A stretch of 64,000 nucleotides of DNA from an uncultured Prevotellaceae bacterium (GTDB lineage: Bacteria; Bacteroidota; Bacteroidia; Bacteroidales; Bacteroidaceae). The DNA lies in the NCBI GenBank assembly GCA_900315095.1, contig OMXS01000013.1, positions 26,337-90,336 of the forward strand, given 5' to 3'. This document shows positions 1-64,000 of the stretch, piece by piece (positions within the stretch are counted from its first letter, which is position 1; every line of letters starts with the position of its first letter). Below the pieces are notes generated by a model. The model was not told where the DNA came from, did not search any database, and was given only the letters and a program-made list of their open reading frames with translations. The position numbers were made by a program, and so were the translations under genes.

Positions 1-426
1 ACCGCCCAGGGGAATGACTCCCAGACTCCATGTGATATCTCGCCATGAGTTGCCTTTCAGACTTGGCTTAGGTTTGTATTTTAGAAATGTGAAGAAGAAC
101 ACTTGCATCTCTTGGATAAAACACCCGAAAGACTTGCCCATAATAACATGTCCCAGTTCGTGAATGATAACGACGACGGCAAGGTAGATATAGAAAGTCC
201 AGTCATCGGTGAAGATGTTACTCCCGTTAAACAACCCGAAAAAGAGGAAAGCACCTATAAGAAGGTTTGTCCAGTTGAAGGTAACCCCCTCTTTCGGTTG
301 CCTGCCACCATTGAGGTTTGGTGACTGAGGTGCTGACTCCATATTAATGTCAGTCATTTCGTTCCTTTCTTCATTGAGTGCAGGATAGCCCTCTGACAGG
401 TTTTTGTTTATTTCGTTCTCGTTCAT
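1..426 (-). CDS. Site-2 protease family (M50-like) membrane protein, 3' part outside window
   Basis: The ATG is at 426-424 and the frame stays open to the window edge, giving 142 residues. The N-terminal ~55 residues are polar and rich in Asn and Glu, followed by a hydrophobic segment and then HELGH in the context VVVIIHELGHVIMG (about residues 88-101), the zinc-binding HExxH of M50 metalloproteases, inside a predicted membrane helix. After it comes FFFTFLKYKP and LGVIPLGG, as in Bacteroidetes site-2 protease relatives. Family members cleave transmembrane substrates; the substrate here is unknown. It lies downstream of the nucleoside kinase gene on the same strand with a gap of about 50 nt, so co-transcription is possible. 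Only the N-terminal half can be judged. Confidence 0.8.
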   Translation of the reverse strand, partial: MNENEINKNLSEGYPALNEERNEMTDINMESAPQSPNLNGGRQPKEGVTFNWTNLLIGAFLFFGLFNGSNIFTDDWTFYIYLAVVVIIHELGHVIMGKSFGCFIQEMQVFFFTFLKYKPKPSLKGNSWRDITWSLGVIPLGG

Positions 427-477
427 TCTTAAATCGTCATTAATGATTCGTAGTACCTGAAAAGTCCGTTCTAGAAA

Positions 478-2145
478 TCAATACTTGAATGAAGACCCTC
501 CGAGGAACTCGCGAAGTAGCGATGTAGGCGGTATTTCGAGGTCGTTGATGGGCGCGATGTAACTGAGGAACTTAAGCAGTCGGTATGCCTCGGCATGCTC
601 CGGCGCGTTTTGCGGCACCTGGCGGAGTATCGGTTCCGCCTGGTTTTTTATTACCGCGAGTTCGAAGAGCATAGCTGTATTGAACATCACGTCGGCATTT
701 TCCTGATAAGGGAATATCCATTTGTTCTCTCCGGCACGCACCGATGCCCAACGGCGTATGGTGTCTTGTGCCGAACAACCACGGTATTTATAGTCGCGGA
801 TGATGCGTCGCAGCAGACGGTTGTCGGTTGTCGGGATGTAATTATGATTGTCCAGAAGAATCGTTGTCAATGCAGATGCATAGACACGGTATTTCTTCTC
901 CTCCGGGATTTGTGCCGTCAGTTCAGGGTTCAGGGCATGAATTCCCTCCACCACGAGGATGTCGTTCTCGCGCAACACTAGTTTTCTGCCACTCTCCAGT
1001 TCGCTTGTACCGGTGTGGAAGTTATAACGTGGCAGCGTAATCTCTTCTCCGTCAAAGAGTTGTTGCAGGTGTTTGTTCAGCAGTGGGATATTGAGTGCAT
1101 ATAGACTTTCATAGTCGTAGTCGCCCTTTTCGTCGCGAGGGGTTTTAGTACGGTCAACGAAATAGTCGTCGAGTGATATCTGTACGGGGTGCAGTCCGCA
1201 CGTCATCAATTGTATAGAGAGTCGCTTACATGTTGTGGTTTTTCCGCTTGAAGAAGGTCCAGCGAGTAACACCATGCGTACGCCCTTGCGGTGGAAAATG
1301 TCCTCTGCTATGTGTGCAATCTTTTTCTCCTGCAAAGCCTCAGAGACGTTGATCATGTCTGTGGCGTTACCTAATGCCACCTGCTCGTTGAAGTCGCCCA
1401 CAGTGGAGATGCCCATGATGTTCTGCCAGCGATGATGTTCTTGGAAAATCTCGAACATCTTGTCCTGACGCACCATCGGACCCAGTTCGTCTGGATTGCT
1501 CGTTGACGGTATGCGCAGCAGCAGACCGTCGTAATATTTCTCCAAACCGAAGAGATATAGCTGGCTAGTATTGGTGAGCAGAGTGCCGTAGTAATAGTCC
1601 ATGTAGCCGTCAATCTCGTAATATACGGTATAGAGAGAACCAATGGAGCGCAGCAGTTTCACCTTGGACGAGTGGGTAGAGGTGCGGCTGAACACCTCGA
1701 TAGCTTCCTCCGTGGGACACTCATGACGGCGAATGGGAATCTTGGCGGCAATGATTTCCTGCATCTTTTGCCTTAGCAGAGCCACATCTTCCAATGTTAC
1801 GGCACGCCCGATTTGCAGGTTACAGTAGTAGCCGTTGCTTACAGGGATGTCTATCACCACATGACTGTCGGGGTAAACCTCGTGCACCGCCTTGCACAAG
1901 ACAAAGAAGAGCGAGCGCACATAGGCACGTATGCCGCTGGAACTTGTTATGTCGAGGAACTCCACATCTTGGTTGTGATAGACGCGGTAGTGCATTCCCT
2001 CAACCTTGTTGTTAACTTCAGCACTTATCGGTCCGTGCTTCATTTTCAATCCGGAAATAGAAAAAATATCAGAAAGTGTGCTTCCGATTTCTACGTTTAC
2101 CGTTTTTTTATTATTTTTGCAACGGATTTTGACTGTTTGTTTCAT
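478..2145 (-). CDS. Nucleoside (uridine) kinase with N-terminal TGS/SAD-like domains
   Basis: A 555-aa protein starting at MKQTVKIRC. The upstream in-frame ATG at 2190 would add 15 polar residues between promoter and gene, so I prefer 2145. The first ~60 residues look like a TGS domain and the next ~200 like the threonyl-tRNA synthetase second domain. The C-terminal half is a P-loop phosphotransferase: GPSSSGKTT at about residue 295 is Walker A, followed by a DDYF motif as in uridine kinases and a LVVEGIHALNP motif. The family is expected to phosphorylate uridine or a related nucleoside; the job of the N-terminal half is not known. A minus-strand TATCTTTG (2218-2211) about 65 nt upstream of the start is a likely -7 element. 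Confidence 0.85.
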   Translation of the reverse strand: MKQTVKIRCKNNKKTVNVEIGSTLSDIFSISGLKMKHGPISAEVNNKVEGMHYRVYHNQDVEFLDITSSSGIRAYVRSLFFVLCKAVHEVYPDSHVVIDIPVSNGYYCNLQIGRAVTLEDVALLRQKMQEIIAAKIPIRRHECPTEEAIEVFSRTSTHSSKVKLLRSIGSLYTVYYEIDGYMDYYYGTLLTNTSQLYLFGLEKYYDGLLLRIPSTSNPDELGPMVRQDKMFEIFQEHHRWQNIMGISTVGDFNEQVALGNATDMINVSEALQEKKIAHIAEDIFHRKGVRMVLLAGPSSSGKTTTCKRLSIQLMTCGLHPVQISLDDYFVDRTKTPRDEKGDYDYESLYALNIPLLNKHLQQLFDGEEITLPRYNFHTGTSELESGRKLVLRENDILVVEGIHALNPELTAQIPEEKKYRVYASALTTILLDNHNYIPTTDNRLLRRIIRDYKYRGCSAQDTIRRWASVRAGENKWIFPYQENADVMFNTAMLFELAVIKNQAEPILRQVPQNAPEHAEAYRLLKFLSYIAPINDLEIPPTSLLREFLGGSSFKY

Positions 2146-2287
2146 ATTTATGGGATTCTTAGTTTCTTTCCAAGGATGCGCTGCAAACAACGCTTTCGAT
2201 AATCACAAGGCAAAGATAGTAATATTCTTTGCTAAAAGAGAAATAAGACATTAATTTATTTTATTATTTATATTTTTTTAATCCGTT

Positions 2288-4006
2288 ATGGATGCTTGGG
2301 TATATTTAAAGTTGATAGGCTCGCTTGCGTTGCTCATGTTCGGTATGAAGTTGATGAGCGAGAGCCTTCAGAAGATGGCAGGACCACAACTGCGCCACGT
2401 TCTCGGAGCCATGACCACCAACCGTTTCACCGGTATGCTTGCGGGCATCTTTGTGACAGCGACTGTGCAGAGTTCTACAGCGACGGCGCTGATGACCGTC
2501 TCCTTTGTTAGTGCCGGACTGCTGACGCTTATGCAGGCCATAGCGGTAATTATGGGTACACACATCGGCACCACGGTGACGGCGTGGATAATGTCACTCG
2601 GATTTGTGTTCAACATCACTCCATACGTCTATCCTGCACTCTTCATCGCTATCATACTGATATACATGAAGAAGAGGCGCATCATGGGAGACTTCCTTTT
2701 CGGTGTGTCGTTCCTCTTCCTTGGTCTGAGCACACTTAAAGACTCAGGGTTCAGCCTGATGCAAGATCCTGACGCAAGCGCTGCCATCAGCACCTTCTTC
2801 GCAAACTTCAATGAGCCTACATTCTGGAATTCGCTTCTATTCCTCTTCATGGGAATGGTTCTCACTCTATGTGTTCAGTCGAGTGCAGCCATAATGGCGA
2901 TAACAATGATTCTATGCTCCACAGGTATGCTGCATATAGACCAAGGCATCATGTTGGTTTTGGGTGAGAACATCGGAACGACCATTACATCGAACATTGT
3001 GGCGCAGAAATCCAACACACCAGCACGACGGGCAGCCTTCGCTCACCTCGCAATCAACGTCGTTGGTGTGACATGGGCAATCGTGTTGCTGCAGCCGTTT
3101 GTTGATTTCGTATGCAACCTCGTGGGCTTCGACCGTACAATGGCACTTGGGAATGCGGCATCAGCAGCCAATCTCGTTAAAGCCTCATTGGTACTGGCGG
3201 CGTTCCACTCCCTTTTCAACATCTTCAACACTTTGTTGCTCATAGGTTTTGTACGATACATAGAAAAGTTTGTGTGCTGGGTAATTAAGCCGAAGAAGGT
3301 TGACGACGAAGAAGACTTCCGCCTGAACTTCATCACATCGGGCATCATGAAGACTCCAGAACTCTCTGTACTCAATGCACAGAAGGAGATAGTGAGCTTC
3401 TCTGAGCGCATGCAAAGCATGTTCTCTATGGTGCGCGAACTGCTTGTTGAGAAAGATGAGGCCAAGTTCAATAAACTGTTCACGAGGATAGAGAAATATG
3501 AAAGCATATCAGACAACATGGAACTGGAAATTGCCAAGTATCTCGATGAGGTGGGCGATGCCCATCTCTCTGATGACACGAAGGCAAAAATTCGTGCTAT
3601 GCTGCGTGAGATAAGTGAACTGGAAAGCATCGGCGACTCGTGCTATAATATGGCGAGAACAATCAGTCGCAAGGTGCAGAACAAGCAAGAGCATTTCACC
3701 GAGAAACAGTACGAGCACATGCACCAGATGATGGAACTAACCGACAACGCTCTCTCGCAGATGAATGTGCTTATGGCAGGGCGCAAGGAGGCGCATAACG
3801 TGAACACGTCGTTTAACATCGAGAACGAGATAAATAACTTCCGCGACCAACTGAAGAGCCAGAACATCAACGACGTGAATAACCACGTTTACACCTATGG
3901 CATCGGTACCATTTACATGGATATCATCAACGAGTGCGAGAAACTTGGTGACTACGTCGTGAATGTCGTTGAGGCACGCATGGGAAGAAAACAACACGAG
4001 CCCTAA
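2288..4006 (+). CDS. Na/Pi cotransporter family protein with C-terminal PhoU-like domain
   Basis: A 572-aa inner-membrane protein. The two inverted membrane repeats carry the duplicated QSS signature of sodium-phosphate cotransporters: TVQSSTATA (about residue 60) and CVQSSAAIM (about residue 197), each beside glycine-rich helices (GTHIGTTVTAW, GENIGTTITSN). About nine hydrophobic segments fill residues 5-335. From about residue 360 the protein is soluble and helical, matching a PhoU-like domain. It probably imports phosphate, or senses phosphate through the PhoU part. The exonuclease gene follows after 5 nt, so the two are probably one transcript. The gene is divergent from the nucleoside kinase. 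Confidence 0.9.
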   Translation: MDAWVYLKLIGSLALLMFGMKLMSESLQKMAGPQLRHVLGAMTTNRFTGMLAGIFVTATVQSSTATALMTVSFVSAGLLTLMQAIAVIMGTHIGTTVTAWIMSLGFVFNITPYVYPALFIAIILIYMKKRRIMGDFLFGVSFLFLGLSTLKDSGFSLMQDPDASAAISTFFANFNEPTFWNSLLFLFMGMVLTLCVQSSAAIMAITMILCSTGMLHIDQGIMLVLGENIGTTITSNIVAQKSNTPARRAAFAHLAINVVGVTWAIVLLQPFVDFVCNLVGFDRTMALGNAASAANLVKASLVLAAFHSLFNIFNTLLLIGFVRYIEKFVCWVIKPKKVDDEEDFRLNFITSGIMKTPELSVLNAQKEIVSFSERMQSMFSMVRELLVEKDEAKFNKLFTRIEKYESISDNMELEIAKYLDEVGDAHLSDDTKAKIRAMLREISELESIGDSCYNMARTISRKVQNKQEHFTEKQYEHMHQMMELTDNALSQMNVLMAGRKEAHNVNTSFNIENEINNFRDQLKSQNINDVNNHVYTYGIGTIYMDIINECEKLGDYVVNVVEARMGRKQHEP

Positions 4007-4011
4007 GAAGC

Positions 4012-4503
4012 ATGCGAGATTTTGCAGCAATAGATTTTGAGACGGCCAATAGCGAGCCTTCTTCAGTTTGCTCCGTTGGCATCGTCATTGTGAGGGACGG
4101 GGAGATAGTGGATTCCTTCTATTCCCTTATTCAGCCAGAGCCCAACTATTATAATTATTGGTGTCGCAGAGTGCATGGCCTTTGCTGTGCCGACACCGAT
4201 GAAGCCCCTGTTTTTCCCAAGGTATGGGCACAGATAGAGCCGCTTATCGAGGGCCTGCCACTTGTTGCCCACAACAAACCTTTTGACGAAGGATGTCTGA
4301 AAGCGGTATTCCGTGTCTATCAGATGGACTATCCCGACTACGAGTTTTACGACACCCTTTGCGTCTCCCGCCGCAAGTTCCGCAACCTTCCCAACCACCA
4401 ACTGCAAACCGTTGCTGCCGCTTGTGGCTACAACCTTACGAACCACCATCATGCCCTCGCCGATGCCGAAGCCTGTGCGTGGATTGCAAGAGAGATATTA
4501 TAA
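4012..4503 (+). CDS. DEDDh 3'-5' exonuclease (DnaQ/epsilon-like)
   Basis: A 163-aa protein with only an exonuclease domain. Exo I is AIDFETAN (residues 6-13, with the DxE metal ligands), Exo II lies near VAHNKPFDEG (about residues 85-94) and Exo III is HHALADAEACAW (about 147-158), giving the DEDDh set. There is no polymerase-binding tail, so it resembles the stand-alone 3'-5' exonucleases of Bacteroidetes rather than a canonical DNA polymerase III epsilon subunit. It follows the Na/Pi transporter by 5 nt and is followed, on the opposite strand, by a long bidirectional hairpin. Confidence 0.85.
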   Translation: MRDFAAIDFETANSEPSSVCSVGIVIVRDGEIVDSFYSLIQPEPNYYNYWCRRVHGLCCADTDEAPVFPKVWAQIEPLIEGLPLVAHNKPFDEGCLKAVFRVYQMDYPDYEFYDTLCVSRRKFRNLPNHQLQTVAAACGYNLTNHHHALADAEACAWIAREIL

Positions 4504-4652
4504 TATTGAATTTAACTATTGCGAGCATTGCAACCTCGTAGATAGATGTAGTTAAAGGGAGATATGTGTCTTCGCCACGAAGATAAAGGACAACACACTT
4601 TCTTTTTCATTTTTGCCATGTGGGCTAGAGTTATGTTTAGATTCCATTAAAT

Positions 4653-4696
4653 AAATGTAGAGGATATACACCTTGATGTGTGTATCCTCTACATTT
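4653..4696. terminator. Bidirectional hairpin terminator between convergent genes
   Basis: Arms 4653-4671 and 4678-4696 pair over 19 positions with one mismatch around a 6-nt loop (CTTGAT). A-rich sequence on one side and T-rich sequence on the other make it usable from both strands. It separates the exonuclease gene (plus) from the BspA-like gene (minus). Confidence 0.8.
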
Positions 4697-4711
4697 TATA
4701 TTATAGCATTT

Positions 4712-6355
4712 CTACTTTTTTATCACTTTTTTCATTGTACCATCATTTGTTCGCATGATGTTGATACCACGCTGTGGTTGGTTGAGACGTTTACCGTCAG
4801 GAGAAAAATATATGGCATCGTTCAGAGTATCAGTGTTTATTTCCTCTATTCCAGTTGCTGATTCCACGGTTACTGTGCAGTATGCCATAAAACCACCATC
4901 TACCGTCGTTGCGATAACAAGCGTAGAACCATAACCCGTTGCAATAACAAGCCCACTGTTAGTTACCATACATATCTGCTCATTAGCACTTTTCCATGTA
5001 ACTGTTTTGTCTATTGCATTTTCAGGTAAAACAGTTACTTCCAGTTGATAAGTATCTCCTATATTTGCCAGTTTAATTGACGAAGTTTGTAGAGAAATAC
5101 TCTCTGCATGCGTCTTCACAATCACCTTGCAAGCATCTTTGATAGTGCCATCGGCAGAACATGCGGTGATGTTTGCTTCTCCACAAGCGATTGCTTTAAC
5201 GATACCAGTTCCGTTTACTGTTGCTACTTGCTCGTTATCGCTGCTCCATATTATAGTAATGTCATCTGCATTTGCAGGGATGGGGTTGGCCGTCAGTTGA
5301 TGATGCTCATCAACGTCAAGAGCAATTTCATGTTCAGTTAATTCAATTTGCTCTAATGGTTTAGGTTCAGCTAGTATATTAGCATATTTCCATCCAGAGT
5401 GTGCTTTATATGTTTCTACTGCCTCTTTGGGAACATAGACCTTTAGACCATTATTCCATCCGCCACCAGTACTTGGAGGTGTTAATGCAGCAATATGAAA
5501 AGTTACGTTCGTTAATGAGGGCATCCAGTCTTTAGAGTATGCTGTCTTAGATTTGGGATAAACATTTGTAACATCTTCCCCTAAGAAAATATGCATACCT
5601 TCCTTATAGTCAAATGCAGCAACGGAGTATTCTTTAATTTTTGGAAGTTTAATAGTATCGGGCAATGTTTCCCTATTGCGTTGTGGTGGTTGAGAACTGC
5701 TTGTCATGTCGTTCACAAAAGCAAGATAACCGATATATTCAAGATTTGGGAATTCGGATATATTAGAAGATGACAAATCGTTAAGTCCATTATTGAATGC
5801 GAAATCTTCAATTGTAATCAGAGATGACGGAAGATTAATGGACTTGAAATATAAATAATGAGGCATTGCGTAGCCATTGACCGTTGTAACATTTTCTCCC
5901 AATATAAGATGCTGGATGTTTTTACTACGGAAATAAGATTTTGTAATAACCGATATTTTTGTATCAAAAACCACACTGTCAGCCTTCATGTTTATGTCCC
6001 ACCCATTGTAAGATTCTAAACTTTTCGGGAAAATCATTTTCTGAAGTGGATAGTGAAACACACCGCCTGTAGCAGGTAATCCAAAATTTCCATCCAAAGA
6101 ATTGTTTACCATAGAAACATCTCCTAAATCAAGAACTCCGTGCAAGTTCATCATTATCAAAGTCCCGATAAATTTGATGTCGTCATCATTGAGATACCCC
6201 GTCACCTTCAGATTCTGTACCGTCTGTTGGTCGCCATAGTTAATCTTACTCGACAGCCATCCTGGTGTCTGGCAGTCAACTACTAAATCCGTTGCTTGTG
6301 CAAAAGTCATCTGACTGATGCAGATTGTCATGAATAATAATATAAGTTTTTTCAT
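4712..6355 (-). CDS. Secreted BspA-like leucine-rich repeat protein with Big2 domains and C-terminal tail
   Basis: A 547-aa protein. Residues 1-19 are a Sec signal peptide (MKKLILLFMTICISQMTFA). Residues ~30-330 carry irregular BspA/TpLRR-like repeats (phrases such as IKFIGTLIMMNLHGVLDLGD and LPSSLITIEDFAFNNGL). Residues ~337-500 hold two bacterial Ig-like group 2 domains (ATVNGTGIVKAIACGEANITA; MVTNSGLVIATGYGS). The end, FSPDGKRLNQPQRGINI plus DGTMKKVIKK, belongs to the tail shared by six proteins in this window. BspA-like proteins are usually surface adhesins; the ligand here is unknown. Transcription coming from the structured RNA upstream (6890-6582) could enter this gene if the RNA's terminator is read through. 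Confidence 0.85.
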   Translation of the reverse strand: MKKLILLFMTICISQMTFAQATDLVVDCQTPGWLSSKINYGDQQTVQNLKVTGYLNDDDIKFIGTLIMMNLHGVLDLGDVSMVNNSLDGNFGLPATGGVFHYPLQKMIFPKSLESYNGWDINMKADSVVFDTKISVITKSYFRSKNIQHLILGENVTTVNGYAMPHYLYFKSINLPSSLITIEDFAFNNGLNDLSSSNISEFPNLEYIGYLAFVNDMTSSSQPPQRNRETLPDTIKLPKIKEYSVAAFDYKEGMHIFLGEDVTNVYPKSKTAYSKDWMPSLTNVTFHIAALTPPSTGGGWNNGLKVYVPKEAVETYKAHSGWKYANILAEPKPLEQIELTEHEIALDVDEHHQLTANPIPANADDITIIWSSDNEQVATVNGTGIVKAIACGEANITACSADGTIKDACKVIVKTHAESISLQTSSIKLANIGDTYQLEVTVLPENAIDKTVTWKSANEQICMVTNSGLVIATGYGSTLVIATTVDGGFMAYCTVTVESATGIEEINTDTLNDAIYFSPDGKRLNQPQRGINIMRTNDGTMKKVIKK

Positions 6356-6390
6356 AATAGTTTATTTTATGGGTTAATATTTTTATGAGT

Positions 6391-6534
6391 TTAATTGAAG
6401 ATGGTTTTTCGCTCAACCAATGACACAACCTCCACCAAAGGATGAATTCCTTTGTTCTCGAATTCGTTATAATTGCAGATGATATCGTTAATCACATTAA
6501 CCATTGTATAATGATATAAAATTACCATGTCCAT
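6391..6534 (-). CDS. Uncertain 47-codon ORF upstream of the BspA-like gene
   Basis: An ATG at 6534 opens a 47-residue frame ending in TAA at 6391 (starts MDMVILYHYTM, ends LVERKTIFN). The frame stays open upstream into the terminator region, so it could be a remnant. No family is recognised and no ribosome-binding signal is evident. It may instead be untranslated leader of the 547-aa gene. Confidence 0.25.
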   Translation of the reverse strand: MDMVILYHYTMVNVINDIICNYNEFENKGIHPLVEVVSLVERKTIFN

Positions 6535-6581
6535 TTCACTCCCTAAATGGCAATTCTGAATATTAATGAGATTGATATATA

Positions 6582-6890
6582 AGAAAAAGCGTGGGAGTCA
6601 ACATTTCACTCGTCCCACCCTTAGAGGCTCTGGCATCGCCCAACTAGTAAGAACGAGCAACGCCGAAGCCCACGCCGTATGTATATATACACGAAATACA
6701 GAAAACCAATAATGGCTCTGTCATTTATGTGGATATTACATACCCATGAACGCCTTTGTTGCTTTGTCTCTCAACTAGTTTTGTGGAACTGCCAGATTCC
6801 TAAGGGTCAAGAACAAAGCGCAAGTACGCTTTTCAATATATATGTCTCTACGTCCTTCCGCCCCACTTGCAAGTAGGACATCAGCGTAAG
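6582..6890 (-). ncRNA. Candidate structured ncRNA or conditional leader, about 300 nt, family not assigned
   Basis: Read on the minus strand, the segment starts just after a strong promoter (6927-6897) and ends at a T-tract (complement of 6588-6581) preceded by a hairpin (6618-6591). Internal stems are visible: GTCC with GGAC enclosing CTTGCAAG near the 5' end, AAAGCG/CGCTTT around the loop TACTTG, and GGAA/TTCC. The 3' strand TCCCACGC can pair either with the proximal GTGGGA (terminator) or with a distal GCGTGGG (complement of 6669-6675), so two exclusive folds are possible. No long ORF lies on this strand. I could not match it to tmRNA, RNase P, SRP or 6S RNA. It may be free-standing or may control the 547-aa gene 230 nt downstream. 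Confidence 0.6.
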
Positions 6891-6896
6891 ACATTG

Positions 6897-6927
6897 CAAA
6901 TATACGAACTTTTTATATAATCGCAAA
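6897..6927 (-). promoter_or_regulatory. Bacteroidetes sigma-AB promoter for the structured RNA
   Basis: On the minus strand: TTTG (6927-6924), 19-nt spacer, TATATTTG (6904-6897), an exact match to the Bacteroidetes housekeeping promoter consensus. Confidence 0.75.
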
Positions 6928-7106
6928 ATAGTTGTACTTTTTTTGCGCATTATACAAGTCATTATAGTTCATATGGGAGAAATCGTTAGTTTTACATATT
7001 AATAATATGTTGTTTTACTCTACATTTGGGTGACAAAGAATAAAAGATTGGGGAATATACAATAATACCTTATATCTCTATTGTATGTGTTTCATGGTTG
7101 AGTCAT

Positions 7107-7172
7107 ATATCAGTCGCATCCCAAAGGCATATCAGTCGCATCTCAAATACGTATCTATCGCTTCCTCATTGG
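7107..7172. repeat. 22-nt period tandem repeat, three units
   Basis: Units at 7107-7128, 7129-7150 and 7151-7172. The first two share ATATCAGTCGCATC at their start; the third is degenerate. One of six spacers in the window with this period. Confidence 0.7.
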
Positions 7173-7210
7173 TATATAATTCACTTTTCGTTCACGCAAA
7201 AAAGAATTAT

Positions 7211-7503
7211 TGCGAAAAAGACCTCACCACCTCACTTTCCCTCTCAAAATCCCAGTATTTACAGGGGTTTTCACGAGGGAGGTGTTTGCCAAACAGGTCA
7301 CTCAACACCTCCCTTAACACCTCCCTAATATTATTTGCGTATTATTACTTTTGAACAACCTGATGAGGTTGATAAACTTTAGGAGATAGTGACCTGTAGA
7401 GTGAGGTGTTGGGTGAGGTGTTTACAAAACACCTCCCTCTCCAGAACCCTTATAAACAAAGGAGTTTCAGGCGATAAAGTGAGGTGGGGAGGTCTTTTCG
7501 TGA
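7211..7503. repeat. Imperfect long inverted repeat (MITE-like), about 290 bp
   Basis: The outer 19 nt at 7220-7238 (GACCTCACCACCTCACTTT) is the reverse complement of 7476-7494 with one mismatch. The similarity continues inward over roughly 65 nt per arm, including AGGGAGGTGTTT and ACAGGTCACT blocks, to a centre near 7355. Each arm also holds its own CACCTC/GAGGTG hairpin. No credible coding frame lies inside. It may be a miniature transposable element or a large attenuator-like structure. Confidence 0.6.
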
Positions 7504-7567
7504 TTTCCTTTCATTTGTTTTCATTTAAAGCAATAATGGTGGGAAAAACAAAAAAGATTCAAAAATG

Positions 7568-7599
7568 TTTCTTCCTTCAGCGAATTATTAATAACTTTG
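7568..7599 (+). promoter_or_regulatory. Promoter of the btuB riboswitch transcript
   Basis: TTTC (7568-7571), 20-nt spacer, TAACTTTG (7592-7599), ending 9 nt before the riboswitch begins. Confidence 0.7.
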
Positions 7600-7608
7600 C
7601 AGAAACAA

Positions 7609-7763
7609 TGCAGGTGTCTCGTTTGATGAGATGAAAAGGGAACCGAGTGAGAGTCTCGGACAGTCCCGCTGCTGTGAGCCGACCTTAACGGCGCAAACAA
7701 CAAGTCACTGGTTTCTCGGGAAGACGTTTGCGGCTGTCGGTAAGTCAGAAGACCTGCCTGCAT
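7609..7763 (+). promoter_or_regulatory. Cobalamin (adenosylcobalamin) riboswitch upstream of btuB
   Basis: The segment carries the hallmark blocks of the class in order: 5' P1 arm TGCAGGTG, GGGAACCGAGTGAGAGTCTC, the CAGTCCCGCTGCTGTGA core, a GTCACTGG block, TCGGGAAGACG, and the terminal B12 box AAGTCAGAAGACCTGCC whose end pairs with the 5' arm. It ends about 37 nt before the receptor gene, so cobalamin binding probably represses receptor translation or transcription. Confidence 0.95.
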
Positions 7764-7800
7764 AATCTTTGTTCGTGCTCTTTCCACGGGGATGGAGGGT

Positions 7801-9870
7801 ATGGAAACTAAGAAAATCATGTGCAAAGTGCTTAGATATTGCGTAGCATTAATGGTGCTTCTTACCGTCCAAATAGCATACGGACAGCAGAAGAAAAGCC
7901 GCCTCGACAGCATTCAGAGTGTCGGGGAGGTGGTGGTGACATCGCGACTTACATTCCGCGAGGTGATCCCGTCGCACACGATGAAGGGCGAGCAACTGCA
8001 ACGCCTGAACACTCATAACATCGCAGACGCATTGCGCTATTTCGCTGGCCTTCAGTTGAAGGACTACGGAGGAGTGGGCGGTATCAAGACGGTGAATATC
8101 CGTTCGATGGGCAGCAATCACCTCGGCATCTTCTACGACGGCATACAGTTGGGAAACGCGCAGAACGGTCAGGTGGACCTGGGACAGTTCTCGATGGACA
8201 ATGTTGACGAGATAACACTTTACAACGGACAGAAGAGCGCCATCTTCCAACCTGCATCGGAGTTCGGCAACGCTGGTTCGGTGTATATCAAGACACGCCG
8301 CCCGAAGTTTACCGATGGCAAGAGAACAAACCTGAAGTTCAAGACGAAATACGGTTCGAGCGACCATTTCCGTTTCTCCGCATTGTGGGAGCAGAAGATT
8401 TTACGCATGCTTACGAGTTCTGTTAATGCTGAGTTTCTTAACTCTAGTGGCAAGTACGATTTTCGTTACCGTCGTAAGAATGCCGATGGCACCGTGGCTT
8501 ACGATACTACTGCCACCCGTCAGAACGGCGATATCTGGGCATTGCGTGCCGAGGCTAACATCTACGGCATCTTCAACGAAGGTGGGTGGAACATGAAGGC
8601 CTACACTTACCATTCTAAGCGCGGTATACCAGGAGCGATAGTGAACAATGTGTGGCGCCGCGGCGAGCGACAGTCAGACCATAACACCTTTGTTCAGGCA
8701 TACGTAAACAAGAGCATAGGGCAGAAATACAGCACCCGCTTGCTCACCAAATATGCCTATTATAACACCCACTATATCAATCGCGACACCACCACGTTGC
8801 GCGTTGATAATACCTACCGTCAGCAGGAATTCTTCGTGTCGTCGTCCCACGTCTATGAGATACTGCCGTTCTGGAGTGCCAGCGCTGCGTACGATTTCAA
8901 GTGGAATAAACTGAATGCTGACATGAAGAACTTTGTGCGCCCTCATCGTATCAGTCATTACGCTTCTATCGCCACCGCATTCAACCACCCGTGGTTCAAT
9001 GCACAAGGTTCGTTGATGGTTCAGTATATAAGCGACACCCGCCATCCTGCTGCTAGTCAACAGCCATCTACCATCACCAAACATCAGTCGGCCTTGACGC
9101 CCGCAATATTCATAAATGCCTACCCGCTGAGGAACAAGGTGTTGTCTTTGCGTGCCTTCGCAAAGAAGAGTTACCGCATGCCAACATTCAACGACCTCTA
9201 TTACACCGACCTTGGAAATGCTTTACTGAAACCAGAGACAGCATTGCAATACGACTTTGGATTTGTCGTTGAAAAGCAATTCCAGAACTTGTCATCTAAT
9301 GCACGCCGTCCTGTAATACAGCGCATAAGGTGGCAAACGGACATATACTATAACAGCGTCCATGATAAGATTGTGGCATATCCTAAGGGACAGCAGTTTC
9401 GTTGGACAATGCTCAACCTCGGAAAGGTGCATATCAAGGGAATCGATGTAGAGGCTGAGATTGACACCGAGCCGTGGAAAGACGTGCGGTTGTCGGGCCG
9501 TGTGCAATACACTTATCAGGATGCACGTGATGTTACCGACCCTAATACTCCGTACTACAACGACCAGATACCATATATTCCTTGGCACAGCGGTTCGGCA
9601 ATTGTGGGAGTGGGTTACAAGCAATGGGATTTCAACTACAGTTTCCTTTATGCAGGCGAGAGATACAACCAGCAGGAGAATATCATCTACAACTACATGC
9701 AACCGTGGTACACCAGCGACCTGTCGTTGAGTTACCGTTTCAACTATTGGGGTTGTCAGTTCAAGGTGCTGCTTGAGGTGAACAATGTGTTCTCGCAGGA
9801 TTATGACGTCATCCTTAACTACCCGATGCCAAAGAGAAATTACGGCATTTCGCTGGATGTGAAGATATAG
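7801..9870 (+). CDS. btuB: TonB-dependent outer-membrane receptor for cobalamin
   Basis: About 689 aa from METKKI; an alternative ATG at 7792 adds MEG. A signal peptide ends near AYGQ. The mature N-terminus has a plug domain (residues ~45-170: GEVVVTSRLTF, the TonB-box area, then TVNIRSMGSNHLGIFYDGIQL), and the rest is a 22-strand-type barrel ending in an aromatic-rich strand with terminal KI. It would import cobamides across the outer membrane using TonB energy. The cobalamin riboswitch directly upstream and btuG directly downstream fix the substrate better than the protein sequence does. There is no SusD partner. Confidence 0.9.
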   Translation: METKKIMCKVLRYCVALMVLLTVQIAYGQQKKSRLDSIQSVGEVVVTSRLTFREVIPSHTMKGEQLQRLNTHNIADALRYFAGLQLKDYGGVGGIKTVNIRSMGSNHLGIFYDGIQLGNAQNGQVDLGQFSMDNVDEITLYNGQKSAIFQPASEFGNAGSVYIKTRRPKFTDGKRTNLKFKTKYGSSDHFRFSALWEQKILRMLTSSVNAEFLNSSGKYDFRYRRKNADGTVAYDTTATRQNGDIWALRAEANIYGIFNEGGWNMKAYTYHSKRGIPGAIVNNVWRRGERQSDHNTFVQAYVNKSIGQKYSTRLLTKYAYYNTHYINRDTTTLRVDNTYRQQEFFVSSSHVYEILPFWSASAAYDFKWNKLNADMKNFVRPHRISHYASIATAFNHPWFNAQGSLMVQYISDTRHPAASQQPSTITKHQSALTPAIFINAYPLRNKVLSLRAFAKKSYRMPTFNDLYYTDLGNALLKPETALQYDFGFVVEKQFQNLSSNARRPVIQRIRWQTDIYYNSVHDKIVAYPKGQQFRWTMLNLGKVHIKGIDVEAEIDTEPWKDVRLSGRVQYTYQDARDVTDPNTPYYNDQIPYIPWHSGSAIVGVGYKQWDFNYSFLYAGERYNQQENIIYNYMQPWYTSDLSLSYRFNYWGCQFKVLLEVNNVFSQDYDVILNYPMPKRNYGISLDVKI

Positions 9871-9935
9871 GAGGCCTCCATCTAACCTCACCCCGTAGGG
9901 GAGGAAATAATAAAACAATTAATAATGTTTACGGA

Positions 9936-11135
9936 ATGAGACTCAAGAAAAAGATAAGAAACCTTTTACGCATCACATTTCTGGTTCTCCCCATATTGGG
10001 TGGGGTAGTAGGGGGGCTGTTATCCTCCTGCCGTACAGATGATCCTATAATTTATTCCACGACATACGATACGGGTGGCGGCACTCAACCAAGTGGCGAC
10101 ATCAGCGGCATGTATGTTCTATGCGAAGGAAATATGGGCAGCAACAAGTGTACTCTCGACTTCCTTGACCTCACGAAAGCACAATACCATCGCAACATAT
10201 ACTCGGAAATGAATCCTGAGACAGTAAAGGAACTGGGTGATGTGGGCAACGACATCAAGGTGTATGGTTCGCGCCTGTGGATGGTCATAAACTGTTCTAA
10301 CAAAGTGGAGGTTGCTGATGTGGCAACGGCAAAGCGCATAGGACAGGTGGACATTCCCAACTGCCGCTACCTTGCATTCCATGATGGTTATGCTTATGTC
10401 AGCAGCTTCGCCGGCCCTGTTATGGGTGCTGACTCGCAGATAGGACTTGTATATAAGGTGGACACTTTGTCATTACAGATAGTTGGGCGTGTAGAAGTGG
10501 GCTACCAACCTGAAGAGATGGCTGTGCTCGATGGTAAACTCTATGTTGCCAATAGTGGTGGATATATGCCGCCGGTATATGACAATAGGGTGAGCGTCAT
10601 CGATTTGAACACGTTCCAAGTGGAGCGCACCATTGATGTAGCACCCAACCTTCACCGCTGCCGTGCTGACCATTACGGTCAGTTGTGGGTTACCTCACGC
10701 GGAAACTACGAGGATGTGCCGGCAATGGTTTATTGTCTGCAACAGAGCAGCGACGGCTATGCTGCTATTGGTGACGAGATGGAGACGTCGATTAGCGACA
10801 TGTGTATTGTGGGTGACTCTTTGTATTATATCGGTACGGCCTGGAACGAGATTCTTCAGCGCAACACCGTAAGTTATGGTATAATAAACGTAAGGACTCA
10901 TCAGAAGGTGGCTGACCATCTGAGTAACGCGCCAGAGATGAGTAAGATACGCTTGCCTTACGGCATCATCATGAATCCAGTCAACAAGGACTTCTACATC
11001 ATGGATGCCAAAAATTATGTGTCGAGCGGCGAACTGTTTCACTTTCTGCCTGATGGAACCTTCGACTGGAGCGTCCGCACAGGCGACATCCCTGCCCATG
11101 CAGTCTTCATAAGTGGTGACCGCCGTCCGTTCTGA
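9936..11135 (+). CDS. btuG: BtuG-like surface lipoprotein, beta-propeller B12 capture protein
   Basis: A 399-aa lipoprotein whose signal peptide ends LLSSC (Cys about residue 32), followed by a short Asp/Gly/Thr linker. The body has YncE/NHL-like blade repeats (GMYVLCEGNMGSNKCTLDFL, VGNDIKVYGSRLWMV, YVANSGGYMPPVYDNRVSVI). In Bacteroides, BtuG is a seven-bladed propeller that binds B12 very tightly on the cell surface and sits on BtuB. The 65-nt gap to btuB holds a short C/G-rich palindromic repeat, and the same riboswitch probably controls both genes. A strong 17-bp hairpin follows. Confidence 0.85.
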   Translation: MRLKKKIRNLLRITFLVLPILGGVVGGLLSSCRTDDPIIYSTTYDTGGGTQPSGDISGMYVLCEGNMGSNKCTLDFLDLTKAQYHRNIYSEMNPETVKELGDVGNDIKVYGSRLWMVINCSNKVEVADVATAKRIGQVDIPNCRYLAFHDGYAYVSSFAGPVMGADSQIGLVYKVDTLSLQIVGRVEVGYQPEEMAVLDGKLYVANSGGYMPPVYDNRVSVIDLNTFQVERTIDVAPNLHRCRADHYGQLWVTSRGNYEDVPAMVYCLQQSSDGYAAIGDEMETSISDMCIVGDSLYYIGTAWNEILQRNTVSYGIINVRTHQKVADHLSNAPEMSKIRLPYGIIMNPVNKDFYIMDAKNYVSSGELFHFLPDGTFDWSVRTGDIPAHAVFISGDRRPF

Positions 11136-11172
11136 CATTACAAAAAGGTATATGACCTTCTCAGAAGTACTT

Positions 11173-11209
11173 AGTGAGGGAGTGATTAGCGTCTAATCAC
11201 TCCCTCACT
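11173..11209 (+). terminator. 17-bp hairpin after btuG
   Basis: AGTGAGGGAGTGATTAG (11173-11189) pairs perfectly with 11193-11209 around the loop CGT. There is no long T-tract; the right arm runs into the 22-nt repeat array. Confidence 0.65.
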
Positions 11210-11271
11210 TGTGTCTCCTGAGGTTGTCACTTGTGCCTTCTGAGGTTATCACTTGTATCTCCTGAGCATAC
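11206..11271. repeat. 22-nt period tandem repeat, three units
   Basis: Units at 11206-11227, 11228-11249 and 11250-11271, each starting CACTTGT and containing a CTCCTGAG or CTTCTGAG core. Located between the convergent btuG and lipoprotein genes. Confidence 0.75.
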
Positions 11272-11354
11272 ATAAAGCATGCCCCTATACGTTGAGAAAG
11301 TAAAACCGTTTGAATATCCCTATGGTCCTGATGGTCCATAGAGCGCCCCAGCAC

Positions 11355-12014
11355 TTAATTATTCACCGTCAGCACTCGACGCACGCCCGTGTCAACGTAT
11401 GAACAACGGTAACGCTTGAGTTTACGGTCGCTGCTTTTGCCGTTCTCTGCCACGATGCCTCCATTGTTCATGTCATATACTCGTTTGCAGGTGTTGCATG
11501 TGGCAAAGCCGATGTCTGACATCGAGAGAATGTGGTGCGAGGAGTTATCCTCATAACAGTTAGGACAAAGAGCATCGAAGGCATAGAGTTCGCCGCTAAG
11601 GTTGCCATAGCCCACAATAATGCCGCTGGAGTTTGAAATGCCGAGAATACGGGTGCGACGTTCATCTTCAATGTTCATTACCGCCTCGGAAGTCAAACCG
11701 CGGTTGCTTTCAAAACCGAACTTCTTGCCAGCCTTTGTGTATATACGGCAGAAGGTACCTGGTGATGTGGCTATTAGAGCACTCGTAAGCGTGGGGTCGT
11801 TATGCTGAGCGTTGTCGAACACGAAATAGCAACTGTTGTTGCTGTACTCGAACTCAGAGTTAGAGCAGGATATGAGAAGGAAAACGAGCCCCAAGCATAT
11901 ATAACCCACTTTAAGCCTCTCCCCAAAGGAGGAACTTGAGGCGCATAAAGAGTTCTTGACACTTGTTAGGGTGTTCCTTACCATATTGTACGTAACGTGT
12001 ATAAGACTATTCAT
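11355..12014 (-). CDS. Lipoprotein with a Rieske-like fold bearing two CxxC pairs
   Basis: A 219-aa frame. A hydrophobic stretch ending LLISC (about residue 50) is a lipobox, so the mature protein is probably anchored in the membrane. Near the C-terminus FDALCPNC and FATCNTCKRVYDM resemble the two cluster-binding loops of Rieske proteins, but Cys replaces both His ligands, so it is unlikely to hold a classical 2Fe-2S cluster and may be a zinc knuckle or structural relic. The N-region is unusually long because residues ~20-34 are encoded by a palindromic repeat (11911-11953); the true start could be the later Met at 11984. Function unknown. Confidence 0.65.
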   Translation of the reverse strand: MNSLIHVTYNMVRNTLTSVKNSLCASSSSFGERLKVGYICLGLVFLLISCSNSEFEYSNNSCYFVFDNAQHNDPTLTSALIATSPGTFCRIYTKAGKKFGFESNRGLTSEAVMNIEDERRTRILGISNSSGIIVGYGNLSGELYAFDALCPNCYEDNSSHHILSMSDIGFATCNTCKRVYDMNNGGIVAENGKSSDRKLKRYRCSYVDTGVRRVLTVNN

Positions 12015-12066
12015 TTAATAGTGATTTAATAAACTCCCTTGAGGAGATAAATTGGATAGTGGTAGA

Positions 12067-12106
12067 GACCCCTCCCTTGGGGAGGGGCATAGGGTGGGTT
12101 AACCCA
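12067..12106. repeat. C/G-rich palindromic REP-like element at the 3' end of argH
   Basis: CCCCTCCCTTGGGGAGGGGC followed by a GGGTGGG block. It overlaps the last codons of argH (stop at 12099) and is related to copies near 9884, 11911, 29803 and 34544. Confidence 0.7.
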
Positions 12107-13433
12107 TCGTTAATTTCCTCTCAGCCTCCTCCACTCTATTGAAGTGGAAGTCGCTAAGCGTTTTGTCCATAAGTGCCGTGATGCGGTCGTTGCACAAGTT
12201 GCCGATGCTTCCTTCATGGGTGTGGTGGATATTATGGTCGGCACGGAACTCGCCAGCCTCTATCTCAAGTCCCACTTTCTTGTAAGCATCGCGGAATGGC
12301 ATGCCGTTGGTGGCGAGGCGGTTCACCTCCTCTACAGAGAATATTGGGTCGTACATTGGGTTGTCGAGGATATGCTCGTTCACCTCCATCTTGTTTATGA
12401 TATATGCCGCCATATTGAGGCAGTCTTTCAGTTCATCGAAGGCAGGGAGGAACACCTCTTTTATTATCTGCAGGTCACGGAAGTATCCCACAGGTAGGTT
12501 GTTCATGATGAGTGTCACCTGCTGCGGCAGCGCTTGTAGTTTATTGCTCTTGGCACGTATCAGCTCGAAGACATCAGGATTCTTCTTGTGTGGCATGATG
12601 CTTGAGCCTGTGGTGCACTCCTTAGGCAGCTTCACAAACGAGAAGTTCTGCGAGTTGAAGAGGCATGCATCGTACGCCATCTTAGCAAGTGTGCCTGCCA
12701 CCGAAGCCATAGCAAACGCCACGTTGCGCTCCATCTTGCCACGCCCCATCTGCGCATACACCACATTATAGTCCATAGAGTCGAAGCCCAGCAAGTCGGT
12801 AGTCATCTGACGGTTCAACGGGAACGACGAGCCATAGCCTGCCGCAGAGCCCAAGGGGTTGCGATTGGTGAGGCGATAGGCTGCCTGCAGGAACAGCATG
12901 TCGTCGGCAAGCGACTCGGCATAAGCACCAAACCACAGTCCGAAAGAACTGGGCATTGCTATCTGCATATGAGTGTAACCAGGCATAAGGATGTCCTTAT
13001 ACTGGTTGCTCTTGGCAATGAGCTCGTCGAAGAGTGTCTTCACACCATCTACAATCACACGAAGTTCATGACGGGTGAAGAGTTTCAGGTCAACAAGTAC
13101 CTGGTCGTTGCGTGAGCGACCCGAGTGAATCTTCTTTCCCATATCACCGAGCTTGCGGGTGAGCATCAGTTCCACCTGCGAGTGAACATCCTCGACATCG
13201 TCTTCGATGACGAAGTCGCCGCTCTCGCACACGGCATAGATGTTACGCAGTTCGGCAAGAAGTGCAGTCAGTTCCTCTTTGGTTAGCAGGCCTATTGACT
13301 CCAGCATAGTGATATGAGCCATACTGCCCAGCACATCGTACTTGGCAAGATAGAGGTCCATGTCGCGGTCGCGTCCCACGGTGAACCTCTCTATTTCCTT
13401 GTTTATCTCAAAGTTCTTTTCCCAGAGTTTCAT
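12099..13433 (-). CDS. argH: Argininosuccinate lyase
   Basis: A 444-aa protein of the fumarase/aspartase superfamily that cleaves argininosuccinate to arginine and fumarate, the last step of arginine synthesis. The signature loop GSSIMPHKKNPD is at about residues 276-287, and the HSGRSRNDQV motif at about 112-121. The length is normal apart from a short C-terminus adjoining a REP-like repeat. It is the last gene of the minus-strand run with pyrE and prmC; a low-complexity spacer of about 100 nt separates it from the SRPBCC gene. Confidence 0.95.
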   Translation of the reverse strand: MKLWEKNFEINKEIERFTVGRDRDMDLYLAKYDVLGSMAHITMLESIGLLTKEELTALLAELRNIYAVCESGDFVIEDDVEDVHSQVELMLTRKLGDMGKKIHSGRSRNDQVLVDLKLFTRHELRVIVDGVKTLFDELIAKSNQYKDILMPGYTHMQIAMPSSFGLWFGAYAESLADDMLFLQAAYRLTNRNPLGSAAGYGSSFPLNRQMTTDLLGFDSMDYNVVYAQMGRGKMERNVAFAMASVAGTLAKMAYDACLFNSQNFSFVKLPKECTTGSSIMPHKKNPDVFELIRAKSNKLQALPQQVTLIMNNLPVGYFRDLQIIKEVFLPAFDELKDCLNMAAYIINKMEVNEHILDNPMYDPIFSVEEVNRLATNGMPFRDAYKKVGLEIEAGEFRADHNIHHTHEGSIGNLCNDRITALMDKTLSDFHFNRVEEAERKLTMG

Positions 13434-13537
13434 TGTGAATTACGAATTTTGAATTACGATGGTTGAATTGTGAATTCATAATTGGAGCATGCTCTAGCAC
13501 AATCCGTCAACCCTCAACCGTCCAACTCTTAACTATC

Positions 13538-13951
13538 CTATACGTCATACGGTATCGTTGCGAGAGCCTCGGCGATTTTCTCCACTCCTTCCTCAAGAGG
13601 CTTCTTTGCCATTGCAGCCATGAAGAACGGGAGGTCTGCCTTTATTGTCACCTTGAGTTTCGACTCTGTCTCACTCGTTGGGAGCATCTGAATCCAGAGA
13701 TTCATAGGAACGGGAGACTGCTCTGCCTCAAACTTCACACACTTAGGCTCATCACGCTCCACTACGCGGAGTGTCACAGGCCCCATCGGGGAGGTTATTG
13801 ACACGCTGTCGCTATCGAAGGTCAGGTCTTTCAACTTGTCTTCGGGAATGCGGTCGCGCACACGTTCAATGTTGCTGAGGTCGCTCAGCATCTTATAAAC
13901 GTTCTCCTGTGGATAAGCCACTTTCTTTATACTGCTTTCAAACTTGCTCAT
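13538..13951 (-). CDS. SRPBCC (START/polyketide cyclase-like) family protein
   Basis: A 137-aa protein with a helix-grip layout: MSKFESSIKKVAYPQENVYKM at the N-terminus, a beta-rich middle (VSITSPMGPVTLRVVER) and a long C-terminal helix (MAAMAKKPLEEGVEKIAEAL). Family members bind small hydrophobic ligands or act as stress or maturation factors. No signal peptide, so cytoplasmic. It lies about 30 nt downstream of pyrE on the same strand. Ligand unknown. Confidence 0.75.
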   Translation of the reverse strand: MSKFESSIKKVAYPQENVYKMLSDLSNIERVRDRIPEDKLKDLTFDSDSVSITSPMGPVTLRVVERDEPKCVKFEAEQSPVPMNLWIQMLPTSETESKLKVTIKADLPFFMAAMAKKPLEEGVEKIAEALATIPYDV

Positions 13952-13981
13952 GTTTTTTGTTTTTAAAGGATGAAGGAATGG

Positions 13982-14614
13982 TTATTTCTTCCAGTTTGCA
14001 GGGTCTTTGCGCCATTCGTTCAGCACCTCGATATCTGCTTCCTTGATATATCCTGTCTCTGAAGCCTCTGCCACAACGTGCTCATAGTCGGTAAGAGTAA
14101 CCAACTTTACATTGGCAGCATCGAACGCTTCCTTAGCAACGGGGAAACCATAGGTGTAACTTGCAACCATTCCGATGACCTCGCTACCGCCCTTGCGGAG
14201 TGCCTCAACAGCCTTAAGTGAACTGCCGCCAGTAGAGATAAGGTCTTCAACCACCACCACCTTCATTCCAGGTTTCAACTCTCCCTCGATGAGGTTCTCA
14301 AGACCGTGGTCCTTTGGTTTCGAGCGAACGTAAACGAACGGCAGGTTAAGTGCGTCGGCAACCAATGCGCCTTGTGCTATTGCTCCAGTAGCCACACCTG
14401 CCACCGCCTCAGCCTCTGGGAAGTTCTCCAGTACAGCATGAGTCAGTTCCTGCTTAACGTAGTTGCGCAGTTCAGGGAACGATAGAGTCTTGCGGTTGTC
14501 GCAATAGAATGGTGATTTCCATCCCGATGCCCATGTAAACGGGTCGTTTGGCTGCAACTTGATTGCTTTGATTTTCAAAAGTTTTGAGGCGAATGCCTTC
14601 TTCATTTTATCCAT
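13982..14614 (-). CDS. pyrE: Orotate phosphoribosyltransferase
   Basis: A 210-aa protein starting MDKMKKAF. The longer frame from 14707 is rejected because the extra 31 codons cross a poly-A/T repeat and the promoter. The PRPP-binding signature VVVVEDLISTGGSS is at about residues 121-134, and GVATGAIAQGAL and KDHGLENLIEG are typical of PyrE. It makes orotidine monophosphate from orotate and PRPP in pyrimidine synthesis. A minus-strand TACCTTTG (14663-14656) about 40 nt upstream is a likely -7 element, so pyrE may have its own promoter within the run. Confidence 0.95.
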   Translation of the reverse strand: MDKMKKAFASKLLKIKAIKLQPNDPFTWASGWKSPFYCDNRKTLSFPELRNYVKQELTHAVLENFPEAEAVAGVATGAIAQGALVADALNLPFVYVRSKPKDHGLENLIEGELKPGMKVVVVEDLISTGGSSLKAVEALRKGGSEVIGMVASYTYGFPVAKEAFDAANVKLVTLTDYEHVVAEASETGYIKEADIEVLNEWRKDPANWKK

Positions 14615-14736
14615 ATTCTTTGTTTTTATTATTGTCGTTATACTGCTTTCGGGGGCAAAGGTAATAAAAAAGTAAAAAGTAAAAAAGCAAAAAGGTAAAA
14701 AGTACAAATAAAACGCTATGCTCTAAGCATTATACA

Positions 14737-15240
14737 TTAGTCTGCCTCTACATCGATGCATTGGCGTATCTGCTCAATGGTGAAGCCGCGAGAGGCAGCG
14801 AAACGCATAAGTTTCATGTTCATCTCATACTCGCTGTTAGCACGTGTCTGCCGACGTTTCTGCGCTATCAAAGGGCGCAGGATGTCAATGAAATCCTCGT
14901 CGGGAATCTCATCGAGCACGGTCTTCTGTATCGCCTTGTCCACGTGCTTTGCATAGAGAGCCTGTTCTATCTTGCGCCGTCCCCAATGGTTATACTCCAT
15001 CTTGTCATGCACGAAGGCACGGCAATAGCGCTCATCATCTATGTACTTGTTCTTTACGAGATGTTCCATGATGCGAGCCTGTGCCTCTTCGGATATTTCC
15101 CATTTCGTCATCTTGTCAATCATCTCGCCTGTGCAATGCTCGGCACTAGCACAAAGGGCTGTGAGACGGGCAAGGGCCTGCTCCTCTGACATAGGTTTTC
15201 CTGCTGATTCCTTTGTGGAATTATATTTATTGAATGGCAT
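14737..15240 (-). CDS. recX: RecX family regulatory protein
   Basis: A 167-aa, highly charged helical protein with three-helix RecX repeats (EEQALARLTALCASAEH; AQARIMEHLVKNKYIDDERYC; FVHDKMEYNHWGRRKIEQAL). RecX modulates RecA filaments. The gene begins 3 nt after the prmC stop, so translational coupling is likely. No recA lies nearby. Confidence rests on the YIDDERY-A-FV and WG-RKI pattern typical of the family. Confidence 0.9.
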   Translation of the reverse strand: MPFNKYNSTKESAGKPMSEEQALARLTALCASAEHCTGEMIDKMTKWEISEEAQARIMEHLVKNKYIDDERYCRAFVHDKMEYNHWGRRKIEQALYAKHVDKAIQKTVLDEIPDEDFIDILRPLIAQKRRQTRANSEYEMNMKLMRFAASRGFTIEQIRQCIDVEAD

Positions 15241-15243
15241 AGT

Positions 15244-16125
15244 TCATTTATTTAGTGTTGCTCTGACAAAGCGTTGCTTTCCATATTGGTCGTTCTTGAA
15301 TGTAATATCGCCAAAACCTTGCTCTTTTAGAAGTGCTTCCAACTGCTGGGCAAAGAGCGGGTTAATCTCGAAGTATAGCTTTCCTTGTGGCAAGAGTGCC
15401 GTCTTTGCATAGTCGCTGATGGCGCGGTAGAACTTCAACGGGTCGTCCTCGGGAGTGAAAAGGGCGATGTCAGGTTCGTGGTTTAGCACGGTCTCAGACA
15501 TTGCTGCGGATTCTGAAGGAACAATATACGGAGGGTTGGAGACGATGATATCTACCTTATACCCATCCCCAAGGGCGGGGTTTAAACCGCATTTAATGAT
15601 ATCTTTCTCTTTGAATGATACGTTTGCATTGAGTGCTTTGGCGTTTTGTTGGGCTATTGCCAAAGCCTCATTACTAATGTCCCATGTCTCCACCTCAGCA
15701 TTAGGTATGTCGAGTGCCAGCGTTATGGCAATGCAACCAGAGCCAGTACCGATATCGAGAATGGAAAGCGCCCCTCTTATACCCCCAACAGGGGAATGTT
15801 GGGTGTTGGGTGTTGGGTGATGGTCTTCTGTTATCCATTGGCATAACTCTGCCGTTTCTGGACGGGGAATGAGTACACCAGGGGCTACATGGAAACGGCG
15901 GCCACAGAATTCTGCTGTGCCAACTACATATTGCACGGGCTCACCGTCGACTAATCTCTGCATTTTCTCCTTGAGTTCTGCCTGAGGCAGTTGCTCAACG
16001 GCACCACAAAGAATATCTGACATCGAGAGACCGTAACCCACTTCAAGAAGATAACGGGCAACGGCACGAGCCTCTCCCTCATCGTAACGGCAACATAAGA
16101 ACTGACAGATGTCTCTGTATGTCAT
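15244..16125 (-). CDS. prmC: Release factor glutamine methyltransferase, with two repeat-derived inserts
   Basis: A 293-aa protein that methylates the GGQ glutamine of release factors using SAM. It has the SAM loop LDIGTGSGCIAI (about residue 125), the catalytic NPPY in IVSNPPYI (about residue 201) and an N-terminal helical domain with VQYVVGTAEFCGRRF. Compared with the family, residues ~97-117 (a His/Pro/Gly-rich stretch before the SAM loop) and ~180-190 (NPALGDGYK) look like translated C/G-rich repeats (15771-15836 and 15555-15585) inserted in frame. The start overlaps the permease stop by ATGA, so the two are translationally coupled. Confidence 0.93.
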   Translation of the reverse strand: MTYRDICQFLCCRYDEGEARAVARYLLEVGYGLSMSDILCGAVEQLPQAELKEKMQRLVDGEPVQYVVGTAEFCGRRFHVAPGVLIPRPETAELCQWITEDHHPTPNTQHSPVGGIRGALSILDIGTGSGCIAITLALDIPNAEVETWDISNEALAIAQQNAKALNANVSFKEKDIIKCGLNPALGDGYKVDIIVSNPPYIVPSESAAMSETVLNHEPDIALFTPEDDPLKFYRAISDYAKTALLPQGKLYFEINPLFAQQLEALLKEQGFGDITFKNDQYGKQRFVRATLNK

Positions 16126-17153
16126 CGCGTGCGTTGTTTCAGAAGAACGTAGATAATTACCGGAGCACCCATGATTGGAGTCACGGCGTTCAGCGGAATA
16201 ATGCCGTTATTACCTGGAAGTACGCAGATGATATTGCACAACAAGGCGATAGCAGCACCGCAAAAGAGAGTGGCTGGCAACAGACGACGATGGTTCTCTG
16301 TGCCCAGCAGCATGCGGGCAATATGAGGAACGGCGAGTCCGATGAATGCTACAGGACCGCAGAAGGCGGTACTAACAGCCGTCAGTACTCCAGTAACAAA
16401 GAGAAGATAATTGCGCACGCGCTTGGTGTTAATGCCCAGATTCTCTGCATACTGCTCGCCCAAAAGCAGCGCATTGAGCGGTTTTATCAATAGCATAGCA
16501 GCAATAAGACCGAGTATAGTTACCGATGCAAAAGCAGGCATCTGCTGCATGGTGACGCCGCCGAAATTTCCTAATCCCCATACCATATATGACTGCACGC
16601 CCTCCTCGGTGGCGAAAAAGTTGAGCAGAGATATGGCAGACGATGCGATATAGCCTATCATGATGCCGATGATGAGCAGCATCACATTATTTTTCACTAT
16701 CGTAGAAAAGAACATTATGAGCGCCATCACAGCCATTGCACCAACAAAGGCAGCCACAAGAACGGCGACAAAACCTGTAAGCGAGAACGACCCAGCAGTA
16801 ATGCTGCCGCCAAGGAGAAGCATCACAAGAGCCACACCAAGTGAAGCGCCGCTGTTTATACCGAAGATGCTGGGACCTGCCAGAGGGTTGCGGAATGCTG
16901 TCTGAAGCATCAGACCACTTACCGCGAGTGATGCACCGCAAAGCATCGCCGTCAGCGCCTGCGGCAAACGGTTTTGCAATATGATGTAGTTCCATGAAGG
17001 ATGCGCCGTATCCTCGCTGCCAAGAAGTATGCTCACAACATCTTTCACGGGGATGTCAGCGGCGCCTAGCAGCAGGTTGATGGCGAAGAGCAGCACTATC
17101 ACAAGCACTATGATGCCCACGCTCATTACTCCTTTATGTGAGTTTTCTTTCAT
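16122..17153 (-). CDS. FecCD/BtuC-family ABC transporter permease
   Basis: A 343-aa inner-membrane protein with about ten helices. Typical motifs are RLPQALTAMLCGASLAVSGL, NPLAGPSIFGINSGASLGV and FIGLAVPHIARMLLG. Such permeases import cobalamin, haem or iron chelates together with a periplasmic binding protein and a BtuD/FecE-type ATPase. The binding protein is encoded 48 nt upstream, but no ATPase gene follows: prmC is next, overlapping by 4 nt. The ATPase must be encoded elsewhere. Substrate is not settled by sequence. Confidence 0.9.
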   Translation of the reverse strand: MKENSHKGVMSVGIIVLVIVLLFAINLLLGAADIPVKDVVSILLGSEDTAHPSWNYIILQNRLPQALTAMLCGASLAVSGLMLQTAFRNPLAGPSIFGINSGASLGVALVMLLLGGSITAGSFSLTGFVAVLVAAFVGAMAVMALIMFFSTIVKNNVMLLIIGIMIGYIASSAISLLNFFATEEGVQSYMVWGLGNFGGVTMQQMPAFASVTILGLIAAMLLIKPLNALLLGEQYAENLGINTKRVRNYLLFVTGVLTAVSTAFCGPVAFIGLAVPHIARMLLGTENHRRLLPATLFCGAAIALLCNIICVLPGNNGIIPLNAVTPIMGAPVIIYVLLKQRTR

Positions 17154-17201
17154 GTTCTTGTTTCCAGAGATTACGGACTATATAGTTATCCCGTTTTCTC
17201 T

Positions 17202-18356
17202 CTATTTCTTTACTTTGATAAAATATTTTGGCTCTCCAAGATTCTTCTCGGGATGAGCAATGCAAATGAAGTCGCGCAGCAGTCGCTCGGGGTGGAACGG
17301 TGTGTCCTCGTAGAAGGTGTTCAGAGAGTTATTGCATCCGTAGATGTTTCCTTCACGGAAAGCACGGAACTGACTATATCCCGCCTTCTCTGAAAGCAGT
17401 TCTTTTGACGTGATATCATGCGGAGCGCTATAGCGGAAAAGCCAAATGTCAGCATCCATAGCCTTCTCAAGCACCGCCTCGAACGGCAACGAGAGAGAGC
17501 CGCTCGACTCATCCTCACTCCATGCATAACCGATGTCGGCATCACTAATCATTTGTCCTATGGTGCTCTTGCCACCAGGCACATACCATACCGAGCCTGT
17601 TAGCTTGTCCATAAGAACTGTTTTCTTTCCTCCCTCGTCCTTCCTCATTCCTCCTTCTGCCTTGAGTCTCCCGTATTCTTTATCCACTTCGGCAAACAAA
17701 GAGTCGGCCTGCTGTTCCTTTCCGAACAACATTCCATAGAAGCGCATCCACTCGGCACGTCCGAGAGGCGAGGTCTCCATGTAGTCGGCTGTCTCGATAA
17801 CAGGGATGTTCAACTCACTTACGCGGCCATAACCGCCGCTGTTCTGGAACGGCGAGAGGAATATGGCATCAGGTGCAAGGTCGATAATAGTCTCTATTGT
17901 AGGACTCAGCGCACTTCCGCAATCGCGTATCTTGCCCGACTTGACACCCTCTTTCACCCACGGAAGATTGATGTATTGCAGGTCGCACACACCGCCGACG
18001 GCATCGGCAGCACCCAGTTCGTCTGTCAAAGCACAATGAACGCTGGTCGCGATGAGTGCTTTCTTCAAAGGAGTGTGTACTATAGTGGCACCTGGGTGCA
18101 ATACCTTGAGACTGTCATCACTTGCACCACTACCGTCACCAGGCACCAGCAGATAGGCATGAAGCGTCTTCCCCATGTTCCAGGGGTCGGCAAGTGTTAC
18201 TACACTATAGCCGTCGCACTCCACAATCTTTATGCGTTCGGCATATTTCAATTGCAGGGTGTCGCCCACAGCGTTGCTTACCATCACACCCTTGCATCCC
18301 GTTCCCGCGACTATCGTAAGCGCAACGGCAACGGCAAAGAAAAAGAGTTTCTTCAT
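17202..18356 (-). CDS. BtuF/FecB-like ABC transporter substrate-binding lipoprotein
   Basis: A 384-aa lipoprotein with signal peptide ending VAGTGC (Cys 21). The body has the helical-backbone metal-receptor pattern: LGAADAVGGVCDLQYI, LAPDAIFLSPFQNSGGYG, and the DYMETSPLGRAEWMRFYG motif common in Bacteroidetes haem/B12/iron-complex binders. Residues ~227-243 (AEGGMRKDEGGK) are Gly/Glu-rich and encoded by a GGAGGAATGAGGAAGGA-type low-complexity repeat, apparently inserted in a helix linker. First gene of the permease-prmC-recX run. Its promoter overlaps a perfect palindrome (18401-18416) rather than a riboswitch, so control by a repressor is likely. Ligand could be cobalamin, haem or siderophore-iron. 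Confidence 0.85.
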   Translation of the reverse strand: MKKLFFFAVAVALTIVAGTGCKGVMVSNAVGDTLQLKYAERIKIVECDGYSVVTLADPWNMGKTLHAYLLVPGDGSGASDDSLKVLHPGATIVHTPLKKALIATSVHCALTDELGAADAVGGVCDLQYINLPWVKEGVKSGKIRDCGSALSPTIETIIDLAPDAIFLSPFQNSGGYGRVSELNIPVIETADYMETSPLGRAEWMRFYGMLFGKEQQADSLFAEVDKEYGRLKAEGGMRKDEGGKKTVLMDKLTGSVWYVPGGKSTIGQMISDADIGYAWSEDESSGSLSLPFEAVLEKAMDADIWLFRYSAPHDITSKELLSEKAGYSQFRAFREGNIYGCNNSLNTFYEDTPFHPERLLRDFICIAHPEKNLGEPKYFIKVKK

Positions 18357-18375
18357 CTATATATTATATATGCTG

Positions 18376-18416
18376 CAAAGTTACTCATTTTTCCAATGTA
18401 TACCAAACGTTTGGTA
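18376..18416 (-). promoter_or_regulatory. Promoter with a 16-bp palindromic operator over the -33 box
   Basis: On the minus strand TTTG, a 20-nt spacer and TAACTTTG (18383-18376) form a promoter 20 nt before the ABC binding-protein gene. The -33 TTTG lies inside TACCAAACGTTTGGTA (18401-18416), a perfect 16-bp palindrome, so a dimeric repressor bound there would block RNA polymerase. Confidence 0.65.
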
Positions 18417-18422
18417 ATCTTT

Positions 18423-18510
18423 TTACATGTGGCTTATAATAGTGTTACATGTGGCTTGTAATAGTGTTACATGTGGCTTGTAACAACATTACAGACGGTT
18501 TGTAATAATA
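18423..18510. repeat. 22-nt period tandem repeat, four units
   Basis: Units at 18423, 18445, 18467 and 18489. The first three share TTACATGTGGCTT and the fourth starts TTACAGACGGTTTGTAA. Each unit has weak dyad symmetry (TTACA...TGTAA). Lies just upstream of the operator at 18401-18416. Confidence 0.8.
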
Positions 18511-18515
18511 CGAAA

Positions 18516-18547
18516 AAGGTGCAGCACGTTTTATTGTGCCACACCTT
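18516..18547 (-). terminator. Hairpin terminator of the 508-aa repeat-module gene
   Basis: AAGGTG/GCAC pairs with GTGC/CACCTT across an internal CA/CA mismatch. On the minus strand it is followed by TTTTTCG. Close relative of the hairpin at 20341-20372. Confidence 0.7.
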
Positions 18548-18624
18548 CTAAAGCTTCACATTATCACCCAGAGTTTCTTCCTCCGACGTGTGACAGGAAG
18601 CCGCGTGTTAAGCATTAGTATTAT

Positions 18625-20148
18625 TTACTTTATTGCAACCTTATGACCGTTGTGGATATACAAGCCTTTCTGCATTGGCTTGCCGTTGCACAGACGGCCG
18701 TCGATGGTGTACCATTCGCCGTTCTCGTCAACACTCCAATTATCGTCTGAAAAGACTGTCGATATTGCGGTTGACGTATCATTATTAGCTGTGTTGGACA
18801 ATGGAATGAATGATACGGTCTTCTGTTCATGGTCCAGTGTAAAGGTGTATATTCCGGGTTTTCCTACGCAGTACATGTTTCTTCTTTCACCTGTGATGTA
18901 TCCTACGGAATTGTTATCTTCGCTGAACTCCCAGATGTAATAAGCATTGTTCCCTTTTTTGACGTTTCTTTCAGCAGCTGTCAATTCGAAGATTCCGTAA
19001 TCGTCACTTCTAACAATGAAGAACGCCTCGGTGGTCATTTCCTTCGTTAGTTTGTTGTCTACGAATACATACTCGCTCTCCTCATTGAGCATCTCTGTTA
19101 TCATGTATTTCGTCTCGCTCTCGGTCTGTGGAGCGATGGTTAGGGTCATCCCATTATCGGCAGTTTCATTAAGAGTGAATACCCATGTGTTTGCCTTAAT
19201 GATGTAGAAATTCTTTCCACTATCGAATGTCGGCAGATTCTCATGGTTCTCTGCGGTGATGATAACCGCGTCTAAAATGGTATTGCCAGCGTAGTATTTT
19301 TTCCCATTGTTGTCCTTGATATAAAACTCAGTCTGTGCAGGAATTGCCTGTGTGAGAGTTAGTTTGTCGAAAGCATACTCGTTGCCGTCATTGGTAACCA
19401 AAGTGTACTCCTTACCATCGCTGAGTTCTGCTGTTACCGCATTGTTTTTCAGGTCGAGAGTGAAAGTGTATGTTCCTTTTTTCGCCATTCTGTACATGCA
19501 TCTTCTTTCGCCAGGAATGAAGTTTGTGGTGTTGTTGTCTTCGCTGAACTCCCATATGAAGTAACCTTCTTTATTGTTACGGTCAACAGCAGTCATTTCT
19601 GCTATTCCGTAATCGTCACTACGTATGATAAAGAACGGTGTTGTGGTCATTTCCTTCGTCAGTTTGTTGTCCACGAAGACGTCTTCACTCTCTTCTTCGC
19701 GCGACTGCGAAATCATATACTTTGTTTCGCCTTTCTTTTTAGGTCTCACAGTAAGTTTAACGCTTCCGTCCTCTGCCTCGTTAATTTCGAATATCCATGT
19801 ATTTGCCTTAGATATGTAGAAGTTCTCACCCTCTTTAGATGTGTTCAATTTCTTATGATTTTCTGCCCTGATGATATTTTTGTATTCATCTGCTGCATGG
19901 TATTCTATTCCATTGCTGTCCTTAATGAAGAAACTTACATGTGCAGGGAGTGCTTTCGTCAAGGTCTTGCCATCAAAGTAGAATTCGCCATAGTCTTCGA
20001 CAACAAGAGTGTACACCTTTGTGGATAATAGTGTAACATCCCCTCCATTCTCCAACCCTGAATTTGCTGTTTCTGCTGCCTGTGCCCTTGTGCCAAATAT
20101 CATCGCGATCAATAGGCTAAGGGTAAACCACTTGAATTGATTTTTCAT
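18625..20148 (-). CDS. Secreted protein with two tandem copies of an unnamed ~185-aa module
   Basis: About 507 aa from MKNQFKWFTLSLLIAMIFG, a clear signal peptide; the frame from 20367 is rejected because its first 73 codons cross the promoter (TAACTTTG, 20189-20182). Two tandem repeats follow (about residues 35-225 and 226-420). Each has IPAQTEFYIKDNNG, TAENHENLP, KANTWVFTLNE, ETKYMI, then DNKLTKEMTT, RSDDYGI, YIWEFSEDNN, GERRNMY and YTFTLD. The same module occurs once in the 1218-aa protein at 30406-34062. The C-terminus (WYTIDGRL, KGLYIHNGHKVAIK) is the shared tail. Probably exported and surface-linked; the module may be carbohydrate-binding, but that is a guess. Confidence 0.8.
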   Translation of the reverse strand: MKNQFKWFTLSLLIAMIFGTRAQAAETANSGLENGGDVTLLSTKVYTLVVEDYGEFYFDGKTLTKALPAHVSFFIKDSNGIEYHAADEYKNIIRAENHKKLNTSKEGENFYISKANTWIFEINEAEDGSVKLTVRPKKKGETKYMISQSREEESEDVFVDNKLTKEMTTTPFFIIRSDDYGIAEMTAVDRNNKEGYFIWEFSEDNNTTNFIPGERRCMYRMAKKGTYTFTLDLKNNAVTAELSDGKEYTLVTNDGNEYAFDKLTLTQAIPAQTEFYIKDNNGKKYYAGNTILDAVIITAENHENLPTFDSGKNFYIIKANTWVFTLNETADNGMTLTIAPQTESETKYMITEMLNEESEYVFVDNKLTKEMTTEAFFIVRSDDYGIFELTAAERNVKKGNNAYYIWEFSEDNNSVGYITGERRNMYCVGKPGIYTFTLDHEQKTVSFIPLSNTANNDTSTAISTVFSDDNWSVDENGEWYTIDGRLCNGKPMQKGLYIHNGHKVAIK

Positions 20149-20181
20149 TTTCTTTCTCTTTTTTGTGTCAAATAATCGGCG

Positions 20182-20300
20182 CAAAGTTACTATCATCTGA
20201 ATGGTATATTGTAAAACATACACTGTTTGTGACACATATTGTTGCGACAAATGCAGTTTTTTGCGACAAAATGGGGGAATGGTGCCAAAATTTGTCGCAA
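20182..20300 (-). promoter_or_regulatory. Promoter region with three TTGCGACAAA sites
   Basis: TAACTTTG at 20189-20182 on the minus strand is the likely -7 of the 508-codon gene. Upstream lie TTGCGACAAA at 20242-20251 and 20261-20270 and its reverse complement at 20291-20300, a possible binding-site cluster. Confidence 0.5.
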
Positions 20301-20340
20301 ATACCCGTCGTTTTGAGAAAACTATAATAATAAAAATAAA

Positions 20341-20372
20341 AAGGTGTGACACATGTTGCTGTGCCACACCTT
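20341..20372 (-). terminator. Hairpin terminator of the giant secreted-protein gene
   Basis: AAGGTGTG and CACACCTT with inner ACACA/TGTG pairs form the stem; on the minus strand it is followed by TTTTTATTTTTATT. It sits about 20 nt past the stop at 20392. Confidence 0.8.
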
Positions 20373-20391
20373 AAAACTAAAGAGCGAATAT

Positions 20392-23300
20392 TTACTTAAC
20401 CACTACCTTGCGAACGCTGCCGTCCTTCATGCGGACAACCTCGATGCCACGATGGTTCTTGTCAATAATCTTCTTTCCGTCGAGAGTGTAACGACCCTCG
20501 ATGTTCTCGTCGTCAGCGTTGAACTCGATGATGCCTGTGGTAACACTCTTCGATACGTTGTATCTCACATATTGTGTCTTACCGCGCTGTGTTGCGCTGA
20601 TGACTATCTCAAAGTCCTTAGCGTCATTGGTGTCAACAGTAAGTACATCACCCTCGAGACTTACTATGCCTGCAAGTTCCTCGGGCAGAGCGTCAGCGAT
20701 GGCATATGTCACCGTGCCTTGCTCGTCAAGAGTGAATGCTTCGGCGATACTTGCTGTCGTACCCTCGGTAATCTCAAGCGTTGCAGTTGTCTCTGGTCTC
20801 TTGTCACCAAGATTGTCAAGACAGAAGTAAGTGGCTGTTGTGAGGCCCCAACTGTTCTTGCGTGATCCGTCGAACGAGAATGAGAGGTTCTTCACCGTGC
20901 CTAACTTACTGAGGTCTATCCACTGCCATGCGTCGAGATAGTAGCGGTCGGCCTCCTGTACTGCACGATAGTCTGCAAGATAATACTCCGTGCTATTGCC
21001 GTTGTCAGCGGTGATGGTCAGTTTGAACCAGTCACCTTGCTTGAATACGCCGTCGGTCATGCCGTCGCCATTGAGGATATTGTCAACAACCCATGCGTCG
21101 TTGGTGATATACATTCCAGGAATAACATCACCATCGGCGTTGTTCATGACATATATCTTGCCACCCTGCGGGTATGCCACAACGTAGTTCTCCGAACCAT
21201 TTACGCCTCCTCCAACAGCATTGTTGAACTGGTCAGTAACGTATGTGCTGAACGAAGTGCTTGTGGTGTTAGCGTACATGAAGTCATAGAAGTAAGACCA
21301 TTCAGGCATACAGCCGTTATCGAACTTGAATGAACCGCTCACGAATGAGCCAAGCTGTAGGTTCTCGCCTCTCTCGAAGCTCTCCTCTGGGAGGTAGAGT
21401 TTCTCGAAGTCAGCCACCTGAAGGTCACCTGTTACGATAGCGCGAACAGTTGCTGTGTCGCCCTTCTCTGCTGCATCGGTGACAACGAAGATGTAGTCGG
21501 TACACTCGGTAGGAGTATCCGCTGTCATGAAGATGTCATCAATGTCATCTGCACTCTCGAAGGTCTCGGTGAGCAGCACGTTGTGCTTGCTGTCCATCCA
21601 TGTGAGAGTGTAAGGAGCGGTGCGCTCGTCAACGAGTACCATTGCCATAAGGTTAACGGTCTCTCCTGATGCAATGGTCTCCTCTTCGGTTGAATTGTTG
21701 ATGTAAACCTCAGCCTCTGGAGCATCGGTTACAGGAGGAGTAACGTCCATTGTGAATGCTGTTGTCTGGCTGGTGCTTTCTGCATCGACGCCGCGCAGAC
21801 TTACAGGCAGGAAGTATGCGATGTACTCGGCATTGTCTTCAAGACCTTCCACCTCGATGATGGCCTCAGCATTGGCAGCTACGTCCTTCTTCGTCTCGCT
21901 TGCCTTCAGTTCTTCTGCTGTAGGAGCGGTCTCGTCAGACTTCTTCACGATATAGTAAACAGTAGACGCGAGGTCGGTCTTCACTGAGAACGAAGCCTTG
22001 CCGTCAAGATGAGTGATTACCTGTGGATAGCCATCCTGCATAACAGGAGCGCTCATTGCGTTCGGGTCATACTCGTAAGCACCGATGGTGATGTTCTCTG
22101 CCGGACGCTCCTTGCCGTTGATGTCGGTGGTGACGTATGCAAGAGCCTTTGCTGTGAGCAGGTCACCGTCGAGGTCGTTGGCTGGCTCCAGAATCTCGTT
22201 GCTCAGGAATGTCACTTGCTTGTTGATACTTCCCGTTGCACCTGTTGCTGCCACGAAAGCGTCGAAGTCGCCAGTAGTGCTCGATGAAGCACGGAAGAAT
22301 GTCTCGCCACTTGTATAGATGACGTTGTTCTGGAAGTTAATTTTGTCTATTCCCAGATTAGCGTCGTTATAGAGGTTAACGGCATAGCCGCTGGTCTCGT
22401 TCTGGATGATATTGTTCACCACGTTCACGTTACCATAGCCGTCGTCCAGTTTTGACGAAGCCCAGAAGGCAGCACCGCCCTCGGTACCTGTCATGCGGAT
22501 GGTGTTGTATGCCACGTTCACGTTCTTTACCTTTGTACCGTTAAACTTGAAGGCTGCGTAGCTGGCACTGAGCGAAGCCAGGTTAATGACGTTGTTGGCA
22601 ATCAGCACAGGAGCCTCAGCCTTACCTTCCAGTTGGCGAAGGTTCATTACGGCAGCGTAGGTCTTTGGTGCTACGTTGAAGATGTTACCAGTGATTTCAG
22701 TTGCCTCGTCATATTCGTCGCGCAGTTGCATGTCAAGGATGCCCACGCTTATCTTTGTCTCTGCATCGGCGTCAATGGTAACGGTGTTGTTCTTAATCTT
22801 CACACCCAGTTCGTCCATTACATAGATAGCCTTCGTACCATTGTTTTTGAAGGTGTTGCCTTCAATCACACCGCCCGCTTCCTTAGGCAGCGCAAGGTAA
22901 GTAGTTCCACCCATAGAGACACCTATTTTACCGCCTTCGAGCAGACAGTTCTTCACGGTGAGATAGTCGTTGTTCTTGTTCTCCTCGTCGATAATGGTGT
23001 GTCCCACAAGACAAACATCCTCGCCCGTGATAGTGCATATCGGAGCATGCAGGTAGCAGTTGTCTATGGTAGCATGACGACTCTCGTCCTTTACCATCAC
23101 CACAGCCTTATATGCCTTGTCGGTAGTGTAGATTTCGAGGTTCTTCAGCGTGACATAGTTGGCTTGGTAGAGCGTCACAACACCGTAGTCTTTCTTATGC
23201 TGGTCGTCGCTGTAACCGCCTGTGGTGTAGTTGTTATGATATATCTTAACGTCACGCTCGCCGCTCTCGCTCTCAATGGTGAGAGTGTTCACGCCACCCA

Positions 23301-26300
23301 TTCCCTTGATGTTAGGAATGCGCACCTTCTCGTTATAGTCGCCTGCCTTGATCTTCAGAGTCACCGCACCGTCCATACCAAGTACACCGATATCGTCAAT
23401 GGCACCTTGAATGGTAGCATAGTCACCACCTTGTCCTACGGTATAAGTTCCGCTCTTTCCGCTTGCAACAGTGAATGTGGCAGTAACGGGTTCTTCCATT
23501 GGGATTGTTGTGCCGTCAACAGTGATGCTGTTCAGCGTTGCAGAAACTTCTGTTCCTACCGAAGCATCAGCCTTCACGTCGTATGTAAGCCAGAAGTAGT
23601 AGGTTCCAAACTTTGTTACTGAATAGCTGCCGTTGAATTCCTCGTTGGCAGAGAAGGTTGTAGTAGTGCCCGTCTGATAGATGTGGTAGTTCTTAACAGC
23701 CTCGCCGTCGGTTCCTGTGATGTCGAACGCGGTAATCTCAACAGGTGTGAGGTCACCCTTTGCCTCTACCATAATCTTCAGCATCTTGGTGTCGGTCTGT
23801 CCCTTCAGTACCTCGTTGGTGCTGATGTCTTCGGCGGTAACGCCAGTAACCACCACGTCGGTCTTCTTGTAACCTTCAACCAACATTGCGAAGTTAGGTT
23901 TGATGTAGCTGCCCTTGCCTATATATTTTATAGTAATCTTGCCACCATTGACATCGGCGTCAGAGATGATTGGGTCGAACTTAGCAGACGAACCACTAAG
24001 GTCGATGATTTGATTCTCATCGAGTTCCTCACTGCCTTCGTATATATATAGGTGTGCTGTTGATGAGAAGTCGATACCCTTGTCGGTAAGCCTAATGCAG
24101 TCGGCATCGCCAGTAGGAGCGAAAGTGATGGTGGCAGTCACACCATCGGCACCGTCACCCTCTGGACCGCCGTCGTCATAGAGGTTAACTATCTGTCCCA
24201 GTCCAAGACTAACAGTACCGTGGAAGCCTTGAGTCATCAGAATCTGGTTCTTCAGAGTGCGCTCACCCTCCGGGTCGCCGTTTGCAACTTCAACCTCAGA
24301 GCCTGCATTGACAGACACCAGTTTTGCATCGATGGTGCTGTTTTCTTCTGCGTCAGCCTTTACATCTACTTTCACCGTGAAGATATTGTCACCCTCTGCA
24401 AGGGCTACGGCTTCAGAAAGAGTTACTGTTACCTCGGCTGCTGCGGTTGCCTCGCCGAGTTTTGTATCGTCTTGCCAAACACTAACATTTGAAATGTTAG
24501 CCTCAGTACCTTTAAGGTTAATCTTCATGCTGCTCAACTGCAGAGCCTCGAGATTGCCTTCGGTCTTAACATTAACGTTCAGAAGATCCTGCTCGTTAGC
24601 ACCTATTGAAGCGTTGGCAGTGCTTGCCTGCTCTACCTCAACACCCGTCACTGCCATTGGCTTCGAGAGATATTCGCTGACAGTGGCTTTGAATCCCTTA
24701 TAATAATATGAATAAGAAGACTTTGGATTAAAGACGATTGTAAGAGAACCGTCGGCAGCAGTAGAACGGATGGTCTTTCCAGGACCTGTTGACTCCTGGT
24801 CGTTGCTGTTGAGTTCCCACAACAGTTCTCCGCTTGTGCCTTGTCCTGCATAAATCTTGAAGGTAGACTTGTTTCCATAACTTGAAGAAGCATACTGCAC
24901 GTTGAACTCCGAGAAGTCTATCTGTGTCACCATACCCTCATGCTTCGGAATGAAGATGTTGATACGGTCGTCGGTTCCTGCCTCGCAGTACGAACTGTAA
25001 GTGCCTGCTGTCTTGGTGTAGAAGTCGATGGAACCGTTCACGGTCTTGGTCACAGTACCTTGGTCAGCATGTGAAACCACCTCGTTCTTCACCATGCGGT
25101 CGGCAATAGTGCCATCGCTGACGTTCTCAGTCTTTGCAGAGCCGTTGACAAGTGCAGTAACGCTAACAACCTCGGCGCTTACGAACTCACTGTTCAGAGC
25201 CTCTTCGCTGATGTCATACTTCAGCGTGAACACGTTCTCGCCCTCTACAAGTGTTTGCGGAGTGGTGAGAGTTATCTCGAAGTTGTCGGCATTTACCTCA
25301 GCCTCGCCCACCTTTGTTGTTCCGAAGTAAAGCGATGCCTTGCTTATGAGAGCATAGGTGTCATCGGCAGAGAATGCCATCTTCTGCACCTGCATTGCTG
25401 GTTCTGTATCCTTTGCCTTGACAGTGATGGTAAGAATGTCCTGCTCGGTGTCGCCAGCGGCAACAGTTTCTGTAGAGGCTACTGCAGATGTTATGCCGTC
25501 GAAGTCCATTGGCTGTGGCACAAAGAGACTTACCTCTGCCTCAAATCCGTCGTAGTCGTAGTCTTGCGATGCGGCCTCAAGCACAACGGTCATCGACCCG
25601 TCTTCAGCGGTAGAGCGCACGATGCCTGTCTCTCCGTTAAGTTTCTCGGCAATCAGATTCGCCGCTGTGGCCTCAGTTCCATTGTAGAACTTAAGTGTCT
25701 GGTGATACATGCTGCCGTTGTTAATAACGAGTTTCGACAAGTCAACCATCACTTTCTTGCCTTCAACACCAGAAAGGAATGTCACCTGACCGCTTGCAGT
25801 ACCCTTAATGCTGCCGTCCTTGCCGCCTTCGTCATAGAACTGCAGCGGTGTCTCGCCAACGGTTATTGTCTGCGGTGTCGATGTCATGATGACAATGGCG
25901 GGATTCTCTACTGCAACTGATGTGCCGGCGGTGAACGGAGTTACGCCTTCGGGCTGTCCTTCGGTGGCAATCTTCGTAACGTCGAGTTGCACCTTCGCGC
26001 CTATCTCGGCAGTTCCGAGAATGTCGCCCTTTATGATGAAGTTGTTGGTGCCGTCGCTCAGTGCCTGATTCAGGGCGAACTTATAGCCGCTTCCCTCTTC
26101 AGTGACAGCAGCGTCAATGGCAGCGTCGCCATAATAGAGTTTCAGGGCTGTGGGTTCCACCATGCCCTCGTTCTGTGTCAAATTGAATGAGATTGATGTC
26201 ACCTTGTCGGGGTTCATCACACCCTCGGCGGTGACGTAAGCTGTTGCAAGGTCAACGTCCTGCTTCTTTGTAATTGTTGCAGAAACATTGTCGTAGTTTG

Positions 26301-26895
26301 AACCAGCACCAGTTACAGTCATGTTCTCCAAGGTAACGCATTTTACCGTTGCTTTCCAACCCTTGCACTTCTTAGCATAGACATAAATAAATCCTACAGC
26401 CATGCTGCCGTCTGCGGCTTCAGAGACATAGGTTTCGGGAGTTGTGGACGTGTAGGCCTCGCTATTCTTCATGCCGCCACGTGTGACGAGTACATTGCCG
26501 TCAGGAAGTGAAGAATTCTTATTCACATCAGACGCCTGAGTCGCCCATGTGAAACCCTCGTCGGATGGTGTTCCGCTATACACTTTCATGTAAGCGGGAT
26601 AACTGCCAGAAGACATATCGGGGATGATGTCAATCTCCTCGAAGGTGATTTGAATAGACTTTCCTGCTTCTGCGGGCGTAAACACTGTCAACGACTGTGA
26701 GTTGCTGGAGTTGGCTGACGGAATGTCGTCATTCCCCATGAAGTCATAGAACGTAATCACCTCATCAGAAGCAACAGTAATAGTCTGCTTCCCGAATTGC
26801 AACTGATTGACTTCGCGGTCGGCAAATGCCTCGAGAGGCACACCGAGCAGCATCGTCATCAGAAGAAACAATGATGATAGTACTTTTTGTTTCAT
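20392..26895 (-). CDS. Giant secreted multi-domain protein in a cobalamin-riboswitch operon
   Basis: A 2167-aa protein with a signal peptide ending near EAFA. Four alternating pairs come first: CUB-like domains (about residues 35-186, 336-455, 611-746, 890-1010; each with an ADGS or ANGG-type motif and a final aromatic strand) and BNR-associated/sialidase N-terminal-like beta domains (about 187-325, 459-605, 746-880, 1011-1145). Then a pectinesterase-type right-handed beta-helix (about 1145-1610; GQGGDYATIQGAIDDIG, GAYEYDP), Fn3/Ig-like domains (about 1610-1820), a DUF4465-like domain (about 1830-2028; FDGSRKNSWGLTTATYFCLDN) and the shared C-terminal tail. It follows the 369-aa gene by 38 nt, so the riboswitch at 28262-28101 should control it. 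Not recognised as a described whole; a surface scaffold or cobamide-linked adhesin is inference. Confidence 0.85.
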   Translation of the reverse strand: MKQKVLSSLFLLMTMLLGVPLEAFADREVNQLQFGKQTITVASDEVITFYDFMGNDDIPSANSSNSQSLTVFTPAEAGKSIQITFEEIDIIPDMSSGSYPAYMKVYSGTPSDEGFTWATQASDVNKNSSLPDGNVLVTRGGMKNSEAYTSTTPETYVSEAADGSMAVGFIYVYAKKCKGWKATVKCVTLENMTVTGAGSNYDNVSATITKKQDVDLATAYVTAEGVMNPDKVTSISFNLTQNEGMVEPTALKLYYGDAAIDAAVTEEGSGYKFALNQALSDGTNNFIIKGDILGTAEIGAKVQLDVTKIATEGQPEGVTPFTAGTSVAVENPAIVIMTSTPQTITVGETPLQFYDEGGKDGSIKGTASGQVTFLSGVEGKKVMVDLSKLVINNGSMYHQTLKFYNGTEATAANLIAEKLNGETGIVRSTAEDGSMTVVLEAASQDYDYDGFEAEVSLFVPQPMDFDGITSAVASTETVAAGDTEQDILTITVKAKDTEPAMQVQKMAFSADDTYALISKASLYFGTTKVGEAEVNADNFEITLTTPQTLVEGENVFTLKYDISEEALNSEFVSAEVVSVTALVNGSAKTENVSDGTIADRMVKNEVVSHADQGTVTKTVNGSIDFYTKTAGTYSSYCEAGTDDRINIFIPKHEGMVTQIDFSEFNVQYASSSYGNKSTFKIYAGQGTSGELLWELNSNDQESTGPGKTIRSTAADGSLTIVFNPKSSYSYYYKGFKATVSEYLSKPMAVTGVEVEQASTANASIGANEQDLLNVNVKTEGNLEALQLSSMKINLKGTEANISNVSVWQDDTKLGEATAAAEVTVTLSEAVALAEGDNIFTVKVDVKADAEENSTIDAKLVSVNAGSEVEVANGDPEGERTLKNQILMTQGFHGTVSLGLGQIVNLYDDGGPEGDGADGVTATITFAPTGDADCIRLTDKGIDFSSTAHLYIYEGSEELDENQIIDLSGSSAKFDPIISDADVNGGKITIKYIGKGSYIKPNFAMLVEGYKKTDVVVTGVTAEDISTNEVLKGQTDTKMLKIMVEAKGDLTPVEITAFDITGTDGEAVKNYHIYQTGTTTTFSANEEFNGSYSVTKFGTYYFWLTYDVKADASVGTEVSATLNSITVDGTTIPMEEPVTATFTVASGKSGTYTVGQGGDYATIQGAIDDIGVLGMDGAVTLKIKAGDYNEKVRIPNIKGMGGVNTLTIESESGERDVKIYHNNYTTGGYSDDQHKKDYGVVTLYQANYVTLKNLEIYTTDKAYKAVVMVKDESRHATIDNCYLHAPICTITGEDVCLVGHTIIDEENKNNDYLTVKNCLLEGGKIGVSMGGTTYLALPKEAGGVIEGNTFKNNGTKAIYVMDELGVKIKNNTVTIDADAETKISVGILDMQLRDEYDEATEITGNIFNVAPKTYAAVMNLRQLEGKAEAPVLIANNVINLASLSASYAAFKFNGTKVKNVNVAYNTIRMTGTEGGAAFWASSKLDDGYGNVNVVNNIIQNETSGYAVNLYNDANLGIDKINFQNNVIYTSGETFFRASSSTTGDFDAFVAATGATGSINKQVTFLSNEILEPANDLDGDLLTAKALAYVTTDINGKERPAENITIGAYEYDPNAMSAPVMQDGYPQVITHLDGKASFSVKTDLASTVYYIVKKSDETAPTAEELKASETKKDVAANAEAIIEVEGLEDNAEYIAYFLPVSLRGVDAESTSQTTAFTMDVTPPVTDAPEAEVYINNSTEEETIASGETVNLMAMVLVDERTAPYTLTWMDSKHNVLLTETFESADDIDDIFMTADTPTECTDYIFVVTDAAEKGDTATVRAIVTGDLQVADFEKLYLPEESFERGENLQLGSFVSGSFKFDNGCMPEWSYFYDFMYANTTSTSFSTYVTDQFNNAVGGGVNGSENYVVAYPQGGKIYVMNNADGDVIPGMYITNDAWVVDNILNGDGMTDGVFKQGDWFKLTITADNGNSTEYYLADYRAVQEADRYYLDAWQWIDLSKLGTVKNLSFSFDGSRKNSWGLTTATYFCLDNLGDKRPETTATLEITEGTTASIAEAFTLDEQGTVTYAIADALPEELAGIVSLEGDVLTVDTNDAKDFEIVISATQRGKTQYVRYNVSKSVTTGIIEFNADDENIEGRYTLDGKKIIDKNHRGIEVVRMKDGSVRKVVVK

Positions 26896-26933
26896 ACGTT
26901 TTAAATTTAATGTTAATAATTGGTTAGAATTTA

Positions 26934-28043
26934 CTAGTTATTTAGGAAAACTTTTCTTACGCTGCCGTCACTCATCTTTATGATGTTAAGGCCGCGCTGC
27001 GGAGTAGCCATACGGATGCCGTCTGCACCATATCGTGCCACCTCTGTCACTTCTCCATTGCCATAAACGCCATTTATTCCCGACGCGATAATAGCATCGA
27101 TAGATGCCTCAAGATGCAGGTCGTGCGCTCCTACCACCTCCGTGGAGGTCTCGCCCAACTGAGGCACCACTTGATTCATGCCGTTATATATACGCACAAA
27201 GTCTATGAAGTCGAGGTCTTTGGGTTGTCTGTTCTCGTCCACCGCCCAGCTGATATCAATAGAACACCCTTCTTCGTTGCTATTTGGCAGGTTATCGGCA
27301 TAGCCGTAACGGAGGAACATCAGCACCCATTGCTTGTTGTACATATCGTGTTCAAGGAACCATGCGTTCCTTGGCAGCCGTGTTCCGCTGAAGGTGAGGT
27401 TATCCTCAAGCCAACAAGGGTAGTACTCCTGTGGGTGGCCAAATGCGTCCATACGCGGGATAACGCCATTGTTCCCATGATTGTCTGTCCAGGGAATATC
27501 ATTCATGGGATTCTTCTTATATGTAATGCTATAAGCATAATCCACCTTCCCCACACTGTCCACATCGGCAGAGCCGCTGATTTCGTACCAAGGGTCATCG
27601 GGCAGGTTATTGTGGTTAATGTCCTTTGAGACCATAACGATACCAGGCTCGCTAGAACCGCCAAAGGCATCGGGGAACATCTTGCTCTGCATTGAATTGC
27701 CGCGGATGCAGAAGTCGCGCTGACCGCTGATGTTGGCAATGCTATGGTCGAAATGGAATGTGACGTAGCCGCCATAACCACCCAGCGAAATCATGCTGTG
27801 GTCATCGTCGGCGTAGTCGCCGGCAATGGATGCCGTGCATTTTGCGGCCATCGCGGCTGCATCGTCGCCTTCTTCCCATTCAGGTATGTCATTAATAAAC
27901 TGTCCCGGAGCGGGCACATACTCATCTACAGCCAGGATATACTGGCTATGTTCAGCGTCATCGGTCATCTGCTGCGCTTGTAGCGGCGATACACTGACAA
28001 CTGCTATAAGGCATACCAATGCCCCAATAGCTGATTTTTTCAT
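26934..28043 (-). CDS. Secreted surface protein of the Bacteroidetes B12-uptake accessory type
   Basis: A 369-aa protein starting MKKSAIGALVC (signal peptide to LQAQ); the ATG at 28070 adds nine polar residues close to the riboswitch and is less likely. Family-typical phrases are EYVPAPGQFIND, SLGGYGGYVTFHFDHS, SSEPGIVMVSKDINHNNLPDD and IDISWAVDENRQP followed by FIDFVRIYN. Similar proteins are encoded beside btuB/btuG in Bacteroides. No enzyme motif is evident. The C-terminus (YGADGIRM, PQRGLNIIKMSDGSVRKVF) is the shared tail, so it is probably exported and attached outside. First gene after the cobalamin riboswitch at 28262-28101, with the giant gene next. Confidence 0.8.
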   Translation of the reverse strand: MKKSAIGALVCLIAVVSVSPLQAQQMTDDAEHSQYILAVDEYVPAPGQFINDIPEWEEGDDAAAMAAKCTASIAGDYADDDHSMISLGGYGGYVTFHFDHSIANISGQRDFCIRGNSMQSKMFPDAFGGSSEPGIVMVSKDINHNNLPDDPWYEISGSADVDSVGKVDYAYSITYKKNPMNDIPWTDNHGNNGVIPRMDAFGHPQEYYPCWLEDNLTFSGTRLPRNAWFLEHDMYNKQWVLMFLRYGYADNLPNSNEEGCSIDISWAVDENRQPKDLDFIDFVRIYNGMNQVVPQLGETSTEVVGAHDLHLEASIDAIIASGINGVYGNGEVTEVARYGADGIRMATPQRGLNIIKMSDGSVRKVFLNN

Positions 28044-28100
28044 GTCTTTTTCTTTTAAATCATCTTCCACGTCCTCCTCGAGACAGGAAAGAATAAATTT

Positions 28101-28262
28101 GGTGAGGGGCAGGTCTTCTGACTTGTTGCCGATGCAAACGTCTTCCCGAAAAGTTCAGTGACGCATTAGTTTGCACCATGAAGGGCAACTCACAGCTGCG
28201 GGACAGTTCTGGATTTCCACCTGATTCCCATTTTAATCGCTTGTACAGCGAACCCAACACGT
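28101..28262 (-). promoter_or_regulatory. Cobalamin riboswitch upstream of the 369-aa and giant genes
   Basis: Read on the minus strand it has GGGAATCAGGTGGAAATCC, the CTGTCCCGCAGCTGTGA core, a GTCACTG block, TCGGGAAGACG and the B12 box AAGTCAGAAGACCTGCC. It ends about 58 nt before the preferred start at 28043. Confidence 0.95.
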
Positions 28263-28271
28263 TTCTGGGAG

Positions 28272-28302
28272 CAAAGTTACGAAAAGTAAAGCGAAATGCA
28301 AA
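28272..28302 (-). promoter_or_regulatory. Promoter of the second cobalamin riboswitch
   Basis: Minus strand: TTTG (28302-28299), 19 nt, TAACTTTG (28279-28272), ten nt before the aptamer. Confidence 0.75.
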
Positions 28303-28368
28303 AGAAATGCATGCTTTTTTCTTTTCCGAGACAGAGAAAGTTCGGCACTGCCCAAGTTATAAAACAAA

Positions 28369-28392
28369 AGAGAGCAGTGCGAACTGCTCTCT
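28369..28392 (-). terminator. 10-bp perfect hairpin between the two riboswitch units
   Basis: AGAGAGCAGT pairs with ACTGCTCTCT around a 4-nt loop; on the minus strand TTTGTTTTA follows. It would end the DUF4465 lipoprotein transcript about 210 nt after its stop. Confidence 0.6.
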
Positions 28393-28435
28393 ATAAACCA
28401 AGAAATGGAAATTCTCTATATTACTTATAGCATTA

Positions 28436-28597
28436 CTCAAGTTTCGCTTGTTAAGAAGATATAGGAAGATAATGGGAGATAGTCGCCTGACGGCGACGGG
28501 AGATAGAGGACATCACTCTACCTGCAATTATCACGCGGCAAAACTATTGTCTTATAACTCCCTCTATCTACAAAGCAAGCGTGCTTGCGAAAGTTGA
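28436..28597. repeat. Imperfect long inverted repeat downstream of the DUF4465 gene
   Basis: The ends share TCAAxTTTCGC in inverted orientation, with further inverted blocks (AGATA, GGGAG) around a central TCGCC-TGAC-GGCGA hairpin. Together with the terminator at 28369 it fills the gene-free stretch between riboswitch 2 and the lipoprotein gene. Confidence 0.45.
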
Positions 28598-28603
28598 ATA
28601 GTA

Positions 28604-29383
28604 TTATTCAACCTCGTAGGTCAGGTCGTCAATGCAGACATACGAAGGAGTGTTAAGTCCCCAGCTGCCCTTGTCTGTTCCGTCAAAGGTGAAAGTCAGG
28701 ACCTTCACTCTACCCAGAGAACTCAGGTCGAGCCATTTCCAGTCTTTCACAACTGTTACGCCTGTGCGATAATCAGCAGGATAGAAATCAACGCTCTTGC
28801 CGTTGTCGGCGGTAACAGTAACCTTCAAGTAGTCACCAGTTTCAAACTTCTTGGCATAGCTGTCGCCGTTCTCAACAGAGTTAACTAGATAAGAAGAGTT
28901 AGTGAAGAAGAAACCTTTCACGTTCACTCCCTTGGTGTTGCTAACAGTTATAGTGGCTGCCTGGCCGTATACTACGGCAAACTGCTTTCCATCGTGAGCC
29001 TTGCCAGTAACGTTGTTGAACTGGTCTATGGTTAGATTAGTAGCCGAGAAACCTGTGGCTGTGCGGTTAGAAATGCCGAAGCCCATGAAGCTAAAACCAT
29101 AGCTAGATACAGTGTAAGAAGTATTGAAACTCAAATCTTTCTCTGCATACGAGCAGATGTAAGTGGTGCCGCCCCATTCATCAGAGACGCCCGTTCCGTT
29201 CTCTTCACCCATCCAGAATCCCTGCTCATTGAGTTTCTGGTTTTCAAACGAGATAACTTCTGTTTTAATCTTGTCATCGATGACTGCACTATCTTTGTCG
29301 TCATCACTACACGAAGTAATTAAAACTGGTACTCCGATAAGGGCGAGAACCATAAGGCTCTTCAAAATGCTTTTTGTTTCCAT
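28604..29383 (-). CDS. DUF4465-like lipoprotein under cobalamin control
   Basis: A 259-aa lipoprotein with signal peptide and lipobox LITSC (Cys 25) followed by an Asp-rich linker. The body is one DUF4465-like beta domain (about residues 45-259): ISFENQKL, DQFNNVTG, the GKQFAVVYG strand, FFFTNSSYLVNSV, FYPADYRTG and FDGTDKGSWGLNTPSYVCIDD. The same order of motifs is seen at residues ~1830-2028 of the giant protein. It has its own promoter and cobalamin riboswitch. B12-binding accessory lipoproteins (BtuH) are known from Bacteroides uptake loci; a similar role here is plausible but unproven. Confidence 0.82.
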   Translation of the reverse strand: METKSILKSLMVLALIGVPVLITSCSDDDKDSAVIDDKIKTEVISFENQKLNEQGFWMGEENGTGVSDEWGGTTYICSYAEKDLSFNTSYTVSSYGFSFMGFGISNRTATGFSATNLTIDQFNNVTGKAHDGKQFAVVYGQAATITVSNTKGVNVKGFFFTNSSYLVNSVENGDSYAKKFETGDYLKVTVTADNGKSVDFYPADYRTGVTVVKDWKWLDLSSLGRVKVLTFTFDGTDKGSWGLNTPSYVCIDDLTYEVE

Positions 29384-29518
29384 TGAAAATATAATTTAAC
29401 TTGTTAATGAAATCAAGACATGTTTACCGTTTCCAAGAATACGGCATTACATTTCATCGTTATAGTTTTTAAATTACCTCTTCTGCGTCTTCCTCGAGAC
29501 AGAGAAAATTAAAGATGA

Positions 29519-29700
29519 AAGGCAGGTCTTCTGACTTGTTGCCGATGCAAACGTCTTCCCGAGAAATGCTTATTAATGACTCAGCGCTCAACAATACTCT
29601 CAGTGACGTTGTGTTTGCACCATGAAGGACAACTTACAGCTGCGGGACAGTTCAGGATTCACACCAGATTCCCTTTTAATCACTTCGCAAGTGAACCAAT
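29519..29700 (-). promoter_or_regulatory. Cobalamin riboswitch upstream of the DUF4465 lipoprotein
   Basis: Minus strand: GGGAATCTGGTGTGAATCC, the CTGTCCCGCAGCTGTAAG core, a GTCACTGAGAG block with an enlarged variable stem, TCGGGAAGACG, and the B12 box AAGTCAGAAGACCTGCC. The gap to the gene is about 135 nt and contains A/T-rich sequence. Confidence 0.95.
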
Positions 29701-29714
29701 CATGTAACCGATTG

Positions 29715-29745
29715 CAAAGGTATAACAAAAAACGGATACCGCAAA
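29715..29745 (-). promoter_or_regulatory. Promoter of the third cobalamin riboswitch
   Basis: Minus strand: TTTG (29745-29742), 19 nt, TACCTTTG (29722-29715). Confidence 0.75.
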
Positions 29746-29802
29746 AAATAACTTGTTTTTTATTTGGTATTACTTATTATTTGCCTCATATCTTTAACAA
29801 CT

Positions 29803-29927
29803 CCCCGCCCCTGTAGGGGAGGGGCTGGGGTGGGGTCAGTGTCTTCTATCCCTACATAATTCTTTTTATCTTCTTTTCTCTAATATCACCGACCCGCCCC
29901 TATCCCCGCCCCTGCATGGGTGGGGAA
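29803..29927. repeat. REP-like paired C/G-rich element, copy 1
   Basis: Two C/G-rich ends (CCCCGCCCCTGTAGGGGAGG then GGGGTGGGG; and CCCCGCCCCTGCATGGGTGG) flank an A/T-rich middle with TATCTTCTT and ATATCACCGAC. The same arrangement recurs at 34544-34682. A related 23-nt motif beginning GGAACCAACGGTCGCTG follows at 29962-29984 and appears inverted at 34523-34545. Confidence 0.75.
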
Positions 29928-30145
29928 TTGCCTGGAAGCAGACTCTTTATTGCATGGGCGTGGAACCAACGGTCGCTGGTCGAAGGGGAAAAGCAATCGC
30001 CAGAAACGGAATCTATCGGAATACTGTCCCAATGCTGGGATAACTGCAAAAATATAGTGGTATGTGGAAGATGACTCTTCACTACCAGAGTTTCCGTAGA
30101 GATAAGAAATGGGAACCAGAAACCTGATTCCCACTTCTTGTTATC

Positions 30146-30388
30146 TTACCAGTCGAGCACTGTGCCTTTCCAGTCGTCAAATGGTTTGTAGCGTTTGTAC
30201 GATGGCGAGTACTTCACGGAGTCGTTCTCCATTTCCTCTTCTTCATCGTCAACGACAGTCATATCGTTCTTCTTTCCCAGTCCGTCATTCACACTTTGTG
30301 TAAAGAAAGGGAAATCAATCATAACGTTGTCGCTTGTCTTCAGCAACAGCATCGATGCCTCTGGCTTGATATATCTTTTCTTGTTCAT
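30146..30388 (-). CDS. Small protein (80 aa) downstream of the 1218-aa secreted protein
   Basis: Begins MNKKRYIKPEASMLLL, the opening of a class of small Bacteroidales proteins with a K-x-YIxP start, then a polar region with an acidic run (VVDDEEEEMEND) and an aromatic C-terminus (FDDWKGTVLDW). No signal peptide or known domain. It begins 17 nt after the stop of the 1218-aa gene on the same strand, so the two are almost certainly co-transcribed. Function unknown. Confidence 0.65.
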   Translation of the reverse strand: MNKKRYIKPEASMLLLKTSDNVMIDFPFFTQSVNDGLGKKNDMTVVDDEEEEMENDSVKYSPSYKRYKPFDDWKGTVLDW

Positions 30389-30405
30389 AGTCGTTACGTT
30401 TTAAA

Positions 30406-33400
30406 TTACTTAATCACCACTTTCTTACCGTTGTGGATATAGATGCCTCTCTGTGGGTTTGTAACCTTCACGCCCTGGAGGTTGTACCAGTCGCCGTCGC
30501 TGAAGTCAACGGTGCTCTCGATGCCGCGGATGTCTGAAGACTCACCGTCGAAGATGAGGTTAATCTTAGCACCTGAAGCATTGTCAACCTGCAAGTAAGC
30601 CTTACCAGCAGAGAGTTTCTTGCCGTTAGCGAGTGGAGCGAAGCCAGGCTGTCCGCCCTCTACTGCCAGCACGAAAATTGTACCGTCGCCAGTAACGTTG
30701 CCGTCAGAAACCTGAAGCATATTCGTATAATCAAGAACAGCGTCTTCAACCTTAAGCAGTTTATGAACGCCCGCGGTACCGTTCACTATTACTGGAGTGC
30801 CTGCAGGTGCCTCAGTGATTTGCTCTGCTTTTGCATTACCACCTGTGATTTCAGTGATGATATAAGCAGTAACGTCGTCTGGGAACTGCACTGCTGAAGG
30901 AGTTACGAACGTTGCCCACTCGTAAGAAGAGATTGTCAGATCAACATACTCTACTGTCTTTTCTGCAGTTACTGTATTATTGGTAAGGTCGATTGTGAAT
31001 GTGTATGTTCCAGCCTCGCCCACCGTGTACGATCCACGTATTTCACCAGCGATGAATTCCACAGTAGGATCATCTTCGCTGAATATCCAGTAACGGCGGT
31101 CTTCTGGGGCATTGAAGGTGGTAGGTGTCAGGTTGGTCAGTCCGTAGTCATCGCTGCGAGTGAAGTAGAACTCTTCCGTAGTCGAAGTCATCTCCTTCGT
31201 CAGCTTGAGGTTCTCATCGAACACATCGTTACTCTCCTGGAGATAGCCTGAAAGCATATACTTCGTCTCGCCTTCCGTCTCTGGGCTAACCGTCAGCATC
31301 AGACCATCAGAAGCCTCAGTAAGCGTGAATACCCATGTGTTAGCCTTCTTCAGGTAGAAGTCCTTACCGTCCGCCGAAGTCGGCAGGTTCTCGTGGTTCT
31401 CCGCAATGATAATCAATTCCGATTGAGCGTCAGCGCTGTGGTACTCATTACCCATGTTGTCTTTGATGTAGAACTGCGTGTGTGCAGGCAGTTCCTTAGT
31501 GAGAGAGAGACTTTCAAATGGAGTCTCTTCTTCTCCAACAACTAGAGAATAAGTAGTAGCTGATGTGGCTCCCTTCTTGTATATCTGGACTGGAGATTGC
31601 GATGCAGACGCATAGCAACTGAAAATATCACTACCAGAATTATACTGCAATACATTTCTTCCGTTAGTTCTTTGGAATACTACCGAAGTGCCTTCATCAG
31701 TAATTGTAATCACAGCCTTTGCGTTATCATTCTTTTCATCCTCTGTCTTCAGATGATTTGAAGAATTGCTTGCTGCATAGATATAACCATCGCCCGTATT
31801 GAAATACCATCCTTCAGAGTTTCCTTCGAGGGTGAATACCTGTATCTCACCTGAATTTGAAACAAGGGCATTGCCTGTCTCATCGAATGTAACTCCAGTG
31901 GCAGCACGATTATTAGAGTTCTGAGTAGAACTCATTGCTTTACCAGCGTCAGTATTCACGATTATCACTTCGTCGCCTTCTGAAAGAGCAGAAACACTAG
32001 TAACCAAGGAATAAGGTTCTGTCTTCAACTCTACCACGTGTATCGTGCACGCACCAAAAATATCATCATTGTCAGCAGCCGCTGCTTTGATAATGATGTT
32101 TCCTGCTCCGACTGCTGTCACCTTACCATCCTGGTCGACAGTTGCCACAGACTCGTCTTCTGAGGTCCATATCAAGTTTACGGTCGCATTATCAGGTTCA
32201 ATGGTGGCATTGATTTTCTTTGTCTGACCAACTACTAATGTAGCCTCGATGACATCGAGAGAGATTCCTGTCACAGCCACAGCGTTCACGGTGATGTTAT
32301 AAGTGGCGGTCTTTGTCACGTCAGCCTTTGTATATGATACTGTTACCGTCTGAGTTCCTGCGGTGCTCATGTCATAGCCTTCGAACGTAGCGTCTGCAGT
32401 GACATCCTCTGAAGTGTTGTTATCGTAAGCGGCGGTAACCGTCATTCCCTCATGTGAGAACTCATCACCTACATTGAATGTTGTGGGATAGTCGCCGCTG
32501 AGCGTAATACTGCTCAGTGCACGATTATTTACTGTGATTTCGTAAGTCTTTGTCTTCGTCACTCCTCTTTCCGTATAACTTACTGTCACCGTCTGGGTTC
32601 CCGCAGTGTTCATATCATATCCCGTGAACGTGGCTTTATCGGTCACCACTTTCGTCGAATTGTCATCGTATACTGCTGTCACAGTTCCTGTTTCTCCGAA
32701 AGAGAACTCGTCGCCCACAAAGAACGTGGTGGGATATTCACCGCTAAGCATTATACCTGTCAACGTCTTGTTTACAGGTTTACTGTAAATCTGGACTGGT
32801 TGTTGGCTACCTGCATAACAGGAGAATATATTATTTCCAGAATTATACTGAAGGTAATTATGAGTGTTAGTACCCTGGAACTTTATGTCTGCATCGTCAC
32901 CACTGATGGTTATGCTTGCCTTTGCATTGTTATTGTTATCTTTCTCTGCTTCCGTCCTCAAGTAATTCTTATCACTGCTTGCTGCATATAGATAACCGCT
33001 AACCTCACCATTTACAGTTTTGAAATACCATCCTTCAGAGTTTCCTTCAAGGGTGAACACCTGAATATCAGTAGAAGCTGGAACGATAGCGTTATCCGCA
33101 TCGAAGGTAACTACAGTAGCACCACGATTGTTATTGTTCTGTGTCGTACTAATTGCTTTGCCAGCAGCCTTATTCACGATAATGACATTATCGCCTTCTG
33201 CAAGGTCATCAGCATTTGTAACCAAAGTATAAGCATCTCCAGTCAAGGCGTTCACCGTGATGGTATAAGTTGCGGTCTTTGTCACTTCACGTTCCGTGTA
33301 TGATACGGTCACATCATACGTGTCAGCGATACTCATGTCATAGCCGTCGAAAGTAGCGTCTGCAGTGACATCCTCTGAAGTATTGTCATCGTAATTTGCG

Positions 33401-34062
33401 GTGACTGTCATTCCCTCATGAGAGAACGTATCACCAACTGTGAATGTTGTGGGGTAATTACCTGATAATGTTATGCCCGTAAGAATCTTAGCGGGAGTGG
33501 AAGATTCCACTTTCTTATAAAAAGCCGTTTTTGTGTTCTGGATATTGCTATTAACCGATCCATAGCAACGCCAATCCACACTGTTATACACACCCAAGAA
33601 ACGCGAAGTGGAAACGTTCTTTAGATATTTGTCAGAACTATTAAATGTACTATTTGGATCGTTTTCAAATGTGAAAGTATTGTTCTCATTTGTGCCAACA
33701 CGAACACCATTGTTAGAATTAGTGCAATAGAGATAATTAGTAGTTTCACCACTTGTTACGCCAAACTTGTAGGAACCATTGTCAACAGTGACTTCCCATT
33801 GCAAATTTGCACCAACATCTGACGTAATTTGAGATTGATTGCCAAGTAAACTCACTGTTGTAGCCGCTGGGGCAGCAGAAGTTCCTTTGTCGTTAGACAT
33901 TGCCATTTTAGTGGTAAGGTCAACGATGACCACCACGTCACCAGTAACCAACTCCGATGGATCTGTCTTTACCCATGTGTCGGCCGCTGAAGCGACATTA
34001 ACTCCACCCACTACTATCATCAGTAGCGATAGGAATAAAGATTTTAAATAGGTTTGTTTCAT
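30406..34062 (-). CDS. Large secreted protein with Ig-like, beta-trefoil-like and shared unnamed modules
   Basis: A 1218-aa protein with a signal peptide ending near ASAAD. Three copies of a ~150-aa module with the pattern SLVTS/ALSEGDEVIIVN, KAMSSTQNSNNR, FTLEGNSEGWYF, YNSGSDIFSCYA and PVQIY (about residues 28-190 divergent, 278-430, 680-835) alternate with three Big_3-type Ig domains (ITLSGNYPTTFTVGD; about 195-275, 434-510, 514-592) and one Big_2 domain (about 594-678). Residues ~840-1070 are the module found twice in the 18625-20148 protein. The end (WYNLQGVKVTNPQRGIYI, HNGKKVVIK) is the shared tail. Promoter at 34183-34152. Likely a surface adhesin or glycan-binding protein; the target is unknown. 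Confidence 0.85.
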   Translation of the reverse strand: MKQTYLKSLFLSLLMIVVGGVNVASAADTWVKTDPSELVTGDVVVIVDLTTKMAMSNDKGTSAAPAATTVSLLGNQSQITSDVGANLQWEVTVDNGSYKFGVTSGETTNYLYCTNSNNGVRVGTNENNTFTFENDPNSTFNSSDKYLKNVSTSRFLGVYNSVDWRCYGSVNSNIQNTKTAFYKKVESSTPAKILTGITLSGNYPTTFTVGDTFSHEGMTVTANYDDNTSEDVTADATFDGYDMSIADTYDVTVSYTEREVTKTATYTITVNALTGDAYTLVTNADDLAEGDNVIIVNKAAGKAISTTQNNNNRGATVVTFDADNAIVPASTDIQVFTLEGNSEGWYFKTVNGEVSGYLYAASSDKNYLRTEAEKDNNNNAKASITISGDDADIKFQGTNTHNYLQYNSGNNIFSCYAGSQQPVQIYSKPVNKTLTGIMLSGEYPTTFFVGDEFSFGETGTVTAVYDDNSTKVVTDKATFTGYDMNTAGTQTVTVSYTERGVTKTKTYEITVNNRALSSITLSGDYPTTFNVGDEFSHEGMTVTAAYDNNTSEDVTADATFEGYDMSTAGTQTVTVSYTKADVTKTATYNITVNAVAVTGISLDVIEATLVVGQTKKINATIEPDNATVNLIWTSEDESVATVDQDGKVTAVGAGNIIIKAAAADNDDIFGACTIHVVELKTEPYSLVTSVSALSEGDEVIIVNTDAGKAMSSTQNSNNRAATGVTFDETGNALVSNSGEIQVFTLEGNSEGWYFNTGDGYIYAASNSSNHLKTEDEKNDNAKAVITITDEGTSVVFQRTNGRNVLQYNSGSDIFSCYASASQSPVQIYKKGATSATTYSLVVGEEETPFESLSLTKELPAHTQFYIKDNMGNEYHSADAQSELIIIAENHENLPTSADGKDFYLKKANTWVFTLTEASDGLMLTVSPETEGETKYMLSGYLQESNDVFDENLKLTKEMTSTTEEFYFTRSDDYGLTNLTPTTFNAPEDRRYWIFSEDDPTVEFIAGEIRGSYTVGEAGTYTFTIDLTNNTVTAEKTVEYVDLTISSYEWATFVTPSAVQFPDDVTAYIITEITGGNAKAEQITEAPAGTPVIVNGTAGVHKLLKVEDAVLDYTNMLQVSDGNVTGDGTIFVLAVEGGQPGFAPLANGKKLSAGKAYLQVDNASGAKINLIFDGESSDIRGIESTVDFSDGDWYNLQGVKVTNPQRGIYIHNGKKVVIK

Positions 34063-34151
34063 AGTTGTATTTGATTTTGTTATTATGTTATCTCGTTTGT
34101 TGCTATTTTTAAGCCTTTTCTTTTGTGCAAACGGTAAATGGTTTCAACATG

Positions 34152-34183
34152 CAAAGATACGAAACATTTCGGGGATATGCAAA
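34152..34183 (-). promoter_or_regulatory. Promoter of the 1218-aa gene and small-protein operon
   Basis: Minus strand: TTTG (34183-34180), 20 nt, TATCTTTG (34159-34152); about 85 nt of leader follows. Confidence 0.7.
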
Positions 34184-34303
34184 TAATTTGAGGTTTTTCT
34201 TACACTAAGCGCATGTATTTTGCAAGAATGTAAACATCTTTCGCAAACTCCGCTTGCCTGTGAGAAAATGCCGGACAGGACTTGTTAACATTTTGCTGTT
34301 GTG

Positions 34304-34480
34304 GTGACAGTTGACAGATTACAGTTTTAAAGTGACCCTATGGTGGCGACAGACAAGAAAACACGTATATATACGTATATATATTTATTATATATATAAT
34401 ATATATATTATATATATAATAAAACTTTCGGACAAGGTTTAGGGGGGCTTAAAATAAAACTGTAATCTGTCAACTGTCAC
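34304..34480. repeat. Inverted-repeat cassette with an alternating A/T core
   Basis: A 26-nt arm at 34304-34329 (GTGACAGTTGACAGATTACA...) is repeated perfectly, inverted, at 34455-34480, flanking about 70 nt of TA-rich sequence (34363-34431). A third perfect copy lies at 34721-34746 in the orientation of the second. Part of the gene-free stretch 34063-35323, which otherwise holds a REP-like element, a 22-nt array and a second cassette. Confidence 0.75.
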
Positions 34481-34543
34481 ACACCACCTTGTTTTGAATG
34501 TCTGCTGTCAGTTGTTTCTCCATTCGGTCAGCGACCGTTGGTT

Positions 34544-34682
34544 CCCCGCCCCTGAAGGGGAGGGGCCAGGGGTGGGGACTGTGTTGTCCTCTGTCTCCAT
34601 CTATCTACCCTTATCTCCATTTATCTTCTTCCTTTATATCACCGACCCCGCCCCTATCCCCGCCCCTACATGGGTGGGGAAC
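34544..34682. repeat. REP-like paired C/G-rich element, copy 2
   Basis: Same order as at 29803-29927: CCCCGCCCCTGAAGGGGAGG with GGGGTGGGG, an A/T-rich middle with TATCTTCTT and ATATCACCGAC, then CCCCGCCCCTATCCCCGCCC and ATGGGTGGGGAA. Confidence 0.75.
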
Positions 34683-34778
34683 CGTTAGCAATGGGGCTAA
34701 TTGTATATAGTATCCTAAAATAAAACTGTAATCTGTCAACTGTCACCGCTCACCTTGTTTTCGAGTGAAACAAGTGTA

Positions 34779-34866
34779 TATCTTTCGCCCTGCGATTAAG
34801 CATCTTTCGCCCCGCGAAACATGGCTTTTCGCACCGTCAAAGGGCATCTTTGGGACGTGCAGCACT
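34779..34866. repeat. 22-nt period tandem repeat, four units
   Basis: Units at 34779, 34801, 34823 and 34845. The first two share ATCTTTCGCCC and GCGA, and contain TTTCGC/GCGAAA dyad symmetry. Related in sequence to the array at 47333. Confidence 0.75.
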
Positions 34867-35006
34867 AGGCCCTCAGCCCTCTATCCCCCTTGCTATAACG
34901 GACTTGTAGGTTGACTTGAAAGCGCCTTCTTCTTTGTAGGCGCCATATAAACCACTTTGTTTCAGGGATTTACAAGATAATGGAAAGATAATTCGCATGG
35001 TGATGA

Positions 35007-35231
35007 TGGAAAAATTGGACATTTGGACATTTGGACAATTGGACAAATGCCCTTTTCTGGATTCAGGATTTTAGGTGTCTCATTCTTTATATTATATATA
35101 TATTATAATATATATATAATATAAAATATATATACATATATTTTTGTCAAAATCTTTCACTTACACTCAGTCCTCGCAACGGAAAATGTCTAAATGTCCA
35201 AATGTCCAATTGTCCAATTGTCCAATTTTGG
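35007..35231. repeat. Second inverted-repeat cassette with TA-rich core
   Basis: The left arm (35013-35047) is built of a 9-nt unit TTGGACATT or TTGGACAAT; the right arm (35185-35229) is its reverse complement (AATGTCCAA, AATTGTCCAA). Between them lies an alternating A/T tract (about 35088-35142). Same plan as 34304-34480 but with a different arm sequence. Confidence 0.7.
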
Positions 35232-35323
35232 TGATGGATGTTAGATGATGGATGATTGGTGATTGGTGATGGTGGTCAGAACTATGAACTATTAGCCAAC
35301 ACCAAACACCTATCACCTAAAAA

Positions 35324-36286
35324 TCAGTTGCGTCGGTACAGCGTTATGTTGTTGCCAGTGATTGTCTGCTGTCTCACCACTTCGATGTCTGCGGGCAGTT
35401 GCGGTGCCGGTGTGCCGCTGGCCACTATTTGTGGCGACTGCTCCACGCGTATCTCATCGTACAGATGGTTGTCGATGAACGACTGCAGGGTGTGCCTGCC
35501 GCCCTCAACCATCATCGACTGTATGCTGCTGTCGTGTGCCGCCTTCATAAGTACCCGAAGCACCTCGTCGTCGGAGAGTTGTCCCTCGATGCCGGGAAGC
35601 GGTTCGGTGGCGTGTGAGAGCACCATCTTCACGGGCGACGGACCAGCCCAGTGGCGCACCGTCAGTTGCGGGTGCTCGCGCTCCTCGGTGGTCTTGCCCA
35701 CCACGATGGCGTCGTTCTCCGCCCTCAGTTTGTGCATGAGCATCAGCGTTGTGGGGGTTGATATGGCGAGCGCTTTGCCTCCGTTGTCGATGAATCCGTT
35801 TGCTGTCTGCGCCCATTTCAGCGTTATGAACGGGCGGTGGAGGCTGTGGAAGGTGAAGAAGCGCTTGTTCAGCCGCTTGCACTCCTCCTCCAGCACGCCC
35901 ACGGTAACCTCTATCCCTGCGTCGCGCAGGCGTTTTATGCCTCGTCCCTGCACCTCTGCAAAGGGGTCGATGCATCCCACTACGGCGCGGCGCACCCCCT
36001 TCTTCACGATGAGGTCGGCGCACGGCGGTGTCTTGCCCCAATGAGAACAGGGCTCCAGACTGACGTATATGGTGGCCTCGGGCAGCAGATGCTCGTCGGC
36101 AGGGCTCACCGATGCGAAGGCATTCACCTCGGCATGTCCCTCTCCACAGCGCACATGATAGCCCTCGCCGATGATTCTGCCGTCGGCAACTATCACCGCT
36201 CCCACCATTGGGTTTGGCTTTGCGTAGAACTCTCCGCAGCGTGCCAGTTGCAGGCATCGCCGCATGTATATCTCGTCTGTTTGCAT
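35324..36286 (-). CDS. ribD: Bifunctional riboflavin biosynthesis deaminase/reductase
   Basis: A 320-aa protein from MQTDEIYMRRC; the frame from 36343 is rejected because its extra codons are a GGAGGAAGGAGGA low-complexity repeat. The deaminase half has the zinc motifs GHAEVNAF and PCSHWGKTPPC (about residues 49-85) and KPNPMVGAV. The reductase half (about 145-320) has RPFITLKWAQTANGFID and MVEGGRHTLQSF. It converts the first pyrimidine intermediate of riboflavin synthesis by deamination then reduction. It stands alone here, 95 nt downstream of the patatin gene and across a repeat. Confidence 0.93.
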   Translation of the reverse strand: MQTDEIYMRRCLQLARCGEFYAKPNPMVGAVIVADGRIIGEGYHVRCGEGHAEVNAFASVSPADEHLLPEATIYVSLEPCSHWGKTPPCADLIVKKGVRRAVVGCIDPFAEVQGRGIKRLRDAGIEVTVGVLEEECKRLNKRFFTFHSLHRPFITLKWAQTANGFIDNGGKALAISTPTTLMLMHKLRAENDAIVVGKTTEEREHPQLTVRHWAGPSPVKMVLSHATEPLPGIEGQLSDDEVLRVLMKAAHDSSIQSMMVEGGRHTLQSFIDNHLYDEIRVEQSPQIVASGTPAPQLPADIEVVRQQTITGNNITLYRRN

Positions 36287-36380
36287 TGTCATTTTATTTT
36301 GAGGAAGGAGGAAGGAGGAGTGAGGAAGGAGGAGTGAGAACACTCTATTCTAATGTCGCTCAGCGCTCAACCCTCAACGC

Positions 36381-37229
36381 TCAACCCTCAACGTAACTCC
36401 TTATTTCCTCGATTCGCTTCTCTGCCAGCGCCCGTCCTATGTTGTAGGTCTCGCGCATCTTGTCGGCATCGTGCGTGATGTGGCCTATGGTGAGCGGTGC
36501 CTCGGGGCGCAGCACGAAAGCGTTCCCTATGCGTTCCTGCTCTGCCACATACTCCAGTTGCGCGTTGTACATCTCATGACGGTGGGCTACGGCGTCGAGG
36601 AAGTGGGGGTAGCGGTGAAGCGAGAGTCGCATCAGCGGCAGCAGCGCGTTCTTTTTCTTGACGTATCCCGCCGGCTGTGTGGTCACCACGAGGTTTTTCT
36701 CGTATCCCTGCCGTTGCATGAACTTCAGCGGTATACTGTCGCTGATGCCGCCGTCGAGCACCTTGCGCCCTTTTATTCTCACTATCTTTGATGCCAGCGG
36801 CATGCTTGCCGAGGCCCGTATCCACTCGTAGCACTCATCGTCGGCCTTCATCAGCCTCTGGTAAATAGGTTCTCCCGTCTCCACATCGGTGCATACGGCA
36901 TAGAACTCCTGCGGGTTCTGGTCGAAGGCGTCGTTGTCGAAGATGTCGAGATGCTTAGGCAAATAGTGGTAGCAGAACTCGCCCCCGAAGATGTCGCCTG
37001 TGGTGAGCAATGACCGCAGCGAGCAGTAGCGCCAGTCGTTGGCGAACTTCGTGTTATATCGTATGGCGCGCCCCGCCTGTCGGCTCTTCATGTTGCATCC
37101 GAATGCCGCGCCTGCCGAGACACCCACGATGCCGTCGAAATTGATGCCGTGCTCCATCAGCACGTCAATCACTCCTGCCGAGAACAGCCCGCGCATTGCG
37201 CCTCCCTCGAGTACCAGTCCTGTCTTCAT
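36381..37229 (-). CDS. Patatin-like phospholipase family protein
   Basis: A 282-aa protein with the serine-aspartate dyad of patatins: oxyanion loop LEGGAMRG (residues 7-14), nucleophile elbow GVSAG (about 36-40) and DGGISDS (about 169-175). No signal peptide is visible, so it resembles the cytoplasmic patatin-like lipases of Firmicutes and Bacteroidetes. Substrate is likely a lipid or lysophospholipid. The last residues VEG and the stop codon are encoded by a CTCAACGCTCAACCCTCAAC repeat, so the original C-terminus may have been altered. A minus-strand TACCTTTG at 37295-37288 is a likely -7 element. Confidence 0.88.
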   Translation of the reverse strand: MKTGLVLEGGAMRGLFSAGVIDVLMEHGINFDGIVGVSAGAAFGCNMKSRQAGRAIRYNTKFANDWRYCSLRSLLTTGDIFGGEFCYHYLPKHLDIFDNDAFDQNPQEFYAVCTDVETGEPIYQRLMKADDECYEWIRASASMPLASKIVRIKGRKVLDGGISDSIPLKFMQRQGYEKNLVVTTQPAGYVKKKNALLPLMRLSLHRYPHFLDAVAHRHEMYNAQLEYVAEQERIGNAFVLRPEAPLTIGHITHDADKMRETYNIGRALAEKRIEEIRSYVEG

Positions 37230-37469
37230 TTGAGTTTAGAGATGATAGTGTAGAGTTTAGAGTATTGTGTCATGTGGTTTATTGCAGCAAAGGTATAAAA
37301 GGTTAGTGGAATAACCAAATTTTTAAAGCAAAAGGTTGTTTGACCATCGGTTTTCTGCAGTTCTCGATGGTTGCACAAGCGCATGCAGAAAGAAAGGGCA
37401 GCGTTTACTTGCGTAATATAAATTTTAGTTGTATTTTTGCAATCAGTTAAAATCAAACTAACGCTAACA

Positions 37470-38807
37470 ATGATGCTTAAGAAACTCTTTTTCATAATGA
37501 TGCTTGCGGCTAATGTGCTGTTATTGCATGCACAGAGTATGGACACGCCTGTGGCTCAGGTGGCTCGTGACATGATGCCGGGATGGAACCTCGGAAACAC
37601 CCTGGAGGCAGGAAACGACGCCAACAACTTCACTAATAACGGCGGTCTGGGCGCTGAGACTTTCTGGCAGGGCACAAAGACCACACAGGAGGTCATCGAC
37701 TATGTGCGCTCGCTGGGTTTCAAGAGCGTGCGCATACCTTGTGCATGGGTGATGGGACACATAACCAACGCTATGCAGATGACTATCGACCCGCAGTGGA
37801 TGGCACGTGTGAAAGAGGTTGTTGACCTGTGCATAAACGACGGTCTCTATGTGGTGCTTAACGACCATTGGGACGGAGGATGGGTGGAGCGCAGTTTCGA
37901 AGACACGTCAAACTCTACGGTGACACTCAACTGCGAGCGAATGAAGAAACTGTGGACACAGATAGCAACTGAGTTCCGCGACTACGACGAGCATCTGATT
38001 TTCGCAGGACTCAATGAGCCGAATGTGGAGAATGCCACGCAGATGGCGGTACTATTGAGATATGAGCAGGCATTCATCGATGCCGTGAGAACCACAGGCG
38101 GCAACAATGCCCGGCGCATACTGGTGGTGCAAGGACCGTCCACCGATGTCGACCGCACCGTGGAACTGATGAACACTATGCCTACCGACGCTGTGGAGGG
38201 CAGACTGATGGTGGAGGTTCACTACTATTCGCCGTGGAACTTCGCGCTGCGTTCTGACCCCGACGGCACCGAGGTATGGAACAGAAACGCCTATTACTGG
38301 GGTGCCGAGAATCATGTGGAAGGCTCAATACACAACTCCACATGGGGCGAGGAAGACTATATGCTGGCGCAGCTGCAGAAGATGAAGACAAAGTTTGTAG
38401 ACAACGGAATACCCGTTGTGATGGGCGAATACGGTGCCCAGTGGCGCTATGCAAGCGGTGCGGGCGAGGACCAAGAGAAGCACGACGCTTCGGTGAAACT
38501 GTTCTATAAACTCTTCAACCAGTGGTGCATAGAGATGGGAATAGTGCCTATGGCGTGGTGCATCAACTACGCCGGAAGGCCTACGATGACTCTTGTAAAC
38601 CGCTCGTCGCGCACCATATATTGCACTCCCGCAATGGAGGGCATACAGGAAGCGCTTGCTGCCACCTCGATAGAGCAGCCGCAAGTGGCGGGAGGCGAGT
38701 CGGCTGCACGTCAGGGCACATACACTCTGGGCGGTGTCAGGGTTGCCGGCGATGCTCTTCAGCGAGGCATTTACATTCGCAACGGCAAGAAAATAGCCGT
38801 AAGATAG
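37470..38807 (+). CDS. Secreted glycoside hydrolase family 5 (cellulase-like) with C-terminal tail
   Basis: A 445-aa protein from MMLKKLFFIMMLAANVLLL; the alternative upstream TTG at 37437 lies at the promoter. The signal peptide ends LHAQS. The domain opens with MMPGWNLGNTLEAG, then GFKSVRIPCAWVMG, the acid/base glutamate in AGLNEPNVEN (about residue 192) and the nucleophile in PVVMGEYGAQW (about residue 325), as in GH5 endoglucanases. It should cut beta-1,4 glucan, mannan or xyloglucan chains. The C-terminus (YTLGGVRV, RGIYIRNGKKIAVR) is the shared tail, so export to the surface is likely. Promoter -7 TATTTTTG at 37432-37439. Confidence 0.9.
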   Translation: MMLKKLFFIMMLAANVLLLHAQSMDTPVAQVARDMMPGWNLGNTLEAGNDANNFTNNGGLGAETFWQGTKTTQEVIDYVRSLGFKSVRIPCAWVMGHITNAMQMTIDPQWMARVKEVVDLCINDGLYVVLNDHWDGGWVERSFEDTSNSTVTLNCERMKKLWTQIATEFRDYDEHLIFAGLNEPNVENATQMAVLLRYEQAFIDAVRTTGGNNARRILVVQGPSTDVDRTVELMNTMPTDAVEGRLMVEVHYYSPWNFALRSDPDGTEVWNRNAYYWGAENHVEGSIHNSTWGEEDYMLAQLQKMKTKFVDNGIPVVMGEYGAQWRYASGAGEDQEKHDASVKLFYKLFNQWCIEMGIVPMAWCINYAGRPTMTLVNRSSRTIYCTPAMEGIQEALAATSIEQPQVAGGESAARQGTYTLGGVRVAGDALQRGIYIRNGKKIAVR

Positions 38808-39000
38808 TTTCTAATTTGAAGAATATACATTAAAAAAGTCCTCAAAAAGCACCGAAAAATGCTCTTTCTGTTGCTTTGTGAGAAAAAAAAACTTAAAAAA
38901 TGCACTTGAAATCATTATTTTAAATAATAATGATGATAAAAGATGTGGTATTTGCGGAATTCTCATTACTTTTGCAGGTAAAATTCAAATAAAGAAGAAA

Positions 39001-40410
39001 ATGAGAAGGATTATTGCGCCTTTTTTGATCATATTGTTTGCAGCCACATCACTGGTGTCGTGTCTTAAAGATGACGACGACAAGTCAACGTATTATAGTG
39101 ATACGGCTCTGAGCATGTTCCAGATAAATAATATCATTGTGACAAAGACCACGAAGTCGTCACAGGGAACCGACAGCACGTACAAAGTGCAGCAGAGCGC
39201 GGCTTTGTACGATTTCGTGATAGACCAGGAGAAGCGCGAAGTATATAATATCGACTCGCTGCCTTACGGCACCGACGGCACCAAGATACTCGTCTATGTG
39301 AGTACGTTGAACAACGGCGTGGCGGGAATCAAGTCGCTCGTTGGTCCTGACGTGACTACCATCTCGAGCACCGACACACTCGACTTCTCTGTTCCGCGCA
39401 CCATTATAGTGCGTAGCAGCGACGGCAGATTCACACGCGAGTACAACGTGAAGGTGAACATTCACAAGCAGAAAGCGGAAGACTTCAAGTGGACAATGCT
39501 CGGAACAAGCACCGAACTGGCTGCTTTCAAGGCGCTCAGAGCGTTCAACATAGACGGCAAAATGGTAGTGTTCGGCAGCGACGGCACCAACACCACAGCA
39601 GTCCAGGCAGACATTTCTGACGGCAAGGCGTGGACACCTGTGACCTTCAGTTTCAATGGACTTCTCTCTGCCGACATGTACCAGCAGATTGTAAAGAAAG
39701 GCGACCGCCTGTATATGATACACAACGGCAAACTGCTTTCTTCTGCCGACGGAGCATCGTGGGACGAAGAGGGAACGCCGGCGGTGAAACAACTTGTGGC
39801 GGCATCGAGCGACAAACTCTACGGCGTTGACGACAGCGGCGAGATGATGAGCAGCAGCGACGGCTCTGCCTGGAATGCCGACGGCTTGGACACCGACGCT
39901 TCAATGTTGCCGACAACAGACATCAACTACGCATGCAGCACTCTTCGCACCAATAAGGATGTGGAGAGCGTGATGCTCGTGGGCAACCGCGACGCTTCTG
40001 TTTATGCAGCAGACACTGCGGCCGTGATATGGAATAAACTTGACGACACAGGCAGTTATGCTGTTAACTTGCCTTGGGCATACTACTCGATAGACGTCAA
40101 GAACAAGTACGTGTTGCCGAGACTTGCAAACCTCTCAATGACCGCATGTGGTGATTATCTGATGGCGCTGGGCGGCAAAGGCGTAGGAGCATGCACCAAG
40201 AAGGCATACAGCCAGATATACACCAGTCGTGATGGCGGCATCACTTGGCAGAATGAGGCAGGGTTCCAGTTGCCCGACACCATAGACAAGACAGCAACGA
40301 TGATGGCCCTTGCTACTGACGACAGTAACCATCTGTGGATTATCTGCGGCGGTACAGGTCAGATATGGCGCGGACGCCTGAACAGTCTCGGCTGGATGAC
40401 AGAAGAGTGA
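39001..40410 (+). CDS. DUF6242-like lipoprotein
   Basis: A 469-aa lipoprotein starting MRRIIAPFLIILFAATS with lipobox SLVSC (Cys about 21) and a run of Asp/Lys. Residues ~30-160 look like an Ig-like N-terminal domain; residues ~160-469 contain propeller-like repeats (KGDRLYMIHNGKLLSSADGASW, YGVDDSGEMMSSSDGSAW, YTSRDGGITWQNEAG). The frame from 38878 is rejected: 41 extra codons cross the promoter TACTTTTG (38967-38974). It directly precedes porG by 52 nt, the arrangement common in Bacteroidales. Function unknown; outer-membrane location is likely. Confidence 0.85.
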   Translation: MRRIIAPFLIILFAATSLVSCLKDDDDKSTYYSDTALSMFQINNIIVTKTTKSSQGTDSTYKVQQSAALYDFVIDQEKREVYNIDSLPYGTDGTKILVYVSTLNNGVAGIKSLVGPDVTTISSTDTLDFSVPRTIIVRSSDGRFTREYNVKVNIHKQKAEDFKWTMLGTSTELAAFKALRAFNIDGKMVVFGSDGTNTTAVQADISDGKAWTPVTFSFNGLLSADMYQQIVKKGDRLYMIHNGKLLSSADGASWDEEGTPAVKQLVAASSDKLYGVDDSGEMMSSSDGSAWNADGLDTDASMLPTTDINYACSTLRTNKDVESVMLVGNRDASVYAADTAAVIWNKLDDTGSYAVNLPWAYYSIDVKNKYVLPRLANLSMTACGDYLMALGGKGVGACTKKAYSQIYTSRDGGITWQNEAGFQLPDTIDKTATMMALATDDSNHLWIICGGTGQIWRGRLNSLGWMTEE

Positions 40411-40462
40411 CACGAAAAACAACCAACTTTCGCGCACGCGCGATAATAATAAGGTAGATAGA

Positions 40463-41170
40463 ATGAAGAATTACGCTACAAATCCTATGATGCGACTCGC
40501 CATGATGGCGATATTGCTGGTTTCTTCGCTCGGTATCTGGGCGCAGGAAGACGAGGAGTACCGCATGGAGATAGGCGGCGGCATCGGCGTGACAGGATAT
40601 CTTGGCGACTTCAACTCAAGCCTTACAAAGAACTTGCAGCCAGCGGCAAGCGTCGTCTTGCGCAGGTATTTCAACCCCTACATGGGATTGAAGGCACAGC
40701 TGGGATACGGGAAACTGAAGGGAAAGGCGGCAGGCGTCGAAACCTACTATCCCGAATATCAAAACTCCGACTATGAGTTCAATAACACTCTCATAGGCCT
40801 TGACATCACCTACGAATACAACTTCTGGCCATACGGCACAGGAAAGGAGTATCGCGGAGCGAAACCTCTGACGCCGTACATCATGCTGGGAGTGGGCGGA
40901 ACATTCGTCAAGGGAGCAGATAAGAACATCATCACCGCCAACATCCCTATCGGAGTGGGCGTGAAATACAAGATAGCGCCACGCTTGAACCTCGGTATAG
41001 AGTGGGCAATGCACTTCTCGCTGAACGACAAGCTCGACGGAGTGAAAGACCCATACATCGTGAAGACCAGCGGCGCTTTCAAGAACACAGATTGCTATCA
41101 CACACTTCAGGTGTCGCTGACCTACAGTTTTATGCCGAAGTGCAGAACGTGTCATAACGATAGATACTGA
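40463..41170 (+). CDS. porG: PorG-like outer-membrane beta-barrel (type IX secretion, DUF6089)
   Basis: A 235-aa protein with a signal peptide ending IWAQ. An eight-strand-type barrel is suggested by alternating strands. Family-typical phrases are [53 protein letters not shown] and the conserved end [18 protein letters not shown] with CRTCHN. PorG is a component of the type IX secretion system associated with the PorK/N ring. It is 2 nt from uppS, in the usual porG-uppS-bamA order. Its presence supports a working type IX system for the tail-bearing proteins, although no other type IX gene lies in this window. Confidence 0.85.
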
Positions 41171-41172
41171 TT

Positions 41173-41922
41173 ATGGAACAATTGGACAAGAACCGCATCC
41201 CGCAGCACATCGCCATTATCATGGACGGTAACGGGCGCTGGGCAAAAGAGCATGGGCATGAGCGCACCTACGGACATAAGGCAGGTGTGGAGACAGTGCG
41301 CAGAATCACTGCCGAGTGTGTCAGGTTAGGAGTGAAATATCTCACGCTATATACATTCTCAACAGAGAACTGGAACCGTCCCGCCGACGAGATTTCGGCC
41401 CTGATGGGACTGGTGCTGACATCGCTCGAGGACGAGATATTCATGAAGCATAACGTGCGACTGCGTGTCATAGGAGACCTTGACCGCCTGCCGAAGGAGG
41501 TGAGCGAGAAATTGTGGCACACTATGGAGCGCACCGCAGACAACGACACTATGACGGTGGTTGTGGCACTTAGTTACTCGTCTCGTTGGGAGATAACACA
41601 GGCTGTGCGCGACATCGTGTGGGAGATAAAGAAGAACAACATTATGCCTACCACCATCGACCCCGATGAAATCACCGAGGAGACGGTGTCGAAGCACCTT
41701 GAGACATACTTCATGCCAGACCCCGAACTGCTCATACGTACGGGAGGAGAACTGCGCGTGAGCAACTATCTGCTGTGGCAGATTGCATATTCGGAACTCT
41801 ATTTCACCGATACCTACTGGCCGGACTTCGACGAGCAGGGACTGCACGAGGCGATAATAGACTACCAGAGCCGCCAGCGCCGTTTTGGAAAGACTGGCGA
41901 GCAGGTGGAGGAGAATAAATGA
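41173..41922 (+). CDS. uppS: Isoprenyl transferase (undecaprenyl diphosphate synthase)
   Basis: A 249-aa cis-prenyltransferase with the signature [14 protein letters not shown] (residues 13-26), [11 protein letters not shown] and the C-terminal [20 protein letters not shown]. It makes undecaprenyl diphosphate, the lipid carrier for peptidoglycan and surface glycans. The stop overlaps an in-frame ATG at 41919 (ATGA) that opens the bamA frame. Confidence 0.95.
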
Positions 41923-41978
41923 TAACTCTCCCGCAAGAAGCGGGAAAAACATATAAAGACATACAACAGACGTTGATA

Positions 41979-44594
41979 ATGAATAAGATGACAAGGAAAA
42001 TACTCCTGATGGCGGCACTGATGATAAGCATCGCTGCCGGCGCTCAAGAGAAAATCATAAACCCCGACATCACATACGCGGGCAATCCTCGCAACTGTGT
42101 AATCGGCGGCATTGCCGTTTCAGGCGTGGAAGGCTATGAGGATTATGTGTTGACAGGTATCTCCGGACTCGTCGTTGGCCAGCATATAACGCTGCCAGGC
42201 AACGAAATCACCGATGCCGTGAAGCGCTACTGGAAGCACGGACTGTTCTCAAAGGTTGCCATAAGTGCCGACTCCATCGTTGGCGATAAGGCTTACCTGC
42301 ATTTCCACCTCGCACTCCGTCCGCGCGTGAGCAACATCAACTATATCGGTCTGAAGAAGAGTGAACGCGAGGATATGGAGCAGAAACTGGGTCTGTTGAA
42401 AGGCTCTCAGATTACGCCTAACATGATTGACCGTGCCAAGATACTGGCAAAGAAATATTTCGACGACAAGGGTTATAAGAACGCTGACATCCAGATAACA
42501 CAGCGCGATGATGTGACAGCCAAGAACCAGGTGATTCTCGACATCTTTGTAGACAAGAAAGAGAAGATGAAGGTTCATGAGATAATCATCGAGGGCAACG
42601 AGAAACTCTCCGACAGCAAGATAAAGGGCGGACTGTTCCGCAAGGGTGCCTTTGCAAAGATTCACGAGGCAGGCAAACTGTCTAGTTTCCTCAAGTCGAA
42701 GAAGTACACCCCCGAGCGTTACAAGGAGGACAAGCAGAAACTCATTGAGAAGTATAACGAATTGGGTTACCGCGACGCCACCATTCTCGAAGACTCGGTA
42801 TGGAACTTCGATGATAAGCATGTCAACATCTACGTTAAGGTGGATGAGGGCAAGCAATACTTCATCCGCAACATCTCATGGGTAGGAAACACCATCTATC
42901 CTACCGAAAACCTTTCGCGTCTTCTTGACATGCACAAGGGCGATGTGTACAACCAGAAACTTATGAACAAGCGCCTTTCAGAGGACGACGACGCAGTAGG
43001 AAACCTCTATTGGAACAACGGTTACCTCTTCTATAACCTGCAGCCAACCGAGATAAACATCGTGGGCGACTCAATTGACCTTGAGATGCGCATCCAGGAA
43101 GGACCGCAGGCGCACATCAACCGCGTGCGTATCAACGGTAACAACCGACTCTATGAGAATGTGGTACGCCGTGAGTTGCGCACCAAGCCGGGCGACCTCT
43201 TCTCGAAAGACGCCCTCCAGCGTTCGGCGCGTGAGCTCGCATCAATGGGACACTTCGACCCTGAGCAGGTGAATCCCGACGTGAAGCCTAACTACGAGGA
43301 CGGAACAGTGGATATCAACTGGAACCTCGTGCAGAAGTCAAACGACCAGATTGAGTTCTCTCTCGGATGGGGACAGACGGGTGTCATCGGACGTGTGGGA
43401 CTGAAACTGAACAACTTCTCGATGGCAAACTTGTTCAACAAGAACAAGGAACACCGCGGTATAATGCCTATCGGCGACGGTGAGGTGCTCTCTATAGGTG
43501 CACAGACCAACGGTACTTACTATCAGTCGTACAACGCAAGCTACTCTACCAGCTGGTTCGGAGGCAAGCGACCTATACAGTTCACCGTCGGAGCATACTA
43601 CAGCAAGCAGACCGATGTGTCGAGCAACTATTATAACAGCGCCTACATGAACAACTATTACAACTATCTGTATGGCGTTGGAAGCAGTTACTACAATAGT
43701 TACGAGAACTATTACGACCCTGACAAGTATGTGCGACTGCTTGGCGCAAGTGTCGGATGGGGTACACGTCTGCGCTGGCCTGACGACTATTTCATGCTCA
43801 ACGTTGAGTTGGCGTACACTCGTTACATGCTGAAGAACTGGCGCTACTTCCTCGTTTCGACAGGTAACTGTAACAACCTTAATCTCGGCATCACACTGTC
43901 GCGTGTATCTACCGACAACCAGCTCTTCCCGCGTCGCGGTTCAGAGTTCACGGCATCGGTGACAATTACACCGCCTTGGAGCAAGTTTGAGGATAAGGAC
44001 TACAAGAATCTCGCCACCGACCCGAAGTCTGCCACCTATGCAAAGGAGCAGCAGGAGAAGTACCGCTGGATTGAATACCACAAGTGGAAGTTTAAGGCAC
44101 GCACCTATACAGCGCTCACCAGCGGACAGAAGTGCTTCGTGCTGATGACTCGTGTGGAGTTAGGTCTGCTCGGTTCTTACAACAAAGACAAGAAATCTCC
44201 TTTCGAGACGTTCTACATGGGAGGTGACGGTATGAGCGGATATAGCAACGGTTACGCTCAGGAGACTATCGGTCTGCGTGGTTACGACAATGGTTCGCTG
44301 ACTCCATACTACAGCGAGGGTTATGCTTACGACCGCTTCACTCTTGAACTGCGCTATCCGTTCCTGCTCGGAAACACCACCATCTACGGTCTCGCTTTTG
44401 CTGAGGCAGGTAACGCGTGGACAGAGACAAAGAAGTTCAACCCCTTCGACATGAAACGCTCAGCAGGTGTCGGTCTCCGCATCTTCCTCCCAATGGTGGG
44501 TATGATGGGTATCGACTGGGCTTACGGTTTCGACAAGGTGTTCGGCACAAAGGGCGGCTCGCAGTTCCACTTTGTGCTCGGACAGGAGTTCTAA
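41979..44594 (+). CDS. bamA: Outer membrane assembly factor BamA
   Basis: An 871-aa protein from MNKMTRKILLMAALMIS, a clean signal peptide ending AGAQ. The ATG at 41919 overlapping the uppS stop would put 20 hydrophilic residues before it and is less likely, although it could aid coupling. Five POTRA domains fill residues ~20-440 (EIIIEGNEKLSDSKIKGGLF; HINRVRINGNNRLYENVVRR), then a 16-strand barrel ending GSQFHFVLGQEF with terminal Phe. Residues ~546-590 in the barrel are extremely rich in Tyr and Asn. BamA inserts outer-membrane proteins and is essential. Confidence 0.95.
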   Translation: MNKMTRKILLMAALMISIAAGAQEKIINPDITYAGNPRNCVIGGIAVSGVEGYEDYVLTGISGLVVGQHITLPGNEITDAVKRYWKHGLFSKVAISADSIVGDKAYLHFHLALRPRVSNINYIGLKKSEREDMEQKLGLLKGSQITPNMIDRAKILAKKYFDDKGYKNADIQITQRDDVTAKNQVILDIFVDKKEKMKVHEIIIEGNEKLSDSKIKGGLFRKGAFAKIHEAGKLSSFLKSKKYTPERYKEDKQKLIEKYNELGYRDATILEDSVWNFDDKHVNIYVKVDEGKQYFIRNISWVGNTIYPTENLSRLLDMHKGDVYNQKLMNKRLSEDDDAVGNLYWNNGYLFYNLQPTEINIVGDSIDLEMRIQEGPQAHINRVRINGNNRLYENVVRRELRTKPGDLFSKDALQRSARELASMGHFDPEQVNPDVKPNYEDGTVDINWNLVQKSNDQIEFSLGWGQTGVIGRVGLKLNNFSMANLFNKNKEHRGIMPIGDGEVLSIGAQTNGTYYQSYNASYSTSWFGGKRPIQFTVGAYYSKQTDVSSNYYNSAYMNNYYNYLYGVGSSYYNSYENYYDPDKYVRLLGASVGWGTRLRWPDDYFMLNVELAYTRYMLKNWRYFLVSTGNCNNLNLGITLSRVSTDNQLFPRRGSEFTASVTITPPWSKFEDKDYKNLATDPKSATYAKEQQEKYRWIEYHKWKFKARTYTALTSGQKCFVLMTRVELGLLGSYNKDKKSPFETFYMGGDGMSGYSNGYAQETIGLRGYDNGSLTPYYSEGYAYDRFTLELRYPFLLGNTTIYGLAFAEAGNAWTETKKFNPFDMKRSAGVGLRIFLPMVGMMGIDWAYGFDKVFGTKGGSQFHFVLGQEF

Positions 44595-44683
44595 TTGTTC
44601 TAAATGTCGCAAAAAGTAGCATAAGTTAAACTAAAACGACGGCTTGCCGTCAAACGATAGACTAAATTATTAAAGTACAGACG

Positions 44684-45196
44684 ATGAAGAAACTATTTAT
44701 GATAGCCGTTATGGCAATAGTTGCTCTTACGGCTAATGCGCAGAAATTCGCACTTATTGACATGGATTACATCCTGAAGAACGTGCCTGCTTACGAGCGT
44801 GCCAACGAGCAGCTGAACCAGATCTCAAAGAAATGGCAGGCTGAAGTGGAGGCTCTGAACACCGAGGCACAGACAATGTACAAGAACTATCAGAACGAGG
44901 TGGTGTTCCTCTCGCAGGAGCAGAAGAAGGCTAAGCAGGACGCCATCATGCAGAAGGAGAAGGAATCGAGCGAGCTTAAGCGCAAGTATTTCGGTCCGGA
45001 AGGCGAACTTTTCAAGAAACGCGAGGCTCTGATGACTCCTATCCAGGAGGAAATCTATGCAGCGGTGAAAGACATCTCAGACCTCCGCGGCTATTCACTC
45101 GTGCTCGACCGTGCCAGCAACGGTGCCATCATTTTCGGCTCCCCGAAGATTGACATCAGCAACGAGGTGCTCCAGAAACTGGGTTATGCAAATTAA
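44684..45196 (+). CDS. OmpH/Skp-family periplasmic chaperone, first of three
   Basis: A 170-aa protein with signal peptide to ANAQ, followed by KFALIDMDYILKNVPAYERANEQLN and a long coiled coil (about residues 45-115), ending in a Skp-type beta segment (LVLDRASNGAIIFG). Skp trimers carry unfolded outer-membrane proteins to BamA, encoded just upstream. A spacer of 35 nt leads to the second copy. Confidence 0.9.
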   Translation: MKKLFMIAVMAIVALTANAQKFALIDMDYILKNVPAYERANEQLNQISKKWQAEVEALNTEAQTMYKNYQNEVVFLSQEQKKAKQDAIMQKEKESSELKRKYFGPEGELFKKREALMTPIQEEIYAAVKDISDLRGYSLVLDRASNGAIIFGSPKIDISNEVLQKLGYAN

Positions 45197-45231
45197 ACAA
45201 TAAACAGAATAATAAAAAACAAAGAAAGAAA

Positions 45232-45732
45232 ATGAAAAAGATTATCATTATGTTGATGGTGTTCGCACCAATGTCGCTTTTCGCACAGAAGTTCGGACAT
45301 GTTGATTCACAGGCTATCATGCAGGGAATGCCTGAGTTTATCTCAGCACGCGGTGAAGTTGAAGCTCAGACAAAGAAGTATGAGGATGAGCTCCAGAGCA
45401 TGCAGCAGGAACTGCAGCGCAAGAGCGAGGATTACGAGAAGAATGCAAGCACCATGAACGACACTAAGCGTCAGGAAACTGAGACTGAGTTGCAGCAGAT
45501 GTACCAGAAGATTCAGCAGACTTACCAGGACAACCAGCAGGCTCTCGCTAAACTTCAGCAGGAGAAGCTGCAGCCAATCACAACCAAGCTGATTAATGCC
45601 ATCAATAACGTGGGCAAGGCAGGCGGTTATGTTTACATCATGGACAAGGCTGCCGGTATACCATATATCAGCGATTCTCTGAGCAAGGACGTAACAGCTG
45701 ACGTTAAGGCTGAACTGAACAAACTGAAATAA
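45232..45732 (+). CDS. OmpH/Skp-family periplasmic chaperone, second of three
   Basis: A 166-aa protein with signal peptide to LFAQ, then KFGHVDSQAIMQGMPEFISAR, a Gln-rich coiled coil (about residues 45-115) and a C-terminal YVYIMDKAAGIPYIS. Same plan as its neighbours but with more Gln in the coil. It may form mixed trimers with the others. Confidence 0.9.
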   Translation: MKKIIIMLMVFAPMSLFAQKFGHVDSQAIMQGMPEFISARGEVEAQTKKYEDELQSMQQELQRKSEDYEKNASTMNDTKRQETETELQQMYQKIQQTYQDNQQALAKLQQEKLQPITTKLINAINNVGKAGGYVYIMDKAAGIPYISDSLSKDVTADVKAELNKLK

Positions 45733-45740
45733 ACCTCATA

Positions 45741-45860
45741 GGGAGTTAAGCAGTAAGGGGAGTTAAGTAGTTAAGACATCAGGACAATGGTTCTCATGTC
45801 ATTCTTACCTACTTAACTTCTTTACTCCTTAACTCTTTCCTTTTTTAACTCCTTAACTCC
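45741..45860. repeat. Low-complexity inverted repeat between ompH copies
   Basis: GGAGTTAAG-type units (45741-45775) face their reverse complements CTTAACTCC-type units (45815-45860), so the 120-nt spacer can fold back. Same class of short degenerate repeats as those near 13507 and 36360. Confidence 0.6.
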
Positions 45861-45869
45861 ATAATAATA

Positions 45870-46406
45870 ATGAAGCAAAACATGAACTGCGGAAAGGCAT
45901 TATTCTTCTATCCTCTGCTTGCCTTATGCCTTTTCTTCTTAGCCCCAGCAGCGGCAGACGCACAGAACCGCATAGCATATTTCAGCTATGACGAGGCGAT
46001 GAAGTCGATGCCCGACTATGTGCTTGCACAGAAGAACATCAGTTCTCTGCGCTCGAAATATGACGCAGAGATGAAGAGGGCAGAGGACGAGTTCAATAAC
46101 AAATACGAGGAGTTCCTCGACGGTCAGCATGACTTTGCTCCGTTGATTTTGCAGAAACGGCAGGCAGAACTTCAGGAACTGATGCAGAAGAACATCGCCT
46201 TCAAGGCTGAGGCAGAGCGCTTGCTCACACAGGCAGAGAAGGACGCGATGGCTCCTGTGGCAGAGAAGATGAAGACGGCGTTGCAGAAGATAGGCAAGGA
46301 ACGTGGCTATGCCGTGATTCTGAACACCGACAGCAACGCATGTCCTTACATCGACACCACCATTGCCGACGACATTACAACCATCGTTAAAGACGCATTG
46401 CGATAA
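45870..46406 (+). CDS. OmpH/Skp-family periplasmic chaperone, third of three
   Basis: A 178-aa protein with signal peptide to DAQ, RIAYFSYDEAMKSMPDYVLA, a charged coiled coil (about residues 55-125) and YAVILNTDSNACPYID. It diverges most from the other two and lies beyond a repeat-filled spacer. The following murI starts 1 nt after its stop. Confidence 0.87.
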   Translation: MKQNMNCGKALFFYPLLALCLFFLAPAAADAQNRIAYFSYDEAMKSMPDYVLAQKNISSLRSKYDAEMKRAEDEFNNKYEEFLDGQHDFAPLILQKRQAELQELMQKNIAFKAEAERLLTQAEKDAMAPVAEKMKTALQKIGKERGYAVILNTDSNACPYIDTTIADDITTIVKDALR

Positions 46407-46407
46407 C

Positions 46408-47250
46408 GTGAACACACCACTGCCTTCATCACCAGGACCAATAGGTGTCTTCGATAGCGGCTACGGAGGTCTGACGATACTTCACCAGATGCGCCAGATG
46501 CTGCCGCAATACGATTACCTTTATCTCGGAGACAATGCCCGTGCGCCGTATGGCCCACGCTCGTTCGACGTGGTCTATCGTTTCACTCGCGAGGCGGTGA
46601 TGAAACTTTTCTCTATGGGGTGCCATCTGGTTATCCTCGCTTGCAACACCGCTTCGGCGAAGGCTTTGCGCACATTGCAGCAAAACGACTTGCCGACACT
46701 AGGAGGCGACCGACGCGTTCTTGGTGTTATACGTCCCACAACAGAAAACATAGGTGCGCTGACAAAGTCGCGTCACGTTGGCATTCTTGCTACCGAGGGC
46801 ACTATACGCAGCCGCAGCTACGAACTGGAGATTGCCCATCAGGCACCCGATGTGGTGGTGACGGGGCAGGCATGCCCGCTGTGGGCTGCCATAGTTGAGG
46901 CTAACGAGGCAGACAGTCCTGGTGCCGACTACTTCGTTCACAAGCGCATTGACGAACTGTTGCGCCGCGATCCGGAGATAGACACCATTATCTTGGCGTG
47001 CACCCATTACCCTCTACTGCTGAACACCATACTGAAGCATGTCCCGCGCGGCGTACGAGTAGTGCCGCAGGGCGAGTATGTGGCAAGCAGCCTGGTGCAG
47101 TATATGCAGCGCCATCCTGAGATGGAGAATCGCATAACGCAGGGAGGTACATGTCATTATCTCACCACCGAGAATCCCGAACGCTTCACCGAGTGCGCCC
47201 GGGTGTTCCTTAAGGAGGATGTTGACGTGGAAAACGTAACCTTGGGATAA
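46408..47250 (+). CDS. murI: Glutamate racemase
   Basis: A 280-aa protein from a GTG start (VNTPLPSSPGPIGVFDSGYGG); the track-like longer frame begins with TTG inside ompH and is less likely. Catalytic cysteines are in LACNTASAKA (about residue 76) and ILACTHYPLLL (about residue 197), with the DSGYGGLT and GDNARAPYG motifs. It supplies D-glutamate for peptidoglycan. A hairpin terminator follows at 47289. Confidence 0.93.
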   Translation: MNTPLPSSPGPIGVFDSGYGGLTILHQMRQMLPQYDYLYLGDNARAPYGPRSFDVVYRFTREAVMKLFSMGCHLVILACNTASAKALRTLQQNDLPTLGGDRRVLGVIRPTTENIGALTKSRHVGILATEGTIRSRSYELEIAHQAPDVVVTGQACPLWAAIVEANEADSPGADYFVHKRIDELLRRDPEIDTIILACTHYPLLLNTILKHVPRGVRVVPQGEYVASSLVQYMQRHPEMENRITQGGTCHYLTTENPERFTECARVFLKEDVDVENVTLG

Positions 47251-47288
47251 TCCCTTATACATTCATTTATAACGCATATAAAGCAAGA

Positions 47289-47325
47289 CCGCCGATATTA
47301 ATTGCTAATATCAGCGGCTTTGTTT
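47289..47325 (+). terminator. Terminator after murI
   Basis: CCGCCGATATTA pairs with TAATATCAGCGG (one mismatch) around ATTGC, followed by CTTTGTTTT. It ends the envelope cluster. Confidence 0.8.
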
Positions 47326-47332
47326 TGCAATA

Positions 47333-47420
47333 TATGTCCTTTTGCTTTCCGATTGATGTCCTTTGGGCTTGCGAAAAGCCATCTTTCGCATCCTCATTGA
47401 TGCCCTTTGGGAATGCGATT
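47333..47420. repeat. 22-nt period tandem repeat, four units
   Basis: Units at 47333, 47355, 47377 and 47399, with shared CCTTTGGG and TGCGA cores; the third unit carries CATCTTTCGC. Shares CTTTxGxxxTGCGATTAA with the array at 34779. Lies between convergent murI and the permease gene. Confidence 0.75.
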
Positions 47421-47429
47421 AACGGTTAA

Positions 47430-48662
47430 TCATCCGTTAATAAGACGTCGAGAGAAATAATGTACGGGATACCATACAGCGAGGAAACTTACTACGAGAA
47501 CGGTGAAGAACACCAGCACGATGTCCCAAGGGTGAACGCTGACAGGATAAGCGTCAACGATGAACGAGCCGCTGGTGCTGCCCAGTTTCACAAGTCCGAA
47601 GGTCTGTTGCGCAAGGCACAACAAGAGTCCCAGTACAATGCCCACGACTGCTCCAACGGCGGCAATGAGTCGTCCTTCGAGAAGGAAGATGCGCGTTATC
47701 TGCTTGTCGGTGGCACCAAGGTTGCGCAGCGTCACCACGTCGTCTTTCTTGTCGATGATAAGCATCGAGAGTGAGCCAATGATGTTGAAGCACGCAACAG
47801 CGAGGATGAACGTCAGGAAGATATATGCTATCAGTTTCTCAATAACCATAATCTTGAACGTGTCTTCCTGTTGCTCGTAGCGGTCGAGAACATCGTATTT
47901 CTCGCCTACGATATCCTTGATTTTGCTTTTTGTGCGGTCGACGCTTGTGCCGTTTTTCAGTTTCAGTTCAAGGTTTGTCACCATCCCTTGCTGGTCGAAA
48001 AGGTTGCGCGCGAAGGCTATGGGTGTAATGATATAGTTGGCGTCGTATTTCGCCTGTCTCACATAGAACACCACTCCTGGCGATATCAGCGAGTCCTCCA
48101 CGAAGCCCTCGGTGGGATTAGCCATATCCAGTTGTCCCTCTCGCTTCGGTGCGTAAATCTTCAAGAACCCTTCCCAGCGGGCAGAGGTGCCTAGTGTCTC
48201 GGCAAGGCGAATGCCTATGGTGCCGTATTGCAGGTTGGCGGCGTGCAGCGAGAACTCCCCTTCGCCGTAGAGAATGTCGTTGATGTGCGTCAGTTCGGTA
48301 AAGTTGTCCTCCACACCCTTAATCTTCACCATTGCCTGACGGTCGCCAAAGACAGCCAGAGCGTTGTCCTCGACACAGTCCATCGCCACGTCAACCTCGG
48401 GCATCTTGCGTATCTGGTCGAGCAGCGGGTCGTCAGCAGGCACGGTCTTTCCTTCCCTTGGCACCACTACCAGTTGCGGGTCCATTGCCGTGAACAGCGA
48501 TGCCACGAGGTCGTGGAACCCGTTGAAGACGCTCAGCGTGATGATGAGCGCCATAGAGGCAACGGCAACTCCCGCCATCGAGATGAAACTGATGACGTTA
48601 ATCGCGTTGGTGCTCTTCTTCGAGAAGAGGTAGCGGCGTGCTATGTAGTATGGGAAGTTCAC
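47430..48662 (-). CDS. LolC/LolE-type (FtsX-like) ABC permease
   Basis: A 410-aa inner-membrane protein: helix 1 at residues ~20-50 (SFISMAGVAVASMALIITLSVFNGFHD), a large periplasmic MacB-like domain (about 50-265) and three C-terminal helices with the FtsX signature (FNIIGSLSMLIIDKKDDVVTLRNLGAT). The family releases lipoproteins from the inner membrane for delivery to the outer membrane. The ATPase partner is not encoded here. The start overlaps the rbfA stop by 4 nt, so the two are translationally coupled. Confidence 0.88.
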   Translation of the reverse strand: MNFPYYIARRYLFSKKSTNAINVISFISMAGVAVASMALIITLSVFNGFHDLVASLFTAMDPQLVVVPREGKTVPADDPLLDQIRKMPEVDVAMDCVEDNALAVFGDRQAMVKIKGVEDNFTELTHINDILYGEGEFSLHAANLQYGTIGIRLAETLGTSARWEGFLKIYAPKREGQLDMANPTEGFVEDSLISPGVVFYVRQAKYDANYIITPIAFARNLFDQQGMVTNLELKLKNGTSVDRTKSKIKDIVGEKYDVLDRYEQQEDTFKIMVIEKLIAYIFLTFILAVACFNIIGSLSMLIIDKKDDVVTLRNLGATDKQITRIFLLEGRLIAAVGAVVGIVLGLLLCLAQQTFGLVKLGSTSGSFIVDAYPVSVHPWDIVLVFFTVLVVSFLAVWYPVHYFSRRLING

Positions 48663-48994
48663 TTCTTCAGCAATTCATCAATGTGCTCGATATAGTCGAG
48701 CGAGTCGTCAATGAAGAATCTCAGCTCGGGGATGATGCGCAGTTGGTTGCGCACGCGGGTACCCAAGTCATATCTTATTGTCTTCTCGTTCTTCTTGATG
48801 TTGTTCAGCAGTTCCTCGCCTTTGTCGCTTGGGAATATGCTCAGATAGGCTGTGCAGATGCTGAGGTCGGGACTTATCTTCACCCTCGTAACACTCACCA
48901 TCACACCGTGCATCATTCGCGTCTGACTCTGGAAGATGAGGCTCAGTTCCTTCTGCAACAGTCTTGCTATACGGTTCTGTCTTGTCTCTTGCAT
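48659..48994 (-). CDS. rbfA: Ribosome-binding factor A
   Basis: A 111-aa protein with a KH-like fold: N-terminal helix (TRQNRIARLLQKELSLIFQS), VSVTRVKISPDLSICTAYLSIF and the C-terminal LRIIPELRFFIDDSLDYIEHID typical of RbfA. It helps 16S rRNA maturation in the 30S subunit. First gene of the rbfA-permease pair; promoter at 49051-49021. Confidence 0.93.
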   Translation of the reverse strand: MQETRQNRIARLLQKELSLIFQSQTRMMHGVMVSVTRVKISPDLSICTAYLSIFPSDKGEELLNNIKKNEKTIRYDLGTRVRNQLRIIPELRFFIDDSLDYIEHIDELLKK

Positions 48995-49020
48995 GTTAAT
49001 TCTTCTTTTTTATTTCCGTG

Positions 49021-49051
49021 CAAAGGTACTTTTTTTCGTAGAGAATGCAAA
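49021..49051 (-). promoter_or_regulatory. rbfA promoter
   Basis: Minus strand: TTTG (49051-49048), 19 nt, TACCTTTG (49028-49021). Confidence 0.75.
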
Positions 49052-49076
49052 ATAAAACCACAATGTTTTATTTGTT

Positions 49077-49108
49077 TTTGGTTATAATTGTTTTTTTGTG
49101 TAACTTTG
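49077..49108 (+). promoter_or_regulatory. kduI promoter
   Basis: TTTG (49077-49080), 20 nt, TAACTTTG (49101-49108). It lies 25 nt from the divergent rbfA promoter. Confidence 0.75.
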
Positions 49109-49150
49109 CCGATTAGAAAACGAAAAGAGAAAACAAACACTTGAAAAACA

Positions 49151-49993
49151 ATGAAAACAAATTATGAAATCCGCTATGCGTCTCATCCTGAAGATGCAAA
49201 GCATTACGACACAGCACGCATTCGCCGTGACTTCCTCATCGAGCGAGTTTTCGCAGACAATGAGGTGAACCTTGTTTATTCTATGTACGACCGCATGGTG
49301 GTTGGCGGTGCCAAGCCTGTGGGCGAGGAACTGTTGCTTGAGGCTATAGACCCGCTGAAGGCTCCGTTCTTTACTATACGCCGAGAGATAGGTATTTTCA
49401 ATGTCGGCGGCAGCGGAACTGTGAAGGTGGGCGACGAGGAGTTCCATCTGGACTATAAGGAGGCACTCTATATCGGCCGCGGCGACCGCAACGTAACGTT
49501 CCAGAGCGACGATGCGGCAAAGCCTGCGAAGTTCTACATCAACAGCACTACGGCCCACAAGGAGTACCCCTGCCGCAAGATTACAAAGGCAGATGCAGTA
49601 GTGGCTCACATGGGAAGTCTTGAGATGAGCAACGAACGCGACATCAACAAGATGATTGTAAACCAGGTGTTGCCCACATGCCAGTTGCAGATGGGTATGA
49701 CCGAACTGGCTCCCGGCTCTGTTTGGAACACTATGCCGGCACATGTGCACAGCCGCCGCATGGAGGCGTACTTCTATTTCGAGGTGCCTGAGGACCAGGC
49801 TGTGTGCCACTTCATGGGCGAGGTGGAGGAGACACGCCACCTCTGGATGAAGGGCGACCAGGCAGTTCTCTCTCCTGAATGGAGCATCCACTCGGCTGCT
49901 GCTACCCACAACTACACCTTCATCTGGGGTATGGGTGGCGAAAACCTCGACTATGGCGACCAAGACTTCTCGAAAATCACAGACCTTAAATAA
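49151..49993 (+). CDS. kduI: 5-dehydro-4-deoxy-D-glucuronate isomerase
   Basis: A 280-aa cupin-fold isomerase with family length. Metal-site motifs are present: PAHVHSRRMEAYFYFE (about residues 197-212) and the later HSAAATHNYTFIWGMGGEN. It converts the unsaturated uronate released by pectin or glycosaminoglycan lyases into 3-deoxy-glycero-2,5-hexodiulosonate. kduD follows after 6 nt. No lyase or transporter for uronates lies nearby, so the pathway entry is elsewhere. Confidence 0.95.
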   Translation: MKTNYEIRYASHPEDAKHYDTARIRRDFLIERVFADNEVNLVYSMYDRMVVGGAKPVGEELLLEAIDPLKAPFFTIRREIGIFNVGGSGTVKVGDEEFHLDYKEALYIGRGDRNVTFQSDDAAKPAKFYINSTTAHKEYPCRKITKADAVVAHMGSLEMSNERDINKMIVNQVLPTCQLQMGMTELAPGSVWNTMPAHVHSRRMEAYFYFEVPEDQAVCHFMGEVEETRHLWMKGDQAVLSPEWSIHSAAATHNYTFIWGMGGENLDYGDQDFSKITDLK

Positions 49994-49999
49994 AGACTT

Positions 50000-50800
50000 A
50001 TGGCAATGAACAACATGTTTTCACTTGAGGGCAAGAACGCTCTCGTTACAGGTGGCGCCTATGGTATAGGCTTTGCCATCGCAGAGGCATTGGCTGGAGC
50101 CGGTGCACGCATAGCATTCAACTGCCGTAGTCAGAAAAACCTCGACCAGGCTCTTGCCGACTATAAGGCAAAGGGCATCGACGCACGCGGTTACATCTGC
50201 GACGTTACTGACGAGGAGGCCGTGAAGCAGCTCGTGGAGCAGATACATCAGGACCTCGGACAGATAGATATTCTGGTAAACAACGCGGGAATCATTAAGC
50301 GCATCCCTATGCACGAGATGAAGCGCGAGGAGTTTCAGCAAGTCATCGACATCGACCTCGTGGGACCGTTCATCTGTGCTAAGGCTGTTATTCCCGAAAT
50401 GATGGAGCGTCAGGAGGGCAAGATTATCAACATCTGTTCTATGATGAGCGAACTAGGTCGTGAGACGGTGTCAGCATACGCGGCAGCAAAGGGAGGACTG
50501 AAGATGCTCACTCGTAACATCTGCTCGGAGTATGGCGGTTACAACATACAGTGTAACGCCATCGGTCCTGGCTATATCGCAACGCCACAGACGGCACCGC
50601 TGCGTGAGCGTCAGGCAGATGGCAGCCGACATCCTTTCGACTCCTTCATCTGCGCCAAAACACCAGCAGGCCGTTGGCTCAACCCTGAGGAGCTTGGAGG
50701 TCCCGCTGTGTTCCTCGCCTCTCACGCCTCAGATGCGGTGAACGGACACATCCTTTATGTTGACGGCGGCATCCTTGCTTACATCGGCAAGCAGCCATAA
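50000..50800 (+). CDS. kduD: 2-dehydro-3-deoxy-D-gluconate 5-dehydrogenase (SDR)
   Basis: A 266-aa short-chain dehydrogenase: TGGAYGIG nucleotide loop (residues 17-24), NNAG (about 92-95), catalytic Ser in NICSMMSE (about 147) and YAAAKGG (about 160-166). It reduces the KduI product to 2-keto-3-deoxygluconate. Operon with kduI; an unknown secreted-protein gene follows after 23 nt. Confidence 0.93.
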   Translation: MAMNNMFSLEGKNALVTGGAYGIGFAIAEALAGAGARIAFNCRSQKNLDQALADYKAKGIDARGYICDVTDEEAVKQLVEQIHQDLGQIDILVNNAGIIKRIPMHEMKREEFQQVIDIDLVGPFICAKAVIPEMMERQEGKIINICSMMSELGRETVSAYAAAKGGLKMLTRNICSEYGGYNIQCNAIGPGYIATPQTAPLRERQADGSRHPFDSFICAKTPAGRWLNPEELGGPAVFLASHASDAVNGHILYVDGGILAYIGKQP

Positions 50801-50823
50801 CATAGAACAAAAGCACTTAAAAC

Positions 50824-51597
50824 ATGGAAATGAAGAATCTTGGGTCATATAATAGATGTCTGTTATTATTCATTTGTCTCATTAATTTCCGTGGGCTTTT
50901 TAGTGCTGTACCAGTTTCTCCGAACAGTATAGACAGTGTTCTTGTTGAGAAATTCATTTGGGATGCTGAGACGGACATAAGAGTCAGTTGCTCTAACTTT
51001 GAACTTTATTTAAGTTACACGGGATACATGTTGTACGATAATTCGGAGATAAACAGACTTCAAAAGGAAATGTCTGTTTTGCCATCTTCCGAATCAGAAT
51101 ACGTGGATACAAGATGTAAAATCTTCTTCTTTCGTGCTGACACCGTTGTTTATACGGCATGTATAGGAAGATTTACTGCACTAATTGACGGAAATATGTA
51201 TCGAAGTACTGAGAGACTGTTTAACACTATCGACTCACTGATAACGGGCAAACCTCAGATAAGGAATATTGTGCATGCGGACAAAGACATAATCATTTCT
51301 GGTGAGAAGGCAATAATCAGTCTGTTAAAGGAAATGTCTTGTAAGGACAAAGCAGAAGATTACTTCACCGACGGCAGATTCTTATTTGCAAGATGTTTTG
51401 TGAGTCCAGCAGGTAAGACTGTAGATGTAAAGTTGGTAGATTCCAAGAATTGGGGATTGACAGACGATGAAAAAGAAAGATTCATAGAATCATTCAAGGA
51501 AATGGTTGTCTGGGAACCGTCAAAAGAAAGGACAAAGAAAGACGATATCTGGGTTAGGATAGGTACGCGCGGTATAATACCCGTGAAATCATTATGA
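50824..51597 (+). CDS. Uncharacterised secreted protein downstream of kduD
   Basis: A 257-aa protein. Residues ~12-28 are hydrophobic (LLLFICLINFRGLFSA), suggesting a signal peptide. The body has no domain I recognise. The C-terminal ~60 residues (SPAGKTVDVKLVDSKNWG, then a helix with FIESFKEMVVWEPSKE and WVRIGTRG) resemble the TonB C-terminal fold weakly. Codon use is more A/T-rich than in kduI and kduD, which may mean later acquisition. Ends at a bidirectional hairpin facing HU. Confidence 0.6.
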   Translation: MEMKNLGSYNRCLLLFICLINFRGLFSAVPVSPNSIDSVLVEKFIWDAETDIRVSCSNFELYLSYTGYMLYDNSEINRLQKEMSVLPSSESEYVDTRCKIFFFRADTVVYTACIGRFTALIDGNMYRSTERLFNTIDSLITGKPQIRNIVHADKDIIISGEKAIISLLKEMSCKDKAEDYFTDGRFLFARCFVSPAGKTVDVKLVDSKNWGLTDDEKERFIESFKEMVVWEPSKERTKKDDIWVRIGTRGIIPVKSL

Positions 51598-51607
51598 TAT
51601 ACAAAAA

Positions 51608-51643
51608 AATAGGGGAATCTCCTTTGTTGGAAATTCCCTTATT
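51608..51643. terminator. Bidirectional terminator between the unknown gene and HU
   Basis: AATAGGGGAATCTCC faces GGAAATTCCCTTATT around TTTGTT (two mismatches), with A- and T-rich flanks usable on both strands. Confidence 0.75.
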
Positions 51644-51663
51644 CTTATTCTTTGCCTTTCGGA

Positions 51664-51936
51664 TTATTTCAAAGCGTCTGCAAGTTCTGCACCTGCCTTG
51701 AACTTAGCAACCTTCTTTGCAGGAATCTGGATCTTCTGCTTTGTTGCAGGGTTGATACCCTCATGTGCTGGACGCTCAGCAACGCTGAATGTGCCGAAAC
51801 CAACGAGAGCCACTTTGTCGTTCTTTGCCAATGCATCCTTAACAGCAGCGATTGTTGCGTCAAGAGCCTTCTTTGCTTCAGCCTGGCTGATACCAGCGCC
51901 TTCAGCAATTTTCTTTACTAAATCTGTTTTGTTCAT
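51664..51936 (-). CDS. HU family DNA-binding protein
   Basis: A 90-aa protein of exact HU length: MNKTDLVKKIAEGAGISQAE helical base, VALVGFGTFSVAERPAHEGINP arm start, and the C-terminal helix AKFKAGAELADALK. A histone-like dimer that bends DNA. Strong promoter upstream at 52021-51991. Confidence 0.95.
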   Translation of the reverse strand: MNKTDLVKKIAEGAGISQAEAKKALDATIAAVKDALAKNDKVALVGFGTFSVAERPAHEGINPATKQKIQIPAKKVAKFKAGAELADALK

Positions 51937-51990
51937 AACTTTGGTTGATTAAATTATTAAAATTTAGGATAGTGTTCTATTTTTCAACCG

Positions 51991-52021
51991 CAAATATACT
52001 CCAAACCTTTTATAAAACAAA
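51991..52021 (-). promoter_or_regulatory. HU promoter
   Basis: Minus strand: TTTG (52021-52018), 19 nt, TATATTTG (51998-51991), identical in form to the structured-RNA promoter at 6927. Confidence 0.8.
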
Positions 52022-52141
52022 CAAAAAACGAAAAAAATTGAAGAAATTGATGAAAAAAAGTGTCTAAAGACCCAATTTTGTGCCATTTGACGGATATTTT
52101 TAGTAATTTTGCCGCGATTTTCATTGTAAACGATTTAAACT

Positions 52142-53035
52142 ATGCGTAGCATTCCAACGGTAACAAAGAATCTGTTGATTATCAACGTACTCATGTTCAT
52201 AGCGACATGGGTGTTCGAGATGAAGGGTGTTGATTTGAGCGATTATCTCGGTCTTCATTTTTTCATGGCGAGCGATTTCAAGGTCTACCAGTTAATAACA
52301 TATATGTTCATGCATGGCGGCTTCCAACATATATTCTTCAATATGTTCGCGCTGTGGATGTTCGGTGTTGTTGTTGAGAACACATGGGGCCCGAAGAAAT
52401 TCCTGTTCTATTATATTGCCTGCGGTATAGGTGCCGGTCTTGTTCAGGAACTGGTGCAGTACAGCCACTATATTATAGAAGGGTTGGCGGCATACGACAG
52501 TGTGCGCACTCCCGACGGCGTGCTCCCGATGGGCGACTATCTGAACCTTTGGAACACCGTAGGTGCTTCGGGTGCAGTCTATGGTATATTGCTCGCCTTC
52601 GGTATGCTCTATCCAGAGCAGCGCATCTTTATCTTCCCCCTGCCAGTACCTATCAAGGCAAAGTGGTTTGTGCTGATTTATGTGGCAATAGAATTGCTGT
52701 CGGCACTTGGCACAACGGGCGATGGTGTGGCACATTTCGCCCATTTGGGAGGTATGTTGTTCGGATGGCTGATAATACTCTATTGGAAACATCATCCCGG
52801 CTCGGGCTATGACAAGGGCAGGGGAGAGCAGTTCTTCGATAACCTGCGGCGCAACTGGGAGCGGCGCAAGGGCAGTGACACCCACAAGGACAGCAATCCC
52901 GACTGGGACTATAATGCAAAGAAGAAGGAGAATGACGAGGAGATAGACCGCATTCTCGACAAGATAAAACGCTCGGGTTACGACAGTCTGACTGCGGAAG
53001 AGAAGCGCCGACTGTTCGATAACAGCAAGAAGTGA
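52142..53035 (+). CDS. Rhomboid family intramembrane serine protease
   Basis: A 297-aa membrane protein with six to seven helices in residues 1-225. The catalytic serine is in GASGAVYG (about residues 141-148) and the histidine in AHFAHLGGM (about 197-205); HGGFQHIFFNMFALWMFG is the L1/TM2 signature. The cytoplasmic C-terminal tail (about 225-297) is charged, ending in DRILDKIKRSGYDSLTAEEK. Substrate unknown. A TAATTTTG -7 element is at 52104-52111. The EEP gene follows after 52 nt. Confidence 0.93.
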   Translation: MRSIPTVTKNLLIINVLMFIATWVFEMKGVDLSDYLGLHFFMASDFKVYQLITYMFMHGGFQHIFFNMFALWMFGVVVENTWGPKKFLFYYIACGIGAGLVQELVQYSHYIIEGLAAYDSVRTPDGVLPMGDYLNLWNTVGASGAVYGILLAFGMLYPEQRIFIFPLPVPIKAKWFVLIYVAIELLSALGTTGDGVAHFAHLGGMLFGWLIILYWKHHPGSGYDKGRGEQFFDNLRRNWERRKGSDTHKDSNPDWDYNAKKKENDEEIDRILDKIKRSGYDSLTAEEKRRLFDNSKK

Positions 53036-53087
53036 TGTTGAAAAACGTTTTCACGCAGCCGAGAACAGAGACCAAACTTGTTTGGCT

Positions 53088-54200
53088 ATGCCGAGGCAAA
53101 GAAAAGGTCGAATGAAATTCAAGGTAAAGTCTTTTCTTATAAAGATAATAGGGGGTGCTAACATTGCCACCATATTGATAGCATTAATATTGGGCTACAG
53201 CGACCGTTTCGACGCTGCAGCCCATGCTTTGCTATCCGGTTCGGGTATGGCATTCCCCGTCTTTGCCCTTCTTAATGCCGCCTTCCTTTTGTTTTGGGTG
53301 CTCTTCTGGTGGCGTGGGATAATTATTCCCGTGATAGGGTTCGTGCTATGCTATTTCCCCATGCGCGCCTATTGTCCTTTCAACATGCCGCAGGATGTAC
53401 CTGAAGATGCTGTTAAACTGCTGTCAATGAACGTGATGAACTTCAACTACCCTGTGCCGGAAGATAGTTTGAACGCATTCCAAACGGTGTCGCGTTATGT
53501 ACAGAGGGCAAAGCCAGACATTGCCTGCTTCGTGGAGTTTCCGCCCATTCCCAAGACGATGAAGGACATGAGCGAGATGTGCAAATACAGCGACAACGTG
53601 AACAACAACAAGGGAAATGTGCTCTATGTGATGAGCCGTTACCCGATAATCGGCAAGGAACGCATCATGTTTGAGTCCGTAGGCAACCTCAGCGCAGCCT
53701 TCCATCTGCTCATCGAGAAGGACACGGTGACGTTGATAGTCAACCACTTCCAGAGCATATGCCTTAGCAAGGAAGAGCGTCAGGAGGTAGGGAAGATAAT
53801 CGACGGAACGAGCAGTCGCAACATCAGAAATACAGAAAACAAACTGCTTGTGGCAAAGGTGGTGGAGGCAATTCGCTATCGCGCGCCGCAGGTGGATGCC
53901 GTGACTCACTTTCTCGACAGTATCCGTGCAATAGGAAGGAGCGTCTTGCTTTGCGGCGATTTCAACGAGTCACCAATATCTTACTCTCATCACCAAATGG
54001 AGAAACGGCTCACCGACTGCTACTCTTCCACCGCTACAGGACCAGGATATACCTTCGAGCAGAACGGCATGCACTTCCGAATCGACCACATTTTCTGCTC
54101 CGACGACTGGACTCCTTATCGTTGTGAAGTTGTTGACAAAATGCGCGCTTCCGACCATTATCCGATGCAATGTTGGCTCAAAAAGGGGTCTAAACCATAA
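53088..54200 (+). CDS. Endonuclease/exonuclease/phosphatase (EEP) family membrane protein
   Basis: A 370-aa protein from ATG at 53088 (the TTG two codons earlier is less likely). Two or three N-terminal helices (residues ~15-100) are followed by an EEP domain (about 108-370): LLSMNVMNFNY, ACFVEFPP, the NHFQS strand, LLCGDFNESP and the terminal SDHYP. Metal-binding residues of the DNase I-like fold are in place. The catalytic domain probably faces the periplasm; the substrate could be a nucleic acid or phospholipid/sugar phosphate. Confidence 0.85.
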   Translation: MPRQRKGRMKFKVKSFLIKIIGGANIATILIALILGYSDRFDAAAHALLSGSGMAFPVFALLNAAFLLFWVLFWWRGIIIPVIGFVLCYFPMRAYCPFNMPQDVPEDAVKLLSMNVMNFNYPVPEDSLNAFQTVSRYVQRAKPDIACFVEFPPIPKTMKDMSEMCKYSDNVNNNKGNVLYVMSRYPIIGKERIMFESVGNLSAAFHLLIEKDTVTLIVNHFQSICLSKEERQEVGKIIDGTSSRNIRNTENKLLVAKVVEAIRYRAPQVDAVTHFLDSIRAIGRSVLLCGDFNESPISYSHHQMEKRLTDCYSSTATGPGYTFEQNGMHFRIDHIFCSDDWTPYRCEVVDKMRASDHYPMQCWLKKGSKP

Positions 54201-54305
54201 AAAATGCATAATATTCATGCCGAAATTTTTCCAAGTGTGAAAAAATAATTATCTTTGCACCCTATTATAAGCGAGAAATTACAAAATCAAAACAATATAA
54301 TTAAA

Positions 54306-57300
54306 ATGCAAAACAAAGGAATTGTAATTACAGTGGCCATTCTGTTGACTCTGGCAAGCATCTTCTACTTGTCATTCTCGGCAGCTACAAGTTACTATGA
54401 CAGTAAGGCCGCTAAGATCTCAGACCCTATTGCGCAGCAAGATTACAAGGACTCTGTCCGTTATCTTAAGTTGCCATTCGGTATCAATGACGGTTACACC
54501 TATCAGGAGTGTCTCGAGACTCAGATTGGACTCGGACTTGACCTTAAAGGTGGTATGAATGTGATTCTCGAAATTTCTGTGCCTGATGTGGTTGACCTTC
54601 TCGCTGACCACAAGCAAGATGTAGCCTATCGCAAGGCTCTCGAGGAAGCAAAGAAGCAGGAAGAGACAAGTCAGAGCGACTTCATCTCTCTCTTCATCGA
54701 CGCTTACAAGAAAGCAGCACCAGGTCATCGTCTCGCAGAAATCTTTGCCACACAGCAACTCAAGGGCAAGGTTTCAACACAGAGCACCGACAAGGAGGTG
54801 GAGTCAGCGCTGCGCTCTGCAGTTGACGACGCTGTGAAGAACTCATTCAACGTTGTACGTACTCGTATCGACAAATTCGGCGTTGTTCAGCCTAACATCC
54901 AGGAACTGGAAGGACAGCAGGGACGCCTGATGGTGGAAATGCCTGGTGTTCGTGAGCCAGAGCGTATCCGTAAACTCCTTCAGGGTTCTGCGAACCTTGA
55001 GTTCTGGGAGACATATAACAGCGAGGAAATCACTCCGCTGCTGTCTCAACTCGACCGCCGCTTTGCTACTGGCGCTACAGATGCTGAGGCTGCTGACACA
55101 ACAAAGCAGGACACCGTAGCTCAGAAGCAGGTGGCACAGGCAGAAAAGCCTGCTGACGCTAAGGACCAGCCGAAGTTCCAGATAAAGAAAGACGATGCCG
55201 CTTCTGCACAGGATGCAGCAAAGAAAGCAACAGCAAGTGCTGAACTTGAGGCTGCAAAGAAGCAGAATCCTCTGCTCGCAGTTCTTCAGTTGGCTCCACG
55301 TGGAGCCCTCTCAACAGTGGGTTATGCTAACCTCCGCGACACAGCCGAAATTAATAAGATTATTTATAGCGAAGTAGCTAAGCAGATATTCCCTGCAGAC
55401 CTGAAACTCCTTTGGGGTGCAAAGCCTGCTGACGGCACAAAGAACGTGTTCGAACTCTATGCTCTGAAGGCAACAGGCACTAACGGACGCGCTCCGCTGG
55501 AGGGTGACGTTATCACCGATGCAAAGGATGACTTCCAGCCTGTTACTGGCCGTCCATGCGTAAGTATGAAGATGAACACCGATGGTGCTCGTCGTTGGTC
55601 AGAACTTACAAAGGCTAATGTGGGCAAGGCAATCGCAATTGTTCTTGATAATGTGGTTTACTCTGCACCTCGCGTTAACGACCAGATTACTGGCGGTAGT
55701 TCAGAAATTACAGGTTCGTTCTCTATCGAGGACACCAAGGACCTTGCAAACACTCTGAAGTCAGGTCGTATGCCAGCGCCTGCACGCATCGTACAGGAAG
55801 AGGTGGTTGGTCCTACTCTGGGTGCTCAGTCAATCAAGCAGGGACTTATGTCATTCATCGTGGCTTTCGTGCTCCTGATGATTTACATGGTGATGATGTA
55901 CAACGTCATTCCTGGTATGCTCGCCAACTGCGCTCTGCTCATCAACCTCTTCTTCACGTTGGGTATCATGGCGTCGTTCCAGTCGGCACTTTCAATGCCT
56001 GGTATTGCCGGTATTGTGCTGACGCTGGGTATGGCTGTGGATGCTAACGTGCTTATCTATGAACGTATCAAGGAGGAGCTCCGCAAGGGCAAGGGAATGA
56101 AAGAGGCAGTTCAAGGTGGTTACAGCAACGCTTTCTCTGCTATCTTCGACTCTAACCTCACATCATTGATTACCGCTATTATCCTCGGTGTCATCGGTAC
56201 AGGTCCTATCCGCGGCTTCGCCATCACTTTGGGTATCGGTATCTGCTGCTCGTTCTTTACCGCTGTGTTCCTTACACGTTTGGTTTACGAGCATCAGCTG
56301 AACAAGGGTCGTTGGCAGAACCTCAAGTTCTTCACAGGTATCTCAAAGAACCTTCTGCAGAACACTCACTTCAAGTTCATGTCAATGTACAAGAAGTCGT
56401 TCATGGTATTCGGTGTCATCGTGCTGCTCTTCATCGTAAGCTTCGCAGTTCGTGGTCTGAGCCGTTCTATCGACTTCACCGGTGGTCGCAACTATGTTGT
56501 AACTCTGAACAAGGCAACACACGTTGAGGATGTTCGTAAGGCACTCGACGGTGCATTCCAGAACACCGTGGGCGACCAGGCAGGCAAGCCAGCAAATACC
56601 ACAGTGATTGCACTCGGTACTGACGGAAAGACCATCCGTGTTTCTACCAACTATAACATTGAGAGCAACTCACCTGATGAGGACGACAAGGCAGAGACAA
56701 TACTCTACGAGGCACTGAAGAAGGGTGGTTTCGTAAGTCAGGCCAACGTTGATTCGTTCAAGAACCCAGACATCCGCGAGGGTGGTTCAATCATCAGCAG
56801 CACCAAGGTGGGACCAAGCATCGCTAAGAACATCACTTACAATGCTATCTTCTCACTTATCGTAGCCTTGATAGCAATCTTCCTTTACATCCTGTTGCGT
56901 TTCCGCAATGTGGCATTCTCGGTAGGTTCTATCGTCGCTTTGGCAGTTGATACCATCATCGTTATTGGATTCTTCTCAGCACTTTATAACATCGTTCCAT
57001 TCTCACTTGAGATTGACCAGACGTTTATCGGTGCTATCCTTACCGTTATCGGTTACTCTATCAACGACAAGGTGGTGGTATTCGACCGTATCCGTGAGAA
57101 CCTCGGACTCTACAAGAAGCGCGACACTCAGGAGAACTTCAACAACTCAATCAACGAGACTCTGGCACGTACCGTGAACACCTCTGTTTCAACGTTGCTC
57201 GTGTTGCTGTGTATCTTCTTCCTTGGTGGCGACAGCATCCGTTCGTTCTCGTTCGCGATGATACTCGGTGTAATCTTCGGTACTCTCTCTTCTATCTTCA

Positions 57301-57374
57301 TTGCATCGCCTGTGGCATACCTCGTTATGGGCCGCAAGATTAGGGAAGGTGAGGCTATTGAAGAAAAGAAGTAA
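54306..57374 (+). CDS. secDF: Fused protein translocase subunit SecDF
   Basis: About 1022 aa from MQNKGIVITVAILL. SecD half: first helix, the large periplasmic part with LGLDLKGGMNVILE (about residue 80), then DTKDLANTLKSGRMPAPARI and six helices. SecF half from about residue 690: SIDFTGGRNYVV and the final helices with TVIGYSINDKVVVFDRIREN. An Ala/Gln/Lys-rich low-complexity linker (about residues 250-330) lies in the periplasmic part. SecDF uses the proton gradient to pull proteins out of the Sec channel. Promoter -7 TATCTTTG at 54250-54257; terminator at 57400. Confidence 0.95.
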   Translation: MQNKGIVITVAILLTLASIFYLSFSAATSYYDSKAAKISDPIAQQDYKDSVRYLKLPFGINDGYTYQECLETQIGLGLDLKGGMNVILEISVPDVVDLLADHKQDVAYRKALEEAKKQEETSQSDFISLFIDAYKKAAPGHRLAEIFATQQLKGKVSTQSTDKEVESALRSAVDDAVKNSFNVVRTRIDKFGVVQPNIQELEGQQGRLMVEMPGVREPERIRKLLQGSANLEFWETYNSEEITPLLSQLDRRFATGATDAEAADTTKQDTVAQKQVAQAEKPADAKDQPKFQIKKDDAASAQDAAKKATASAELEAAKKQNPLLAVLQLAPRGALSTVGYANLRDTAEINKIIYSEVAKQIFPADLKLLWGAKPADGTKNVFELYALKATGTNGRAPLEGDVITDAKDDFQPVTGRPCVSMKMNTDGARRWSELTKANVGKAIAIVLDNVVYSAPRVNDQITGGSSEITGSFSIEDTKDLANTLKSGRMPAPARIVQEEVVGPTLGAQSIKQGLMSFIVAFVLLMIYMVMMYNVIPGMLANCALLINLFFTLGIMASFQSALSMPGIAGIVLTLGMAVDANVLIYERIKEELRKGKGMKEAVQGGYSNAFSAIFDSNLTSLITAIILGVIGTGPIRGFAITLGIGICCSFFTAVFLTRLVYEHQLNKGRWQNLKFFTGISKNLLQNTHFKFMSMYKKSFMVFGVIVLLFIVSFAVRGLSRSIDFTGGRNYVVTLNKATHVEDVRKALDGAFQNTVGDQAGKPANTTVIALGTDGKTIRVSTNYNIESNSPDEDDKAETILYEALKKGGFVSQANVDSFKNPDIREGGSIISSTKVGPSIAKNITYNAIFSLIVALIAIFLYILLRFRNVAFSVGSIVALAVDTIIVIGFFSALYNIVPFSLEIDQTFIGAILTVIGYSINDKVVVFDRIRENLGLYKKRDTQENFNNSINETLARTVNTSVSTLLVLLCIFFLGGDSIRSFSFAMILGVIFGTLSSIFIASPVAYLVMGRKIREGEAIEEKK

Positions 57375-57399
57375 ACATCCGCACATATTATAATAATAG

Positions 57400-57446
57400 T
57401 CACGGCTTGCCCAGATACTACTGAGGCAAGCCGTGATTGTTTTTTG
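57400..57446 (+). terminator. Intrinsic terminator after secDF
   Basis: TCACGGCTTGCC pairs perfectly with GGCAAGCCGTGA over 12 bp around a 13-nt loop, then TTGTTTTTTG. Confidence 0.9.
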
Positions 57447-57526
57447 CTAATTTTTCAGGTAAAAGTAACTATTTCTCCATTTTTTACATTATCTTTGCCA
57501 TGTAATTGAACAAAACTATTAAACTT

Positions 57527-58801
57527 ATGAAAACTTGCATGAAAAGAATTCTTACTTTATTAGTATTAGCAGTAATCACGCTGGCAGCAGCGGCTCAGGG
57601 AAATGACGCGTTTGAACAACTGAAGGCTAATCCCAAGAAAGCATACGGTACAGACTGCCCTTATCCCTTTGATGAGGCTAAAATGACAAAGGCACCGAAG
57701 GGCTATAAGCCGTTTTACATTAGTCATTACGGACGCCACGGCTCGCGCTACTACTGGAATCCTTATCTTTATAGGGAACTCGACTCGCTGCTTACCACAG
57801 CGCATAAACGCAATCAACTGACTGCCGAAGGTGAGAGTTTCTATAGAAAATTCATGGAGTCGAAAGATGAACTGTCAACAGGTGTCAGCGAACTGACGCA
57901 ACTTGGATGGGATCAGCACCAGCGCATAGCACGCATCATGTATAACAACTTCCCGCAGGTGTTCAAGAAAGGCGGTAACGTTCTTGCTGTATCGTCGCTC
58001 TCAGGGCGTTGTGTACTCAGTATGTCGGCATTCTGCCAGGAACTGGTGCAGTGCAACCCGAAGATAGAAATACGCGAGCAGTCGTCTAAGTTCACTCTCG
58101 ACGCTGTGGTTCCCGATGACAGACAGAACCCAATAAAGCACTCTTACCCCAAGGTGCAGCCACGATTCAAAGAGAGCACAATTAAAGTGCCAGAAGACAC
58201 TACGATACGTGAGAGAATCATCAGTCGTGTCTTCACAAGCACAGAAGGCCTTCCTGGCAACATGCACCACATAGGCAGCAACCTCATAAACCTCTATACG
58301 TCGCTGCCAAACATCGGTCATGAGGGGATGATGGGCAACATCGTAACCGACGACGAGATAGTTAAGATGTGGGAAAGCACCAATGTGAACAGTTATGCAT
58401 GGGTGTTCGAACCGCATCTTCAGGTAATCCCCATCCTGCAGGACATCATCAAGAAGGCTGACGCTGTGTTCAACGGAAGCAGCGACCACATAGCAGACTT
58501 GCGCTTCGGCCACGACTCTTACCTCGGACCTCTTACCGTTCTCATGGGCATCAACGGTGCTGACCGAGACCCTCTGGACCCCTTCGAGGTAAAGAACTGC
58601 TATCAAAACTGGGAGACATGCAAGGCAAGCAATGTTCAACTGGTGTTCTATCGCGGCAAGCGTGGCAAGGACGACATCCTCGTGAAGTGCCTGCTCAATG
58701 GTGTGGAGGCAACACTTCCTGTGCCAACAACATGTGCACCTTATTATAAATGGTCGGACTTCCGCCAGTATTATACCGACAAATGTAACGTGAAACCTTA
58801 A
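57527..58801 (+). CDS. Secreted histidine acid phosphatase (phytase/MINPP-like)
   Basis: A 424-aa protein with signal peptide ending AAAAQ. The catalytic motif ISHYGRHGSRY (about residues 66-76) has the RHGxR nucleophile histidine, and RFGHDSYLGP (about residues 325-334) supplies the HD proton donor. Such enzymes hydrolyse phosphomonoesters, often inositol phosphates, in the periplasm or outside. A TATCTTTG -7 element is at 57490-57497. A 14-bp hairpin follows the stop. Confidence 0.88.
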   Translation: MKTCMKRILTLLVLAVITLAAAAQGNDAFEQLKANPKKAYGTDCPYPFDEAKMTKAPKGYKPFYISHYGRHGSRYYWNPYLYRELDSLLTTAHKRNQLTAEGESFYRKFMESKDELSTGVSELTQLGWDQHQRIARIMYNNFPQVFKKGGNVLAVSSLSGRCVLSMSAFCQELVQCNPKIEIREQSSKFTLDAVVPDDRQNPIKHSYPKVQPRFKESTIKVPEDTTIRERIISRVFTSTEGLPGNMHHIGSNLINLYTSLPNIGHEGMMGNIVTDDEIVKMWESTNVNSYAWVFEPHLQVIPILQDIIKKADAVFNGSSDHIADLRFGHDSYLGPLTVLMGINGADRDPLDPFEVKNCYQNWETCKASNVQLVFYRGKRGKDDILVKCLLNGVEATLPVPTTCAPYYKWSDFRQYYTDKCNVKP

Positions 58802-58857
58802 TCAATATAAGGCAAAAGATGGCATTATGCCATTCTGATATAACGACTTGTAACAAG

Positions 58858-58895
58858 CAAGGGCATAGTTTTAGGCATTATAAACTATGCCCTTG
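58858..58895 (+). terminator. Hairpin after the histidine acid phosphatase gene
   Basis: CAAGGGCATAGTTT pairs perfectly with AAACTATGCCCTTG, followed by TGCTTTTAAA. Confidence 0.8.
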
Positions 58896-58907
58896 TGCTT
58901 TTAAAAG

Positions 58908-59061
58908 TATCAAGTGAGAGTCTCAACTATATCAAGTGAGGGAACAATGTTATTAACTTTGTTGAACAAAGTTATTAAGATTGTTGAACAAAGTTATTAA
59001 CTTTGTCTCCCCACTTGTATACCTTTGAAAGGCAGATAGTTACAAGTGACATTTTCAGCAG
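58908..59061. repeat. 22-nt period tandem repeat, up to seven units
   Basis: Units start at 58908, 58930, 58952, 58974, 58996, 59018 and 59040. Units 1-2 share TATCAAGTGAG; units 3-4 share TTGTTGAACAAAGTTATTAA; unit 3 is a near-perfect palindrome (AACTTTGTT-G-AACAAAGTT). The last two are degenerate. Lies between the terminator and the GH97 promoter. Confidence 0.75.
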
Positions 59062-59094
59062 GTAGAAATGTCAAGAAAAATCGGGGTGAAATGT

Positions 59095-59125
59095 TTTGCA
59101 AATAGACGTTTTTTATGTACTTTTG
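59095..59125 (+). promoter_or_regulatory. GH97 promoter
   Basis: TTTG (59095-59098), 19 nt, TACTTTTG (59118-59125); the gene starts 29 nt later. Confidence 0.8.
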
Positions 59126-59153
59126 CGACAAGAATATCAAACTGTATCATACT

Positions 59154-61136
59154 ATGAGATTGCGTATTTCTTATGTGTTGAGAATAGCGATGGCGCTGTT
59201 TGCCGTTGCCAGTGTTACTATGGTTTCTGCCGAGGAGTATAATGTTGCATCGCCCGACGGTCGCATCGATGTGAGCATCAGCGACGATGGCGGCAGGTTG
59301 CGCTATGAGACGTGCCTCGACGGTGTGCAGATGCTGCAGCCGTCAGCACTCGGATTGCTTACTACTGCGGGTGATTTTAGTAAAGGATTGCAGATAGTGG
59401 GCGAGGAGAGTCGTAGCGTCAACGAGACCTACAAGATGCGTAACACCAAGGCATCGCACGTTTATTATTGTGCCAACGAACTGACGTTTAAGGTCAAGAA
59501 CGCTGCAGGGCAGCAGTTCTCGGTGCAGTTCCGCGTGAGCAACCGCGATGTGGCGTTCCGCTATCTGCTTGAGCGACAAGGCAAGGACGGCGACACCAAG
59601 CGCACAAGAGTGCTCCGAGAGTTGTCTGCGTTCAACCCCGTTGGCGGCACAAAGACATTTCTTTGTCCGCAGATAGGTCCCGAAACGGGTTGGGAACAGA
59701 CAAAGCCGAGTTATGAGGAGCGCTATCTGCTCGACCAAGAGATGAATGTTCGCTCGCAGTTCGGGCTGGGCTACACCTTCCCATGCTTGTTCAGAGTACC
59801 ATCTTCGCTCAACGCTCAACGCTCGACGCTCAACAACTACTGGATGCTTATCAGCGAGACTGGCGTCACAAGTCAGTATTGTGGTTCGCACCTGAGTGAC
59901 TATACTGCAGGTGAAGGATATTCCATTGCCTTCCCACATGAGGGCGAGAACAATGCCACAGGTTCGGTGGAACCATCTGTGACATTGCCTTCCGCAACCC
60001 CTTGGCGCACCATTACGATGGGCAGCACGCTTGCCCCGATAGTTGAAACGACGGTGGCTTACGACCTCGTAAGTCCACTATATCAGCCTAGCATCGCATA
60101 CAAGGGAGGACGTTACACATGGAGTTGGCTGGTGTGGCAGGATGAGTCAATAAACTACGATGACCAGGTGCAGTTCATAGACCTTGCCTCGAAGATGGGC
60201 TTTGAATATACTCTGGTTGACAACTGGTGGGACGAGCGCATCGGGCGCGACCGCATTGCCGAGCTTAGTCGTTATGCCCAAGAGCGCGGAGTGTCGCTGA
60301 TGCTGTGGTATAACAGCAACGGCAGCGAGAACGATGCACCGCAGACTCCACGCGACTGCATGAGTACTTCCATAGCGCGTCACCGTGAAATGGCGTGGCT
60401 GAAGAGCATCGGCGTGAAGGGAATAAAGGTCGATTTCTTTGGCGGCGACAAGCAACAGACCATGCAACTCTATGAGGACATCCTCGCTGATGCCAATCTC
60501 TACGGTATCCAGGTTATATTCCATGGCTGTACATTGCCGAGAGGGTGGGAGAGAATGTACCCCAACTTCGTGGCGAGCGAGGCGGTGCTCGCTTCCGAGA
60601 ACGTCTTCTTCGACCCGCGACATGCCAACAACGAGGGCAAGGAACTCACCCTGCATCCCTTCATACGCAATGCTGTGGCAAGCATGGACTGGGGTGGCGT
60701 CATCATGAACAAATATCTGAGCCGCGACAACAAGAGCCGACACCGCCGCGCAACGAGCGATATGTTCGAGATAGCAACGGCAATCACTAACCAGAGTGAG
60801 GTGAACTGCATCGCCATGCAGCCCAACAACCTCAGCGAACTGCCTGCAATTGAACTTGAACTGCTTCGCGAGATGCCTACGCAATGGGATGAGACGCGCT
60901 TCATCGACGGCTATCCTGGCCGCTATGTGGTGATGGCTCGCCGCCATGCTGACCGTTGGTATATTGCAGCTCTCAACGGAACTGGAGAACCGTTGTCGCT
61001 CGACCTCTCGCTTCCAATGCTCGATGGCACCGCCTTCACGCTATATACCGACGGCAAACAGAAAGCGTACGATGCTATGAAGACTGCGAAAGTGAAACTG
61101 AAACTCCCAGCACTCGCTGGCGCACTCATAAAATAA
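59154..61136 (+). CDS. Glycoside hydrolase family 97
   Basis: A 660-aa secreted protein (signal peptide to VSAEEY) from ATG at 59154; the frame from 59115 includes the promoter and is rejected. An N-terminal beta-sandwich (about 22-285, starting VASPDGRIDVSIS) is followed by a TIM barrel (about 295-560) and a C-terminal beta domain. GVKGIKVDFFGGDKQ (about 420-434) has an Asp in the position used as nucleophile by retaining alpha-galactosidase-type members. Residues ~216-227 (SLNAQRSTLN) are the translation of a CTCAACGCTCAACGCTC repeat inserted in frame at 59802-59835. Likely cleaves alpha-galactosides. Confidence 0.92.
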   Translation: MRLRISYVLRIAMALFAVASVTMVSAEEYNVASPDGRIDVSISDDGGRLRYETCLDGVQMLQPSALGLLTTAGDFSKGLQIVGEESRSVNETYKMRNTKASHVYYCANELTFKVKNAAGQQFSVQFRVSNRDVAFRYLLERQGKDGDTKRTRVLRELSAFNPVGGTKTFLCPQIGPETGWEQTKPSYEERYLLDQEMNVRSQFGLGYTFPCLFRVPSSLNAQRSTLNNYWMLISETGVTSQYCGSHLSDYTAGEGYSIAFPHEGENNATGSVEPSVTLPSATPWRTITMGSTLAPIVETTVAYDLVSPLYQPSIAYKGGRYTWSWLVWQDESINYDDQVQFIDLASKMGFEYTLVDNWWDERIGRDRIAELSRYAQERGVSLMLWYNSNGSENDAPQTPRDCMSTSIARHREMAWLKSIGVKGIKVDFFGGDKQQTMQLYEDILADANLYGIQVIFHGCTLPRGWERMYPNFVASEAVLASENVFFDPRHANNEGKELTLHPFIRNAVASMDWGGVIMNKYLSRDNKSRHRRATSDMFEIATAITNQSEVNCIAMQPNNLSELPAIELELLREMPTQWDETRFIDGYPGRYVVMARRHADRWYIAALNGTGEPLSLDLSLPMLDGTAFTLYTDGKQKAYDAMKTAKVKLKLPALAGALIK

Positions 61137-61167
61137 AGGAACTATATACTTATCGACTCTATTCCCG

Positions 61168-61211
61168 ACAATCCTTGCTTCTCTTTATAGGGGCAAGGAT
61201 TGTGGTTTTTC
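61168..61211 (+). terminator. Terminator after GH97
   Basis: ACAATCCTTGC pairs perfectly with GCAAGGATTGT around a 14-nt loop, then GGTTTTTCT. Confidence 0.85.
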
Positions 61212-61356
61212 TATTGTAATTCTGCACGTCTTTACACGTTTTTCTTGATATATGACAAGTAAACGTGTGCTTTTACAATTATAAACAATCAAAATACTAT
61301 CATATTGAATTATTATTAGTTGCTTTGCAGTCAGATTGATACAAAAACAACAAATA

Positions 61357-61857
61357 ATGAAACAATTATTAATTTTTATGCGGTCATATCCCGTATTTTG
61401 TGTTTTGCTTATAGGAATCTGTGTGGCATGTTTTTGCAAAGTACCACATACATCATTGAATAATATAGAATCGTTAGACAAGTTTGTGCATGCTGGCATG
61501 TACTTGGTGGCAGGCGGATGTATGCGTATAGAGTGCATGCGTCATTACAAGAAGATGCCGCCTCGTCACATATTGTTCCTGATATGGTTGGTTCCTATCC
61601 TTTTCAGCGGTGTCATCGAACTGCTGCAACCGCTCTTTACTGATGGCCGTCGCAATGGCGAATGGCTCGACTTCGCCTCCAACACCGCAGGTGCCACGCT
61701 GGCCAATCTCGCTGCTATGCTTATGAGTGCTTTGCGTATAAAGGCATATAAGATGTATTATATGCTAATACTGTTGTGCACCCTTACCTTCAAGCAGATT
61801 GCCGATCATTACCTCTCAGGCAAGAGCAATAGGTTCCCCGTGGCCTATACCTATTGA
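61357..61857 (+). CDS. VanZ-like family membrane protein
   Basis: A 166-aa protein from MKQLLIFMRSYP; the upstream TTG frame is less likely. Four hydrophobic segments and the VanZ-type pattern: LDKFVHAGMYLVAGG, SGVIELLQPLF and RRNGEWLDFASNTAGATLAN. Members are small membrane proteins of unclear role; the name comes from a teicoplanin-resistance gene, but resistance is not implied here. It stands alone between a terminator and the TPR regulator. Confidence 0.8.
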   Translation: MKQLLIFMRSYPVFCVLLIGICVACFCKVPHTSLNNIESLDKFVHAGMYLVAGGCMRIECMRHYKKMPPRHILFLIWLVPILFSGVIELLQPLFTDGRRNGEWLDFASNTAGATLANLAAMLMSALRIKAYKMYYMLILLCTLTFKQIADHYLSGKSNRFPVAYTY

Positions 61858-61933
61858 CTACAGGCAGTTTATAAGTTCAAAGTTCTTTGATTTGCTTGCA
61901 CAATGATAATATTTTCTGTATCTTTGCAATGAC

Positions 61934-63559
61934 ATGAGGATTATTCGTTATTTCATAGCCTTTGTTATCGTCGCTATCGTATCTTGCGGAGACCACGAAC
62001 AGATGCTGCGCATGCTGGAACAGGCGGAGCAGCAGAACCGCGACTACGTGCCCTTCACTACTGATAGCCTCGCCCTTGCGCTCACAGACTACTTCGACAG
62101 CCACGGCACACCCAACGAGCGAATGCGTGCCCACTACATCCTCGGCTGCGCATACCGCGACCTTGGCGAGGCGCCCCGCGCCCTTGAGTGCTATAACGAT
62201 GCCGTGGAATGTGCCGACACCACGGCAAAGGACTGCGACTTCAAAACCCTGAGCCGGGTGTATGGACAAATGTCTTATCTATATCACATAGAGCAAATGC
62301 CGGAAATGGAAATGCAGGCAACAAATCATAGTGTAACACATGCCTGGAATGCAAAAGACACACTTGCAGCATTATTCTATGAAAGCACGAAATACGGAGT
62401 TTACTATCAACAGAAACTCTATGAGGAAATACTTTGCCTTACAGAAAAACTGCGTAATGCATACTTATCGGTAGGAAACAAAGAAGAGGCCGCAAGAACT
62501 GTTGCCGTCGCCATTTTGGTGAATCTTGAAAGAGACAGCCTCAAAAAGGCGAAAGAATATATGGACATTTACGAAACTGAGTCGGGATGGTATAACAACG
62601 GAGCAATTAGCAAGGGTAAAGAATTTTACTATTACGAGAAAGGATTATACTATATAAAAATAGCAAAAAACGATTCCGCAGAGTTCTTCTTACGGAAGTT
62701 ATTGGCAGATAACAGTGATACCAATAATAAGAAGGCAGCATTTGAAGGACTCCATCTTCTATATAAAAAGTCGGGACAACGCGACTCAACAATTAAGTAT
62801 TTGGAATTATACTCTGAGTGGAATGACTCCTCATATTATAAAAACGAATCAGAGAGACTTCAGAACATACAAGCGATGTATGACTACAACCGCCATAAGA
62901 TGATAGCAGAAAAGAAAAGCGCGGAGGCAAGCAGGGCAAAACTGACTCTTTCTCTCTTTGCTATTTCTGTAGTATTCCTATTGCTTTTAGTTGCTTATGT
63001 TCATAAGAGAATAAGGGCAAAACGTAATCAGGAGTGGGCAAGGCTAAATACAGACTATCAATACCAGATACAAAAGTATTCACTGCTGCAAGCCGATGTC
63101 TCAAATAGGGAAAGGGAATTTATGCATACCATCAAGCATAAGGATGAAGAACTGCAAAAGATTAGAGATGATATCGCCAAATATCAGGAAGACAAGGCAC
63201 GCCCGGAGAATTGGAGACTGTCATCAAGAATTACTCATTCGAGGATTTACAACGTCATGTGTAATCTTGCTGCTGCGAACATGGAGGCGACATCGAAAGA
63301 ATGGGACGAGTTATCTGAAGTCATGAAAGCAGAAGATGCCGATTTCATAAACAAATTAAAGAACGTCTCACCAGAACTTTCATTGAGAGATTTCAGAATA
63401 TGCTGCCTTGTAAGATTGCGTTTCATTCCATCGCAGATGTACGTCTTACTGAACATCTCACCACAAGCATTGACAAATGCGAGGGTAAGGATGTTAAAGA
63501 AGGTATTCAATAAAGAAGGAGGTGCGAAAGAATTTGACTTACTCATAAGACATCTATAA
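61934..63559 (+). CDS. TPR protein with membrane helix, coiled coil and C-terminal HTH
   Basis: A 541-aa protein. The N-terminus (MRIIRYFIAFVIVAIVSC) is a lipobox-like signal. Residues ~45-330 are tetratricopeptide-like helices (MRAHYILGCAYRDLGEAPRALECY). A helix at about 338-358 crosses the membrane, then a cytoplasmic coiled coil (about 365-430) and a LuxR-like helix-turn-helix end (about 480-530; LSLRDFRICCLVRLRF, MYVLLNISPQALTNARVRM). This layout is common in Bacteroidetes membrane-linked regulators that sense periplasmic state. The target is unknown. Promoter TATCTTTG (61919-61926) just upstream. Confidence 0.8.
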   Translation: MRIIRYFIAFVIVAIVSCGDHEQMLRMLEQAEQQNRDYVPFTTDSLALALTDYFDSHGTPNERMRAHYILGCAYRDLGEAPRALECYNDAVECADTTAKDCDFKTLSRVYGQMSYLYHIEQMPEMEMQATNHSVTHAWNAKDTLAALFYESTKYGVYYQQKLYEEILCLTEKLRNAYLSVGNKEEAARTVAVAILVNLERDSLKKAKEYMDIYETESGWYNNGAISKGKEFYYYEKGLYYIKIAKNDSAEFFLRKLLADNSDTNNKKAAFEGLHLLYKKSGQRDSTIKYLELYSEWNDSSYYKNESERLQNIQAMYDYNRHKMIAEKKSAEASRAKLTLSLFAISVVFLLLLVAYVHKRIRAKRNQEWARLNTDYQYQIQKYSLLQADVSNREREFMHTIKHKDEELQKIRDDIAKYQEDKARPENWRLSSRITHSRIYNVMCNLAAANMEATSKEWDELSEVMKAEDADFINKLKNVSPELSLRDFRICCLVRLRFIPSQMYVLLNISPQALTNARVRMLKKVFNKEGGAKEFDLLIRHL

Positions 63560-63735
63560 CTTCTTGTCACTTTTCTTTGTTTATTTTGACGTTGTGTAAA
63601 AGTGTAAAAATCGCACAACCTGCTCATTATCATAAAGATGCATAATATAGTGCTAAATTTTTCATAACTTTTTATACATTTCGTCTGTTTGTTTATTGTT
63701 ATCTTTGCGCCATCAATAATAAACAACTATTCGAA

Positions 63736-63843
63736 ATGAAAAAATTATTTGTATCTTTAACAATGTTGTTCTGTTTCGTTACTTACATGTCAGCAACAGA
63801 ACCCATTTTTCCTTCTGGTGATCCTGCTCGGGCGGATTTGTAA
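63736..63843 (+). CDS. 35-codon ORF with signal peptide, probably truncated by the RAYT element
   Basis: Starts MKKLFVSLTMLFCFVTYMSA, a typical signal peptide, and stops 15 residues later in PSGDPARADL. A TATCTTTG -7 element is at 63710-63717, so it is probably transcribed. The last codons (GGGCGGATTTGTAA) form the left half of the REP hairpin next to the transposase, suggesting an exported protein gene cut short by the element. Confidence 0.5.
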   Translation: MKKLFVSLTMLFCFVTYMSATEPIFPSGDPARADL

Positions 63844-63880
63844 TCTGCCTACATTGAGTATTAGCATTTGTAATGTACAA
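63831..63880. repeat. REP hairpins beside the Y1 transposase
   Basis: GGCGGATTTGTAATCTGCC (63831-63849) and TTAGCATTTGTAATGTACAA (63861-63880) are two short hairpins of the same shape (GATT-TGT-AATC, CATT-TGT-AATG), as found flanking REP-associated transposases. Confidence 0.65.
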
Positions 63881-63892
63881 TAGACCAAACCT

Positions 63893-64000
63893 ATGGCAAC
63901 ATTAAGATTATCAAAAGAACTCTACTTCACCACATCAACAATCATTGATTGGATGGACGTTTTCACGCGGCCACTCTATAAGCATATCATCGTTGACTCG
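63893..64000 (+). CDS. REP-associated tyrosine (Y1/IS200-like) transposase, 5' end only
   Basis: Thirty-six codons from MATLRLSKELYFTTSTIIDW are in the window, continuing MDVFTRPLYKHIIVDS. The phrase (F-T-TIIDWMDVFTRPLYK-IIVDS) matches the start of Bacteroidetes RAYT proteins, whose HUH motif and catalytic Tyr would lie beyond the edge. The REP hairpins directly upstream support this. Such proteins move or maintain REP sequences as single-strand nucleases. Confidence 0.75.
   Translation, partial: MATLRLSKELYFTTSTIIDWMDVFTRPLYKHIIVDS

Follow-up and report, generated by a model that had tools for sequence, protein, structure and literature searches.

The repeat arrays found between the genes of this DNA raise a simple question: what could keep a period of 22 nt when the sequence of the repeated unit changes from one spacer to the next? 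The stretch analyzed, hereafter called the window, covers 64 kb (G000:C20:26337-90336) and is part of a 3.24-Mb Prevotella source genome labelled G000. A preliminary description had claimed that six arrays of the window share the 22-nt period. We compared the self-identity of each array at lags of 15 to 30 nt and this claim was borne out, lag 22 being the best at all six. The values at this lag were 0.70, 0.80, 0.83, 0.55, 0.47 and 0.55 for the arrays at 7107, 11206, 18423, 34779, 47333 and 58908, respectively, and the second and third best lags gave only 0.31-0.38. TRF returned period 22 at five of these six sites, the one at 34779-34866 being absent from its list. Altogether, the 8.4 kb of intergenic DNA in the window contain seven lag-22 loci, whereas 200 Markov shuffles averaged 0.07 and never gave more than 2; the locus that comes in addition to the six arrays is a TA-rich run at 34374. 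The arrays are described in Table 1.

Table 1. Repeat arrays of the 64-kb window and the flank of the B element.
Feature	Position	Strand	Units	Context and remarks
B/C array	58899..59011	.	about 5	histidine-phosphatase-like gene on one side, GH97 gene on the other
Right flank of B element	59012..59061	.		inverted type-C half-sites CACTTGTATACCTTTG ... GTTACAAGTG
Type-D array	18411..18510	.	4, TTACA-N7-TGTAA plus 5-nt gap	unit 1 imperfect
Array	47318..47421	.	about 4.7	convergent gap, glutamate racemase / lolE; dyad not significant
Array	11201..11271	.	about 3.2, TCACTTGTGTCTCCTGAGGTTA	convergent gap; dyad not significant
Array	7101..7161	.	about 2.8, ATATCAGTCGCATCYCAAA...	dyad not significant
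Degenerate array	34773..34866	.	2-4, ATCTTTCGCCCYGCGAWW...	within a 1.2-kb repeat-rich gap

The B/C array consists of two type-C units (TATCAAGTGAG...) followed by three type-B units in a single register. The type-B consensus, AACAAAGTTATTAACTTTGTTG, is a perfect dyad. The dyad quoted earlier for this array, AACTTTGTT-G-AACAAAGTT, is indeed present, but at 58955-58973 instead of 58953-58971. The type-D array lies 54 nt upstream of a gene for a periplasmic binding protein, the array at 7101 precedes a cobalamin riboswitch by about 430 nt, and the unit family of the array at 11201 recurs at C26:100720 in G000. In the degenerate array, the stronger part spans 34773-34823 and a weaker one extends out to 34866. 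Dyad symmetry, which had been attributed to several of the units, was scored in five window arrays (all but that at 34773): it is clear in two of them (58940, p 0; 18412, p 0.02) and not significant in the other three (7103, 11202 and 47319; p 0.5-0.8).

We then scanned 842 kb of G000, of which 133.8 kb are intergenic according to a codon-usage gene caller, for windows with at least 17/22 identities. At lag 22, 43 such loci lie in intergenic DNA, and at lag 44 there are 32; coding DNA has none at either lag. The intergenic counts at lags 19, 20, 23 and 25 were 1, 8, 6 and 0. If low-complexity sequence is left in, short repeats produce peaks of their own at lags 14 (41 loci), 8 (28), 16 (23), 21 (18) and 28 (13); these lags are multiples of 7 and 8 and represent classes separate from the 22-nt arrays. 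Heptamer-period tandem repeats (lags 14, 21, 28, 35 and 42) are found in the intergenic DNA of other Prevotella as well as in that of G000, where the peaks at lags 8 and 16 also stand apart from the 22-bp arrays. Once low-complexity sequence was removed, 50 arrays were left in the 842 kb, which by extrapolation gives roughly two hundred intergenic arrays for a genome like G000.

The autocorrelation of intergenic DNA, which the preliminary description had put forward as a check, was extended to a pool of 114 sequences of the same GTDB family (3.34 Mb, 522 kb intergenic, low-complexity filtered). It peaks at period 22, with 145 arrays, and at period 44, with 93; no other period between 15 and 49 exceeds the 26 arrays counted at period 21. 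Coding DNA of the pool holds 7 arrays at period 22. A chance period is ruled out by the window shuffles, the lag spectrum of G000 and the period counts of the family pool. The lag-22 peak was found again in other Prevotella genomes. In the intergenic DNA of G483 (120 kb), lags 22, 44 and 66 gave 8, 7 and 4 loci, and the other lags between 10 and 66 at most 2. Of 12 genomes sampled from the family's other genera (20-40 kb each), seven have at least one lag-22 locus at 16/22 or more and five have none. Two such loci, one of them AT-rich, were seen in G507, and 12 in 40 kb of G486. In 19 other families of the order, represented by one 20-kb stretch each (380 kb, 53 kb intergenic), there were no arrays at 22 or at 44; 14.8 would be expected at the pooled rate, a figure that overstates the contrast between families since array density is uneven. 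With the filter off, a single AT-rich lag-22 locus (L253) appeared in these families. Among the families sampled, the arrays are thus restricted to one.

The units differ by species and by locus; the pitch does not. In G000, the units are of type B (GAACAAAGTTAATAACATAGTC) or type D (TTACAAACGGCTTGTAACNNNN), among others, and different ones are found in G044 (TTACCAGTGGCTGGTAAGGTGA), G028 (AATATAGGCTATTTTACTTTTC), G483 (CAAACACAAGTGTTTG and TAAGTATTATACTTA), G457 (GTTTCCCCAGTGGGAAACTTTT), G486 (AAAGCGCTGCCGCTTTCGGGGA) and G485 (TTATCACGTGTGATAA). Their distribution is patchy, with type B matched in 6 of 101 Prevotella genomes and type D in 6 of 20. The D pair occurs in G000, G028, G044, G118 and G261, G024 has four matches to a variant of it, and the other 14 of the 20 genomes lack it. 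Several motif families can be present together in one genome and even within one array: the two long arrays of G483, of about 13 units each, pass from CAAAC-type to AAGTAT-type and back to CAAAC-type palindromes with the 22-nt register kept. The units are nevertheless not unrelated at every locus: 39 of the 50 arrays found in 842 kb of G000 fall, by single linkage, into families of 29, 5, 3 and 2 members, leaving 11 singletons. The tails of several D arrays (e.g. L166, L171, L176 and L184) are similar to each other and carry, after the last TTGTAA, further palindromes with other arms, in the order TTCCAA..TTGGAA, then ATTCCAGAGAT..ATCTCTGGAAT, then CTTTGTATAAAG; to the eye, the 11-nt pitch seems to continue through them.

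Is there an internal organization common to these unlike units? Tested with column shuffles that preserve the period, 61 of the 133 non-B arrays had a dyad with p<=0.05 (51 of them with p<=0.025), as did 14 of the 29 B arrays, so that 72 and 15 arrays, respectively, fall short of p 0.05. In the 61 dyad arrays, the identity between neighbouring units reaches 0.81-0.83 at a distance of 5-6 nt from the axis and drops to its minima at the axis itself (0.46) and at 11 nt (0.45). This profile indicates half-sites of about 6 bp, centred evenly 11 bp apart on alternating strands. Changes in one arm tend to be matched in the other: 100 compensated unit pairs were counted against 62 expected (sd 12, maximum 96 over 300 shuffles). 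Over 1290 gaps without B elements, the dyad centres are spaced in a comb-like series of 11, 22, 33, 44, 55 and 66 nt (104, 72, 54, 56, 30 and 26 cases). The excess for unlike palindromes lies mainly at odd multiples of 11, which stems from the second axis of tandem palindromes and is thus not a separate proof of register. In the same gaps, palindrome centres also show a smaller second comb at 9, 18 and 27 nt (54, 40 and 34).

The distance between palindromes was then counted with explicit patterns. Pairs of the D palindrome TTACN9GTAA separated by exactly 5 nt gave 26, 38, 29, 20 and 27 forward matches in five Prevotella genomes, the 26 being those of G000, where the backward control gave 0. 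When the gap was widened to 1-12 nt, the counts were unchanged in all five genomes; that 140 of 140 pairs lie at 22 nt rests on these equal counts and on a gap of 5 in all of the matches listed. In G483, with gaps of 1-12 nt allowed, the gap is 6 nt in 27 of 27 CAAACN6GTTTG pairs, which are again 22 nt apart (the 13 matches of the backward control read the other phase of the same arrays). In G457, the gap between GTTTCN8GAAAC palindromes is 4 nt, which makes 22 nt, in 32 of 33 pairs, and 5 nt, which makes 23, in the last one. Pooling the three motif families, 199 of 200 neighbouring palindrome pairs are exactly 22 nt apart, pairs inside one array overlapping and not being independent loci. The pattern ATTCCC..GGGAAT, the motif of L115, L123 and L125, had no matches in four of four genomes and hence gave no pairs for this count. 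In fetched sequence, successive D palindromes were 22 nt apart 16 times, 44 nt five times and 31 nt once, and the sixteen five-letter gaps were all distinct. Gap letters vary in G483 as well, where 8 of the 27 pairs share a neighbour, CAAACTACTATGTTTG, and similar gaps and are thus probably copies of each other. The 4-nt gap of G457 is mostly AAAA or TTTT and the palindrome centre varies instead, so that the gap letters there are not free. Palindromes at a fixed helical-phase spacing with a free gap sequence, the arrangement of a cooperative operator array, are thus found for D and G483, with G457 departing in its gap letters.

These gaps bear on the explanation by a functionless mutational generator, in which slippage and quasi-palindrome template switching would have a preferred step of 22 nt. 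Such a process would yield tandem copies, dyads and compensated arms without any selection, and the length changes described below do tend toward 22-nt steps. However, it should not preserve a strict gap length of 5 or 6 nt when the letters inside the gap are changing, and it should also operate in the related families where no arrays were seen in 53 kb of intergenic DNA, even if the uneven density inflates that contrast. We thus consider it very unlikely. A simple generator would copy the gaps too. Copying accounts for dispersal, not for the ruler.

The behavior of the arrays over time could be followed in orthologous gaps. The nearest relatives of G000 among 399 genomes are G044 (85%) and G028 (87% identity), as judged from one gene. 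Among 76 orthologous gaps of G000 and G044, 6 carry an array in both species, 5 in G000 alone and 2 in G044 alone, and 63 have none (Fisher p 5e-5), and array positions are thus conserved between species. The units at such positions can differ. In the lolE gap, the G028 array is in register with that of G000, some units being common and others replaced, and G044 (L065) has an array of unrelated units. At C46:183667, the gap measures 204 nt in one species and 205 nt in the other, with two B and three C units in G000 and four B units in G044. The D units at C46:258986 are of the form TTACA..TGTAA in G000, whereas most of those in G044 have TTACC..GGTAA, a change on both arms that is also seen in most other G044 D pairs among the matches listed; G028 has some arrays of each kind. 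One G044 gap with a D array is 154 nt, or 7 x 22, longer than its array-less counterpart in G000, which implies that copying or loss plays a part. Among length differences of 10-300 nt between array-bearing gaps, 6 of 8 deviate from a multiple of 22 by no more than 2 nt (p 0.0025, the range having been chosen post hoc); with the upper limit removed, 6 of 12 do (p 0.035). A weaker excess is also seen for the gaps in which no array was detected (16 of 43, p 0.023), which reflects either decayed arrays or noise.

These data bring in the chief rival explanation, namely that the arrays are satellite-like mobile or concertedly evolving DNA: dispersed non-autonomous repeats, comparable to satellites or to MITE and REP elements, that spread, slip by 22 bp and are homogenized by conversion or re-insertion, the period being set by an enzyme or inherited from an ancestral unit. 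Copying by slippage, transposition or conversion clearly occurs, above all for the B element. By eye, B elements have common flanks at several loci, the flank at 59012..59061 resembling those of other B elements in G000 and G044, and a 154-base query (58908-59061) has 78 matches in the source genome, itself included, many of them overlapping and on both strands. The similar tails of several D arrays, the motif library shared by the two long arrays of G483 and its copy-like pairs, the in-register replacement of units between sister species, the 154-nt difference and the lengths near multiples of 22 can all be read in the same way. On the other hand, copies should have the same gaps, yet all 16 D gaps differ while arms and spacing are exact. 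A single pitch over unrelated motifs and genera would be unexpected for independent elements, and so would array positions that are conserved between species. We therefore regard mobile repeats as a possible but rather unlikely source of the period.

The only Y1 transposase (Y1_Tnp) found in G000, at C26:61492-61794, is flanked by an unrelated inverted repeat, GGGCGCACACGGTGGTACGCCC, and not by an array palindrome, and we thus rejected a REP/BIME system with RAYT for this genome. Within some 3 kb of the transposase there is no lag-22 locus at 16/22 or more, and one at 15. By eye, no GTAG/CGTC-type tag shared by the motif families was noticed at the foot of the palindromes. In the gap after lolE at L065, about 11290-11420, an inverted repeat GTAGGGGCG...CGCCCCTAC looks REP-like and is unrelated to the arrays. 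REP/BIME sequences with RAYT resemble the arrays in being dispersed intergenic palindromes with compensated arms and species-specific sequences, and the fixed 22-bp pitch sets the arrays apart (PMC3733652, PMC6006769). The nearest known relative in kin and form is BrickBuilt, a minisatellite MITE of Porphyromonas gingivalis, described as one 23-nt unit in 19 copies with a leader, a tail and IS5-like inverted ends (PMC4596501). Direct repeats of 22 nt and 41 nt are noted for P. gingivalis W83 in the same paper (PMC4596501). Like the arrays, BrickBuilt belongs to the Bacteroidales, is intergenic and tandem, lacks CRISPR-type spacers and is predicted to form stem-loops; it differs by its 23-nt period and single sequence (PMC4596501). 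In the family pool, 145 arrays lie at period 22 against 13 at period 23, and their units differ.

One would also wonder whether the arrays act as DNA or as RNA. Tandem transcript hairpins serving termination, 3'-end protection or processing would account for the many hairpin-like units with compensated arms, for a D array only 54 nt upstream of a gene and for the lowest array density of G000 being found in divergent gaps. In G000 alone, where arrays are few, the densities per kb of gap are 0.39 for co-directional, 0.27 for divergent (4 arrays) and 0.47 for convergent gaps. The pooled data do not agree: with 0.29 arrays per kb in co-directional, 0.36 in divergent and 0.48 in convergent gaps, divergent gaps are no poorer than co-directional ones. 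The 162 arrays are distributed over all orientations (45 in '--' gaps, 41 in '++', 34 divergent, 31 convergent and 11 at sequence ends). RNA hairpins tolerate G.U pairs, and no such preference was seen. Mismatched arm pairs were G.T in 53 cases and A.C in 49 overall, and on the sense strand of co-directional gaps (61 dyad arrays) 22 were G.T and 30 A.C. Single-strand DNA folding is exceptional only in the B array (58942-59007, z -7.0), the other five window arrays giving z -1.9 to +1.0, and the window arrays have no Rfam match. RNA-level elements are thus the least probable of the explanations considered here. The absence of a wobble bias, the presence in all gap orientations and the unexceptional folding indicate that the constraint most likely acts on double-stranded DNA.

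We also looked at the genes next to the arrays. By eye, from the translations, the neighbours of D arrays look unrelated (GroES-like, Fmt-like, asparagine-synthase-like and others), and we therefore rejected the view that D arrays mark a single gene regulon. Among 1408 proteins, 190 of which are array-side (loci other than L066-L144), no family stands out as clearly enriched next to the arrays. Three protein clusters have three array-side members: two correspond to the orthologous lolE and racemase neighbours, and the third (three of four members) to an orthologous pair plus one G000 paralogue. Unrelated neighbours and the lack of an enriched family make a general role, such as nucleoid anchoring or transcription insulation, likelier than a regulon.

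How do the arrays compare with known systems of repeated sites? CRISPR arrays have repeats of about 24-48 bp with unique spacers of similar size between them. The arrays have a 22-nt pitch and gaps of 4-6 nt, so that a CRISPR array is rejected by geometry, as had been said at the outset. Plasmid iterons are tandem sites about two helical turns apart on one face of the helix, at a single replication origin beside a rep gene. The G000 arrays differ in that 50 of them are scattered over 842 kb beside unrelated genes. In the library model of eukaryotic satellite DNA, the repeat length persists through the growth, shrinkage and mutual replacement of unit families. The fixed repeat length of the arrays is alike, unlike their small size of 2-13 units and their location in bacterial intergenic gaps. 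In phage repressor operator clusters of the lambda OR/OL type, several short operators stand side by side and are bound cooperatively. The stoperators of mycobacteriophages are spread over the phage genome and end transcription (PMC9283540). Phage systems of these kinds have one motif per phage and a known repressor gene, whereas the arrays combine many motif families with one pitch over a bacterial family. Operator clusters and stoperators are nevertheless what the arrays would, putatively, work like.

We propose, with a probability of roughly 55%, that the arrays are double-stranded DNA platforms for putative symmetric proteins that bind cooperatively. With half-sites of about 6 bp that alternate between the strands and recur once per 11 bp, all of them would look toward the same side of the helix. 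Each palindrome would be occupied by a dimer of a protein with two-fold symmetry, probably a small one of the helix-turn-helix or ribbon-helix-helix type; contacts between dimers on adjacent palindromes, 22 bp apart, may then lead to the cooperative coating of 2-13 units. The likeliest role would be a general one, either as a nucleoid or domain anchor or as a roadblock insulating neighbouring transcription units, and not the control of a single regulon. Units would be replaced, added and lost in steps of 22 bp, proteins and sites co-evolving with the pitch alone fixed. This proposal takes together the pitch, the dyads present in about half of the arrays, the compensation, the exact gap length with varying letters in two families, the conserved positions and the absence of any sign of RNA-level constraint. 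Indeed, an exact gap with varying letters and compensated half-sites at each helical turn are what cooperative symmetric binding along one face demands. Of the two ideas offered in the preliminary description, a nucleoid protein with spaced sites is thus the one that fits best, with its conserved arms, fixed-length gaps of variable letters and half-site per helical turn; a generator of pure tandem copies leaves the gap variation (16/16 in D) unexplained.

Several points count against binding platforms. No binding protein was found, and dyads are significant in only about half of the arrays. The patchy B elements (6/101) act like dispersed mobile or duplicated elements. Motif families that coexist would need several proteins, or one with relaxed specificity. 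The divergent gaps are the sparsest when G000 is taken alone (4 arrays, 0.27 per kb), and the smaller comb at 9, 18 and 27 nt lies beside that at 11 nt. The natural pitch of B-DNA would also favour 21 bp, not 22.

Beyond the individual arrays, one could tentatively see here a candidate family-wide system that organizes DNA or insulates transcription, with a conserved pitch (a half-site per 11 bp, a dimer per 22 bp), a free motif and a set of rapidly co-evolving proteins, in analogy with centromere satellites and the proteins associated with them. Should the arrays prove to be protein platforms, a genome-wide DNA-binding system of a large group of gut and rumen bacteria would have been missed by motif searches, since its sequence shifts between sister species while its geometry stays. 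It would then offer a bacterial model for the co-evolution of DNA-binding proteins and dispersed arrays, as well as candidate insulators that carry their own ruler. Were they mobile repeats instead, they would represent satellite-like bacterial DNA of fixed unit length, which is also unusual. The open-access literature that we searched holds no description of such arrays, and we consider them to be categorically new in kind, the conserved property being the pitch and not the sequence.

Some other features of the window deserve mention. Three cobalamin riboswitches (Rfam RF00174) are found within these 64 kb: the first (7595-7775, +) precedes a BtuB-like TonB receptor (7792-9870), the second (28091-28272, -) an ORF at 26934-28070 (-), and the third (29504-29715, -) a 259-aa DUF4465 protein (28604-29383, -). 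In the same region, a 2167-aa ORF at 20392-26895 (-) combines DUF4465, BNR-associated and beta-helix domains. Finally, the 1.2-kb gap at 34062-35256 contains two long TA-rich runs and AAAACTGTAATCTGTCAACTGTCA twice, and the octamer arrays TTGGACAT (35015-35045) and AAATGTCC (35184-35225), in inverted sense, flank a TA run.
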